A stretch of 49,732 nt of DNA from Magnetococcales bacterium DCbin4. Lineage in GTDB: Bacteria; Pseudomonadota; Magnetococcia; Magnetococcales; UBA8363. A program made the position numbers and the translations under genes. This document shows, one piece after another, positions 1-49,732 of this stretch. Within the stretch, counting starts at the first letter, position 1; every line of letters starts with the position of its first letter. The notes below the pieces were generated by a model. That model was not told where the DNA came from. It was given only the letters and a program-made list of their open reading frames with translations, and ran no database searches. The stretch spans positions 1 through 49,732 of the forward strand of contig PEAN01000029.1 in NCBI GenBank assembly GCA_002753735.1, given 5' to 3'.

Positions 1-4
1 CTGC

Positions 5-39
5 GCGATCTTCCCGCAAAAACCACGCGGGAAGATCGC
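5..39. repeat. Perfect 13-bp hairpin
   Basis: Arms at 5-17 and 27-39 are exact reverse complements around a 9-base loop. No T-run follows on either strand, so this is not a classic intrinsic terminator. It may be the 3' end signal of a gene lying left of the window or a dispersed intergenic repeat. Confidence 0.5.
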
Positions 40-95
40 TTCGGGTAATGGGGCGCGTAAAAAACAAAATCAAAATCAACACCAAAATCAACACC

Positions 96-140
96 CTGGG
101 GGCAATCCCCCAGACCCCTTTTTTATTTTAATATTTTTAT
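96..140 (+). terminator. Intrinsic terminator, plus strand
   Basis: A 7-bp G/C stem (96-102 with 107-113, loop CAAT) is followed closely by a run of seven T and further T-rich sequence. This is the standard form of a rho-independent terminator for a plus-strand transcript entering from the left edge. Confidence 0.7.
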
Positions 141-200
141 ACATATCAACAAATTGTCAGCCATCCTTTTCGGTTGATGAATGTGACAAAATAGAATCAA

Positions 201-233
201 GGGTCTGGGGAATGGCCTCCAGACCCTTTTTTT
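201..233 (+). terminator. Second intrinsic terminator with related stem
   Basis: An 8-bp stem (201-208 with 219-226) is followed by seven T (227-233) on the plus strand. The stem shares the core GTCTGG/CCAGAC with the terminator at 96-140, suggesting a repeated terminator family. It also lies directly beyond the stop of the minus-strand gene ending at 240, so it could act in both directions, though the minus-strand T-tract is poor. Confidence 0.6.
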
Positions 234-239
234 CTGTGA

Positions 240-1019
240 CTACCTGAAATCAGCCAAAAGGGCGTTGGCCATCTGGACACGATATTTTTCGATATCTTCG
301 TTACAATGGGCTGATCGAATGGCGGTTGCCTGGTGATCTTCCAACTGTTGGTTGAATACCGGGCGGTCATTGCCGATCCGATAGGATTCCACAAGATTTT
401 TCAAGCTTTGCACCAACGACGCCATATCCTTGGGGTGATAGGTACGGACAAAATCACGCAGGAAGCCGAACTTTTCCAACGTAAAATCTTTTTTCTCCGT
501 CATGGATGTCAAACATGGCTCAAGAAGGTTTGGGATTTGGATCCAAATCTGGCTGCGGGCATAACTCATTCCCAAGGAGAGATCCTGTCCGGTCAACAAA
601 CGCCCCAGTCGATCTTTGACTTCCGCACTGACAGCTACCGTCAAACGCAATAAATGCACATGACGCTCAATGGCAACCTCGGGGAGGGTCATCATGACCG
701 AACCGTCACCAAAAATCACTTTGCACTGCAATTCCTGCGGTGCCAATTGTGCAATGATCTCACGCTCCATTGCGGATGAAATCCCCTCCAGCGGCAGCGA
801 AGGTTCACACTCGGCCCGATCTTCCATCGACGGGGTGAACAAAGGTGACACCAGAAGGTCAACTTCAAATTCTTCCCGATGTTTTAACACACCGGGTTTC
901 AAGCCAAGTAAAGGATCTTCCACATTCAAATGGGTCGCAATCGCTCCGGCATTACGTGCCGACAAAAAACGATCACGCGTCAGTTGTCCACGGATGATGT
1001 TGACAAGCGCGTTGTTCAT
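240..1019 (-). CDS. Uncharacterised protein, 259 aa
   Basis: I do not recognise this family. The start at 1019 is chosen because an AGGGAG ribosome site lies about 6 bases upstream; the longer reading from 1070 has no such support. The protein is soluble-looking, without signal peptide or membrane segment, and has a helical, charged C-terminal third. It lies 86 bases downstream of the EAL-domain gene on the same strand, so the two are probably co-transcribed and it may act with c-di-GMP signalling, but that is inferred only from position. Confidence 0.75.
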   Translation of the reverse strand: MNNALVNIIRGQLTRDRFLSARNAGAIATHLNVEDPLLGLKPGVLKHREEFEVDLLVSPLFTPSMEDRAECEPSLPLEGISSAMEREIIAQLAPQELQCKVIFGDGSVMMTLPEVAIERHVHLLRLTVAVSAEVKDRLGRLLTGQDLSLGMSYARSQIWIQIPNLLEPCLTSMTEKKDFTLEKFGFLRDFVRTYHPKDMASLVQSLKNLVESYRIGNDRPVFNQQLEDHQATAIRSAHCNEDIEKYRVQMANALLADFR

Positions 1020-1105
1020 GGGAATCTCCCTGAGCGGATATGAAAAAGCCAGCCTGAAGCGGGATGACAATCCGCTCCAGACTGGCTGGTCTGATCAACC
1101 ATCAA

Positions 1106-2392
1106 TCAAATGGCATCTTCGCGCCACAAAACATCGCAGCAAAGGATGTGGGATTGACCTCCCAGGTTGACCGTCACCGAAAGCGTCGTCACGGTCTGAA
1201 GGCTGGCAATGGAGCGATAGGGTTGGGACATGTGTACTTTGCCCGGATCACGCACGGCATCCTGGAAACCGGAACGGTGGGCCAACGTCGCACCACGCAA
1301 ATCCTGAATGGGTTTGAAGCGCTTGTCGAGGTGTTCTTCATGGCCATGCGGATAGACACTTGGCTCGTTTTGTACCCCCTTGCTGTCCAGGAGATAAACC
1401 CGCAAAACCCGGTCCAAACCCAAAAGCGGCTGTGCCGCTGTTTCCAGGGCAACCCCATCGGCCAAGGACCAGGCACATTCCTGGAACTCACCCGAGAAAA
1501 TCCCCATTTCCATGGTGTTGCTCTTCATGTCCTGGAAATACCGCTTTTCTGCCTTTTCCACCAGCACATTGAAACTGCCGGGGGTGTCACCGGGACTCCA
1601 ACGAACGGGACGCGACACATGAGCGCCCCAATATTTCCCTTGGCAGAAATCGGCTTCCACCCGCCGGGACAGGAACGCTTCATCCTCGGTTTCAATTTTT
1701 TCCATCAACACCAAGGCTCCGGAAGCGTGAATCAACGACACCAGCTTGTTCAACATCCGCTTGGCCTTTTTCGATTTGGCAGCATTTTCGATGGCCGTGC
1801 GTTGCAACTTGACGATGTCCGGATTGTATTGCCACAAGCGATCCAGATTGGCGGAAGCCCCATTGAAATCATCAAACAGAACCAAACATCCCAGATCGCG
1901 AATCTCTTTGACCTGGGATTTGAAAATTGCCTCGTTCTCACCCGGATGTTCCCGGATCATGACCACGACCTGACTGGTCGGCAAACCATTCTTGCGCAAA
2001 ACATCATGAAAAAATCCAATATCAGGCTCTTTCCTGCCTATCATCGCCTTGGGTTGAATGTTGATGAACAACCAGCGGTCATCAATCTTGGAAGACATGA
2101 AATTTTTGACATGCAAAATCAAGCGCATGCGATCCATTTGCAACGCATCGTCGGGATTGGTCAATTCATTGAACAAATCAGCACTGGAAAAAGACTGTCC
2201 CGATTCGCCGGTGCCCTGGAAAAATGCTTCAAACCCCACCTGACGCTGATGGACAAAGCTGAATACGCGCTGAAATCCCGTTCCCACCTTTTTGTCTTTA
2301 TAGCGTGCAAAGAAAACCCCATTTTCTTCATGGACGGACTTTTCCAGCACATCAAGACTTTTGCCACCGTACAAACCCGTTCCTGCGGTCAT
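1106..2392 (-). CDS. EAL-domain c-di-GMP protein with Cache-like C-terminus
   Basis: Residues about 40-262 form an EAL domain, the family that hydrolyses cyclic-di-GMP to pGpG. The expected ligand and metal positions can be read: E55 in the EAF signature, N111, E148, D174-D175, K195, E231 or E234, and Q251. Activity is therefore possible, although the DDF loop is unusual (DDFNGAS). There is no GGDEF domain. Residues about 265-428 resemble the extracytoplasmic-type Cache/PAS fold that follows EAL in Bacillus YkuI, ending in a conserved-looking CDVLW. No membrane helix is present, so it should be cytoplasmic. The start at 2392 has an AAGGAGA ribosome site; it probably forms an operon with the gene ending at 240. 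Confidence 0.82.
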   Translation of the reverse strand: MTAGTGLYGGKSLDVLEKSVHEENGVFFARYKDKKVGTGFQRVFSFVHQRQVGFEAFFQGTGESGQSFSSADLFNELTNPDDALQMDRMRLILHVKNFMSSKIDDRWLFINIQPKAMIGRKEPDIGFFHDVLRKNGLPTSQVVVMIREHPGENEAIFKSQVKEIRDLGCLVLFDDFNGASANLDRLWQYNPDIVKLQRTAIENAAKSKKAKRMLNKLVSLIHASGALVLMEKIETEDEAFLSRRVEADFCQGKYWGAHVSRPVRWSPGDTPGSFNVLVEKAEKRYFQDMKSNTMEMGIFSGEFQECAWSLADGVALETAAQPLLGLDRVLRVYLLDSKGVQNEPSVYPHGHEEHLDKRFKPIQDLRGATLAHRSGFQDAVRDPGKVHMSQPYRSIASLQTVTTLSVTVNLGGQSHILCCDVLWREDAI

Positions 2393-2481
2393 TGATCTTC
2401 TCCTTGTTTTCCCTTCAATCATCTGTTACCCGGACATGTCCCACCGGATACAACCCGATACAAACCCTTTCAGTTTTGGAA

Positions 2482-2515
2482 GGCGATCACCAGGGGATGT
2501 GCCCTGGTGATCGCC
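2482..2515 (-). terminator. Long perfect hairpin after the oxidoreductase operon
   Basis: A 14-bp perfect stem (2482-2495 with 2502-2515) and 6-base loop lie 56 bases beyond the stop of the beta subunit gene. The T-tract on the minus strand is weak, so termination may be rho-assisted, or the stem may protect the 3' end of the mRNA. Confidence 0.55.
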
Positions 2516-2570
2516 CCCACCATAACCAAGAGTCCGTATAACGTTGCCTCCGACTGCGACGGCGGCGTTC

Positions 2571-4223
2571 TTATGCAGCCCCTTTCTGTTTGGACCGCTG
2601 TTCTTCCCACTCCGCTTCGCGGTCAACGTTGGTAATACCGGCCAACTCCTGAAGAAGACGCCAGTTGTCCAAGCGTTCCTGTTGGGATGCGAGAATAACT
2701 CCGCTGGGTTTGCCATTTTTGTCGAAATGTTTGGAAAATCTTCCTTCCGTCCGGGCAAAGGTAATGAAATCGACGACTTCTTCCCCTTCCTTGGTCTTGC
2801 GGGAATGCCAATCACGCTTGACCGAAGGATTGCCTTGCAGGGAAAGCCGGGATGCCAAAGTCGGTCCCCCTTCCGGATTGTGTACGAACACCGGGAATGC
2901 CCGGGATTCGACCGCAAGCATTCCCTGTTGACAGGAAATGTCATCGGCAACCTGATGCTCGGGTTGGCAGGTGGTGTAGATGTTGATCAACGCCGGTCCC
3001 GGATACCGCAACGCCTGTTCCACCCCCTTGTAGAAATGGTTGATCATCGGACCCACGGTCTGCACCACGAATACATTGGGATGCATCATGGCAATATTGC
3101 CCAGTTCCTTGCGCCGCTCCAGCTTGCCCCGGACGACCGACCCATGGACCGCCATTTTCGCTTCCTGCCCGATAAACGTACCCGTGGAAGCTTGACCGCC
3201 GGTATTGGAATAGACCTGGGTATCGAGACAGACCGCCTTGATATTCATTCCTGAAGCCAACATGCGCGACAGCGCCTGGAAACCGATGTCCAACATGGAA
3301 CCGTCGCCACCCAGTGCCAGCACCACATGATCCTGACGACCGATCTGATCCCAATGGGCACGGATCCCCATTGCAACCGTTGCCGAGTTTTCAAACAGCG
3401 AGTTGACCCAGGGAACCCGGAACGGGTTGTAGGGATAGGTCGAGCCATAAACGGTATTGCACCCCGTATTGGCGGTGATACCAAACTTGTTGCCGTACAC
3501 CTCATGGGTGATGGCGAGCAGTTGACGCAACGCTGAAGTTTCGCCACACCCCATGCAGGATCCGGCGCCGCCCACATACTGGTTGGCGCTGTCCTTGAGC
3601 ATGATGTCAACCTTGAGTTTCGGATTGATGTACTCGCTCGGGGTTTCAGGGGTTTTCTTGAAATAATCCCAAATGGTGAAATAGTCAGGAAGATTATCCT
3701 TGGTCTTTTTGATCATCTTCAAGGCTTTGTGATCACCACACGCCGTGATGCACTCGCCACAACCCTTGCATTTGGTCGGATCGACAAAAATGCCGAACCA
3801 GCCTCCTTCGGTGGCATTGGCATCCTGTGATTTTTTCTTTTCGTAGGTTTTCCAAAACTTTGTGGTTTGGACAAACTGTTGACGCACCAGCTTGCGGTTG
3901 TCATCGGTATCGACGACCGCAAGGCTGCCGTCCAGTTTGCTTCCCGGAACCACGAGCCCCCAGATTGATGAATCGGGGCAGTTTTGAACGCATTCCATGC
4001 AGGCGACACAGCTTTCCGCATCGAATTCGGGCAGATCGGGGGCAATGTAGGAAAAATCCCGATATGAACCGCTTCCGGCCAACATCGCCGAGACACCCAC
4101 GAATGCATCGGCAGGTTGTCCCGAACCGCTGCCCGAATTGTAGGCATTGATGATTTCCCTGGCCCGTTTGCTGTCATACCATTCCGGGGTCGGTTCAGAA
4201 TAAATCTTCGCACGTTGACTCAT
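2571..4223 (-). CDS. 2-oxoacid:ferredoxin oxidoreductase, beta subunit with ferredoxin domain
   Basis: This subunit carries the thiamine-pyrophosphate site and electron-transfer clusters of a pyruvate or 2-oxoglutarate:ferredoxin oxidoreductase, which interconverts a 2-oxoacid plus CoA with acyl-CoA, CO2 and reduced ferredoxin. An N-terminal two-cluster ferredoxin domain has C72, C75, C78, C82 and C152, C155, C158, C162. The catalytic domain has the proximal-cluster cysteines C223, C226 and C255, the TPP motif GDG at 306-308 and N340-T-G-G. The arrangement corresponds to the delta and beta parts of four-subunit enzymes fused. The alpha-gamma gene lies 51 bases upstream. The substrate cannot be told from sequence alone; in autotrophs using the reductive TCA cycle such pairs fix CO2. 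Confidence 0.93.
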   Translation of the reverse strand: MSQRAKIYSEPTPEWYDSKRAREIINAYNSGSGSGQPADAFVGVSAMLAGSGSYRDFSYIAPDLPEFDAESCVACMECVQNCPDSSIWGLVVPGSKLDGSLAVVDTDDNRKLVRQQFVQTTKFWKTYEKKKSQDANATEGGWFGIFVDPTKCKGCGECITACGDHKALKMIKKTKDNLPDYFTIWDYFKKTPETPSEYINPKLKVDIMLKDSANQYVGGAGSCMGCGETSALRQLLAITHEVYGNKFGITANTGCNTVYGSTYPYNPFRVPWVNSLFENSATVAMGIRAHWDQIGRQDHVVLALGGDGSMLDIGFQALSRMLASGMNIKAVCLDTQVYSNTGGQASTGTFIGQEAKMAVHGSVVRGKLERRKELGNIAMMHPNVFVVQTVGPMINHFYKGVEQALRYPGPALINIYTTCQPEHQVADDISCQQGMLAVESRAFPVFVHNPEGGPTLASRLSLQGNPSVKRDWHSRKTKEGEEVVDFITFARTEGRFSKHFDKNGKPSGVILASQQERLDNWRLLQELAGITNVDREAEWEEQRSKQKGAA

Positions 4224-4274
4224 GACATCCTCCAGACTTCGGTTCCGTCAACAGGTCCTTCGACCCGATGATGA

Positions 4275-6314
4275 TTAAATGAAGAAGGCGTTCACATCCT
4301 TGCCTTTGGCATCCCATTCCACTTTGCCTTCGGCAAGGATTTCAGGAGGCGTTGCATCCATGATTTCCCTGGTGACCTCCATGACCCGATCATAGCCGCG
4401 TTGGACCGCTTGGAGATTGTCCTCGACCACCTTTTCGCCACGCTTGCCAAAATATTTACTCAAAGGTTTGCGAACCTTTTTGAACAAATCTTCCTTGGAC
4501 ATACCCGCTTTTTCCCTGAATGGCGTGACCCGAAGGAACACCCCCAGGAGAACGATTCCCTGAAATCTTTGAATCAGCGAGTTATCGGAACGGCAAGATT
4601 CTCTGGCAATTTCGATGGTATCGACGCCATAGAAGCGGATCTTGTGTTCCCGGATGAAATATTTGGCGTAGGGCGGCAAGGATTCCCACAAAGCCTCAGG
4701 CGTCAATTCGTCGGTATGTTGAAACACGATACCGTTGTCCTGCATGCCGACCAAGGGGTTGCCCATGAACCATGTCGTCGGGTCCATCAAAGGGACAAAT
4801 TCCACCTGCTGAAGTTCACAATGCGTCAGAATTTTTCCGACAGGAGTGACCGTCAGATAGGTATTGGTGGGCAATCCCTTCTTCTCGGAACCATACTTGG
4901 GTGCCGCCTGAACCTTGAAATTGAAGATATCCCCCAACATGGTGGCGATGATCTTGTTGGTGGTAATGGTACCGTAACCGCCGACCGAATGGGCACGTAC
5001 CGAGAAGGAACCGGCAGGCCGCACGTCGGGTTCTTCGGAGACTTCCAGCGCCGAAGGATGGTCGATGGCAAGGGTGAAAAAGCGTTTGCGCCGTCCATCC
5101 TCGTTCATCATGTTGCGCACCACCGAAATGATGTGACCCGGGGTCGTGTCCCGTGAGCCAAGACCCGCCGCTCCAGAACAGACATAGGGAATGGTACTCA
5201 ACTTTTCAAAACCGTCGATCCCCATGACCGCCTTGGCCAGGGCCGCTTCGACATCGGTGGTCAAGGGATTGTCCACCATGGTGGGGATATCGCAACGTTC
5301 GATGACCGAAACCACCTTGCAGTTTTTGATCGCGGCAACCAGTTCAGCCGCCGGGAACGGACGATAGCTGACGATGTTGACAACGCCCAGGCGGACACCC
5401 AACGTGTTACGAACCGCCTCGATGGCGGATGTGGCCGTCTCCGACAACGTACCCATGGCGATGATGGCGTATTCGGCATCTTCCATATGGACGTTTTCGA
5501 TCAGGTCGTAGCGCCGGCCCGTCAGACGGTAGAACTCATCCATGCTTTGTTTGATGATGCCGGGCAGTTTGTCATAGAAGAAGCGCTGACCAATCTTGCC
5601 CTGCATGTAGGAATCCTGGTTCTGCACCACCCCGACCTGAAGGGGGAATTCGGAGTCGAAGACACGCCGCATCATGACACGGGGATCGCCAAGATAGTCA
5701 CGGATCAGTTCATCTTCGGGATAATTGAGATTTTCAATGGTATGGGTCCCGAGGAAGCCATCCTGGACATTCATGATGGGAATGAATGACCGTTCCGAGG
5801 CATGCCGGGAGATCAAACACAGGTCGGCATTGGCCTGGACACAGTTGCCAAACAGGATGCCCCAGCCGCAATCGGCGACACCCATCACGTCATCATGTCC
5901 CGCATGGACATTGAGTGATTGTGAGGTCAACGCCCGGGCACCGACATTGAGTACCTGGGGAAGTTTTTTGCCGGAGATGGTGTAGAGAACCTCCTTCATG
6001 AGGATCAGACCCTGACCCGAGGTGAAGTTGGTGACCCGTCCACCCGCCAGGGCAAATCCTTCACAGGCGGAAGCCGAGGAATGTTCCGATTCAAGTTCCA
6101 TCCAGGCCAACGGTTGGCCCCAGACGTTCTTGAAGCCATTGGCCACGGCAACCTGAAACAGTTGCCCCATAATGGTCGAGGATGTGATGGGATATGCAGC
6201 CGCTCCATCCGTCGCCCTGGTTTCGACATAGGAAACCGCATCGGATCCGTCTCCGGTTCCGGGGATTCCCGGATAGGGAAAGGCCTGTGGTTGTTCAGCT
6301 TTCAGCGTGGCCAT
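4275..6314 (-). CDS. 2-oxoacid:ferredoxin oxidoreductase, fused alpha-gamma subunit
   Basis: The 679-residue protein joins the alpha portion (residues about 25-430, with the AYPIT motif of the substrate/CoA domain and the LTSQSLNVHAGHDD segment near 135) to a gamma portion (about 440-630, beginning near RAHSVGGYG). Together with the downstream beta subunit it makes a complete enzyme from two polypeptides, intermediate between single-chain PFOR (about 1200 aa) and four-subunit archaeal-type enzymes. The start at 6314 has a GGAGGG ribosome site. It is the first gene of the operon, so the promoter should lie in 6315-6480. Confidence 0.92.
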   Translation of the reverse strand: MATLKAEQPQAFPYPGIPGTGDGSDAVSYVETRATDGAAAYPITSSTIMGQLFQVAVANGFKNVWGQPLAWMELESEHSSASACEGFALAGGRVTNFTSGQGLILMKEVLYTISGKKLPQVLNVGARALTSQSLNVHAGHDDVMGVADCGWGILFGNCVQANADLCLISRHASERSFIPIMNVQDGFLGTHTIENLNYPEDELIRDYLGDPRVMMRRVFDSEFPLQVGVVQNQDSYMQGKIGQRFFYDKLPGIIKQSMDEFYRLTGRRYDLIENVHMEDAEYAIIAMGTLSETATSAIEAVRNTLGVRLGVVNIVSYRPFPAAELVAAIKNCKVVSVIERCDIPTMVDNPLTTDVEAALAKAVMGIDGFEKLSTIPYVCSGAAGLGSRDTTPGHIISVVRNMMNEDGRRKRFFTLAIDHPSALEVSEEPDVRPAGSFSVRAHSVGGYGTITTNKIIATMLGDIFNFKVQAAPKYGSEKKGLPTNTYLTVTPVGKILTHCELQQVEFVPLMDPTTWFMGNPLVGMQDNGIVFQHTDELTPEALWESLPPYAKYFIREHKIRFYGVDTIEIARESCRSDNSLIQRFQGIVLLGVFLRVTPFREKAGMSKEDLFKKVRKPLSKYFGKRGEKVVEDNLQAVQRGYDRVMEVTREIMDATPPEILAEGKVEWDAKGKDVNAFFI

Positions 6315-6629
6315 CCGTCTTGCCCTCCGTGGGTTGGTTGATTTGTGTGCACAATTTTGATTTTCATGGAATTGATGAATTGATCAGTCGGAGAAAAACC
6401 AAATGTCAGGATTCCGGTTCTTGAACTCCATTCGGATCCACAACGACTAAAAAGAGTTGCATGTGTATATCATGTACCGACGGAATGCACAAAGAATCGC
6501 GGTTCAATGGTTGCGTTTTTGCACGCGGTTTCCCTTTGGGGGCGAGTCCACGCCCCCATGGATCACGTTTGCAATCTTCATGAACATGGCGGTTCCCATC
6601 CGAGGGTCGTCTTGATCCATCACAAAACG
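6315..6629. other. Intergenic region with hairpin
   Basis: No convincing gene is seen in these 315 bases. An 8-bp G/C hairpin (6537-6544 with 6551-6558) lies past the stop of the minus-strand ATPase gene and may end its transcript, although no T-run follows. The part near 6315-6420 is AT-rich and should hold the promoter of the oxidoreductase operon; I could not fix a -35/-10 pair with confidence. Confidence 0.45.
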
Positions 6630-7994
6630 TCATAAGGGGACCCGTCGTACTCGATTCATGGGAATTTTGCCAAAATTTCCCTGAAGGAAAAATTGAGGCC
6701 ATGTTTGTTGCTTTTCCAGTTTGACCTGAAGGTCGCACAGGGGATACAGCCGCGATTCATGGAGTTCGTTCTTTTCCATCATCCACAACTGGTCGGGCCG
6801 CATGAAACTTTGGTCGAGCAGGTTGGATTTATGGGTGGTGGCGATCATCTGCGCCCCCTTGTGGTTTCTTTTCGGATCATTGAACAGATCCAGAAGGAAG
6901 CGGGAAATGCGGTAGTGCAAGCCAATTTCCATTTCGTCGATCATCACCACATAGCCATTGTCAACGACATCCTTGATGCAACCGGCCATGGCAAACACCC
7001 GATTGGTCCCTTGGGATTCCATGTTGGCGCTGAAAGAAACGGCATCGCCCGTTTTTGGCATGGTACGGACGATTTTCAGTTCCCGTCCCTGGAAATCGAG
7101 TCCGAGTTTTGCAAGTGTTTCGGTGTCACTGGCCTTGATGGCGTTGACCAGGGCCGATTTTTTTTCATGCGAAGTCGTGACCCGGCCAACCAGATCGATC
7201 AGATCCAATTGGACATCGGGTGACAAGTGTTCTGATTTTTCCAATTGCAACGTGTCGATTCCCCGATCAACGACCTGGAGAAAGTTGAGAATCCAGATCA
7301 TCCGTTCCGAATCCCTGGATAATTCCAATGCCTTGTCATGGGGGACTTCCTGGATGACGGGCATGACGCGCAGTTTATCCTTGAACCAATTGTAGACCGC
7401 CTGCACATCCCCCCATTGTTGACTGGAATCCTTGAGGAAATGTCCCTGACAAATATGGGTCAGGGCCAACCAGTCTTCGGGGACATGCTGAATGGCCAGT
7501 TTGATCCCCTTGAGCCCCTTGACTTCGACTTGATAACTGTTGCTCTCTGGTTCGTACATCCGGCGGAATCCATCTGGAGTACCGCGACGGCTGCCGTGGA
7601 TCGAAAGCCACTCTTCCCAGATCAGATTGCGGTCCGCTTTGAATCCATAACGGCAAAGATGACCATTGGCAATGATCGCCACCTCAAGAGTACTTGGACG
7701 ACGACTTGAATCAGGGTCAAGGAGGAAGGGGGTGATCGCAAGATTTTTTTCCACCGGCTTACGGTTGGAATTGAGTACCATGTCGCGCATGAACTGGGCT
7801 GCTTTGACCATTTGACTCTTGCCCGATGCATTGAACCCATAAATCAATGCTGAACTTGCGACCCGGGTCGGATGATGATTCAAACCGGTAGAGAACAAAT
7901 TATTGGAAAGACGTTTATGCTTGGTGGCAGCCATTTCCAGACACTGCGACTCGTTGAAAGAACCAAAGTTTTCTATCGTGAATTCAATCAGCAT
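6630..7994 (-). CDS. AAA ATPase of the ABC/SMC-like (AAA_15/AAA_21) group
   Basis: A single-domain ATPase resembling the ATPases of abortive-infection and anti-phage modules. It opens with the typical beta strand LIEFTIENFGS, followed by a Walker A of form GFNASGKS. Near the C-terminus it has an ABC-like signature (ESQGTNR), a Walker B (VVMIDEMEIGLH) and a switch histidine (IATTHKSN). No nuclease or TOPRIM partner domain is fused to it. The start at 7994 is taken because a GGGGGA ribosome site is 7 bases upstream. It stands alone: the adjacent genes are oxidoreductase and SRAP genes, so no partner such as RloB is visible. A defence role is possible but unproven. Confidence 0.8.
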   Translation of the reverse strand: MLIEFTIENFGSFNESQCLEMAATKHKRLSNNLFSTGLNHHPTRVASSALIYGFNASGKSQMVKAAQFMRDMVLNSNRKPVEKNLAITPFLLDPDSSRRPSTLEVAIIANGHLCRYGFKADRNLIWEEWLSIHGSRRGTPDGFRRMYEPESNSYQVEVKGLKGIKLAIQHVPEDWLALTHICQGHFLKDSSQQWGDVQAVYNWFKDKLRVMPVIQEVPHDKALELSRDSERMIWILNFLQVVDRGIDTLQLEKSEHLSPDVQLDLIDLVGRVTTSHEKKSALVNAIKASDTETLAKLGLDFQGRELKIVRTMPKTGDAVSFSANMESQGTNRVFAMAGCIKDVVDNGYVVMIDEMEIGLHYRISRFLLDLFNDPKRNHKGAQMIATTHKSNLLDQSFMRPDQLWMMEKNELHESRLYPLCDLQVKLEKQQTWPQFFLQGNFGKIPMNRVRRVPL

Positions 7995-8369
7995 TGCATC
8001 ATCCCCCAATAAATTCCAATGCAAGATCCGTTGGTTTGGCTATTTATTTTTCAAATGCCCGCATTTTGTCCGAAGGCATTCTTTGCGGTTTAGCAGGAAC
8101 GTTTGGAGAATACCTGGGCGCGGTTGGAGAGTCACCCAAAAAAACAAACCATCGAAAAATTGTGTTTTTTTTCCTGACAGTAACGTTCATCTACAAAGAA
8201 AACAGGCGAAATAACATTGCTCATGAGGGGTGTGTACGTGGGCGATGGAACGCGGAGGGAAGGTTCAAAGGTTCGGTCGTAAACTCAATCCATTTCTTTC
8301 ATTGTCCTGAAAGGCATAATATTTTAACCAGGAGAGGGATGCCCGGATCAACTTTCATGGTTTTGAGTG
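7995..8369. other. Intergenic region, 375 bases
   Basis: No gene supported. It should hold the promoter of the minus-strand ATPase gene. The section 8040-8220 is AT-rich with runs of A and T. I see no strong hairpin or repeated element. Confidence 0.4.
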
Positions 8370-9065
8370 TTACCAGAGGGGCTTCTGTACATCGACGGGT
8401 TGCACGCACAACTCAGAGTCATGAGCGGGATTGTTCACCCAATCAGAAACCGGATGGGAAGCCATTCGTGCAGCGGGGAAAGGGCTTAGAATTCCTGCCA
8501 TGGAGCAAACGGGCATTGGGGTGCCATGATCCAACCAGGGGGCGTAGTGTTCGCAGGCCACAATCACCGGCATGCGGTCATGGATCGGAGCAACACACGC
8601 ATTGGCTCGGGTGGTTAGAATGGTGAATGTCTCGATACGGGTGGTCTCTGACGATTGCCATGATTCCCACAACCCACCGATGGCGAAGGATTGGTGATCG
8701 GCCATGCCAATGAAATATGCCTGCTTATCCCTGCCTTTTCCCTGCCATTCGTAAAAACCATTGGTTGGTATCAAACAACGCCTTCGGACGAAGGCTTCGC
8801 GAAAAGAAGGTTTTTCCGCCACGGTTTCACTCCGTGCGTTGATCAGTCGCATACCGATCATGGGGTCTTTAGCCCAGTGAGGGATTAAACCCCAACGTAA
8901 CAGGGAGGCTACGGGGATGTTCTGATCGGGAAGACGGCGAATGACCACCGCAAGTTGGGAAGGGGCAATGTTATAGCGGGCAGGTGCGGCAAAGGCCGCA
9001 TTGAAGATCCCGAGATGTTCAAGTATACCCTTGCCACCATCGGCCTGGGAAAACCGACCGCACAT
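8370..9065 (-). CDS. yedK: SRAP-family protein (YedK/HMCES type)
   Basis: A SOS-response-associated-peptidase-type protein, which in E. coli (YedK) and human (HMCES) covalently traps abasic sites in single-stranded DNA. The diagnostic start MCGRF is present; after removal of Met the catalytic Cys2 forms a thiazolidine link with the abasic site. The conserved NARSET segment, the active-site glutamate in NGFYEW and the histidine in PIHDRMP are all present, so the protein looks functional. Length (231 aa) is usual. The start at 9065 is fixed by MCGRF and an AAGGA ribosome site; the longer reading from 9170 is rejected. Confidence 0.93.
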   Translation of the reverse strand: MCGRFSQADGGKGILEHLGIFNAAFAAPARYNIAPSQLAVVIRRLPDQNIPVASLLRWGLIPHWAKDPMIGMRLINARSETVAEKPSFREAFVRRRCLIPTNGFYEWQGKGRDKQAYFIGMADHQSFAIGGLWESWQSSETTRIETFTILTTRANACVAPIHDRMPVIVACEHYAPWLDHGTPMPVCSMAGILSPFPAARMASHPVSDWVNNPAHDSELCVQPVDVQKPLW

Positions 9066-9376
9066 GGACTTTTCCTTGTATGACGGGAATGGATATGCGT
9101 GTAATTCGTGTTGCTCAATGGCGTTATTGAGGGTGCTCAATGACATTGACCCGATGAAGGAGGATACCATCGGAGGATCTGGATCAGGGAGGGTAATAAA
9201 AATTGTGACAAATCGATCACCTGTTCAACCACGGATCAAGGCCAATCGGTACAATGGATTTGGATGGCCTCAGCGATCCAGATCATGAACCGTCAGGACG
9301 TAAGCGGCGAACGTGGGTATCTTGATTCCATTGAAGGGTTTCCTTTCCGACATGATCCAAACGGGGTGCGTCAACC
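9066..9376. other. Divergent intergenic region
   Basis: These 311 bases separate the minus-strand SRAP gene from the plus-strand yjbQ gene and should contain both promoters. No gene is supported here. I looked for a LexA-type operator near the SRAP gene and did not find a clear one. Confidence 0.4.
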
Positions 9377-9796
9377 ATGAAAAGCTATCGCAAAGAGTTG
9401 TTCTTTCACCTGCCCGGGCGGCGTGGGTTCGTCAATATCACGGATCAAGTGGCGTCCTGCCTGCGAGAAAGCGGCATCAAGGATGGATTGCTGCTCTGTA
9501 ATGCCATGCATATTACAGCCTCGGTTTTTATCAATGATGATGAGCCCGGCCTGCATCACGATTATGACACATGGTTGGAGCAACTGGCCCCTCATGCCCC
9601 GGTCCAACAATATCGCCATAACGATACCGGAGAAGATAACGCGGATGCCCACCTGAAACGACAGGTGATGGGCAGGGAGGTTGTGGTTGCAGTGACAGAC
9701 GGTCGGTTGGATTTTGGTACCTGGGAGCAGATCTTTTATGGTGAATTCGATGGAGGTCGTCGCAAACGGGTACTGGTAAAAATCATCGGGCACTGA
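9377..9796 (+). CDS. yjbQ: YjbQ family protein (UPF0047)
   Basis: A 139-residue member of the YjbQ family, compact trimeric proteins for which weak thiamin-phosphate synthase activity has been reported. The family's histidine-rich metal-binding motifs are present: NAMHITASV followed by the [10 protein letters not shown] segment, then [15 protein letters not shown], and the C-terminal [11 protein letters not shown] and RRKRVLVKI stretches. The length is normal for the family. It is transcribed alone and has only a weak ribosome site. The physiological role remains unsettled for the family. Confidence 0.9.
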
Positions 9797-10063
9797 CAGA
9801 TGGTTGGCATGGTTTTTTTGATGAACACGATGTCGTCCCGCGTCATTCCCCTGGGATACGTTATCCTCGCACATAACTAATTGATATAATTGCAAGATAA
9901 GTGCTATACGACCAGGCTGGTCATACGATATCAAAAGGTTACGGGATCGGCGCACGGGCGAATCAACCACTTGTGCGAGAGAATGACGAGTCCCTACCGA
10001 AAGATTGATCGCAACATTCCTGATGGTATATTGCCTGCAATGAACGTTTGCAACGGAACCGGT

Positions 10064-10660
10064 TCAAAACCGTCTGCGACCTTCCATGGCCTGGAACAAG
10101 GTTGATTCATCCAGGTATTCCAGTTCACCTCCCATGGGAAGGCCGTAGGCCAGACGGGTGATTTTGGCCACAAAGGGTTGTGCCATTTGCGCCACATAAT
10201 GGGCGGTTGCTTCACCTTCGACCGTGGGATTGGTTGCAATGACCAGTTCTTCGACATCACCTTCCTGAAGGCGGATGCGCAGACTTTCCAAATGGAGTTG
10301 ATCTGGACCGATTCCGTGCAAAGGATTCAGCCTTCCACCGAGCACATGGTAGCGTCCCCGGAAAATTCCCGCCTTTTCAATCGCCATCAAATCGACAGGT
10401 TCCTCCAGGACGCACAGCAAGGAGGATAGGCGATCTGGATCCATACAAACCCAGCAACGAGTCCCTTCAGCCAGATTGTGGCAACGGGTACAAAACCCGA
10501 CCCGCTCCCGCAAGGCTTCCAGCGCATCGATGAACGGTTGGATTTCCACACCCTCATGGCGCAACAGGAAGTGAATCATCCTCTGGGCACTTTTTCTGCC
10601 GATTCCAGGAAAGCGGGAAAAGACGAGAATGGCCTTTTCAACCGAAGGCAAACCGTTCAT
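10064..10660 (-). CDS. recR: Recombination mediator RecR
   Basis: RecR acts with RecO, and in many bacteria RecF, to load RecA on single-stranded DNA gaps. The 198-residue protein has the N-terminal helix-hairpin-helix (RFPGIGRKSAQRM), a C4 zinc finger (CTRC and CWVC) and a TOPRIM domain (CVLEEPVDLMAIE, then RGRYHVLGG). The start at 10660 gives the usual family length and has a GGATGG ribosome site; ATG at 10672 and TTG at 10693, overlapping the ybaB stop, are alternatives. Order ffs-dnaX-ybaB-recR is widely conserved. Confidence 0.95.
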   Translation of the reverse strand: MNGLPSVEKAILVFSRFPGIGRKSAQRMIHFLLRHEGVEIQPFIDALEALRERVGFCTRCHNLAEGTRCWVCMDPDRLSSLLCVLEEPVDLMAIEKAGIFRGRYHVLGGRLNPLHGIGPDQLHLESLRIRLQEGDVEELVIATNPTVEGEATAHYVAQMAQPFVAKITRLAYGLPMGGELEYLDESTLFQAMEGRRRF

Positions 10661-10689
10661 GATGGCAGCCATCCCAATGACATGACTTG

Positions 10690-11013
10690 TCAAAATGGCA
10701 GGTTGAGGCCACCCGGGAGATTGAGTCCTCCCGTCAATTTGGACAAGCTGTCGCGGGTCAGATCCTGGACCTTCTTTTGGGCATCGTTGAACGCGGCGGC
10801 GATGATATCCTCCAATAGTTCCACATCTTCCTTATTGACCACTTCCGGATCGATGCGTACCCGTCGCACTTCCTGTTTGCCATCCATGGTGATTTCCACC
10901 ATGCCGCCACCAGCCTGGCCAACGACGGTTGTTTCGGCCAATTTTTCCTGAATTTTGGCCATTTCCCCTTGCATTTTCTGGGCTTGTTTGAGGATGTTTC
11001 CCAAGTTTTTCAA
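10690..11013 (-). CDS. ybaB: YbaB/EbfC nucleoid-associated protein
   Basis: A 107-residue DNA-binding protein of the YbaB/EbfC family, a tweezer-like dimer. The start is the coiled-coil helix with KQAQKMQGEMAKIQEKL, followed by the conserved GGGMVEITMDGKQEV strand region. The initiation codon appears to be TTG at 11013, supported by a GGAGAAG ribosome site 5 bases upstream. It sits 21 bases after dnaX and runs into recR, so it is part of one transcript. Confidence 0.93.
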   Translation of the reverse strand: MKNLGNILKQAQKMQGEMAKIQEKLAETTVVGQAGGGMVEITMDGKQEVRRVRIDPEVVNKEDVELLEDIIAAAFNDAQKKVQDLTRDSLSKLTGGLNLPGGLNLPF

Positions 11014-11034
11014 TTGTCTTCTCCAAGTTAGGAA

Positions 11035-12753
11035 CTAGTGGATATTCCTGGATTCCACAGGCATGACAGAGAGTATTTCTGCATCGAACCGGGTACGCAA
11101 TGATTGCAATCCGGGATGATTTTGGAGTTCTTTTTCCAACTGGTTCAAGGATGCTTCCTGTTCACTGCGTTTTTTCTCCAAAAGTGTAGCGGGGCGGTTG
11201 ACATCGGAAGAGGTTTTGACGCTGACGTTGATTTCTTCATGAAAACATTGCCTGATCAATCCAGCAACCGAATCGCAGATGGCATCGGGTGTGCCAAAAC
11301 AATCGTTGATCAATTGCAGTTCGATGCATCCCGCTTGTTGGCCTGTTGGAGGTTGATAGCGAAGGCAGGCCAACTGGGTATTGAGTTTCATGGCGAGCGC
11401 AGGTTGTTTGCCACGGGCATAGGCAATCAAGTGGTCCCAGTCATCGGGGAAGCGATCTGTTTTCCGGGTGATCGTGACTCCGGCATCGGAGGGTTCCATG
11501 GAAGAGACGGATGATCGTCGATCGATGGGGGCCATGGGGGAGGGGGAGGATGATATGGCGTTGGGGGTTGAAGCGGTATGAGACGAAGTTGCGGGATCGG
11601 AACGGTGGCCCGAGTTTCCCCCTCCTTGAGCCGGATTTTTTTCCAGCATTCGAATCAGCCGGTCCAGATCGGGAACCGGAGCCAGAAAGCAGGCGCGCAG
11701 CATGAGCATTTCCATGGCGTGCCATGGATGAGCGGTCAGACGCAATTCATGACCCCCCTTATTCAAAACCATATATACCATTTGCAGGTGTTCCAGTGAG
11801 ATTGACCGCGGCATGGGCGTTGGTGCATCGCCGACATCGGTCCGTGTTCCCCGGGTTACCCGGGTTCGGACCTCCAGATGGAGTTGATCCAGGAGGTCCC
11901 GTACCACACTTTCAGGTTCGACGCCACTTTGATGGAGGATGGACAAGGTTTCCAGGAGGGTTTTACCTTCGCCTGTCAATACATGGTTCAGCAGCATTCG
12001 CGTCGTCTCACCATGGGTCAAGCCGAGGAGTTGTCCGACTGTGGCATGGGCAACGGTTCCATTGCCATGGGAAATCACCTGATCCAACAAGGAGAGGGCA
12101 TCGCGTACTGATCCCTCGGCGGCTCGGGCGACCAGTTCCAGGGCATTTTTCTCAAAGGTGATGGATTCCTGTTCCAGGATATGGGACATGTGACTGACCA
12201 ACATTGATTCTGGCACCCGTTTGAGTTCGTACCGCTGACACCGGCTCAAAATGGTGGCGGGCAATTTACGCAGCTCGGTGGTGGCAAACAAAAACTTGAC
12301 GTGATTGGGGGGCTCTTCAAGTGTTTTGAGCAGTGCGTTGAACGAAGGGACCGACAGCATATGCACTTCATCCAGGATGAAGATGCGGAAACGGGAATGG
12401 GTTGGGGCGTAGGCGACCATGTCGAGCAATTCCCGCATCTGGTCCACCTTGGTACGCGAAGCGGCATCGACCTCCAGAACATCGGGGTGATTGCCGGCGA
12501 TGATCTCAGTACAGGATCCACAACGGCCACACGGTTTGGAACTGGTTCCCTGTTCGCAATTCAGGCAGAGCGCAAGAAGTCGGGCCAGGGTTGTTTTCCC
12601 GGTTCCTCGAATGCCGGAGAAAAGAAATGCATGTGACAGGCGGTCATGGTCAAGCGCATGGGTCAGCGCCCGGGTGACATGATCTTGGCCAATGAGGGTA
12701 TCAAAGGAGCGTGGGCGCCAACGCCGGGCGAGAACGACATAATGGTTGGACAT
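11035..12753 (-). CDS. dnaX: DNA polymerase III subunits gamma and tau
   Basis: The clamp-loader ATPase of replicative polymerase III. The N-terminus (RRWRPRSFDTLIGQ), Walker A (SGIRGTGKTTLAR), a zinc-binding knuckle (CLNCEQ with CGRCGSC) and the DEXX-type box (DEVHML) are all present. The start at 12753 gives the normal MSNHYVVLARRWRP beginning; an upstream reading would enter the SRP RNA. At 572 aa the full product is a tau. A run of seven A lies at the junction between the clamp-loader core and the tau tail (11639-11645); a -1 slip there would give a shorter gamma-like product (see findings). Confidence 0.95.
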   Translation of the reverse strand: MSNHYVVLARRWRPRSFDTLIGQDHVTRALTHALDHDRLSHAFLFSGIRGTGKTTLARLLALCLNCEQGTSSKPCGRCGSCTEIIAGNHPDVLEVDAASRTKVDQMRELLDMVAYAPTHSRFRIFILDEVHMLSVPSFNALLKTLEEPPNHVKFLFATTELRKLPATILSRCQRYELKRVPESMLVSHMSHILEQESITFEKNALELVARAAEGSVRDALSLLDQVISHGNGTVAHATVGQLLGLTHGETTRMLLNHVLTGEGKTLLETLSILHQSGVEPESVVRDLLDQLHLEVRTRVTRGTRTDVGDAPTPMPRSISLEHLQMVYMVLNKGGHELRLTAHPWHAMEMLMLRACFLAPVPDLDRLIRMLEKNPAQGGGNSGHRSDPATSSHTASTPNAISSSPSPMAPIDRRSSVSSMEPSDAGVTITRKTDRFPDDWDHLIAYARGKQPALAMKLNTQLACLRYQPPTGQQAGCIELQLINDCFGTPDAICDSVAGLIRQCFHEEINVSVKTSSDVNRPATLLEKKRSEQEASLNQLEKELQNHPGLQSLRTRFDAEILSVMPVESRNIH

Positions 12754-12770
12754 GGGTTTAAGGGCGGCTC

Positions 12771-12870
12771 CGGTCAGGTTGGATACGGCACACACAAGAT
12801 CCCATTACCGCTGCTACCTTCCGGTCCTGACGGGGTTCATGAGGTTGTGTTGCGTACGACCTGACCATCA
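12771..12870 (-). ncRNA. ffs: Signal recognition particle RNA, small bacterial (4.5S) type
   Basis: The minus strand carries the conserved domain IV hairpin: CCGTCAGGACCGGAAGGTAG followed by CAGCGG, which binds Ffh. Flanking segments pair to close the rod; GTCAGGT near 12866 pairs with ACCTGAC near 12775. Ends are estimated from this pairing. The gene lies about 17 bases upstream of dnaX, the same placement as in Bacillus and many proteobacteria. Confidence 0.9.
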
Positions 12871-12945
12871 ACACCGCCCGCGCACCGGGGCTTGGCGAAA
12901 AGCCGACTATTGGGTGTTCAAGGCAATGGGTTAAGGAAATCGTTC

Positions 12946-13036
12946 TGGCGGAGGGAGAGGGATTCGAACCCTCGGTACCCTTGTGGAGTACACACGCTTT
13001 CCAGGCGTGCACCTTCAACCGCTCGGCCATCCCTCC
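12946..13036 (-). tRNA. tRNA-Ser(GGA)
   Basis: A 91-base serine-type tRNA with long variable arm. The acceptor arm GGAGGGA pairs with TCCCTCC, the T-loop has GGTTCGAATCC, and the anticodon stem CACGC/GCGTG encloses loop CTGGAAA with anticodon GGA. CCA is encoded. Confidence 0.97.
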
Positions 13037-13078
13037 AGAATACGTTTTGCGTGATCCAGGAAAGACACAATAAAAAAT

Positions 13079-13552
13079 TTATCTGCGCGATTCAAAGAAA
13101 AAACGTAACAGGGTTGCCGACCAGGTTGGGAAAAGGAGGGGAAACGGAGTCTCCCGGCCTGAATTGTTCTGTATGTAATCCATTGATTCAATAGGGATTA
13201 TACCTTCATTTCCCTGGGGTCTCCCCGCCAGGAAGGTCCATTGAAACAATCTTGCGGAATTCATGGCACCGATGCACATGGGGCAGGGTTGCAGTGAGAC
13301 GGTCAGGCGACAGTCGGAAAGACGGTAATTATGCAAACGGTGAGCGCCTGTGGTGATGGCGCGCAGTTCGGCATGTCCCAGGGGGTCATTGTTTGCGAGT
13401 ACCTGATTGCCGGTTTCGCTGATGATCCTTCCTGATGGATCGGCAAGGACTGCCCCTACAGGAACTTCACCACGGGTTCCCGCTTTTGAGGCGGCCAGGA
13501 GTGATAGACACTTCAAGGCATCGTCATGGTCCAGGAACGGGTCATCAGACAT
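13079..13552 (-). CDS. TadA-like nucleoside/tRNA adenosine deaminase
   Basis: A zinc-dependent cytidine/deoxycytidylate-type deaminase fold. The catalytic signature is complete: HAE (in GHAELRAI) supplies the zinc ligand and proton-shuttling glutamate, and PCPMC supplies the two cysteine ligands. By length (157 aa) and motifs it is closest to TadA, which makes inosine at position 34 of tRNA-Arg. The C-terminal part after the cysteine motif diverges from usual TadA sequence (ARLFQWTFLAGRPQGNEG), so a guanine-deaminase-like or other nucleoside substrate cannot be excluded. It lies between two tRNA-Ser genes. Confidence 0.8.
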   Translation of the reverse strand: MSDDPFLDHDDALKCLSLLAASKAGTRGEVPVGAVLADPSGRIISETGNQVLANNDPLGHAELRAITTGAHRLHNYRLSDCRLTVSLQPCPMCIGAMNSARLFQWTFLAGRPQGNEGIIPIESMDYIQNNSGRETPFPLLFPTWSATLLRFFFESRR

Positions 13553-13575
13553 AAAAGCAAGGTGGTGAGGTGAGG

Positions 13576-14097
13576 TCAGGAATCGCCCTCGAGGGATTCC
13601 GTGGGTCCGAGGAACGTCAGGTCATAGCGTTGATGATCCCAGGCGGTTTGTGCCGTATCACGGGCAAACACCCAACTTTCGTGGAAAAAGTTCCCTTTTT
13701 CGTCCTGCAGGACGATCCACACCGCAGGATTGACGTGTCCTTCGGGACCGTGGATGGCATTTCCCTCGAGAAAGACAAGATCGGGTACGAAGGCAACCGG
13801 ATAGATCCATCCATCCCAGGGGGCCTTTATTTTTTCACCTGTTTTCACGACCATTCGGTAAACATTGAGGGTTCGTTTGTCGAGAATCATGAAATGCAGG
13901 GGGGTTGCGGCTCCCGCTTCGACCATTTCCATGGAGGGCCGGGCAACGATTTTTGTCACATGGGGCGCCAATGCCAGGGAGAGCAACCCTTTTCCTTGCT
14001 GGTTCAAAGGCAGATAGACCGTGCTGGTCTTTTGTTCCAGAAGGAAGAACGATGCGACCAGAGTGGCGACAATCAGGATGATGAGGAATTTGCCCAA
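13576..14097 (-). CDS. Small membrane-anchored protein, uncharacterised
   Basis: I do not recognise the family. A single hydrophobic segment (KFLIILIVATLVASFFLLEQ) near the N-terminus is followed by a roughly 145-residue, probably periplasmic domain rich in beta-forming sequence. The open frame runs back into the tRNA-Ser gene at 14147, so the true start must be downstream of it. TTG at 14097 is chosen as the only ordinary start before the membrane segment, but no ribosome site is visible and the start is unresolved. It ends 23 bases before the deaminase gene. Confidence 0.55.
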   Translation of the reverse strand: MGKFLIILIVATLVASFFLLEQKTSTVYLPLNQQGKGLLSLALAPHVTKIVARPSMEMVEAGAATPLHFMILDKRTLNVYRMVVKTGEKIKAPWDGWIYPVAFVPDLVFLEGNAIHGPEGHVNPAVWIVLQDEKGNFFHESWVFARDTAQTAWDHQRYDLTFLGPTESLEGDS

Positions 14098-14146
14098 GGG
14101 GAAAACGGATCGATAAGGATTGAGGGTTGGAAGGTCTCTTGAGGAT

Positions 14147-14237
14147 TGGCGGAGAGAGAGGGATTCGAACCCTCGATACCCTATTCGGATATAACACCTT
14201 AGCAGGGTGCCGCCTTCAACCACTCGGCCATCTCCCC
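14147..14237 (-). tRNA. tRNA-Ser(GCT)
   Basis: Serine-type tRNA with long variable arm. The acceptor GGGGAGA pairs with TCTCTCC, with one G-T pair. The anticodon loop is CTGCTAA with anticodon GCT between GCACC and GGTGT. The T-loop is GGTTCGAATCC and CCA is encoded. Confidence 0.96.
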
Positions 14238-14360
14238 TCATAAGGGGATCTTTGCCTCAAACGGGGCTGGATGTCAATGCCCATGGATTGGAATTCATTT
14301 TTATCCTGACCAACCCTTGACGCATGCCGGTCTCCTGAGGTACTAGAGGCGACATGGCGC

Positions 14361-14437
<77 letters not shown>

Positions 14438-14513
14438 TTCATCGATCACCCGCAAAGCCAACCAGAAAAGTTCGTCCATATACACAGCTCGGCACGACTT
14501 AACGACAATCAAT

Positions 14514-14589
14514 GGGGATGTAGCTCAATTGGGAGAGCGCCTGCTTTGCAAGCAGGAGGTCGTCGGTTCGATCCCGTCCATCTCCACCA
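14514..14589 (+). tRNA. tRNA-Ala(TGC)
   Basis: A 76-base tRNA. The acceptor GGGGATG pairs with CATCTCC, the anticodon stem CCTGC/GCAGG encloses TTTGCAA with anticodon TGC, and CCA is encoded. It lies immediately before the integrase region and is the likely integration target. Confidence 0.97.
14565..14589 (+). other. Candidate attachment site in the tRNA-Ala 3' end
   Basis: P4-type integrases usually recombine at the 3' end of a tRNA gene and leave the tRNA intact. The integrase here begins 162 bases downstream in the same orientation. No second copy of this tRNA end is visible elsewhere in the window, so the other junction was not found and the assignment rests on position alone. Confidence 0.35.
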
Positions 14590-14621
14590 TTACTAGATTC
14601 GTCGCGGTTCGTCTAGGCAAG

Positions 14622-14656
14622 AAAAGCCCGCAATTTCAACGGTTGCGGGCTTTTTT
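14622..14656 (+). terminator. Intrinsic terminator after tRNA-Ala
   Basis: A 12-bp perfect stem (14622-14633 with 14643-14654, loop of nine bases) ends in a run of six T. It terminates the tRNA-Ile/tRNA-Ala transcript. Confidence 0.9.
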
Positions 14657-14750
14657 GTGTCCGCATCAATGCGCCATTGTTCGTTGACAGCCGAAAAAAT
14701 TGTCGGTACTTCTGTCGGTATCTGCCGCATTTGAAATGTGAGATACCGTC

Positions 14751-15944
14751 ATGCCCCTGACCGATACCGCCATTCGCCAATCCAAGCCCGCCGACAAGCC
14801 ATACAAATTGACCGATGGTGGCGGTATGCATCTTTTGGTCAAGTCTGCGGGACGCTATTGGAGATTGGATTATCGTTTTGACGGGAAAAGGAAAACCTTG
14901 GCCTTGGGGGTCTACCCGGACGTGACATTGAAACAGGCTCGGGAGAAGCGAGAAGAAGCCAAGCGGTTGCTGGCAGAGGGAGTGGACCCTGGGGAGTTTA
15001 AAAAAGTTGCAGGAGTCAAAAGTACCGTCAGCGACGCGACGGTACTTTTTGAAAACGTGGCCAGGGAATGGTTCATGAAGCATGCACCATCCTGGGCCAA
15101 AGGTCATTCGGACAAGATCATCCAAAGATTGGAACGGGATGTTTTTCCCTGGCTGGGTGATCGGCCGGTCCATACCATTACCGCACAAGAACTGCTGGCG
15201 TGCATTCGCCGAATTGAGGCCAGAGGGACCATTGATACCGCCCACCGGGCATTACAGAACGCCGGACAGATTTTCCGCTATGCCATTGCCACAGGCCGGG
15301 CAGAAAGGAATCCAGCCACTGACCTGCGTGGGGCTTTGCCTCCCGCCAAAGAGGGCCACTTTGCCGCCATCACTGACCCGGTTGGGTTCGGGCAGCTGCT
15401 ACGCGCCATCGAAACATACCAGGGTTTCCTCCCGGTACGTTGCGCTCTTCGGGTTCTTCCCATGGTTTTTGTTCGCCCAGGGGAACTTCGAATGGCGGAA
15501 TGGACTGAATTCAACCTGGACGCCGCAGAATGGTCCATCCCCGCTGCAAGAATGAAATCCGGCCTGCCTCATATCGTCCCACTTTCCACCCAGGCTGTAA
15601 GTATTTTTAGAGACCTGCAACCATTCTCTGGACATGGACAATTTGTTTTCCCAACGCCCAGGAACAAAAACGCGCCTGTTTCCAACATGGCTTTTAATGC
15701 TGCGTTGAAAGCCATCGGATATTCCGGCAAGGAAATGACAGCCCACGGTTTTCGGGCCACAGCCCGTACGCTACTGGATGAGGTGTTGGGGTTTAAAATC
15801 GAATTGATCGAACATCAACTGGCTCATGCCGTTCGAGATCCGCTTGGTCGGGCTTACAACAGGACGACCCACCTCCCTGAACGTCGCAAAATGATGCAGT
15901 CCTGGGCGAACTACCTGGACGATCTGAGGCATGGAAGTTGTTGA
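14751..15944 (+). CDS. int: P4-type tyrosine integrase
   Basis: A 397-residue site-specific recombinase with the DUF4102/P4 N-terminal arm-binding domain (RQSKPADKPYKLTDGGGMHLLV). The core-binding domain spans about residues 95-190. The catalytic domain has R242 (VRPGELRMAEW), H332 and R335 (HGFRATAR), H359, and nucleophile Y369 (GRAYNRTTH). All catalytic residues are present, so it looks active. It follows tRNA-Ala and a terminator. The 50 bases before it contain TGTCGGTA twice (14701-14708 and 14713-14720), which could be arm sites. It marks the left end of the acquired region. Confidence 0.95.
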   Translation: MPLTDTAIRQSKPADKPYKLTDGGGMHLLVKSAGRYWRLDYRFDGKRKTLALGVYPDVTLKQAREKREEAKRLLAEGVDPGEFKKVAGVKSTVSDATVLFENVAREWFMKHAPSWAKGHSDKIIQRLERDVFPWLGDRPVHTITAQELLACIRRIEARGTIDTAHRALQNAGQIFRYAIATGRAERNPATDLRGALPPAKEGHFAAITDPVGFGQLLRAIETYQGFLPVRCALRVLPMVFVRPGELRMAEWTEFNLDAAEWSIPAARMKSGLPHIVPLSTQAVSIFRDLQPFSGHGQFVFPTPRNKNAPVSNMAFNAALKAIGYSGKEMTAHGFRATARTLLDEVLGFKIELIEHQLAHAVRDPLGRAYNRTTHLPERRKMMQSWANYLDDLRHGSC

Positions 15945-16025
15945 CTTTGTTATCTTCATGGTGCAATAACGGCCACGAGGAAAGCTTTGGGCTGGCAAGA
16001 GTCATGGCCACCAGGAGATGGTAAG

Positions 16026-16583
16026 ATGTTCAATGAGATAAAAACAGCGCAAGTGGCAATGTTATTCCTGGGTAAAACCCAAGAGGGCCGCATGTCACAT
16101 TTGAAGCTGATGAAACTAATGTATCTTGCGGATCGGGAGGCGGTGTTCAGAACAGGGTTGCCGATTACATGGGACCATCCTGTTTCGATGCCGCATGGAC
16201 CCGTGCTTTCCATGACGTTGGACTTGATGAATGGCAATGTCAGTTCACCACCAGGAGGGTGGGAAGATCTGATTTCAGCCAAAGAGAATAATGAAATATC
16301 AGCCCGCGTTGCTTTTGACGCAAGGTTCCTGACAAAATTAAGCGAGGCAGAGATTGATGTGCTTGAATTTGTCTGGGGTCGGTTTGGGAGGATGGGGAAG
16401 TGGGAGATCCGCGATTGGACACACGAGAATTGTCCTGAATGGGAAGACCCTGATGGTTCGTCTCGCCCGATCACCTTTCATACCTTGGCCCGATCCGTCG
16501 GGTTCAACGAGGATGCCGCGACAGAACTGGCAAACCTGGTTGCCGCAGGACAGGAAATTGACAAACTCTTTGCCTCATTATGA
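16026..16583 (+). CDS. Panacea-domain (DUF4065/SocA-like) antitoxin
   Basis: A 185-residue protein with the Panacea/SocA signature: KLMKLMYLADREA near residue 25, then the MPHGPVLS segment. Panacea proteins are the antitoxin half of many toxin-antitoxin pairs and can neutralise diverse toxins; SocA is a ClpXP adaptor for toxin SocB. The start at 16026 is supported by an AGGAGATGG ribosome site, while the TTG at 15987 is rejected. Its stop overlaps the ATG of the next reading frame (16580), the usual arrangement with a partner, but that partner appears cut short. Confidence 0.85.
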   Translation: MFNEIKTAQVAMLFLGKTQEGRMSHLKLMKLMYLADREAVFRTGLPITWDHPVSMPHGPVLSMTLDLMNGNVSSPPGGWEDLISAKENNEISARVAFDARFLTKLSEAEIDVLEFVWGRFGRMGKWEIRDWTHENCPEWEDPDGSSRPITFHTLARSVGFNEDAATELANLVAAGQEIDKLFASL

Positions 16584-16654
16584 GTCTGTTTGTTCCATTC
16601 AGAAAGGCAACGGTTATTATTCCTTCAGGCCCAAAGACCGATTCTGATCGTAAA
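16580..16654 (+). pseudogene. Remnant of a Panacea partner gene
   Basis: The ATG at 16580 overlaps the antitoxin stop. The first 25 codons read like the beginning of small proteins often coupled to Panacea genes (MSLFVPFRKATVIIPSGP, then DSDRK). After about 16654 the frame becomes arginine-rich, low-quality sequence that coincides with a different gene in another frame. I interpret this as a toxin gene whose remainder was deleted. The resemblance is from memory of the family and not from a search. Confidence 0.45.
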
Positions 16655-16670
16655 ATGGCTCTTCGGGCAT

Positions 16671-16875
16671 ATGATGGACGACGACATCCTGATCCTGCGA
16701 GAAGTCGCGGAATATCTAAAGGTTACAGAGCGGACTATCTACCGGCTGGTGGCCAAGTAAGGAGGTCCCTTGCTTCAAAGTTGGAGGGGCGTGGCGGTTT
16801 CGGAAGACAGAAATCGAGGTTTGGATTCGAGAACGGTCATCTTTGCACGGCGACAAAAGAGCCCAAGGGGGCTGA
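16671..16875 (+). pseudogene. Small helix-turn-helix (excisionase-type) gene with frameshift
   Basis: Frame one from ATG 16671 gives a MerR/excisionase helix-turn-helix (ILREVAEYLKVTERTIYRL) ending at TAA 16758. The family's second half (CFKVGGAWRFRKTEIEVWI) follows in the +1 frame and ends at TGA 16873-16875. Removing the T at 16758 would join the two into a normal protein of about 67 residues. Either the gene is broken or the base is an assembly error. These proteins are commonly element-borne regulators or excision factors; this one lies just before the defence operon. Confidence 0.7.
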
Positions 16876-17010
16876 CTGCAAACAGGAGGGAGACGATGAC
16901 AATCTGTGGGGAGAAAACCCGATCCCATTGGGTTGCGTGCCTATCCGACCGCCAATGCCCCGTTTTCGGGTTCCCCTGCGTCATGCTGGTCCTGTGGAAA
17001 GGACCTCGGC

Positions 17011-18837
17011 ATGAGCGTTAATCCCTTTCTCGACCAATTTCTTATGTTCTACAGCCAAGCCCGGGTCGGCAATGGGCAGACCCGTGGCCTGGAAACCGAA
17101 ATTTCCAGAAAAACCTATGTGGAAACCCGGCTGGATCGGGAATTGGCTGCCGGCATCATCCAAGGACGATTCCGTCTGGCCATCCTGACTGGAAACGCTG
17201 GCGACGGCAAAACGGCATTCATCCAGAAAATCGAGGAAGAAGCCACCCGTCGGGGAGCTGTTTTGGCCCGAACGGGGTTTGGAAATCAGTTTGAGCTGGA
17301 TGGCGTGTCTTTCCGAACGCTCCACGATGGCTCCGTGGAGTTGTCCGATTCCAGCAACCTCCAGATGCTGGACGGCTATTTCAGTGCTTATGCTGGCGAC
17401 GATCCTCCATCGGGCTATCAGTGTCTGGTGGCGGCCATGAACGAGGGTAAACTTCGAGATTATCTGCACGCCTCAGCGCACCACCCCTGGTTGAGTCGAG
17501 CTTTGCTGGGTCATCTTGATAACGACGTCCCTTTGCCGGACGATGTGGTTTTGGTAAACCTCAATCTCCGTGCCGTTGTGGATGGCTCCTCCGATCCCAC
17601 AGACTGCCTCTTTGACCGAATCCTGAACCGCTTCTTGGCACTGGAATTCTGGGAAGCGTGTAGGGAATGCCCATCCCGCCATGGATGTCCCGTCAAGTTC
17701 AACGTGGACAGCATGCGGATCGTTTCCGTCCCTTCCGATTCCGAAAACACTTCTGAATCCACCATCGCCCGGAACGAGTCTGCAAAAAAGGTCCGGTCCC
17801 GCCTCAAACGCCTGTTCCAAGTGCTACACCTGCGCAAACGGATGCACATGACGGTGCGTGATCTCCGCTCCGTACTGGCTTTCGCCCTGTTCGGCCTCCG
17901 GACCTGCGAGGAGATTGGACGAGTCATTCAGGAAGGCGGCCAGCGGTTCACCGATGACTACTATTACAACGCCATTTTCAATGAGGGTGAAAAGGATCGG
18001 GTGCTTCGGGTCATGGGCGAATTTGATGTAGGGCTTGTCCAGTCGCCCCATCTGGACAGCCAACTGAATTTCTCGGTTCCCAAATCATCCGATTTCCACG
18101 CCCTGTTCACATCCTTCGAGGATCAAGTGTCCGGATCGCGGGCATCCATCGATGAGGACGACATGGAGTTCCAATACCTGGAGCGTCCAAACAGTCCGGA
18201 ACAACGCACCATAGCGGCTCTGAACGCTTCCCGCGCCTATGTCCGGCAAGTCCGAAGGAAACATTATTTCGAGGGCAAATCAGCGGGCACCAATCCCAAT
18301 GGAGCGGATGCGCTGCTCCCCTACCACCATCTCGGGGATTATCTCTCTTTTGTGGAAAGTGGCGTGGACCTGGAAGGGCGGCTCAAGAACAGCCTGATTC
18401 TAGCCATTTCAAAAAGCGAGGGAATGATTGACGACCGCCGTGGGGCTGAGCATATCTGCATCCGCACCCGGCACGACAACAACCTGCCGGTGAAAGCATT
18501 CTACACCTACCCAGCCTCGCATTTCCGTCTGGACCGCCCGAGCCATCCCTATGAATCCCGCTTCATTGAGCACCTGCCGTCGGAAATTCTGTTGACCCAT
18601 GATTCCCGGGGAATCACGCTGGAGATCAGCCTGGACCTTTTTGAGTTGCTCATGCGAATTCGTGATGGCTACATCCCCACCACCGGTGAAATGCGGGCCT
18701 TCTTCCTGAACCTGCTCATGTTCAAAAAGCAGCTTCTGTCCGCGCCCACGGACCGGCTGCTCCTGACGGAAAACGATGATCAGGTCTTTGAAATGAAGCG
18801 GACACCAGACAACGGCATTGAGATGGCGGCGGTATAG
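17011..18837 (+). CDS. DptF-like ATPase of a DNA restriction system
   Basis: A 608-residue P-loop ATPase matching the DptF (DndF) component of phosphorothioation-dependent restriction in its motifs, size and gene neighbours. Walker A is at residues 61-68 (GNAGDGKT). A cysteine cluster (C199, C217, C220, C226, ending CP) could bind zinc or an iron-sulphur centre. The C-terminal half has no recognisable domain. The start at 17011 follows an AAAGGAC ribosome site; the upstream reading from 16906 is rejected. It is the first gene of a five-gene operon, 4 bases before the dptG-like gene. Known DptFGH cleaves DNA lacking phosphorothioate; the trigger here may differ. Confidence 0.78.
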   Translation: MSVNPFLDQFLMFYSQARVGNGQTRGLETEISRKTYVETRLDRELAAGIIQGRFRLAILTGNAGDGKTAFIQKIEEEATRRGAVLARTGFGNQFELDGVSFRTLHDGSVELSDSSNLQMLDGYFSAYAGDDPPSGYQCLVAAMNEGKLRDYLHASAHHPWLSRALLGHLDNDVPLPDDVVLVNLNLRAVVDGSSDPTDCLFDRILNRFLALEFWEACRECPSRHGCPVKFNVDSMRIVSVPSDSENTSESTIARNESAKKVRSRLKRLFQVLHLRKRMHMTVRDLRSVLAFALFGLRTCEEIGRVIQEGGQRFTDDYYYNAIFNEGEKDRVLRVMGEFDVGLVQSPHLDSQLNFSVPKSSDFHALFTSFEDQVSGSRASIDEDDMEFQYLERPNSPEQRTIAALNASRAYVRQVRRKHYFEGKSAGTNPNGADALLPYHHLGDYLSFVESGVDLEGRLKNSLILAISKSEGMIDDRRGAEHICIRTRHDNNLPVKAFYTYPASHFRLDRPSHPYESRFIEHLPSEILLTHDSRGITLEISLDLFELLMRIRDGYIPTTGEMRAFFLNLLMFKKQLLSAPTDRLLLTENDDQVFEMKRTPDNGIEMAAV

Positions 18838-18841
18838 ACCC

Positions 18842-20608
18842 ATGGCGAGTCAACGAGAAAAAAGCCTTCTTACCCGACAGCAGAAGCTCTTCCGCATGCC
18901 CAAAATTAATCTGCTCGACGCCAATGCCATCGACGTGGAGGAGGCCATCAGCCGTTTGTTCATTTTTCTGCGTACTGGTGGCCGTTTGATCCGCAGGACG
19001 GACAAACTGATTTTTACCGATGATGGGCCGGATGCCGAATCCCCCTCAACCGTGGTGAATACGGTCCTGGACGAGGCCGGGGGGAAGTTTCATGGCATTA
19101 CGGATGATCAGCGCCGAAGCTTGGTAGCTGGATGGTTCGACTCCCATTTCGCCATGACCAGCCGACGCGGCAAAAGTGCTGGCGGGGAGTACCGGATGTC
19201 GGGCCTGCGCCCCCTCCATTATGCCATCATCAAGCTGTTCAACCCTCGGGTGCGCAGCCAGGACCGCTATTTGAGCGACTTCTTTTACAATGCCATCCGG
19301 ACCGATCCCGTCCTGACGGGCAATACCGATTCCGTTTTTCGAACTTTTTTTGGTGTGGGCGTCGTGCCGTATGGAGACAACGATTATCGGATCAATGAAA
19401 CCGAATTGAGCAATCTGGCGAGACAGGGGCAGCTGGACGTTGAGTTGACCTTTCTGCTCAGAATGGTTGAGCCCTTTCCCGCGGACAAATACAGCCCAAA
19501 AAAGGAAGACCAGGTATTGCCGGTGGCATTCCTGTGTGAGGAGCAGATTGATCTGCTGCGCCAGGACCTGAAACTGCTGTTCATCTACCGGGAGCACATT
19601 CCGCGCCGGGAACTGATCAGCTACATGACCACCCTGATGGTGTTCCATGCCGCCCTCTATTTTTTTCAGGTGGTTCGGATTACCAATCACATCGCGGAGC
19701 GGCGGCAGCCCCCACCCACTCGGGGAGAAGCGCCCCTTCCTGGCGACCCCCGCAGTCACGCCCCCTTTGCACTGGATATTTTTTGCGACTGCGCCAATGG
19801 GCACGACGCCACCATCGACGGTTTGGCCAAGCAGTCCTACCTGCGCCATTTCAAGGAAGTGGAGCGCTATTTCCGGTCCGCCTACCTTTTGAAGAAGTTG
19901 GACGAGTTCGCCAATCAGTACATGACAGCCGACCAGAAGCGGCAGAGCGGCCCTGGTTATCTTGATTTCCTGGTCCAGGTGTTTCTCTCCCATAAGGATC
20001 TCAACGGTTTTTTCGCCCGGGACATCGAGCAGGTTCGACAGGCCGGCCTGGACGAGGAAACCGGGGAGTACAACCGGGAGATCGAGGCTACCATCGACAC
20101 GGCCAACCGACGGGGACTCAACAAGCTACAGACCTTTGTGGAGATCCTCTATCACTGCCAGTACCCGACGTTGCGGGAGCAGCACCGGAAGCTGCTGGCG
20201 GGGTTGGGCCGAATCGACCAGGACAGCGGCTTTCTCGCCGGAAAAGGACGCCAGAAGCGGAAATACGTCCTCGGCAACGAATTGTTGGAGGTGCTGATTC
20301 AACTGGCCGTGCTCAAGCCCGTTGCATCCGATGGCAGTTGGGGATCCAAACCCATCCCCATCAGTGAATTCGTAGATTGGCTCAAGGGCCGCTACGGCCT
20401 GCTGATCGACACGGCGGGGCCGGAGGTGGAGGAGAACGAGGAGATCAACCGAGCTTTGGCGGCCAACATGGCGGCCTTGAAAACCCGACTGAGACAACTC
20501 GGCTTTTTTACCGATCTGGCCGATGCCTCCAATTCCCAGGTGATCACGCCCCGCTTCCGCATTCAGGGCGCGCAGATTGAAACCCAACCTCCGGCCACGG
20601 CCGCGTAA
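18842..20608 (+). CDS. DptG-like restriction component
   Basis: A 588-residue protein without a clear enzymatic motif. I assign it as DptG-like mainly from its place between the DptF-like gene and the DptH-bearing end of the operon, its approximate size, and an alpha-rich, charged sequence. It is longer than DptG proteins I know (about 440 aa). DptG is part of the DptFGH complex and has no established catalytic role. The start at 18842 sits 4 bases after dptF; ATG at 18896 (MPKINLL) is a plausible alternative. A profile search would be needed to settle the family. Confidence 0.6.
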   Translation: MASQREKSLLTRQQKLFRMPKINLLDANAIDVEEAISRLFIFLRTGGRLIRRTDKLIFTDDGPDAESPSTVVNTVLDEAGGKFHGITDDQRRSLVAGWFDSHFAMTSRRGKSAGGEYRMSGLRPLHYAIIKLFNPRVRSQDRYLSDFFYNAIRTDPVLTGNTDSVFRTFFGVGVVPYGDNDYRINETELSNLARQGQLDVELTFLLRMVEPFPADKYSPKKEDQVLPVAFLCEEQIDLLRQDLKLLFIYREHIPRRELISYMTTLMVFHAALYFFQVVRITNHIAERRQPPPTRGEAPLPGDPRSHAPFALDIFCDCANGHDATIDGLAKQSYLRHFKEVERYFRSAYLLKKLDEFANQYMTADQKRQSGPGYLDFLVQVFLSHKDLNGFFARDIEQVRQAGLDEETGEYNREIEATIDTANRRGLNKLQTFVEILYHCQYPTLREQHRKLLAGLGRIDQDSGFLAGKGRQKRKYVLGNELLEVLIQLAVLKPVASDGSWGSKPIPISEFVDWLKGRYGLLIDTAGPEVEENEEINRALAANMAALKTRLRQLGFFTDLADASNSQVITPRFRIQGAQIETQPPATAA

Positions 20609-20620
20609 GGAGTTATTGCC

Positions 20621-22786
20621 ATGGCCAGACGAGCGGCGACCGCGACAAAAAGAACAACAGCTTCCAAACCATCTCTGGACACGTTGCCGGAAATTCCGGA
20701 TGAACAGGACGGCCCGGATCTTCAGGATGGCCAGGTACTGGACCTGATCACCGGCCAGACAGTCAAGCTCACCGATGTGGAGGGTTTCCGCCAGGAAGAG
20801 GCGCGCAAGCTGCTGGAGGAGTTCGGCTATCCCCAGGACCATTTGCGCCGGGATTTTAGCATCAAGCCCATCCAACTCAAGGCGCGCAAGCTGCCCCTGG
20901 TGGTGCTCCGGCAGTCCACTGCACCCAGGCAGCCGGATGCGGAGCGGGTGATGGTCCTGATGGCCATCGAGAACCCCAAGACCAAGGCGGACGACAGCAA
21001 GCGGGGGGCGGAAGTCCTGGCCGAGTTCCTGCGGGACACCCCGCATGCCGAATACGCCGTCTGGACCAACGGTACTGACCGGGTGGTTTATTGGAAGGAG
21101 TCCGGCCGAATCAAAGTCCGCACCCTTCTGGTCAACGACATACCCCGCCGTGGCCATGGGCCCGAGGACTGTTTCGCCATTGGCAAGCAGGCGCTTCGCG
21201 CTGCCTCCGGGCTTTCACTGCGGCAGGCTTTCCAGCGTTGCCACAACTACATCTACGCCAACGATGGCGGCAGCAACGAGGCGGTCTTCTGGGAGTTTCT
21301 CAAGATCGTTTTCGCCAAGATTCAGGATGAGCGTCGTTTGCAACGGGCAACCGCCAAAGGGCCTGAAGAGGAACGCCTGTTCCGCATCGCCGACATTGCG
21401 GAGCGCAACGACCCAGCCAAAGCGGTCCATGTGAAAGAGCGCATCGAGCGCCTTTACGGCGAGGTGCGTGCCGCTTATCCGGAACTTTTTTCCGGGCAGG
21501 TGGACACGGTGCAATTGAAACCGGAGACCACCGCCTACGTGGTAGCGCAGATCGGCCACTATGACTTTCTCAACTCCTCGGTGGATGTGAAGGGCGAGGC
21601 TTACGAAGCCATTGTTGGCAAGAACTTGGAGGGAACCCGGGGGGAGTTCTTCACGCCCCGCAACGCCGTGAAACTGGCGATCCAGATCCTGGATCCCAAC
21701 CCGGAAGACAAGTGCATCGATCCGGCGTGCGGAACCGGGGGCTTCATCGTCGTCATCCTCAACTACATCGCCGAAAAGATAAAACGGGCGATGCGGGAAA
21801 AGGGGCAGGATCCGGATCACAAAGACCAGCCGGAATATGGGCGGCGGTTGAAATGGGCCTCCCAGCGGCTGTTCGGGACCGACATCAATCCCAATCTGGT
21901 GCGCGTGGCGCGTATGAACATGGTGATGAACGATGACGGCCAGGGGGGCATCACCCACCTGGATGGATTGGACCGGCCCGAGCGGTGGCAGTTTCCCCGG
22001 AAGAACCACAAGGTGATGCAGAAGAACGGGACCTGGACGGAAGAGCGCATCGATGATTTTTTCCGCAGGGAGCTGGTGGAGGGGACCTTCGACATCGTCG
22101 CCACCAATCCCCCATTCGGCACCAAGATCAAGATTGATTCCGAGGCCATCCTTTCCCAATACGACCTGGCCCGCAAATGGAGTTTCGACCAGGAGCGCGG
22201 CCTGTGGTCCGCCACCCCCACCCTGCAAAACGGCGTCGCCCCGGAGATTCTCTTCATCGAACGCTGCGTCAAGTTGCTGAAGCCGGGGTCCGGCAAGTTG
22301 GGCATTGTTCTGCCGGACGGCATTCTGGGCAATCCGGACGATGAATACATCCGGGTCTGGCTGTTGCGCCATTGTGAGATCCTTGCCCTGGTGGACATGC
22401 CGGTGGAGCTGTTCCTGCCCAAGGTGGGGATCCAGACCCATCTGGTTTTCGTGCGCCGCAAGTCCACCGAAGAGATGAACCGGGAGAGCCTGGGAGGAAA
22501 AGCCAATGACTATCCCATCTTCATGGCCATCGCTAAAAAGGTGGGCAAAGATCGGCGGGCCAACCCCATCTACAAGCGGGATCCCGATGGCCGGGTGTTG
22601 GACCATTTCCGAGGATTCAACGGGCAGGATCTCCATAAACAGTGGCGCGGGGCTACGGTGTTGGACGATTTTCCGCCGGTGGATGAGTACGGCCGCATGC
22701 AGGACGACGATCTCCCCTTTGTCGCCCGGGCTTGGCGCAAGTTCGAGCGGGACCGGGCCAAGGGGAAGGTGAACTATGATCGTTGA
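20621..22786 (+). CDS. N6-adenine DNA methyltransferase (HsdM type) with N-terminal type I R-like domain
   Basis: A 721-residue modification subunit. Residues about 70-165 resemble the N-terminal domain of type I restriction subunits (HSDR_N), but the acidic/lysine signature reads E117-N-P-K120 instead of E-x-K, so nuclease activity is doubtful. The methyltransferase domain has the AdoMet motif DPACGTGGF from D367 and catalytic NPPF at 496-499, as in HsdM, which transfers a methyl group to adenine N6. A helical HsdM N-terminal region spans about 200-330. The gene starts 12 bases after the dptG-like gene, and its stop overlaps the specificity gene start. No hsdR gene is present. Confidence 0.93.
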   Translation: MARRAATATKRTTASKPSLDTLPEIPDEQDGPDLQDGQVLDLITGQTVKLTDVEGFRQEEARKLLEEFGYPQDHLRRDFSIKPIQLKARKLPLVVLRQSTAPRQPDAERVMVLMAIENPKTKADDSKRGAEVLAEFLRDTPHAEYAVWTNGTDRVVYWKESGRIKVRTLLVNDIPRRGHGPEDCFAIGKQALRAASGLSLRQAFQRCHNYIYANDGGSNEAVFWEFLKIVFAKIQDERRLQRATAKGPEEERLFRIADIAERNDPAKAVHVKERIERLYGEVRAAYPELFSGQVDTVQLKPETTAYVVAQIGHYDFLNSSVDVKGEAYEAIVGKNLEGTRGEFFTPRNAVKLAIQILDPNPEDKCIDPACGTGGFIVVILNYIAEKIKRAMREKGQDPDHKDQPEYGRRLKWASQRLFGTDINPNLVRVARMNMVMNDDGQGGITHLDGLDRPERWQFPRKNHKVMQKNGTWTEERIDDFFRRELVEGTFDIVATNPPFGTKIKIDSEAILSQYDLARKWSFDQERGLWSATPTLQNGVAPEILFIERCVKLLKPGSGKLGIVLPDGILGNPDDEYIRVWLLRHCEILALVDMPVELFLPKVGIQTHLVFVRRKSTEEMNRESLGGKANDYPIFMAIAKKVGKDRRANPIYKRDPDGRVLDHFRGFNGQDLHKQWRGATVLDDFPPVDEYGRMQDDDLPFVARAWRKFERDRAKGKVNYDR

Positions 22787-24269
22787 GGCCCTGCGCGTGG
22801 TGGAAGAGAGCGATCCCCTGGCCCCGTTTGCTGGCGGCGAGACCTTTGCCGTTCACGCCTCAGAGGTACGGCAAGGCGCCACCCGCCTGCAGGGGGAGTT
22901 CTACGGCAGCGATGGCTACCGGGCGGTGCAGGCGTTGGAGGAGTCGGGGTTTGATCTTGCAGGAGTGAAAACTCTTGCGAACACCGTCTGGCCGGGCATC
23001 TTTTCCAGAAACTATATCCAGGATCCGCATCGGGGAGTTCCTTTCCTCACAAGTAGCGAAATGCTTGTCGCCAATCCCGAGCCCAAATATATTTCTAGCG
23101 TTTTCACTCCTGACCTTGAATCAATCACTGTCCACAAAGGGACGATCCTTATATCCAGGTCCGGCACGGTCGGGAAGGTTGCCGTCGTTAATGATCAGAT
23201 TGATGGCTGGGCCGTAACTGAAGATGCGCTTAGGGTCAATCCATCCAAGCCCGTTGACCTTGGGGTTCTCACTGCCTTTTTCTTCAGCAGCGCCGGCCAG
23301 TTTCTCCTCACCCGCAACAAGTCTGGCTCCGTGGTGGAGCACATCTACGCCGCCGACGTGGAGGGACTGCCCATCCCCCGGCTGCCGCTCCGGCTCAAGG
23401 AGAAGCTGACCGCGTTGATCCTGGAGGCGGGCGAATTGCGGGTGGAGGCGAATGGGCTGCTAAGAGAGGCGGACATCGGCGTACATAATATTCTTGGCGA
23501 AAAAATCTTAGCACCACGCATTGAGGCGATATTGCCTTGTACCTTCATTGTAGGAGCACAAACTCTTGACACACATATAGGGAAGAGGTCTCAGTGGAGA
23601 CTTGATGCATCTTTTTATGAGTCATCCTCTAGAATCTTAAGTGAAAAAATCCAGTCTTTACGGACTTCAATCTCAATAGACGATATTGCTATTGAGGTTA
23701 TAAGAATAGGAAAGACATTTATTCCTGGCGTTCATAAAGTTGAAAGAGAATATGGAATTCCTTACCTCACTGGGAAAGAATTATTCAAAATTAGAATGAA
23801 TCATGAAATATTCATCGGCTCTTCCAATCATACGTTCCTTTCAAGAATTGCAGTGGAAAAAGGGTTTGTTCTCATTACATCGGGTGGAACAATAGGTAGA
23901 GTCATGTATGTGAGAGGGAATTTCGAAGGGTCTGCCGTCAGTGAAGATGTGCTTAGGATCGTTCCAAATGGCAACATCCACCCTGGATACATTTACTCAT
24001 TTCTCGCGTCGTCTTTTGGTCAATCCCTGATTCAGCGTTATAGCTATGGATCAGTTATTCCTAGAATTCACAGAACGCATATTGAGGATATCTCAATTCC
24101 AATTCCTGATGACAACGGAAAAGAAATTGGGCAAAAAGTAGATGCCGCCTTCGACAAACGCGCCGAGGCTTTGGCCCAGGAGAACCGCGCCATCGCCCTG
24201 TTCGAGGAAGCGTTGCGCCGGGGCCGGGAGCGGACCGAAACCGACTGGGGCCGGGAGTATGACGCATGA
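22776..24269 (+). CDS. HsdS-like DNA specificity subunit
   Basis: A 497-residue type I specificity subunit with two target recognition domains (about residues 60-220 and 290-450) joined by helical spacers (about 205-240 and 450-490). The repeated signature of the family appears in both halves: a GTVGKV-like turn after ISRS in the first and GTIGRV after ITSGG in the second. The subunit would direct the methyltransferase, and possibly the Dpt proteins, to a bipartite sequence. The second recognition domain (about 23,480-24,150) is strikingly AT-rich against GC-rich flanks, suggesting recent domain exchange. Start and stop both overlap the neighbouring genes. Confidence 0.92.
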   Translation: MIVEALRVVEESDPLAPFAGGETFAVHASEVRQGATRLQGEFYGSDGYRAVQALEESGFDLAGVKTLANTVWPGIFSRNYIQDPHRGVPFLTSSEMLVANPEPKYISSVFTPDLESITVHKGTILISRSGTVGKVAVVNDQIDGWAVTEDALRVNPSKPVDLGVLTAFFFSSAGQFLLTRNKSGSVVEHIYAADVEGLPIPRLPLRLKEKLTALILEAGELRVEANGLLREADIGVHNILGEKILAPRIEAILPCTFIVGAQTLDTHIGKRSQWRLDASFYESSSRILSEKIQSLRTSISIDDIAIEVIRIGKTFIPGVHKVEREYGIPYLTGKELFKIRMNHEIFIGSSNHTFLSRIAVEKGFVLITSGGTIGRVMYVRGNFEGSAVSEDVLRIVPNGNIHPGYIYSFLASSFGQSLIQRYSYGSVIPRIHRTHIEDISIPIPDDNGKEIGQKVDAAFDKRAEALAQENRAIALFEEALRRGRERTETDWGREYDA

Positions 24270-27200
24270 GCGACGCCACCCTCCATCGTCTGCCGGATCA
24301 GGCCCTCATCGATGCCCAGATCGATGCCCTGTTCCAGGAACTGCACGGCTTCCTGCTCACCAAGCAGACCGGCCACTGCCAACGCATCGACTATCTGCCC
24401 CGCCCGGTGCTGGAGGGGTTGACCCGAAGACTTGCGGAGGATCCGGAGCTGGTCCGGCGCAAAATGGTCTGCCGCATGGTCACCGATCGGCCCATCGCCA
24501 CGGATGACAAGGGGTGGCAGGTCACCGGCAGTGGCGCTGTGGCCCTGCGGGAGCACGCCACTGTAGGGGAGATTCACCTCTTTACTGCCCTGTTCCCCGC
24601 CGGCGTCAGGCTGGCGGAGGAGGACAGCCTCAATATCGCCACCTTCAAAACCGATGATGCCGACAGCTTTGACATCCGCCGCTGCCTGGAGCGGGCGCTC
24701 CAGGGGCGGGTCAATCAGCTCCCCGGGGCTGAAAAAAGCCTGCTGGCCACCATCCTGGCCCTGGAGCCGGTCAAAAGCCGCCCAGTGGTGGACCGTCTGC
24801 GCTGGACCCTGGCGGTCCTCAACCAGCGGGACCAGACCGGCCAACCCGCCAGTTGGGAAACCGTCGGCGCATTCCTGCACGAGCTGAACCTGATCCCCGA
24901 CTTCGACCTGTCCGGGGACCATCTGGGAGAGCAGATCACCCGCAACGCCCGGTGCATCTCCGTCCTGACCGACGGCGAGCGCACCCTGGGTCAGTCACTG
25001 GCCCATCTGACCGGCGAAATCGGCGTCGATGATCCCAAACTGATCCAGGAACTGGATATCTGGCTCAGCGGCAAGGATCTGCTGAAACCCCGCCAATGGC
25101 TCCCCGACATCGCCCATGACCCGGTCGTGCGGGAAAAACTTTCCTTCGACGTCTGGAGATTTGCCGCCCCGGTTCGGGGCGTGACCATCGACCTGAAACC
25201 GCTCCAGGACCCCAACAAGCCGGAAAAAATCAGCAAGGGGCTGGAGGTCAAGCAAGGCACGTTATGCAACGACGGCAAAAAACCGGTGCAGATCCGCTGG
25301 ACCACCGAACCCAAGAAACCCGAAGACCTGGCCGGCTACCGCATTTCCGTTGTCCGCCAGACGGAGGATGGCGGCGAGGTGGAGGTGACTACCCCCCAGA
25401 CCATCAACGCCCGGCGCAAATCATTCATGACCCCAATGGCGGGCAACAACCTGGACGATGATGAAAAATGCGTGGTCTGTATCCGCATCCAGGGCCTGAG
25501 CAAGACCGGAACGCCCATCGCCAATGCCAGCGATGAGACCGAGGAGTTCTGGATCGAAAACGGCACCGAGATCAGCACACCGCCTCCCGCGCGCACCGCG
25601 AAGCTGCGCCACCGGGGCGAATTGCGCTTCCGGGCCGTCCACCGCACCGGCAAAAAGGTGGAAATCCGCAATCAGGATTGGGATCTGAAGCGGAACCACA
25701 TCTTTTCCATCCGCCTTTCCACCCAGGAACGCGGCGATCTGGTCCTGAATCCGGTCCTTAAGGCAGTGGAACGAGCCATTCTGGAAAACCCCAACACCCT
25801 GGGCATGCTGACCGCTGATCTGGTCAGCAAGCGCAAGGCCGAAGTGGCGGATTTCAAGCCGTTTCCCTTCCCTCCATCCCTGGATCCGGAAGTCAATGTC
25901 TTCTTCCAAGCCCGATCGGCATTCTTCGCCGCCGTGCGTGATCTGCACAACGGCACGGGGGTGGTTGAGATTGCCGACCTGCATGCCCTTGAAACGGAGG
26001 TTAAAGCCTACATCGAAAGCTATATGGGGCTGCTCCGGCGCTTTTCCATGCGGGTTTCCGGATCCTCCGGACAGAGCGCCATCAACACCACCCTGCATGA
26101 TCTGGCTTCCATCCTGCGCATCGACACCATCACCTTGCGGGTGGGACCAGTCGAATCCCCCATGGAAGTCGCGCTTCTGGCGCCTACCCATCCCCTGCGG
26201 GTGTTGTGGCTGTTTCAGTACGAAACCTTCGTGCGCCTCTGGATCGACGCCATGATCGGCAAAAGCCCGGACCAGATTGAACGGATGATCGCCGAGGACA
26301 GCATCGACAAGCTGGTCAACCTCAACCTGCCCCATGCCCTCTCCTGGTCCCAGGGGCAGGCATTCTTGAATACCGACAACATCGATCTGTACTGGGGCGT
26401 CTTTCCCGACACCCGGCTGCCGGACATGCGCACGGCGGTCGCCACCACTCTGCGGGTGCTGGGGGCCACCCAGCGTCAGGCGGTGATCACCACCGTCACC
26501 CCCCGGCAAATCGCCGACAAGCTGGAACGCTATCTCGCTCACCATCCCTATGTGGAAACCTTCCGGATCAACGTGGTCAACCCCGGCGACGGGGCCCTGA
26601 TCCTGGAAGCCATGATGGAGCTTCTGGGCAAGGAGCTTTACCAGGATCTCAATTTTGATCTGACTTTTTTCTCCGCCCCCGGTACGCGTCCCCACCGCAT
26701 CGGTCAGGCGTTGGACGACTTCATGGCCCAGATCAGCGATCAGGATTGGACCAGCGGCGTCAATCTTTCCGAGGTGGCCGAGCGGCTCATGCAGCCCAAC
26801 GCCAACCCCCTGTTTCCCAAACTGGTGTATGCCAAACATTCGGTCAGCGCCTTGTTGGAGGATGACCAAAGCCGTTTCGATGCCCACGTCACCTTCGTGC
26901 TGGACTATTTCGGCACCACTGTGGCCACCCGCGCCCATCAGGGCCCCATGGGTAGCGCCACCATTCATAACCTGATCGTGGAGTACCTGACCGATTACTC
27001 CGCCGGCACCACATCGGCAACCTGGTCACGGATGGTAGTTCCCCACCAGTGCCCGGATCTCGCCGCTGATGACGTCACCCGAAGGCTGTTTTTCTGCCAC
27101 GCCCAGTTGAATCATCTGACCGCATCCTGCCTGGACTGGGACAACAGCACCGGCAAGAACATCTCCGTTCAACTGGAGTTGAGCGATGCCCAAGGAAAGA

Positions 27201-29533
27201 ACCACCTGAAACTGCTGCGCCGGGTTCATCAGGCCTCGGATTGGGTGCTGACCATCGACCGAAACTTTGGCATCGAGTATTACGACGATCCCGATCATGG
27301 ACCAGCCGCCAGCGCTTCCGGGGGCTACCTGATCGACTATTCGCCGGAATTTCTGGATGCGGTCTCCCATCGCCTCATCATCTCCACGGCCCATCAGCAG
27401 GAGATCGCCAGCATCCTGCACAAGGGATTCGCCAACCTTCTCAACACCGAAAACGGGATTTCCTCCTTCACGGTGGCCACCGTTCTTCAGGTGTTGAAAT
27501 CAGTCTCCGGCAAGCTGCCCTTGAAGTTGATCAACAATCCCAGCCAAGCCCAGGAGGTAATCGGTCTGGCCCTGACCCGTTTGGCGTTGGAGCAAGCCGG
27601 ACGCTTGCGTGGACGCGTGTTGATTCCTGTGGATAGCCACATCGATCTGTTTTACCAGACGCCCCGGGAACTGGATAACCAGGAGTTGACCCTTAAACGA
27701 ACCGACTTGATGTTGGTGGAGCTGCAAGGGCGTCACCTGCATGTGGCCCTCATTGAAGTCAAGAACCGCGCCCATTCCACGCCTCAAGAGCAGATTGATC
27801 TTCATGAGGCCATCTGGGACAAGAACAAGAATACCGAGGCCCATTTCCGGGCTCACTTCCTGGGACAAGGAGCCATCCAGCGCTTTGACGCAGCCATCAA
27901 GAACAAGCAATTGGCCAACATCCTGGCTTTCTATTTCGAACGGGCCAGCCGTTACGGGCTGTTTGCCTCCGGAGATGACCAAGGACCGAACCTGGAGTCT
28001 TTCAGGGAAGGACTGCGCGCCGTCGAGGCGGGATCCAGCGAAGTGAGTTTTAGCCATCAGGGGTTCATCATCAACGGCAGCGCCCTCCACCGCCAGGAGA
28101 CAAAGACAGTTCACGGCAACGATATCACCACCATTGGCCGGGCCGGCGTCCGTGAACTGCTGCGCTTGGTCATGGATGAGGATCAGGACGAGGAACCCGT
28201 TCCAGATAAGGGTGAACCCGGACCGGTGCCTGAAGAGCCTGAAGAGGGCATGCCCGACGAGCGGGAAGAGGTGGCTGTTCCGGAATCTGAAGAAGCGTTG
28301 CCGGAAACATCCGCTGGCGTATCGAACGAACCTCAACCGGAAACAGTACCAGCAGATGGCGAGCCTACCGACTCAACCAAGCCAGAGGCACAGAAACCTC
28401 CATCACCCCGGCCGGCTGGTTCTGGTCAACTGGATATCTTGCTGGGCCGCAATGAGGTGACCGGCGAATCCATGCGCTGGAACCCCTACACCACCACGCC
28501 GCGTCGTCTGACAAACCAGCACATCCTGATCGTCGGAAAAAGCGGTTCGGGGAAAAGTGAGACCACCAAGGCGGTCATTTGGGAGTTGGCGCGCCGGAAT
28601 GTACCGTCCATCATTTTCGATTTCCAGGGGGAGTACGCCAGCGGACAATTCTTCGATGCCGTTCAGCCACAGGTCTTCAACGTCATGGATGGCCTGCCGG
28701 TCAACCCATTTGAGTTGCCACAGGATCCGTTGACCGGCAAGAAAAAAAGCTTTGTCGAGATGATCTTTGGGTTGGCCGATACTCTGAATTCGGTCTTTCG
28801 GGGATCGGGGGATATCCAACTCGGCATTCTTCGGGAGGCTATTGAGGAATGCTACGTCCAGCAGGGATTCACGCGGGATCCGGCAACCTGGGACAACCAA
28901 CCGCCGACCTTGGACATGCTGGAGGCGGTTCTAAAGCATTTCGCCGACGAGCGAGGTGGTCAGGTCAGAAACCTGTTGGTGCGTCTCCAGCCCCTTTTCA
29001 AGAGCGGCATTTTCCATCCGGATGCCCACACCTTCGAGTTCGATAAGCTCTTTGACCGGACCACCGTCCTGCTCATGACCTCCGGGATAAAGGATCTGAT
29101 GGTGGCCGCCAGCCGGTTCATGCTGGAGAAAATATATGCCGCCATGTTGACGGCTGGGGTTTCCAAGCAGGTCAAGGTCATGGTGGTAGTCGATGAGGCG
29201 CACAAGCTCTGCGGAGATGAAACCATCACTTCTTTGATCAAGGAAGCCCGCAAGTATGGGCTTGGCCTGATTCTGTCATCCCAGGAAACCAGGGATTTTC
29301 ACCCATCTGTTTTTCTCAATACGGGTACTCTCGTATCCCTGGCCCTGGAGGATGCTGACGCAACCGTCATGGCCAAACAGCTGGGCCTTACGGAAAAAAC
29401 CGATCAGAAGCGGGCCAAGGAGATGATTCTGAATCAAGGAAGTGGGCAGGCGCTGATTCGCTCTCAACACTTCCTGCCATACAAGCAGATGCAGATAAAA
29501 TCGTTCGACGAACGGATTGAGGAAGGAGATTGA
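24266..29533 (+). CDS. DptH-like giant restriction protein with HerA-type ATPase
   Basis: A 1755-residue protein of the size and plan of DptH (DndH). Residues 1-1100 contain no motif I can name. A PD-(D/E)XK-like nuclease motif may lie at D1123/D1127, D1147, E1164 and K1166 (IEVK). An acidic, proline-rich linker covers about 1300-1390. The C-terminus is a HerA/FtsK-type ATPase with Walker A at 1424-1431 (GKSGSGKS) and Walker B ending D1643-E1644, suited to DNA translocation. The ATG overlaps the hsdS-like stop, so expression is coupled. It probably supplies DNA movement and possibly cleavage; the cleavage assignment is inference. Confidence 0.85.
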   Translation: MSDATLHRLPDQALIDAQIDALFQELHGFLLTKQTGHCQRIDYLPRPVLEGLTRRLAEDPELVRRKMVCRMVTDRPIATDDKGWQVTGSGAVALREHATVGEIHLFTALFPAGVRLAEEDSLNIATFKTDDADSFDIRRCLERALQGRVNQLPGAEKSLLATILALEPVKSRPVVDRLRWTLAVLNQRDQTGQPASWETVGAFLHELNLIPDFDLSGDHLGEQITRNARCISVLTDGERTLGQSLAHLTGEIGVDDPKLIQELDIWLSGKDLLKPRQWLPDIAHDPVVREKLSFDVWRFAAPVRGVTIDLKPLQDPNKPEKISKGLEVKQGTLCNDGKKPVQIRWTTEPKKPEDLAGYRISVVRQTEDGGEVEVTTPQTINARRKSFMTPMAGNNLDDDEKCVVCIRIQGLSKTGTPIANASDETEEFWIENGTEISTPPPARTAKLRHRGELRFRAVHRTGKKVEIRNQDWDLKRNHIFSIRLSTQERGDLVLNPVLKAVERAILENPNTLGMLTADLVSKRKAEVADFKPFPFPPSLDPEVNVFFQARSAFFAAVRDLHNGTGVVEIADLHALETEVKAYIESYMGLLRRFSMRVSGSSGQSAINTTLHDLASILRIDTITLRVGPVESPMEVALLAPTHPLRVLWLFQYETFVRLWIDAMIGKSPDQIERMIAEDSIDKLVNLNLPHALSWSQGQAFLNTDNIDLYWGVFPDTRLPDMRTAVATTLRVLGATQRQAVITTVTPRQIADKLERYLAHHPYVETFRINVVNPGDGALILEAMMELLGKELYQDLNFDLTFFSAPGTRPHRIGQALDDFMAQISDQDWTSGVNLSEVAERLMQPNANPLFPKLVYAKHSVSALLEDDQSRFDAHVTFVLDYFGTTVATRAHQGPMGSATIHNLIVEYLTDYSAGTTSATWSRMVVPHQCPDLAADDVTRRLFFCHAQLNHLTASCLDWDNSTGKNISVQLELSDAQGKNHLKLLRRVHQASDWVLTIDRNFGIEYYDDPDHGPAASASGGYLIDYSPEFLDAVSHRLIISTAHQQEIASILHKGFANLLNTENGISSFTVATVLQVLKSVSGKLPLKLINNPSQAQEVIGLALTRLALEQAGRLRGRVLIPVDSHIDLFYQTPRELDNQELTLKRTDLMLVELQGRHLHVALIEVKNRAHSTPQEQIDLHEAIWDKNKNTEAHFRAHFLGQGAIQRFDAAIKNKQLANILAFYFERASRYGLFASGDDQGPNLESFREGLRAVEAGSSEVSFSHQGFIINGSALHRQETKTVHGNDITTIGRAGVRELLRLVMDEDQDEEPVPDKGEPGPVPEEPEEGMPDEREEVAVPESEEALPETSAGVSNEPQPETVPADGEPTDSTKPEAQKPPSPRPAGSGQLDILLGRNEVTGESMRWNPYTTTPRRLTNQHILIVGKSGSGKSETTKAVIWELARRNVPSIIFDFQGEYASGQFFDAVQPQVFNVMDGLPVNPFELPQDPLTGKKKSFVEMIFGLADTLNSVFRGSGDIQLGILREAIEECYVQQGFTRDPATWDNQPPTLDMLEAVLKHFADERGGQVRNLLVRLQPLFKSGIFHPDAHTFEFDKLFDRTTVLLMTSGIKDLMVAASRFMLEKIYAAMLTAGVSKQVKVMVVVDEAHKLCGDETITSLIKEARKYGLGLILSSQETRDFHPSVFLNTGTLVSLALEDADATVMAKQLGLTEKTDQKRAKEMILNQGSGQALIRSQHFLPYKQMQIKSFDERIEEGD

Positions 29534-29560
29534 GGAAACAATGGGAGGGAACATTCCTGG

Positions 29561-29905
29561 TCAATGATCGTTCCGGAGCCGCTCCTGGGAATCTCGCCAC
29601 CGCCGACTTTCTGCAACCGGATCATCCAGGTCTTTCAAGCACTGTTCCGCCGCCGATGGCTGATTTTCATCTGGGTGGCATGACAACGCAGGAGTTTCCA
29701 GGGGGGTGACCTCGAAATACCACCGCCCGTTACCGGTTTCATGAAGTTTGAAGCCACGCTCGGGACCCCATATCCGTCTGGCAGCGGCCGCAGCCCGGTT
29801 TCGATTCGTGTAGGTTGTGTAGGAACGGGCAGAAGGACCTTTCCCGATGGTGATCCTGTTGTTGGCGGCTTTCTTCATGGTCGTCATTTCAGTTGGAATT
29901 TGCAC
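29561..29905 (-). CDS. Small basic protein, uncharacterised
   Basis: A 114-residue protein that I do not recognise. It is rich in Arg and Lys in its first half (with a NRNRAAAAARRIWG segment) and acidic at the C-terminus. The start is GTG at 29905, supported by an AGAGGGA ribosome site; ATG at 29887 or 29878 is possible. It faces the DptH-like gene tail to tail and is separated from the phage baseplate genes by about 215 bases, so it may be the last prophage gene or a flanking gene. Confidence 0.6.
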   Translation of the reverse strand: MQIPTEMTTMKKAANNRITIGKGPSARSYTTYTNRNRAAAAARRIWGPERGFKLHETGNGRWYFEVTPLETPALSCHPDENQPSAAEQCLKDLDDPVAESRRWRDSQERLRNDH

Positions 29906-30119
29906 GGTGATATATCCCTCTGAACGGGGAATATGGCAAGACGATTTTATTTATCATTTTCAACATGTTTATATTTATTTACAGAAATTCAATGGAGACC
30001 CGGATCCGATAGGAGTGGGGAGTTCCGGAGAGGCAACCGGGTTGGTGGCGCGATGGGAGTGCGGGAAAGACGGCGAACCTGTCCGGGTTCGCCGTTGGAG
30101 TCGCGGCGCGCTGGATTCC

Positions 30120-30368
30120 CTACAAGGGTCGAGCCCGGCGCGCCTCCTCAAACGAAATGGATGGAAGGGAGTTTTGCCCCTGGATCTTGGTGGCCTTACC
30201 ATTTCGGATTGTTACCCGTTCCCCCAGCATCAATCCACTTCCTGAAACCTCCCACACCCCCTGCGCGGTGGACACGCGAACCAGGTCGCCGGTGACGGTC
30301 ACCACCCGCCTGGGGACGGGCCGTTGGTTGGCGATGAGGCGTTGCAGGTCATGAAAAGGTTGGGACAC
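30120..30368 (-). CDS. Small phage protein, second copy
   Basis: An 82-residue protein related to the 74-residue product of 30862-31086. Both start with a MS-P-F-DL-type helix, followed by a beta-rich core with VTVTGDLVRV / GERVTIRNG here and VVSVDGSLAQV / GDRVAVRDG there. This looks like a small OB-like or spike-associated domain. The start is GTG at 30368 with a strong GGAGG site. It directly follows a fragment of the hub protein gene, repeating the order of the first copy. Confidence 0.65.
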   Translation of the reverse strand: MSQPFHDLQRLIANQRPVPRRVVTVTGDLVRVSTAQGVWEVSGSGLMLGERVTIRNGKATKIQGQNSLPSISFEEARRARPL

Positions 30369-30371
30369 GGG

Positions 30372-30647
30372 CTACCTCCATGAACGTGGTGATGCGGGAC
30401 CGATGGCCTCATGGGAGACGCCGGTGATCTTGCCCAGCCAGGAGCAGCCCATGAGGGCATCGTGGACTTCGATGATCTGGCCAGGGCTCACCCCGAGACG
30501 GTAGACGCAGGTGAGGGAAACCTCCTGGAGATCCTCGCCAGCGTCGATCTCGGCACGGCCATTGGAACTTTTGACCTCGTCGCTCGTCGGAAGTGGATCG
30601 GAAACATCTGGACTACGAAAGGATCCACCGCCACGCAGGCAAAGCAT
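30372..30647 (-). pseudogene. Fragment duplicating the C-terminus of the tail hub protein
   Basis: The 91-residue frame matches the last ~90 residues of the 462-residue protein at 31067-32455: GRAEIDAGEDLQEVSL here against GRAEIDAGESLQEVSL there, then EVHDALMG and WLGKITGVSH against WRGKITSVSH. The upstream part of the gene is missing; a short degenerate stretch precedes it (to about 30739). I read it as the remains of a tandem duplication, possibly still translated from ATG 30647. Confidence 0.7.
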
Positions 30648-30861
30648 CTCACTCTTTGGTAGGTGGTACCGGCAAGTGCAAAAACCCGGCGATGGTCGAT
30701 AGAGACAGCAACCAGTTCAGCCATTGATTTCATATTCATTTGGCAACATTATTGGGCCAGTACCACGCGCCTTCAGAAGGGCATTGATCTTTGACAACTG
30801 CGTATGGACTTCATCAGGCCGATTGAGTCAGCATGGATTCGCGGCTTGACCGAAGTTTTTT

Positions 30862-31086
30862 TCAAACGAAATACACCGGCGCGTCCATCACATCTTGAAC
30901 CCGAAAAGTCCGCCCATCCCGAACAGCCACCCGATCACCAACCCTGATCCCTTTAGCAAACGCGACTTCGACCACACCCTTCCTGGTGGCCACCTGAGCC
31001 AAACTACCATCAACAGACACCACCATCCCGGCCAAAGAAGCCTTCCATGCGAGAATTTCTCGCAGGTCAAACACTGGATTGGACAT
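30862..31086 (-). CDS. Small phage protein, first copy
   Basis: A 74-residue protein beginning inside the end of the hub gene (20-base overlap) with a GGAG site at suitable distance. It is beta-rich with two short repeated-looking strands (VVSVDGSLAQVATRKGVVEV and GDRVAVRDGRTF). Its position after a hub/late-control-type protein suggests a baseplate or spike accessory role; the family is not recognised. Confidence 0.65.
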   Translation of the reverse strand: MSNPVFDLREILAWKASLAGMVVSVDGSLAQVATRKGVVEVAFAKGIRVGDRVAVRDGRTFRVQDVMDAPVYFV

Positions 31087-32455
31087 ATCGCAACAACTCC
31101 AACGATGTGATCAGTTTCGCCCCGGCGGCGGAATGGCTGACGGAGGTAATCTTGCCGCGCCAGGATTGGCCCATCAAGGCGTCGTGGACTTCGACCAACT
31201 GTCCCGGCATGAACCCTGGCCGATGCAGGCAGGACAATGAAACCTCCTGGAGTGATTCACCCGCATCGATTTCCGCCCGGCCACGGGAACGTTTGGCCTC
31301 GTCACTGGTCAGGAGCGGATCGGAAATGTCCAGACCACGAAAAGCCCCATCGCCCCGCTGACAATAGATTTCCCCCGATCCCAGGATTTCCCGGGTGGAG
31401 CCGACAAAGTGGACGTTGACCGGAAATTCATCCAGCCCCGCCACCATGGGTGGAGCGTACAGCCTCCAGGCTTTGGCGCGAGTGCGATAGGTCACCCGGG
31501 CGATGGCGACACCGGCGTTGGGAACGGTGAGGGTGCGGTCGTCTGCCTCTCGGGAAAGGGGTCCAAGATTGTTGCCGATCCAAATGACCGAGTCGATGGC
31601 GGAAGCGGGTTTGTCCAGGGTAGCGGTTGCCGTGCCGTTGAACACAACGTCCTGGGTCACCTTCATTTCCTGCCATGGTCCGGGCCGGATCACCCCGGCG
31701 GACACGAGTGGATCGGCCAGGGAGACTTCTTTGCCCGCATGGACCAGGAGGTTGGCGGTGTCGCCGCTGTAAAAGGTGGTTCTCCCCTGGTTCGGGCCAT
31801 CGGGACGGGCATCGACCTCGACAGAAAGAAATCCGTCACCAGACGGCAAATAACCACGGACCAGAACCTTGTTGACCCTGTTGCGCAGGACATGGGACTC
31901 GCGACAGGATAAGTTGTCTGATTCATCGGTCAAAACATGGTCTACGCTGGCCGTCGCCCACCCGGGAACTGAAACTGGAAACCGATGCCGAACACGCAAT
32001 GTCCCATCCGGCAAAGACTCCACCAAACCGCCGACCGCATCAACAATAGTCCGCACAACATCGAGGGGTGACGCTTCATGAACCGCCAAACGCCCACCCG
32101 GAATGAGCCAATTCACCAAGTCCCACCGGATACCCTCGCCAACGGCTTCTTCAGCAGCGTCTCTGGCCCACACGGGTTCATCCCAAGTCTTATCCATCGG
32201 TTTCGCCCGTGGCGCAACAAACCTGGCCGTCGGACTGACCACCGATACCGTGAGTCGTGGCATGCCAACGCCATCCCGCTCCAGCGTTTTGTTGTCAACC
32301 ATCAACTTGAACATCTCACCACCCAGTTCCAGATCGATGGGATCATCGATGCGGATGCGCTGAAACGATGCCGGATTCGTTACCTCCAAACTGCCAGCCC
32401 AGGCAAAATCCTGTTCAGCCTGGGACAGGGTAGCAGAAATGACGGAGCCGATCAT
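31067..32455 (-). CDS. Phage tail hub / late-control-like protein
   Basis: A 462-residue phage protein. The C-terminal portion (about 385-462) has the pattern PGQLVEVHDALMGQSWRGKI ending in SVSH, like the final domain of tail hub proteins such as late-control protein D. The N-terminal third is beta-rich (QRIRIDDPIDLELGGEMFKL). Start and stop overlap neighbouring genes. Its place between receptor/distal-tail genes and the small spike-like genes supports a baseplate role. The assignment rests on pattern and position. Confidence 0.6.
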   Translation of the reverse strand: MIGSVISATLSQAEQDFAWAGSLEVTNPASFQRIRIDDPIDLELGGEMFKLMVDNKTLERDGVGMPRLTVSVVSPTARFVAPRAKPMDKTWDEPVWARDAAEEAVGEGIRWDLVNWLIPGGRLAVHEASPLDVVRTIVDAVGGLVESLPDGTLRVRHRFPVSVPGWATASVDHVLTDESDNLSCRESHVLRNRVNKVLVRGYLPSGDGFLSVEVDARPDGPNQGRTTFYSGDTANLLVHAGKEVSLADPLVSAGVIRPGPWQEMKVTQDVVFNGTATATLDKPASAIDSVIWIGNNLGPLSREADDRTLTVPNAGVAIARVTYRTRAKAWRLYAPPMVAGLDEFPVNVHFVGSTREILGSGEIYCQRGDGAFRGLDISDPLLTSDEAKRSRGRAEIDAGESLQEVSLSCLHRPGFMPGQLVEVHDALMGQSWRGKITSVSHSAAGAKLITSLELLRYVQSSV

Positions 32456-33060
32456 ACCAATTCTCCGAAGTGGAAGGCCCGAATGACGTTGCCTGCAAGC
32501 CGGACCGACCGGTCGTCGGACAGATTCCAGATCTGCCTCGATGAGGCCGAGACGGGATTACGCTCCAGACGGTCCCAGGAAAACGCGCATTGTGCCGCCA
32601 CGGGAGTGGTAGAACCCCAGGGTTGAAGCGACCGGACATGGACGCCTGCCAACACAGACCATCCCATGGCCAACGTGGTCTCGACGGTATGACGGATGGG
32701 TTGTTCGTTCCAAAGGCAAACGGGAGCGTTGCCATAAGGGTATGAAGCAACCGCTTGGACGAGTAGATTGCCGTAGGGTTGCAGGTCCGAAGACCGAACA
32801 ATGACACACGCTTCCCACCGTTGGTCATGACCTGCGTGGACCATCCATGGCCCGTAAGGTTGTTCATGTTGTATCAGAAGCCGTTCGTTGTCATATCTTT
32901 GTTCCGAGGCGGCATTCAACCGGATCGACCAGGATTGGACCGATGCGGTCTCCACCCGGACATTGCTCCATGGAAAAACACATTGGACGGCCACCTGGCC
33001 CGTGTGTCCGGCTCCCGCTGCGATGGATCGGGTCGCGATGGCTGAAGATGCGATAGACAT
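32452..33060 (-). CDS. Uncharacterised phage tail-region protein
   Basis: A 202-residue protein with no recognised family. It is rich in aromatic residues and Gln (for example HEQPYGPWMVHAGH), consistent with a beta-structured distal-tail protein. Its stop overlaps the ATG of the hub gene, showing translational coupling. Confidence 0.6.
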   Translation of the reverse strand: MSIASSAIATRSIAAGAGHTGQVAVQCVFPWSNVRVETASVQSWSIRLNAASEQRYDNERLLIQHEQPYGPWMVHAGHDQRWEACVIVRSSDLQPYGNLLVQAVASYPYGNAPVCLWNEQPIRHTVETTLAMGWSVLAGVHVRSLQPWGSTTPVAAQCAFSWDRLERNPVSASSRQIWNLSDDRSVRLAGNVIRAFHFGELV

Positions 33061-33063
33061 GGA

Positions 33064-33699
33064 TCAAAGGGCCAGATGCAGACGAACGGTCAGGTCGGAT
33101 CCAGGAATGGCGGACCCGACTTGGGTGACATCGAGGGTGAGCCAGTCCGAAGAAGTCAGATCCAGAGTGACGGGTGTGGCAGCCATGCGGTGACTTCCAT
33201 CGGTGATGCTGCCAGTGGCGATGGAGATTCCGTTTTTTGCCAACATGAACTGGAGGGCACTCCCGACAGGTGCCGTGCCGACCCAGGCTTCCATCGAATT
33301 GAATGAAACCGCCTGCGGGGGATACCAGCGAGAGGTCCCGGTCAGCACTTGCAGCACCCCCGGAGTGGTGACGCTGACACCGGTATTGGCGATCATCCGA
33401 TACACCGCCGCCGGGGCAACGCAGAACACGGCAACAACACTTTCGGCGGGCCAGTCCACCGCCGCCCCGGCGTTGGACGATGACAGGATGCGCTCGCGGG
33501 AGAGGGTTCCATTGGCAGCGTTCACCGTCCCTTCGCCGACTTCCCACGATGGACCCGCTTCGGCGCAATAAGCGCACCGGGATCCATCCCCCAATCCTGC
33601 AACGAACCCCTGATGACCTGATACCGCCCCGGCCAGCGCATAGGTTCCCAGACCGGAAACCATGGCCTGTTCCCGGACCCGATCCGCGAAGGAAAGCAT
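33064..33699 (-). CDS. Phage structural protein with conserved FADRVRE N-terminus
   Basis: The 211-residue product starts MLSFADRVREQAMVSGLGTY followed by a GDGSRCAYCAEAG and WEVGEGT pattern. This N-terminal unit is common in prophage tail clusters and usually precedes variable C-terminal domains. The C-terminal half (about 110-211) is a beta-rich domain ending DLTVRLHLAL, probably a surface-binding part. The start at 33699 gives the family-typical N-terminus. Confidence 0.72.
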   Translation of the reverse strand: MLSFADRVREQAMVSGLGTYALAGAVSGHQGFVAGLGDGSRCAYCAEAGPSWEVGEGTVNAANGTLSRERILSSSNAGAAVDWPAESVVAVFCVAPAAVYRMIANTGVSVTTPGVLQVLTGTSRWYPPQAVSFNSMEAWVGTAPVGSALQFMLAKNGISIATGSITDGSHRMAATPVTLDLTSSDWLTLDVTQVGSAIPGSDLTVRLHLAL

Positions 33700-33700
33700 C

Positions 33701-33907
33701 TCAATGACTCCAATATTGAACAGGCGTTGAGGATGGTGATGAAATGGAGTCGCCAAGGGTGATCTCGGCAACGAACCCGAACCTGGGCGTCACGTTCAGC
33801 CCGAAGGCAACCTGGGGTAGAGTCATTCCAACTCCCTGCCGTTGCCTTTCCTCGGTAAATCCACCGTATTCCTGAATCGGGCTTGGTATCTGGTAACCAG
33901 TCGCCAT
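33701..33907 (-). CDS. Small phage protein, 68 aa
   Basis: A short protein beginning MATGYQIPSPIQEYGGF. The start at 33907 is supported by a GGAGGGG site. It fills the gap between two structural genes with a 1-2 base junction on each side, which argues that it is real. No family recognised. Confidence 0.55.
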   Translation of the reverse strand: MATGYQIPSPIQEYGGFTEERQRQGVGMTLPQVAFGLNVTPRFGFVAEITLGDSISSPSSTPVQYWSH

Positions 33908-33909
33908 GG

Positions 33910-34842
33910 TCATCCCCTCCGGATCGCAAACATCTTGGTCGTCCCAGCCGCCTGGATGCAAAGATAATCGAGACCGCCTTTTTGGATCAGGTCAAGATTG
34001 GATGCGACACTCTGAGGCAAAGCCCAAAGGTCACAAGTTGAAGAGACTTCACCGTAAGGAGCGGGCATATTGGTGGTGTTGATGAAGGCAATCGGGAAAA
34101 AGGGAATCTGCGTTCCGCCCGAGGCGTCGGGAACTTTCTGGTCAATCCCGTTGTAGGTGGTCATCATGGTGTGTACCGCCCCTTGCGTCCCGGCATTGGC
34201 GGTCATGAGACTGCCCGTACCGGTGACGGTGGCCAGGGATCGGGACATGAGACGCGGTGGATAAGAACCACCGCTGTTGGTGGCCATGTCTCCCAGGTTG
34301 GTAAAGACAAAAGGCGGCCAACCGGCTGTGGGAGTGTCCCACGGACAGGCACGGGAGCGTTCCAGACAACCGGAAGCCCCGGAATTGGTGGAACTGCCCC
34401 AAACGGCATTGACCGTACTGAAGAGCAGTAGAAATCGGGCGCTGGCAAACAGGTAGACCGTTCCCGCCAGGGTGGTGGAGAATTGCTGGCTGGCGGTGGT
34501 GACATTGGACCCATACGCCAGATTCGTCCCGGTGTGACTCGTTGCGTCCCAGGTTTCGTAGACCTTGGTCTGGATGTATCCCGCCGTGTTCAGGTCGAGG
34601 ACGACAAATTTGAATGCGCTCGCATTGTCCGCCAACGGAGCCTTGAGGGCGCGGGCGTTGGTTCCGGCGGCGGCATCATGCAACACCCAACCGGCAGGGA
34701 TGGTGGCCAGGATGGATGAATTCGGTTTGTCGCAACTGACCGACAGATTGGCGGTGTCCGTTTCGCCCGTCAGGATGGCGGCAAGATCGGACAGAATATT
34801 GGCTGCCGTGGCTCCAGCAGTATAGACATATTTAGCAAACAT
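33910..34842 (-). CDS. Phage virion structural protein, uncharacterised
   Basis: A 310-residue protein, Ala/Thr/Ser-rich and beta-type throughout, without Cys pairs or enzymatic motif. It begins MFAKYVYTAGATAANILSDL after a GGGAG site. The composition and place in the tail operon suggest a tail-surface or fibre component. Confidence 0.62.
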   Translation of the reverse strand: MFAKYVYTAGATAANILSDLAAILTGETDTANLSVSCDKPNSSILATIPAGWVLHDAAAGTNARALKAPLADNASAFKFVVLDLNTAGYIQTKVYETWDATSHTGTNLAYGSNVTTASQQFSTTLAGTVYLFASARFLLLFSTVNAVWGSSTNSGASGCLERSRACPWDTPTAGWPPFVFTNLGDMATNSGGSYPPRLMSRSLATVTGTGSLMTANAGTQGAVHTMMTTYNGIDQKVPDASGGTQIPFFPIAFINTTNMPAPYGEVSSTCDLWALPQSVASNLDLIQKGGLDYLCIQAAGTTKMFAIRRG

Positions 34843-34854
34843 AAAAACTCCCGA

Positions 34855-35487
34855 TCAATAGTGATTCATCAAAATTCTTTCCGGAGGAAAGCTATAGTAT
34901 TTCTCATCGGCTTTTTCGTCCGATTTGAACATTTTGATCATGGCAGGTTTGCCAACGAACGGTGTCAGGGCGCCGCGATCATATCTACCGTAGGCAGCAT
35001 CGATTCTGCCGTCGGATAATGGCCCCCGATACGTATAAGTGACCAGTGGTATGCACCCAAAGGCGGATAAGGAGAATCGTGGCGAACTAAAAGGCCCCCA
35101 AAAGCTGTAATCTATTGTTTTGCCATTATCAAAAACTAGAGGTGGTTGTTGATAAAAAAATGGTGAACTCCAGCCATAAATCAAACCTAACCTTGCTGGG
35201 TCGAATCGGTTATAAGCAAGCATGTTACCGTCACATGTCACCATGAAACGTCGATAATAGTCATAATGATTAACGTTCGTATCTTGATGGCTATTTTCAA
35301 TCCACTTATCTGGAAATGTATCAGTATTAAGCATAAAGACATAAACTTGCATCCAATAATGAGACCACGGATCGTCAGGTGCCCACGCATGTGCTTGGCC
35401 AATTCGGATCGAACCAGGAAGCTGCCACCGGGGCCAATTGATTCTTTTAACCTGCTGGAACGGACCAAGTTTGATTCTTATTGCCAT
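34855..35487 (-). CDS. AT-rich accessory gene in the tail cluster
   Basis: A 210-residue protein rich in Tyr, Phe and Trp (RWQLPGSIRIGQAHAW near the start). No family recognised. The DNA is notably AT-rich: the 60 bases from 35281 contain 19 G+C, against roughly 35 in surrounding genes. This points to separate acquisition. In tail clusters such genes often encode receptor-binding parts. A GAGGAC site precedes the ATG. Confidence 0.62.
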   Translation of the reverse strand: MAIRIKLGPFQQVKRINWPRWQLPGSIRIGQAHAWAPDDPWSHYWMQVYVFMLNTDTFPDKWIENSHQDTNVNHYDYYRRFMVTCDGNMLAYNRFDPARLGLIYGWSSPFFYQQPPLVFDNGKTIDYSFWGPFSSPRFSLSAFGCIPLVTYTYRGPLSDGRIDAAYGRYDRGALTPFVGKPAMIKMFKSDEKADEKYYSFPPERILMNHY

Positions 35488-35499
35488 GGAGCATTGTCC

Positions 35500-36591
35500 T
35501 CATGAACTGGACGGATTGCTGTTCAGAAGTCTCATGATCCATCTTCTTCCGTTTTCATCCTGGAGTTCTACCTTGGAAAAACTCTCGATTTCGACGAAGG
35601 GATCAGGATCGTCTTCCGTGAAGTCAATCCGTTCAGTAGTCGATTCCCGAGTCCCTTGAGTTTCCGTCCACTCGTCTTTCCACAGATCTTCATCCGTGTT
35701 CTTTGAAAATTCGATGCGGGGAAATCCTTCAGGAAAGAACGATCTGGCGAAAGATGCCGTAACCGCAGCCTTGTTGGACAAAGCGATTAATCGGACCGGA
35801 GGAGGTTCCGCTTTTTTGATGTCGCCAAAGACCCAGGCCAATTTCATCTCGCCCCAAAGTTCCGGCGATGCCACCTCCTTGCCGGTGTCGTACATGATCC
35901 GATACAGGGAATATCCTGGGGAATAGCGCACCACGAGCGCGCCAATGGCTTCTCCCCGGGTGGAAAACGTACCCCTTTGGGGATCGTAGACAGGATCGGG
36001 CAGGACAACCCCGTTCCGATCCCTGAAGACGGTTTTTTGCATGATTTCGACCTGGGGGCTGTCGTGAAAATACCGCAGACGTTTGGTGACTTCTCCCGAC
36101 CAGGTCAGGGCCTCGACGACCGGATCATAGCGCCGCCCCAGGGGATAGGCGGTATTCACTTTGGCCGTCCGTTTGATTTCTTTTCGCTCCAGACGATATT
36201 GGTCTGGTTTGACGCTGCCACAACAATGGCTGCCCAACGAGGAGGTCGTACTCGACTCCCATTGATATTCCGAATATTCCACAACCTTCTCGCCATTATC
36301 CACAATGATGCGCACAGACAAGGCGTCTGCATTGGAACAATAAACCTTGATCCGCTTCTCTCCGGGAACCAGCATTTTTTCCAATATTTCCGATTCGATC
36401 CTGGTGGTCGCACCTTTGGATGTGGCCAGACCCCAGGCATGGACCACCGTGAATTTAAAATTGAACAGATCGAATTCCACCTGTACCGGTTTGTTCCCCT
36501 CCTGACCGGTATCCTCCACGACCAGCTCGAACGGGGTATCCGCCGCGAATGATTGAAAGTTGACCTGCAGGTTCGTCGAGACCTCGCCCAT
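35500..36591 (-). CDS. Uncharacterised phage tail protein, 363 aa
   Basis: A beta-rich protein with acidic C-terminus, no recognised motif. A pair of adjacent cysteines occurs near residue 125 (SHCCGSV). The ATG at 36591 overlaps the stop of the upstream gene by one base, indicating coupling; GTG at 36594 is an alternative. It is probably a baseplate or distal-tail component. Confidence 0.6.
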   Translation of the reverse strand: MGEVSTNLQVNFQSFAADTPFELVVEDTGQEGNKPVQVEFDLFNFKFTVVHAWGLATSKGATTRIESEILEKMLVPGEKRIKVYCSNADALSVRIIVDNGEKVVEYSEYQWESSTTSSLGSHCCGSVKPDQYRLERKEIKRTAKVNTAYPLGRRYDPVVEALTWSGEVTKRLRYFHDSPQVEIMQKTVFRDRNGVVLPDPVYDPQRGTFSTRGEAIGALVVRYSPGYSLYRIMYDTGKEVASPELWGEMKLAWVFGDIKKAEPPPVRLIALSNKAAVTASFARSFFPEGFPRIEFSKNTDEDLWKDEWTETQGTRESTTERIDFTEDDPDPFVEIESFSKVELQDENGRRWIMRLLNSNPSSS

Positions 36592-37643
36592 CACTCACTC
36601 TCCCCGGAAATACCGATGATCACATCACTCCCCGACAGGGATCCCGTGTTGGGCGGGATGATCCGTTTTTCCCAAACGGGAAAGGCGGCGGGATGGGTCC
36701 GGAAGGTCAGAACATTGCCTGCCGCCCAGGTGCCACCCCAAAGGGATGCGGGAAAGGTGAAATAGGGTCTGGACCAGGTGGCATGGGTGGGAGCAAACTC
36801 AGCGGTGGTGGTGCCACCACCGACCGAACCCACGGTGTCGCCCACGCAGGCAAAGGTGGTGGCGTTGGTGAATGTGATCGTCCAGGTTTGCTCGATCCCG
36901 GCAATGGCATCCACCATACGGGATCCGGTCAGGGTGTCAGGAATGGTCCCGGAACCATTCCAGTCAGCCACCGTCCCTGTCGGGGAGGACAAGGCCCAGT
37001 TGTCGGTCCGCGCCCAAAGTTCACCCGCTTCGATCACCGAGGCCACCCGGGTGTTGGTCGTCTGATACGCATTGGCCAGAGTCGTTCCATCCGCCAAGGT
37101 CAGCGTCGCCAGATTACCGTTCCAATTGACCCCCGAGGCATCATTCTTGATTCGCAAAAATTCTTCTGTGCCCGAAGGGTCATCCACGGAAGTCTTGTTG
37201 GAAATGCGAATCAATTGGTTGGGATTGAACATCCAATCCGTCTGGTCCTCGACAATGACCGTCACGGTGGTCGCCCCGGCATTGACATCGGCGTTCAGTT
37301 GGCCGGAGCCGTAGAACAGGGTGACCAGGCTGGCGACATCCGCCTGGGTGTCGGTTTGTCCGTTGACGGTGGTGAACAACACCACCCGGTCATCACCGGG
37401 AGTCGGAGTTTCGACGAAGATGCGGGCATCGATCAGTTTGAGGTTGTCGGGACTCGCAACCTTGACGAACACCTTGCGGAATTTGGTGGAACCGTTCGTC
37501 CGTTCGCTTCCGGGCACGTCAGGCCACAGATTGTTTTTGACCCCGCTGACCACTTCAACTTCGGACATGCGCCCCCCATTGCTGGAGGTATCGCTGATGA
37601 CCTGCGACTTCATGATCTTGATCTGATTCGGTTCGATAGGCAT
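36591..37643 (-). CDS. Uncharacterised phage tail/baseplate protein, 350 aa
   Basis: A beta-rich protein whose first half (KFRKVFVKVASPDNLKLIDA, then VETPTPGDDRVVLF) resembles domain-repeat structural proteins of phage tails. A Gly/Thr-rich segment spans about 200-300. An AGGTG ribosome site lies 6 bases before ATG 37643. It is coupled to the next gene by a one-base overlap. Confidence 0.6.
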   Translation of the reverse strand: MPIEPNQIKIMKSQVISDTSSNGGRMSEVEVVSGVKNNLWPDVPGSERTNGSTKFRKVFVKVASPDNLKLIDARIFVETPTPGDDRVVLFTTVNGQTDTQADVASLVTLFYGSGQLNADVNAGATTVTVIVEDQTDWMFNPNQLIRISNKTSVDDPSGTEEFLRIKNDASGVNWNGNLATLTLADGTTLANAYQTTNTRVASVIEAGELWARTDNWALSSPTGTVADWNGSGTIPDTLTGSRMVDAIAGIEQTWTITFTNATTFACVGDTVGSVGGGTTTAEFAPTHATWSRPYFTFPASLWGGTWAAGNVLTFRTHPAAFPVWEKRIIPPNTGSLSGSDVIIGISGESE

Positions 37644-37644
37644 G

Positions 37645-38007
37645 TCACACCTGCATGAGTTTGAGAGTACCGTTGAACAATCCTGAGTGGGGCAGGATGG
37701 GAGTGACCGACAGGGCCGGTGGATCCTGGTGCCGGAACATCACCTGGAAGGTTTCCCCCTCCCAAACCAGATGGAACACCCCGCCCGGCTGCGTGGACAT
37801 GGCGTACAACGTTGATACCTGCTCGATGGAAAGCCAGGAAACCTCGCCTTCCGCCGCAAGGTCGATGGGTCTTCCGCCCGTCAGTTGGGCATGCCAGACC
37901 AACAGGTTGCCACCCAGGGTCCGACCCGTTTCCTGGGCCACGGGTGCCCAATCGTAGCGATTTTTCCACTCCATGGAGTCGGGCAAATCAAGGTCGCCGA
38001 GGCGTTT
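37645..38007 (-). CDS. Phage tail protein, 120 aa
   Basis: A small protein starting MKRLGDLDLPDSMEWKNRYD, a pattern I associate with distal-tail proteins that follow the tape measure gene. The start at 38007 has an AAGGA site 7 bases upstream, while the longer reading from 38079 is rejected. It is the first minus-strand gene after the interruption by brnT/brnA. Confidence 0.62.
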   Translation of the reverse strand, partial: KRLGDLDLPDSMEWKNRYDWAPVAQETGRTLGGNLLVWHAQLTGGRPIDLAAEGEVSWLSIEQVSTLYAMSTQPGGVFHLVWEGETFQVMFRHQDPPALSVTPILPHSGLFNGTLKLMQV

Positions 38008-38012
38008 CATGA

Positions 38013-38042
38013 TTGATTCCTTGTTGAATACGTCACTACAAT
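38013..38042 (+). promoter_or_regulatory. Candidate promoter of brnT/brnA
   Basis: TTGATT (38013-38018) and TACAAT (38037-38042) are separated by 18 bases, a good sigma-70-type match. Transcription would begin about 38049-38050, at the ATG of brnT, giving a leaderless message. No strong ribosome site precedes that ATG, which agrees. Confidence 0.45.
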
Positions 38043-38049
38043 GGATGAT

Positions 38050-38328
38050 ATGAAGATCACTTATGACCCTGCCAAACAAATGAAGACCCTTGTTGATCGA
38101 GGGATCGATTTCGCTGATTCAGAAGAGGTGTTTTCCGGAAAAACACTTGACCAGACTGACAATCGTCGCGATTACGGCGAGGAACGTATCGTCACGGTAG
38201 GACGGTTGCGCGGTCGAATGGTGATCATTGTCTGGACGCCCCGTGGCGACACGCGTCACATCATTTCAATGAGGAAAGCCAATGAACGAGAGCAATCACG
38301 GTTTGGGCAGCAACTTGGCGAAAATTGA
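38050..38328 (+). CDS. brnT: BrnT-family toxin
   Basis: A 92-residue RelE-fold ribonuclease toxin of the type II BrnT/BrnA system, which blocks translation by cleaving RNA. The family pattern is clear from MKITYDPAKQMKTLVDRGID, through RRDYGEERIVTVG and MVIIVWTPRGDTRHIISMRK, to ANERE. It appears intact. ATG at 38050 is taken as the start; 38041 is possible. It lies on the plus strand inside the minus-strand tail operon, between the tape measure gene and the next tail gene. Confidence 0.9.
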   Translation: MKITYDPAKQMKTLVDRGIDFADSEEVFSGKTLDQTDNRRDYGEERIVTVGRLRGRMVIIVWTPRGDTRHIISMRKANEREQSRFGQQLGEN

Positions 38329-38527
38329 TGAACATATCATCACCCAGGAAGAATATGACGAAATTCCAGAGTTGACGGACGAATGGTTTGAACAGGCGGA
38401 TCTGTACGAAGGTGGCAGGTTGGTCCGTCGTGGCCGCCGTTCTGAGAAAGATTGCGCTACCTCAACCCCCGCGTCATGTCCTGTAATGTCCGCACCAATC
38501 CGCGAATCTCATCCCGTGGGGCGGTGA
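38282..38527 (+). CDS. brnA: BrnA-like antitoxin with abnormal C-terminus
   Basis: The 81-residue product begins like BrnA (AKIDEHIITQEEYDEIPELT, then LVRRGR) and starts inside brnT with an AGGAAA site, as usual. After about residue 55 the expected ribbon-helix-helix DNA-binding domain is missing. The rest (CATSTPASCP and on) is simply the antisense of the tape measure gene end, overlapping it by 71 bases. BrnA normally binds BrnT and represses the operon through the missing domain, so neutralisation and autoregulation may be impaired. Confidence 0.7.
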   Translation: MNESNHGLGSNLAKIDEHIITQEEYDEIPELTDEWFEQADLYEGGRLVRRGRRSEKDCATSTPASCPVMSAPIRESHPVGR

Positions 38528-41500
38528 TGGAGGTGGATGGGCGGTCGTTCATGAACAAATCGAGCCGTATCACCTCCGCAACTTGAGGTGCAACCGATCC
38601 ACCACCCGCAAAGGCCATTTTTGGCAACTCCGGAATCACCAGATTGCGCAGCAAACCGCCCGACGCAAAATGGGGGATGTTGATCCCTCTGGAGTGAAGA
38701 TCGGTCAAATGATGGATCGCCCGGACCAGACCACCGTGGGCAAATCCGGGAATGGTTCCGGGCCGGAGCCGCATTTGGTTCAGAGCCTCGAACAGCGGTA
38801 GTCCGTAGTGACGAACCGCCTCCTTGCGTGCAATAAATTCTCCATCCTCTGCCAAAATCAGTCTTCTGTCTCCACCGCCGTAACCCGACAAATGACCACC
38901 ACGGGCAAACCCGACCGGACCGCCGTCCGCCTTGGCCTCGGTCCGCTTTTCGACATAGTTGATGAGGACCGTCTTTTCGAGCGGAATTTCATCAATCCGT
39001 TTGATCAGGCCGTCGATCTCGACCATGGCCTGGCTTGCATCCCCCAGAAACATCACCCTGGCTTCCGGGGGAACGGTCACTTTGAACTCATTGAATTTGG
39101 TCATGAGACCATCGATGGCCCCGGTCGCCGAGGTGACATCGAACTTGGCTTTGAGTTCCGGAGTGAAAGATGCGAATTCGGTCTTGAAACGGGAAAAGAT
39201 TTGCGAAACCTCGTCAATCTTCGCCTGGGCCTTGCTGGTTGCCCCCTGGAGGACATCATTGACGACCGATTCCAACGCCGTGGCCCCGCCCTGGAGTTCC
39301 GCCTTGATGGAAATCACCCGTCCTTCTTTCTTCATGAGGGCATCGATTTCCGCTCCGGCGGCACGAACCTTTTCAATATTGGCAGAGACCAGAAGAACGT
39401 GTTCCCTGGCCAGGGCCTCGTCCACCTTCTTGACCTCTGCATGAAGCTTGTCCAAGGCTTCGATGGCGGAAGTGGATTGTTCCTTCAGGCTGTCAGCCGC
39501 TTTTTTGTTGGCCTCGCTTTCCCCAACGAAGGCCTGGTTTTCGATTTCCGCCGCCTTTTGCATCTGCTCGATGGCACGGGCCGCAGCCGCTTTCGAACCG
39601 ACCACCGTCTGGTCTCCGATTTTCACCGCATCGGAAGTCTGTTCCGCCAGGGAGATCATTTTTTCCGCATGTTTGCGGGCAAGCTCGTAATTTCCCGCCC
39701 GCAGCGCCTCTTCCGCCCGAGTCTGCTCCTGGACAATCCGCTCCTGCCGGGAGGCATAAACCTCCACGGGATCCATCCCTTTTTCCGCCACGTTCATGAT
39801 GCGGTCGGACATGGATTCATTGAAACTTCTGCGTTCTTCCGCCAGTTGTCTCGCCGCATCCCGAAGGCGTTTTTCCTCGTCGATCAATTGGTCGATGCTG
39901 CGGCGATACGCCGATTCAACCCGCGTCAGGATGTTTTTCCGGGCCTGCAATCCCTCTTCTGCGATCCTTCCCTCCTCGATGCCAAGCCTTTCGGCGTTTT
40001 TGATCCTGACCCGATATTCCTGCTCCGACAAAGACAACGCCTCGTGCATGTAGCGCCAAGCATGAGCCAGTTTGATGTTGTGTTCTGAAATGACCAGGTC
40101 CGTGGTTGCCTGCAAAATCGCCCGTTGGGAGAATTTCTTGGCATTGATCTCCACCCTGGCCCGGTCCGAAGCGTCTTCCCGCATCATGACGCGGCGTTGT
40201 TGGTATTGTTCATCCAGCTTTTGGGTGGTCTCCTCGAACGCCTGAATGGAAATGTCGGCCAGGAGTTTCCAGGACCGGGTCTCATCGTCCACCGCCTGTT
40301 TCAGCTTCTCCCGGTGCTGCCCCAGGGCCTGGTTGTATTTGCCCAGTTGCTGATCGGCAACGCCGATGGCGTCCACCATGGCATTTTTCGCGGCAGCGGA
40401 GGGTCCGGTCAAGGCAACGGAGAATTGTTTGAACTGATCGGCAAGCGTGGCGGTTTTTGCGGTCGCTGCCTCAACCTCCTTGGCCATGGCGCGGTAGAGG
40501 GTCACAACCTGATCCTTGACCGCCGGATCGGCATGAATGCCGTCCATGGCCCGGCCCAGGTCCTCAACGGACAATCCGGCCTTGTGCGCTTCCTCCAGCA
40601 AGGATTTCATCCCGCTTTCGGTGTCGCCCAACTGGCGGCGCAGTTCTGCCCCCTTGGCAATGTTGTCGTCGTAGGTGCCGGTCAACTTGTTGAGCCACAG
40701 CCAAAACTTTTGCGTTTCAGTCAATGCCGCTCCCGTGCCGATACCGTACCAGTTGCGCAGACTTTCAGTATAGGATCCCATCTCCTTCCTGGCCTCGCCG
40801 AAAGCGCGGGACTGGGCATCCAGTTGCAGGGCCAGGGTTTGGCGATCTTCTTTCTTCAGCAAATCGAGGTAGGTCTTGAGTTTCTCGGCATTGTCGCTGG
40901 CGGCGTTTCCAACTCTGGCGAGAATCCGCCCTTGCTCGTCCAGGGATTGATTGGCGTCGGGCAGGATGGTCGCCAGTTTCTCCTCGGCCTCGGTATGCTC
41001 CTTGGTGCCGGGTTGGGTGGTCTCCAGAGTTTTTTTCAACGCCTCCAGAGTCTTGATCTTTTCCGTCATCGCCTCTCGGCTTTTGCCCAGGGCAGCAGCG
41101 TTTTCCATAAGGGCCGGTACACTGGAAGAGGTAGCCTTGGAGAAGGCATAGGCCGCCACCCCGGCGGCGGTCAGCACTGCACCCAACGGTGTAAACATCA
41201 GGCCACGCACCGTCGTCCCCAATGTGGCAAGGGGAGCGATCATGGCGATCACCCCGGCCCGCAGGGCGCTCCACACCAACCGCAGTGCCCCGAACCCCGC
41301 AAAAGCGGTCAACGCCGTAACCGCAGCGGCGGAAAGTTGGGGAAATTGATTGATCAACGCAGCCATGCCATGCATCAATGAAGCAACAGCCTTGGCCACG
41401 CCGACAATTGCTGGCAAAAAAGCATTGCCCAGGTTGACAGCGGCTTCGGAAATGGCGTTCTTCGCCAGTTGCAACTGCGCCTCGGTGGTCCGAATCCGCT

Positions 41501-43211
41501 CGCCAAACTCCCTCTGCATGGATCCGGCGTAATTGGACTCCTTGCCCACCAATTCGAGGATTTCCTTGTATTTGTCCAGATTGTTGACCACCTGAACGAT
41601 CTCGTCGGAATACAGATCCCCGAACAAGCCCACCATGGTTTCCATTCGAGTCTGTTTGTCCAGACCGGAGAGGGTCTGCAACAGATCCATGATCGTTTGT
41701 TGCGGACCTTTCTTGATTTTTGCAGTCAATTCCTCGGAGGTCAGCCCGATTCGCTGAAGGGCATTTTTAAACTTGTCAGTCTGGTTGGGAGCGTTCATCA
41801 ATTCGCGGGTCAGTGCGTTGATGGCGGTGGCGGACCGCTCCGGTCCCAACCCCATGGAGAGGAATGTCGCCGCCAAGGCCGCCGTCTCTGTATTGGCCAA
41901 GCCGAAGACCCGCGTCATGCCACCGGTGCGATTTATCACCTCGACGATGTCCTTCTCGACGGCATTGGTGTTGTTGCCCAGGTGATTGATGGCGTCGGCC
42001 AGCAGGCGGGTCTGTGGCACGGTCAACGCAAAAACGTTCATCAATCGACCCACCGCCGTACCGGCTTCGTCGGGGTTGATCTTGAAGGCCGTGCTCATCT
42101 TGGCCACGACTTCGGTGAAACCTCGAATATCCTTGGCGGCGATGCCCATCTGGCCGCCCGCTTCGGCAATTTTCGCCAACCCCTCCAGCGTCAGGGGAAT
42201 CTCGCGGGACATGGCTTTGATGTCGGCAGTCATTTCGGCGAATGCCTGGGGGGTGGGAAAGTCCACTACTTTGCGGATATCCGCCATGGCGCTTTCAAAC
42301 CGAATCGCTTCTCGTGCAGCCAGGGCTGTTCCCGCCATCGTGACTGCCAATTTGGCAAACTGTTCCCGGGCACGGGAAATGGCAGCGGCCCAACCATTCG
42401 TGAACTCCCGTAAATTGTTGGTATTTTCGATCATGCGCAGATGGGCCTGCGCCAATTCCCGAGCGGTCAGTTTCCCGGATTCCCGCAACCGTCCATAGGC
42501 AGCCTCAACCCTTTGAATCTCCCGCTCGATGCCACGGTGATCCACCACGCCAAGGATATCGCGGGCTGATTGAACCCGACTGCTATCGCGGGCTTTGGCC
42601 GTGACACCCGCCATCGCCATTTGCAACCGCTTTTGCTCTTCGGCCAATTGATGCGTATCGACCTTGGCCAAGCGCAGGCGGTTGCGCATCTCCTCCAGAG
42701 CAGCGGTGTTTCTTTTCATGGCATCGGATGCCGCCAGTACGGCTTGTTCCGTAATGCGATGATCTTTGCCAAGGACTCGGGTCTGTTCCTGGAGACCGTT
42801 CAATTGATCCTTGAGGTTGGCATGGCGTTTTCCGAGGTGTTCAAGTTCGGTTCTTTGATCCAAAGTCAGATCTTTTTTTGAAACGGATTTCAGTTCATCG
42901 ATGCGTTGTTTGATCCGTTCCATGGACCCGACCATGCGATCCGTTTCCTGTTTCGACCCCCGCCAAGCATTTCCCAGCCGTTCCGCCTCCGTGCGCAAGC
43001 GGGACAGTTCCTTTTGCCCCTGACTGACTTGTGTCGACAGGGATTCAAGTCCTTTGATGTTTGCCAATGCCTGGCTGATCCGCCCCGCTTCCTGACGCAC
43101 CGCATCGCCCATCCGCCGCGTGCCGGAAAGCAATGTCGCCTTGGCCTGGTCCAGATTGGCAGCCAGATCTCTTACATCTATGCCCAGCGATAATTTCAAT
43201 TCGTCCGCCAT
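38457..43211 (-). CDS. Phage tail tape measure protein (TP901 type)
   Basis: A 1584-residue protein that sets tail length and helps DNA entry. The N-terminus (ADELKLSLGIDVRDLAANLD) leads into long coiled-coil stretches (to about 290). The TP901 core domain lies at about 300-600 (FESAMADIRKVVDF, then IAEAGGQMGI). Hydrophobic segments at about 610-700 include MHGMAALINQF and the following Ala/Val-rich run. A second coiled-coil region covers about 720-1400. The C-terminus has Gly-rich turns. The start at 43211 matches the usual N-terminus of the family. It sits downstream of the tail chaperone genes, the canonical position. Confidence 0.93.
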   Translation of the reverse strand: MADELKLSLGIDVRDLAANLDQAKATLLSGTRRMGDAVRQEAGRISQALANIKGLESLSTQVSQGQKELSRLRTEAERLGNAWRGSKQETDRMVGSMERIKQRIDELKSVSKKDLTLDQRTELEHLGKRHANLKDQLNGLQEQTRVLGKDHRITEQAVLAASDAMKRNTAALEEMRNRLRLAKVDTHQLAEEQKRLQMAMAGVTAKARDSSRVQSARDILGVVDHRGIEREIQRVEAAYGRLRESGKLTARELAQAHLRMIENTNNLREFTNGWAAAISRAREQFAKLAVTMAGTALAAREAIRFESAMADIRKVVDFPTPQAFAEMTADIKAMSREIPLTLEGLAKIAEAGGQMGIAAKDIRGFTEVVAKMSTAFKINPDEAGTAVGRLMNVFALTVPQTRLLADAINHLGNNTNAVEKDIVEVINRTGGMTRVFGLANTETAALAATFLSMGLGPERSATAINALTRELMNAPNQTDKFKNALQRIGLTSEELTAKIKKGPQQTIMDLLQTLSGLDKQTRMETMVGLFGDLYSDEIVQVVNNLDKYKEILELVGKESNYAGSMQREFGERIRTTEAQLQLAKNAISEAAVNLGNAFLPAIVGVAKAVASLMHGMAALINQFPQLSAAAVTALTAFAGFGALRLVWSALRAGVIAMIAPLATLGTTVRGLMFTPLGAVLTAAGVAAYAFSKATSSSVPALMENAAALGKSREAMTEKIKTLEALKKTLETTQPGTKEHTEAEEKLATILPDANQSLDEQGRILARVGNAASDNAEKLKTYLDLLKKEDRQTLALQLDAQSRAFGEARKEMGSYTESLRNWYGIGTGAALTETQKFWLWLNKLTGTYDDNIAKGAELRRQLGDTESGMKSLLEEAHKAGLSVEDLGRAMDGIHADPAVKDQVVTLYRAMAKEVEAATAKTATLADQFKQFSVALTGPSAAAKNAMVDAIGVADQQLGKYNQALGQHREKLKQAVDDETRSWKLLADISIQAFEETTQKLDEQYQQRRVMMREDASDRARVEINAKKFSQRAILQATTDLVISEHNIKLAHAWRYMHEALSLSEQEYRVRIKNAERLGIEEGRIAEEGLQARKNILTRVESAYRRSIDQLIDEEKRLRDAARQLAEERRSFNESMSDRIMNVAEKGMDPVEVYASRQERIVQEQTRAEEALRAGNYELARKHAEKMISLAEQTSDAVKIGDQTVVGSKAAAARAIEQMQKAAEIENQAFVGESEANKKAADSLKEQSTSAIEALDKLHAEVKKVDEALAREHVLLVSANIEKVRAAGAEIDALMKKEGRVISIKAELQGGATALESVVNDVLQGATSKAQAKIDEVSQIFSRFKTEFASFTPELKAKFDVTSATGAIDGLMTKFNEFKVTVPPEARVMFLGDASQAMVEIDGLIKRIDEIPLEKTVLINYVEKRTEAKADGGPVGFARGGHLSGYGGGDRRLILAEDGEFIARKEAVRHYGLPLFEALNQMRLRPGTIPGFAHGGLVRAIHHLTDLHSRGINIPHFASGGLLRNLVIPELPKMAFAGGGSVAPQVAEVIRLDLFMNDRPSTSITAPRDEIRGLVRTLQDMTRGLR

Positions 43212-43570
43212 GGCCAAAGGTTCCCCCGACATGTCCAATTTTCTTTTGCATGAATCCGGCAGTCCGATCTACAGTGGGTCCATGAAAACAGACCGCACCC
43301 TCCATCGGCACATCCACACTGCGTTGGCAGTGATCACATCGATGCTCGCCAGCGATTTTGTTTCCCGGAAACCGTCCCGACTCAAAAACCGGAAAGAACA
43401 AAGGCTTCATCACCTCACTGAAATCTGGATGATGATTGGCAAGACAAGTGGCATTGGCTCCCTGGTCACCATTCCCATCGCCAATTCTTGTCCATGGTTT
43501 ATTCAACTGTTCATCGGGTGGTTTTTTGTGACCCTCTTGTTGATGTGTTTGGGTCCTCTTCTGCGATTTT
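43212..43570. other. Unassigned region between tail chaperone and tape measure genes
   Basis: Two opposite open frames cover these 359 bases. On the minus strand an ATG at 43410 has a GAGGTG site and encodes a possible zinc motif (CDHCQRSVD, then CFHG), but this frame runs 166 bases into the tape measure gene. On the plus strand an ATG at 43282 gives about 103 residues with a hydrophobic C-terminal segment (WFIQLFIGWFFVTLLLMCLG). I cannot decide between them, and neither is claimed as a gene. Confidence 0.35.
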
Positions 43571-44016
43571 TTATGACCGGTTCGCTTCCGTGACGTTTGC
43601 AATCGTTGCCAGGAAGAGATCCCAGGGGTAGTTCCAAACAGACGCATGCCCGATCCGTACCAGGGCACATGCGGAGTATTCCAACCGTTTCAATCCTTCA
43701 CGGGTAAGGACATCGCGCGTGCCGCTTCGGACAGGCGATGTCGCAACTGAAAAAAATGGGGATTGATTTCCCGGCAGGTCGCAATCATCGGCTCGATTTG
43801 TGACGGGGTGAGACGGTCCAGGTCGTCCATCGTGACATCGCTCATGCGGACCACATCTTCCAGGGAAGCATCGGCAATGATTCCCTCGTTGACCAGGTCA
43901 ACGCCATTCTCCCGCATTTTGCCCAAATCCTTGAACCAATTCCGCACCTCGGCCACGGTCAGTTCCCGGATCGTGACCTTCCGGTCACCAATCTCAACTT
44001 CCTTGATTCGTCTCAT
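43571..44016 (-). CDS. Tail chaperone frameshift product (G-T-like)
   Basis: A -1 slip at the heptamer 43750-43756 takes translation into a frame that stays open until TAA at 43571-43573, giving about 148 residues. The extension contains RLEYSACALVRIGHASVWNY followed by PWDLFLA, which resembles the C-terminal T segment that recruits tail tube subunits in long-tailed phages. The extension has no ATG of its own in a good place. The gene layout, slippery site and protein pattern agree; expression is inferred. Confidence 0.7.
43690..44016 (-). CDS. Phage tail assembly chaperone (G-like)
   Basis: A 108-residue protein between the tail tube and tape measure genes, the position of lambda gpG. It starts MRRIKEVEIGDRKVTIRELT and contains a helical, acidic middle. 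The start at 44016 has a GGAGG site at 7 bases; 44022 is an alternative. Near its end, seven T (43750-43756 on the plus strand as A) form a slippery U UUU UUU in frame, allowing a longer product. Confidence 0.78.
   Translation of the reverse strand: MRRIKEVEIGDRKVTIRELTVAEVRNWFKDLGKMRENGVDLVNEGIIADASLEDVVRMSDVTMDDLDRLTPSQIEPMIATCREINPHFFQLRHRLSEAARAMSLPVKD
43750..43756 (-). promoter_or_regulatory. Programmed -1 frameshift slippery site
   Basis: On the minus strand the codons CAT TTT TTT CAG place seven T so that both tRNAs can re-pair after a -1 shift (U UUU UUU). It lies about 60 bases before the stop of the short chaperone frame, as in many phage G/G-T pairs. Confidence 0.65.
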
Positions 44017-44047
44017 GTTCATTCCTCCATCTTGATTTCACAAAGGG

Positions 44048-44788
44048 TCAATTCTCCACCATCCTGATGGTGCAGAACGCGCTGATATCCACACCGGTTT
44101 TGGTATCGTCCTTCAGGACGGTGCCGGTCAGGGTCAACGCGGCAAAATCGTCACTGATCAAAGAGAGATCCTTGGGCGGAGAGAATTTGACCCGGTGCAT
44201 CTCGACAGACATCGGCTTACCAGCTCGGGCGAAATTGGTACCTGAAAAAATGATCCGGTACTCGTTGCCAGCACTGACCAGCGTCTGGATGATGGTCCCG
44301 GCAGTCGTAGTATAGGAAACTTTGACCGCTGTCCCGGCGTCGCTGATGATGGTCGATGCGTCCGACATGATCAGACCGGCGCTGGTGATCTCGTATTCGC
44401 TGGCCGGAATGACCGAATCGTCCGATGTCTTTTTCACCGTGACCGACGTGGGACCGATTCCAGCCAGAGGCAGAAGTCCACCACGGTATGCGATATGCGC
44501 CTCATCGGTTACGGCCACTGATGCCTCCGCCGAATCCACACCCCGCAAGGCCATGGCCAGATTTTTGCTGGAGATGCTGGCAAAATTGAATGAGGCTTCC
44601 ACCTTGGTGATGAAACTGACACTGTCGGACAGCCCACCGCCCCCTTCATAATTCTTGAGTTCCTTGGTCTCCTCGGAAACCTCCAGTTTGAACTCCTTGA
44701 CCTGCCCAACGTGACGCATTTTTCCACCGGAACGCAGTCCGACGAAAATCTTCCCCTCGCCAATGAGACTCCACTGACTGGATGTCAT
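44048..44788 (-). CDS. Phage major tail tube protein
   Basis: A 246-residue protein immediately before the chaperone gene. It is beta-rich with the tail tube pattern of an N-terminal GEGKIFVGLRSGGKMRHVG segment, a central Ig-like region with AGTAVKVSYTT, and a C-terminal GTVLKDDTKTG. The start at 44788 has an AAAGGA site; the longer reading to 44938 is antisense to other sequence and is rejected. High expression would be expected. Confidence 0.72.
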   Translation of the reverse strand: MTSSQWSLIGEGKIFVGLRSGGKMRHVGQVKEFKLEVSEETKELKNYEGGGGLSDSVSFITKVEASFNFASISSKNLAMALRGVDSAEASVAVTDEAHIAYRGGLLPLAGIGPTSVTVKKTSDDSVIPASEYEITSAGLIMSDASTIISDAGTAVKVSYTTTAGTIIQTLVSAGNEYRIIFSGTNFARAGKPMSVEMHRVKFSPPKDLSLISDDFAALTLTGTVLKDDTKTGVDISAFCTIRMVEN

Positions 44789-44804
44789 GTCTGAATCCTT
44801 TGTT

Positions 44805-45215
44805 TTAGCTGTTGAATACAAACTCGGTTGCGAACGCCAACGGAAAATAGAACACCCCCGTGGGCGAATATTCGTGTGCAAAACCCGATGGCACACGCCT
44901 GAAGGCGGAAAACGTTCTGTCCTCGGGCCGCCATCCATGCATGGCCTTGATGACCTGGCTGATCAACGGTCCCGCTTCCAGCCTGGCATCCTGGACCATC
45001 ACCAGGCACAGCCAAGTTTGCTCAACCTTGTGGTTGCCCAGATGCACCTGCCCCGAGATGTCTTTTTCCAAAAACACCAGGACCGCCGGGGGGAGATTGG
45101 GGGTTTCCTGGATCCTGGGCATCCCCCAGGTGGATTTAATGGTGACGTTGGCGATTTGATCTTCAAGCCGGGCAATGATCAACGGCTCGGCGGCGAGATA
45201 ATCATTCATGATCAT
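44805..45215 (-). CDS. Phage tail terminator-like protein
   Basis: A 136-residue protein starting ATGATCATGAAT, with two possible ATGs (45215 and 45209) after an AGAGG site. The sequence pattern (PLIIARLEDQIANV, later VFLEKDISGQVHLGN) resembles Gp37-type minor tail proteins that cap the tail tube. Its position upstream of the tube gene agrees with this. Confidence 0.62.
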   Translation of the reverse strand: MIMNDYLAAEPLIIARLEDQIANVTIKSTWGMPRIQETPNLPPAVLVFLEKDISGQVHLGNHKVEQTWLCLVMVQDARLEAGPLISQVIKAMHGWRPEDRTFSAFRRVPSGFAHEYSPTGVFYFPLAFATEFVFNS

Positions 45216-45245
45216 GTAACCTCTGGCTGGTTGAGAATTCAGCCA

Positions 45246-45509
45246 TCACCCATGAATATTGGCCATGATGCGATCCACCGTCGCCTGGGAGATGACCCCC
45301 TTGGCCAGCAGGACCGGCAGCGCGAATTGCGTCAGCACAGGTGACCCGATATCGATGGCGTCGTAGTGCATAAACATGAACACCAGCGCCTTGGTATCAT
45401 CGTCCGGAGTGCTGGCCGGATCGTAAAGCGCATTGAAACAGAAAATGGCGAAGGCACGGGCGTCCTCGCCGAACAGTTCCCAGACCATTTGCTTCGTGAA
45501 TTGCGGCAT
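45246..45509 (-). CDS. Small phage protein, 87 aa
   Basis: A helical protein with hydrophobic stretches (AFAIFCFNALYDP and LVFMFMHYDAIDIG). No family recognised. The start at 45509 follows a GAGGA site that overlaps the stop of the preceding gene. It lies between head-tail-junction-type genes, so a connector or chaperone role is possible. Confidence 0.6.
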   Translation of the reverse strand: MPQFTKQMVWELFGEDARAFAIFCFNALYDPASTPDDDTKALVFMFMHYDAIDIGSPVLTQFALPVLLAKGVISQATVDRIMANIHG

Positions 45510-45520
45510 CGGGTTATTCC

Positions 45521-46171
45521 TCATGGATACTTTCTGAAGCCGAAGACGCGGACGGTGAACTCGCCCGCAGCGGAAATCTGGCTCAGGTTGTCACGGATCC
45601 GGACCACCAACCGATCCTGGGTGCCCCGGCCAATGCGCAACCCTTCAGGTGGAAGGATGGCTCCGATATCAAAATAAACGAACTGGGCATCACTCGTGCC
45701 GCTCCAGTTAACGATTTCGTTGGACTCCCCGCCGGTGCCGAAGGCCCTGGCCCCACCCGACTGGGCGATCAACTGACCCCCGGTCAATACTTTTTTCAGC
45801 AAATAGGTGTTGGCCCCCGATTCGACGGAAAACATGTCGAATCCCTGGGTCAGTCCGGTAACGTTGCCGAAACGGTTGTGCAGCACCGAAGAATCGGCGA
45901 TGACAAAAGCGACCCCCATGATGTGAATGTCATAATCGGCATGGGCCTCGACATAGGCATCGATGGCGGTCGTCAGGCCATTGACCCGCAGATTGGTGGT
46001 TCCGGCATCCAGACCCGCCGTTCCCAGCAGACCATTCAACAGACGCCGTTTGTTTTCGGTGCCGACCACAGGTGGCGGGGGGGATTCCTGGTAAACGAAC
46101 ACCGCGCCATCGCCGTTGATTTTGGCCCCGACTCCGGTTTCAGGATCACGCAGATGCGCCGTGATGGGCAT
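45521..46171 (-). CDS. Phage structural protein, 216 aa, uncharacterised
   Basis: A beta-rich protein starting MPITAHLRDPETGVGAKING. No family recognised. The next gene upstream ends 3 bases before its ATG. A Gly/Ala-rich middle (GGARAFGTGGES) and C-terminal VRVFGFRKYP are visible. It is probably a virion surface or connector protein. Confidence 0.6.
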   Translation of the reverse strand: MPITAHLRDPETGVGAKINGDGAVFVYQESPPPPVVGTENKRRLLNGLLGTAGLDAGTTNLRVNGLTTAIDAYVEAHADYDIHIMGVAFVIADSSVLHNRFGNVTGLTQGFDMFSVESGANTYLLKKVLTGGQLIAQSGGARAFGTGGESNEIVNWSGTSDAQFVYFDIGAILPPEGLRIGRGTQDRLVVRIRDNLSQISAAGEFTVRVFGFRKYP

Positions 46172-46174
46172 GGC

Positions 46175-46717
46175 TCAATGATCCGCCGTGTCGTGCGTGA
46201 ACAGGATGACCGAGGCATGCACGGTTGCGGCTCCGTCCGCCACCAGATACAACGATGTCGATGCCGTGCTGATCAGAATCCCTTCCAGATCGAATACCAA
46301 ATCCTTGCTGGCATTGGACATGCCCGACAATACCAGTGTCCCTCCCGTCACCGTGGCAAGGTTATCCCCGACGTACACATGACTGTCGAATACCGTGCCA
46401 CTGCCTGCGTTCATGTTGACGGGTGTCCCGGTCACGGTGAAGGTATCGGAAGTCGCCTTGTTGAACACCTTCCATCGAACCGCGGCATCCGACTGGAGAC
46501 GGATTTGATGAATGTGCGTTTCGCTCGGGTGGGTGTGAATTTTCAAAACACCCTTTTCGCTCCCGGCGGTCAGGGTGATGAACCCCGATTCGATGACATG
46601 GGCGTTTCCCGATTCCGACGCCTCGGCGGCCAGTTTGCGCATCGAAGCCAGGGTATACAGATGCCCGTTGTCGGATACGCGGGCGGAAGTCCCTTTTCGT
46701 CCATCGTTCAGTTGCAT
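46175..46717 (-). CDS. Phage structural protein, 180 aa, uncharacterised
   Basis: It starts MQLNDGRKGTSARVSDNGHL and has a beta-rich jelly-roll-like pattern with a histidine-rich segment (KIHTHPSETHIHQIRL). The pattern resembles small virion decoration proteins, but I cannot name the family. Tightly packed with both neighbours. Confidence 0.6.
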   Translation of the reverse strand: MQLNDGRKGTSARVSDNGHLYTLASMRKLAAEASESGNAHVIESGFITLTAGSEKGVLKIHTHPSETHIHQIRLQSDAAVRWKVFNKATSDTFTVTGTPVNMNAGSGTVFDSHVYVGDNLATVTGGTLVLSGMSNASKDLVFDLEGILISTASTSLYLVADGAATVHASVILFTHDTADH

Positions 46718-46723
46718 GGGTTG

Positions 46724-47134
46724 TTATTCCTCAATGAAATCATCAGTAATCCTTTCCCCAACCATCAGGGAAAGGTAGCCATTGGTCTTTTTTTGTTCCG
46801 CTATGAATTGTTGCAATAACTCAACGACCTGAGTGTCATGGACCATCAAGTTTTGATTTCCCCGTCCCGCCAGTTGGAGGGGATGCGCCCAACCATCGGC
46901 CCCCATGGCCAGTCCCAAGTTCAACAGCATCATCTCCTCGGCGATCAACTTGACCCAGGCGGAAGCTTCGACGCCAATCCGTTTCCAGACGGTGCCCGTG
47001 ATCTGAAAATAGACTGAACCCACTGGTACTTCCGTGGTGTCGATGCTTCCTGGTTCCTCGTCTCCGGCAAACAATCCGATCCGGTCTTTCAAGGAAAGGC
47101 TGTTGACGCGATAAGCCCGCTGAAAATTGAGCAT
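46724..47134 (-). CDS. Phage protein, 136 aa, uncharacterised
   Basis: It starts MLNFQRAYRVNSLSLKDRIG with only a weak ribosome site. The reading from 47188 is rejected because it would include the terminator hairpin. The C-terminus is helical and acidic (ELLQQFIAEQKK). No family recognised. Confidence 0.55.
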   Translation of the reverse strand: MLNFQRAYRVNSLSLKDRIGLFAGDEEPGSIDTTEVPVGSVYFQITGTVWKRIGVEASAWVKLIAEEMMLLNLGLAMGADGWAHPLQLAGRGNQNLMVHDTQVVELLQQFIAEQKKTNGYLSLMVGERITDDFIEE

Positions 47135-47149
47135 GTCGATATACCGCAA

Positions 47150-47176
47150 AAGAAAAAGGGGACCTTTCGGCCCCCT
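47150..47176 (-). terminator. Intrinsic terminator inside the late gene cluster
   Basis: On the minus strand a 7-bp stem (GGGGGCC with GGTCCCC, one G-T pair, loop GAAA) is followed by TTTTTCTTTT. It lies directly after the stop at 47198, so it should end or attenuate the transcript of that gene, setting it apart from the tail genes that follow. Confidence 0.75.
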
Positions 47177-47197
47177 GGAAAAGATCACCCGTGCGGG

Positions 47198-47845
47198 TTA
47201 TGCCACCCGGCGCAACGGATTTTTCTGCACCGTGACATCGACGGCATCGGTGGAAGCGATGCGCAGGCGCATGGCGCGGGCGGAAAGCGCACCGGAGGTT
47301 TCGACATCCACGCTGATGTCCAACCCATCGATGTTGTTGCCGAACTGCAAAATGCCCGCCTCGTTGTAATCGGCATGGGTGGCTGCCAGACCGGTGTTGG
47401 CATCATGCGCCGCGAAAATGTTCACCGTATAGACGTTCTGGGGATTGGCCACTTCGCAGACATGCACCATCCAGTTGACCGCCAGATTTTGTTCCATGAT
47501 GACGGAATCCACCGTGGTGGCCGCCGTCACTGCCGCCGACTTGCTTTCCTTCAGATTGTCACCAAGCCGGGCATCGAGTGCGCTGATGGCCGTGACCAGG
47601 TTCGTCCCGCCAGTCACCACCTTGGTCGAGGAATAGGAGGGCATGGTGTTGCCGACGGCGGTTTTGCCGACGAAGGCAGAGATGAACCCCGCCTCGGTGG
47701 CATCGGCGGCACCCTGCTTGACCCATTCCCCCTCGTCGTTGTAAATCCAGAGCGAACCCCAATCCTGACCCCGTTCGACGTAGATGGTATCGCCTTCGTC
47801 AGGACGCCAACGGAGTTCGTCCGAATGGATACCCCAACCCGGCAT
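47198..47845 (-). CDS. Phage structural protein, 215 aa, terminated separately
   Basis: It starts MPGWGIHSDELRWRPDEGDT and shows a Thr/Ala-rich beta pattern. No family recognised. A strong terminator lies 22 bases past its stop, a feature often seen after highly expressed virion genes, so it may be an abundant structural component. Its start faces the plus-strand DUF3489 genes. Confidence 0.6.
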   Translation of the reverse strand: MPGWGIHSDELRWRPDEGDTIYVERGQDWGSLWIYNDEGEWVKQGAADATEAGFISAFVGKTAVGNTMPSYSSTKVVTGGTNLVTAISALDARLGDNLKESKSAAVTAATTVDSVIMEQNLAVNWMVHVCEVANPQNVYTVNIFAAHDANTGLAATHADYNEAGILQFGNNIDGLDISVDVETSGALSARAMRLRIASTDAVDVTVQKNPLRRVA

Positions 47846-47865
47846 GAGTCCATAATCCCCGTTGA

Positions 47866-48600
47866 CACCACCCCAACCTTACCACCGCCCAGAAAACCAT
47901 CCTTGAAGCCGCCGCCAGCCGCCCGGACGGAAGCATTCACCCCCTGCCGGAGAAGATCAAAGGGGGCGCCGCCATCAAGGTGATCACCGCCCTGGAAGCA
48001 CGGGGCATGATCGAGGACACCAGCCTCAACCCGCCATACCGCAACTGGTGCATCAGCGACGCAGGACGCCGCGCCATCGGCCAGGACCCACTGGAACCAC
48101 CAAGCGCCCGCGCATCCGAATCGGAAGAAAGAATCGATCCCCAACCAGATGCGGAACAGGAAAACTCCGGGGAGCCGCAAGACATCAAACCGGATTCACT
48201 GGACATCATCCTGGATGACATCGCCCAAAGGTACCTGAGCATTGACACGCTTGACCCCAACAGGGCCGTCTACGACGGGCAAATGCACGATATCGGCCCC
48301 ATCAAACACGCCCTCACCGCCGCCTATCAGGCCGGCCTGGCTGCAGCAGGAAGAGCCCCGCGCAAAGCCGCTCCCCGGGAGAATTCCAAACAAAATCTCA
48401 TGATCGAAATGATGAAGCGTCCGGAGGGAGCCACCATCGAGCAGATTGTTCAGGCAACACTCTGGAGTTCCAACACGGTGATGGGAGCCATTTCCGGTAC
48501 CCTCAAGAAACGCCTGGGCCTGAAGGTCACGACCGAGCGCCTGCGCCACGTCGGACCCAACGCCAAAGGCGGCTACACGACCTACAAAATAGCGGAGTGA
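47866..48600 (+). CDS. DUF3489 protein, start unresolved
   Basis: The C-terminal 70 residues (MMKRPEGATIEQIVQATLW, then YTTYKIAE) are a DUF3489 domain, a winged-helix-like unit of unknown function common in phages and islands. An N-terminal region with LTTAQKTILEAAASRPDG and GGAAIKVITALEARGM also fits the family and begins near 47878. It is preceded in frame by TGA at 47863 with no ordinary start codon before GTG 47980. An ATG at 47825 in another frame would join smoothly if one C were added near 47877, so a one-base deletion is likely. Runs opposite to the tail genes. Confidence 0.7.
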   Translation, partial: HHPNLTTAQKTILEAAASRPDGSIHPLPEKIKGGAAIKVITALEARGMIEDTSLNPPYRNWCISDAGRRAIGQDPLEPPSARASESEERIDPQPDAEQENSGEPQDIKPDSLDIILDDIAQRYLSIDTLDPNRAVYDGQMHDIGPIKHALTAAYQAGLAAAGRAPRKAAPRENSKQNLMIEMMKRPEGATIEQIVQATLWSSNTVMGAISGTLKKRLGLKVTTERLRHVGPNAKGGYTTYKIAE

Positions 48601-49037
48601 TGAAGATGACCAACCATTCCTTCGACGCCGAGGCACGGCAACAGGAGATCCATCCAGACTGGGCCGTGCGCTCTTCCACGCCGGCCAAGGTCACGACCAT
48701 CGCCGCCCATCAACCGCTGCTCGACATCGCCGAGCGGCACATCAAGGTCACCCAATCGAACTGGACCTTCATTCTCCACGCCCTCGAAGATGCCTACGCC
48801 CTGGGCATGACGGACATCCTGCGGCGGAAACCGAACCCGGCCCTGCGCGCCGTCATCAAGGAGGAGGTGATGTTTGCCCTGATGAAGCGTCCCGAGGGGG
48901 CCACCATCGCCCAGCTCGCCGAGGTGACCGGGTGGCGAAGCCCAACCCTCCGAAAGATCATCGAGGGCCTGGGCGGCAAGCCCATGGATCCGGACGCCCC
49001 ACAGGACGATCACACCGCCTATCGCATCGAAGCGTAG
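48600..49037 (+). CDS. Second DUF3489 protein
   Basis: A 145-residue relative of the preceding product. The shared block LMKRPEGATIAQLAEVTGWR is nearly identical in both protein and DNA, showing that the two arose by duplication. The ATG overlaps the previous stop (TGATGA), and 48606 is an alternative start. The N-terminal part (AAHQPLLDIAERHIKVTQSN) differs. A small regulatory or DNA-binding role is possible, but the function is unknown. Confidence 0.75.
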   Translation: MKMTNHSFDAEARQQEIHPDWAVRSSTPAKVTTIAAHQPLLDIAERHIKVTQSNWTFILHALEDAYALGMTDILRRKPNPALRAVIKEEVMFALMKRPEGATIAQLAEVTGWRSPTLRKIIEGLGGKPMDPDAPQDDHTAYRIEA

Positions 49038-49040
49038 CGG

Positions 49041-49397
49041 TCACATCGAAGCTTTTTCGGAAATCACCCGGCATTGTCCGGGTATTTCTGCGGCCCTTCG
49101 GGAGGGATGGCCACTCACCCTGTCTTTCAACATGGAACTGGATTTGAAACTCACCACCTTCCTGGCGGAGATTTCCACCTCCTCGCCGCTTTTGGGATTA
49201 CGGCCCGCCCGGGCGCGTTTCTTTCGGACGGAAAAGTTGCCAAAACCGGGCAGTTTGACCGTTTCCTCTCGTTCCAGCGATGACCGGATCATTTCAAGAA
49301 CCGCTTCCACCAGGTCCTGCGCCTGGGGCCGTATCCAGCCCGCACCAAGGTTACCGTGGAGGGTTTCGACGATCTCGGCTTTGGTCAGGGAACTCAT
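49041..49397 (-). CDS. IHF/HU-family DNA-bending protein
   Basis: A 118-residue member of the HU/IHF family. The N-terminal helical dimer part starts SSLTKAEIVETLHG, and the DNA-arm region has the signature GFGNFSVRKKRARAGRNPKS followed by GEEVEISARKVVSFK. The R-x-G-R-N-P-K proline-tipped arm is complete. It is closest to the alpha-type IHF subunit, with about 20 extra C-terminal residues. In a prophage it could assist recombination, packaging or regulation. Confidence 0.88.
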   Translation of the reverse strand: MSSLTKAEIVETLHGNLGAGWIRPQAQDLVEAVLEMIRSSLEREETVKLPGFGNFSVRKKRARAGRNPKSGEEVEISARKVVSFKSSSMLKDRVSGHPSRRAAEIPGQCRVISEKASM

Positions 49398-49481
49398 GGG
49401 AACACCGTCTGCGCTGGAAGAAAATGGGCAACGAATCCCGGTACTTTACGTCCCCATGGCCTGTCTGGAAAGGCTGGATCT

Positions 49482-49732
49482 TCAGGAATTCAAATCAATT
49501 CCCCGTTCCTCCGCCACATCCCCAAACGTTTTTCCCCCGGAGCTGTCCAGGTAAACGATCCGCCCGGTAGTTTGGATGAACCGTTTCACCGCCACATCCA
49601 CATAGACCGGGCTGATTTCCATGGCATACACCCGCCGTCCGGTCTTTTCGCCGGCCATGATCTGCGAGCCGGAACCGGAAAAGGGTTCGTAGCAAAGACC
49701 GCCCGGCTGGACATGCTGCTTCATGGGAATGG
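49482..49732 (-). CDS. DNA methyltransferase, C-terminal part (runs off the window)
   Basis: The end of an N4/N6-type DNA methyltransferase. It has the AdoMet motif EPFSGSGSQIMAGEKTGRR followed by VYAMEISPVYVDVAVKR, the usual final block of beta-class enzymes (permuted order, AdoMet motif last). The frame is open to the edge of the window, so the catalytic DPPY-type motif is expected beyond it. It is probably the phage's own modification enzyme. Confidence 0.82.
   Translation of the reverse strand, partial: IPMKQHVQPGGLCYEPFSGSGSQIMAGEKTGRRVYAMEISPVYVDVAVKRFIQTTGRIVYLDSSGGKTFGDVAEERGIDLNS

Follow-up and report, generated by a model that had tools for sequence, protein, structure and literature searches.

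What kind of system is encoded by a five-gene operon in which proteins resembling DndF, DndG and DndH are accompanied by a DNA methyltransferase and a specificity subunit? The window, i.e., the stretch of 49,732 nucleotides of Magnetococcales bacterium DCbin4 that was analysed here, had been described in an earlier note as carrying a hybrid of a Dpt machine and type I modification, with the methylation-associated defence system (MADS) mentioned as a possible relative. The five genes and the identities assigned to them in that note agree with the open reading frames and profile searches of the current study (Table 1). The genes were also correctly described as touching or overlapping: they are separated by 4 bp and 12 bp and then overlap by 11 bp and 4 bp (positions 17011-29533), on the basis of which they are considered an operon with the gene order mad6-mad7-mad2-mad5-mad8. 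An alternative TTG start of the mad7-like gene is located at position 18818. In tblastn searches, mad3 and mad4 were not found in the window, and mad1 was found only as a frame-broken gene, represented by two adjoining matches to MAD1 in different frames with a joint E-value of 4e-6.

Table 1. Features of the window, with positions, strand and supporting evidence
Feature	Position	Strand	Evidence or remark
tRNA-Ala	14514-14589		Adjoins the tyrosine recombinase gene
Tyrosine recombinase	14751-15944	+	Pfam Phage_integrase, Arm-DNA-bind_3, Phage_int_M
SocA/Panacea-domain protein	15987-16583	+	PF13274, E 9e-22
mad1-like excisionase-type HTH gene	16674-16833	+	tblastn; frame broken at ~16750-16770
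mad6-like, short form, 608 aa	17011-18837	+	DndF/SspF-type P-loop NTPase core only
mad7-like, 588 aa, DndG/SspG-like C-terminus	18842-20608	+	NF047733 and SspG models
mad2-like N6-adenine DNA methyltransferase, 721 aa	20621-22786	+	NF047738; motifs I and IV
mad5-like specificity subunit, 497 aa, two Methylase_S stretches	22776-24269	+	NF047740, PF01420
mad8-like giant protein, 1755 aa	24266-29533	+	BLAST to MAD8; nuclease motif; HerA
Prophage tail region, 3' of the operon	29561-49732	-	
Tail protein	31067-32455	-	Prophage tail region
Tape measure protein	38457-43238	-	Prophage tail region
Major tail protein	44048-44938	-	Prophage tail region

MADS, with component genes mad1 to mad8, is introduced in a passage of PMC12904381 that cites Maestri et al. 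2024. The canonical loci used as reference, namely those on annotated plasmids of Piscinibacter, Hymenobacter and Bacteroides and two whole-genome loci, are composed of mad1, mad2, optional mad3-mad4 (also missing from several canonical loci), mad5, a kinase-fused mad6 of ~1390 residues, mad7 and a mad8 of ~1850 residues. BLASTP comparison of the window proteins with the Piscinibacter MADS set returned identities of 36% for MAD2, 27% for MAD5, 27% for MAD7 and 31% for MAD6, the last of these restricted to the C-terminal half of the Piscinibacter protein (residues ~776-1388 of 1391), and residues 6-1232 of MAD8, i.e., about its first 1250, are 26% identical to canonical MAD8 (E 5e-87). In profile searches, MAD7 scores 410.7 bits against NF047733 (MADS7; E 1e-122) and thereby passes the NCBI curated cut-off of 410, as does, with 425 bits, its counterpart in L021, the closest sister locus (see below); the window's MAD7 also matches SspG models (E 5e-7). 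MAD2 matches the full NF047738 profile (MADS2) with 696 bits, just below the cut-off of 720, MAD5 matches NF047740 (MADS5) over its full length with 340 bits (cut-off 400), and MAD8 scores 52 bits against NF047742 (MADS8 N-terminal), below the cut-off of 175, though its BLAST homology is clear. No window protein matched the NF047741 profile, which represents the NERD-kinase-kinase half of MAD6.

As judged from these comparisons, all five window proteins are orthologues of MAD6, MAD7, MAD2, MAD5 and MAD8; MADS is the system that the earlier note had mentioned as a possible relative. The hybrid framing of that note is not borne out, because the methyltransferase and HsdS are MAD2- and MAD5-like and not borrowed parts. 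The operon is classed, at the level of sequence, as a kinase-free sister subtype of MADS, and is set outside canonical MADS because it lacks the MAD6 kinase half, its gene order differs and its MAD8 falls below the model cut-off. The novelty lies in the absence of the MAD6 kinase half and in the rearranged order of the genes, both of which had escaped the earlier note; no description of a kinase-free subtype was found in the literature searched, which did not extend to the original MADS paper.

The distribution of this subtype was surveyed by a MAD2-alignment scan of 84,980 species genomes, from which the best 80 of 308 loci were retained, ranked by similarity to the window's MAD2 and thus not a census. 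The ten top-ranked loci of these best 80 of 308 (L021-L030) are of the window type. The same five-gene order, for which the earlier note had proposed a neighbourhood survey, is complete in seven of the ten, with mad6 in its short form, while the three others are cut by contig ends and are in agreement with it. Their hosts belong to Geobacteraceae, Halochromatium, several Bacteroidota, a Terriglobia (Acidobacteriota) MAG and one MAG labelled Atribacteria, thus spanning four or more phyla. The canonical order 2-5-6-7-8 with a kinase-fused MAD6 was found in 44 loci among the best 80 of 308. The window-type loci form one side of a branch in the MAD2 tree (SH-aLRT 100), and none of 500 label shuffles was as clustered. 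The kinase-free form is a subtype with a gene order of its own.

Among the searched records, plasmids carried kinase-fused MAD6 forms only, and phage records and viral contigs yielded no MAD7 relatives. On plasmids of Rhizobium anhuiense (L121/L122) and R. phaseoli (L123), genes for a kinase-fused F protein, a protein of the size of G and a giant ATP-binding protein follow one another. Either two DNA methyltransferases of other kinds adjoin them or none does, and they represent further FGH-plus-modification combinations. In a kinase-containing MADS locus of Bacteroides, mad8 is immediately followed by a gene for a PP2C phosphatase (L013:22121-22786), which may be a counterpart to the MAD6 kinase.

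In canonical MAD6, a NERD domain and two kinase stretches make up the N-terminal ~770 residues. By tblastn, this half was found neither in the window nor in the ten sister loci, while it was strongly detected in the control locus L014. In the six sister loci whose mad6 is complete, the short MAD6 proteins measure 591-613 aa and share a common start point, and kinase-fused MAD6 reading frames of >1200 aa have a median length of 1387 residues. The Walker A motif GNAGDGKTAF is invariant, and a cysteine cluster (C217/C220/C226) is conserved. The window's MAD6 matches SspF/DndF models (E 3e-28 and 5e-5); in comparison, MAD6 cores are far from the Dnd/Ssp F proteins. Across 398 genomes of the host's phylum, a strong match to short MAD6 is present only in the genome of the window, while kinase-fused MAD6 (open frames of >1300 aa) occurs in three others and weak matches in two. 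The AlphaFold model of MAD6 is of low confidence (pLDDT 60) and returned no meaningful PDB match, nor was anything useful retrieved when the sequences of MAD6 and MAD7 were compared with the PDB; MAD7 probably binds DNA.

MAD6 and MAD7 were not detected in the seven genomes of the same genus that were searched, which is consistent with a mobile island. The integrase upstream of L021 is 48% identical to the tyrosine recombinase of the window, and the 3' end of tRNA-Ala is not repeated elsewhere in the window as an attachment-site copy. The SocA/Panacea protein, encoded between integrase and operon, is a part of the island that lies outside the defence core; it was not found by similarity in the flanks of the sister loci and is possibly an antitoxin or regulator.

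MAD2 is recognized as an N6 methyltransferase (Pfam E 2e-32) with intact motifs I (DPACGTGGF) and IV (NPPF), and MAD5 as an HsdS protein (PF01420, E 3e-14). The best PDB match of MAD2 is RM.BsaXI. Its HsdR_N-like N-terminal domain is degenerate, the D..ExK residues being gone, unlike in related stand-alone methyltransferase-specificity proteins, which retain them. MAD2-MAD5 pairs, or a fused methyltransferase-specificity protein of ~1100 residues, also occur without mad6-7-8, i.e., in Actinomycetota (L031, L032, L037) and in Bacillota and Synergistota (L046, L048, L064, L081, L100); their MAD2-like proteins are the closest kin of the window-type MAD2 branch, and those that were aligned have an intact N-terminal D..ExK. 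An additional MAD2-like reading frame is present in 23 loci and takes the place of mad3-mad4 in canonical loci such as L049 (11956-13977), L054, L066, L073, L078, L086 and others. Six such second genes that were aligned encode NPWF versus NPPF in motif IV and an altered motif I (such as DCSSGTGTF), from which it may be that the product is an inactive or re-purposed methyltransferase partner.

MAD8 consists of an N-terminal MAD8 region, a PD-(D/E)xK motif at residues ~1121-1166 and a C-terminal DndH-type HerA domain at ~1390-1735, whose Walker A and B motifs are located downstream of the PD-(D/E)xK pattern. The residues P1121-x-D1123-x-H1125, R1145-x-D1147 and E1164-x-K1166 show no variation among 14 MAD8 proteins, which represent both branches. 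The HerA C-terminus matches the DndH model (E 1.8e-42), better than it does the mad8 model, and the best-scoring stretches of the DndH models on MAD8 lie from residue 1368 on only, with no DndH homology found over the N-terminal ~1300 residues. DndH-C (PDB 7ES4) is the top match of this domain in a PDB sequence search (E 9e-18), and likewise of its predicted fold (E 7e-20, TM 0.81), which was modelled with high local confidence, while the model of the middle region is of low confidence. The HerA version of the window's MAD8 is unlike that of canonical MAD8 and closest to that of DndH.

We consider it probable that the operon encodes a methylation-guided restriction system from a sister branch of MADS that lacks the kinase. 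In this system, MAD2 (M) and MAD5 (S) would form a type I-like methyltransferase, which would mark self DNA by N6-methyladenine on a bipartite motif. MAD6, MAD7 and MAD8 would assemble into a DndFGH-like machine, in which the MAD6 NTPase may sense or license, MAD7 would contact DNA, and MAD8 would combine HerA-driven translocation with cutting of unmodified incoming DNA by its PD-(D/E)xK domain, presumably conferring phage resistance; activation in the kinase-free branch would not need the NERD-kinase module. The logic put forward in the earlier note, i.e., methylation of self and attack of unmarked DNA, is a reasonable one, in which the marks and the cutting are what we infer.

Alternatively, as has been proposed for BREX, the system could block phages without cutting. 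In this case, MAD8 would translocate and thereby stall replication or packaging, and its nuclease motif would have a structural or regulatory role. The restriction step of both MADS and BREX is listed as mechanism unknown (PMC12904381), and for HerA/FtsK domains, roles in segregation, conjugation or packaging have been suggested (PMC10853773). However, the invariance of the PD-(D/E)xK residues in both branches is hard to explain without catalysis, and we regard this alternative as unlikely.

Another possibility is that the kinase step takes place but relies on a protein acting in trans, such as PglW, the NERD-kinase protein of a co-resident BREX system. The best match of the host genome to the MAD6 kinase half is indeed a BREX PglW on contig C118, and PglW, the N-terminal half of which resembles that of MAD6, is also present in the Halochromatium sister genome. 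However, the MAD6 kinase half finds no match at all in five of the ten sister genomes, several of them draft MAGs; this speaks against the need for a trans-acting kinase and renders such an arrangement quite improbable. The pglW gene of the host (L119:7619-11947; 1585 bits) is located near a contig end beside acr3 and mutS, and the host probably carries a BREX locus too.

Partner genes elsewhere were searched for in the host genome, a draft of 96% completeness in which an unlinked partner could escape detection. No dnd/ssp modification genes and no intact hsdR are present in the operon, and neither a match to dndC (TIGR03183) nor an intact hsdR was found anywhere in the genome, in line with the absence of Dnd modification genes and hsdR remarked upon in the earlier note. 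The sole hsdR match, on contig C65, is a fragment of 215 aa from the N-terminus of HsdR; it lies next to an exosortase-associated gene, and no methyltransferase was recognized among the neighbours scanned around it. A standalone Dpt/DndFGH or SspFGH module, joined to a type I methyltransferase and HsdS independently of MADS, would account for the SspF/DndF matches of MAD6 and for a HerA domain that favours DndH over the mad8 model. This explanation is nevertheless very doubtful: MAD7 exceeds the MADS cut-off, MAD2 and MAD5 match MADS models over their full length, MAD8 aligns with canonical MAD8 over its first ~1250 residues while the DndH models cover HerA only, and the MAD6 cores are distant from the Dnd/Ssp F proteins. 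It is scarcely credible that a canonical MADS locus has decayed in the host genome through loss of the kinase half and accessory genes: the mad1-like gene is indeed frame-broken, but the same short MAD6 with the same start in six sister loci speaks against local decay, the five genes are open with intact catalytic motifs, the gene order differs too, and no upstream kinase remnant was detected by tblastn.

A natural kinase-free, five-gene version separates a core predicted to methylate, sense, translocate and cut from the kinase layer; it is small enough for testing, links MADS to DndFGH and points to the PD-(D/E)xK domain of MAD8 as the likely effector. Tentatively, the kinase-free form may be an ancestral or fully independent MADS type, a minimal FGH restriction machine guided by methylation, and canonical MADS may have acquired its PglW-like NERD-kinase sensor at a later stage; in that case, MADS and DndFGH would constitute one family with exchangeable modification chemistries and sensors. 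As the NCBI MAD6 model covers the kinase half only, and MAD2, MAD5 and MAD8 of the window lie below their cut-offs, kinase-free loci probably escape recognition as MADS in cut-off-based annotation.

Among known systems, MADS shares with the operon long-stretch homology in MAD2, MAD5, the MAD6 core, MAD7 and MAD8, including the MAD8 nuclease motif, whereas the operon lacks the NERD-kinase half of MAD6 and mad3/mad4, has a different MAD8 HerA and is arranged as 6-7-2-5-8 instead of 2-(3-4)-5-6-7-8. With DndFGH/SspFGH it shares the F-G-H logic of a P-loop NTPase, a G protein and a giant protein that combines a nuclease motif with HerA, as well as the HerA domain itself, for which the structural model points to DndH-C (7ES4) as best match; it differs in lacking dnd/ssp modification genes and in including a methyltransferase and HsdS, and its G protein and MAD8 N-terminus score higher as MADS. 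The same architecture was described for Dnd F, G and H by Rakesh et al. (PMC10853773), who also reported that some DndF variants, which match MAD6, carry NERD and kinase domains and that DndH has repeatedly captured HerA domains of different kinds. Type I/IIB systems (EcoKI; RM.BsaXI) have in common with the operon an N6 methyltransferase and a two-domain specificity subunit, MAD2 being nearest to RM.BsaXI, while the operon is devoid of an HsdR helicase, its MAD2 has lost the nuclease-like site, and restriction is apparently performed by MAD8. Finally, BREX type 2 (PglW/PglX/PglZ) is likewise a methylation-based defence, and the NERD-kinase-kinase module of its PglW is common to canonical MAD6. 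This module of PglW is also noted in a later BREX paper (PMC12839542), which cites the work in PMC10853773 as its authors' own; the operon, in contrast, encodes neither PglZ, nor a PglX-type protein, nor a kinase.
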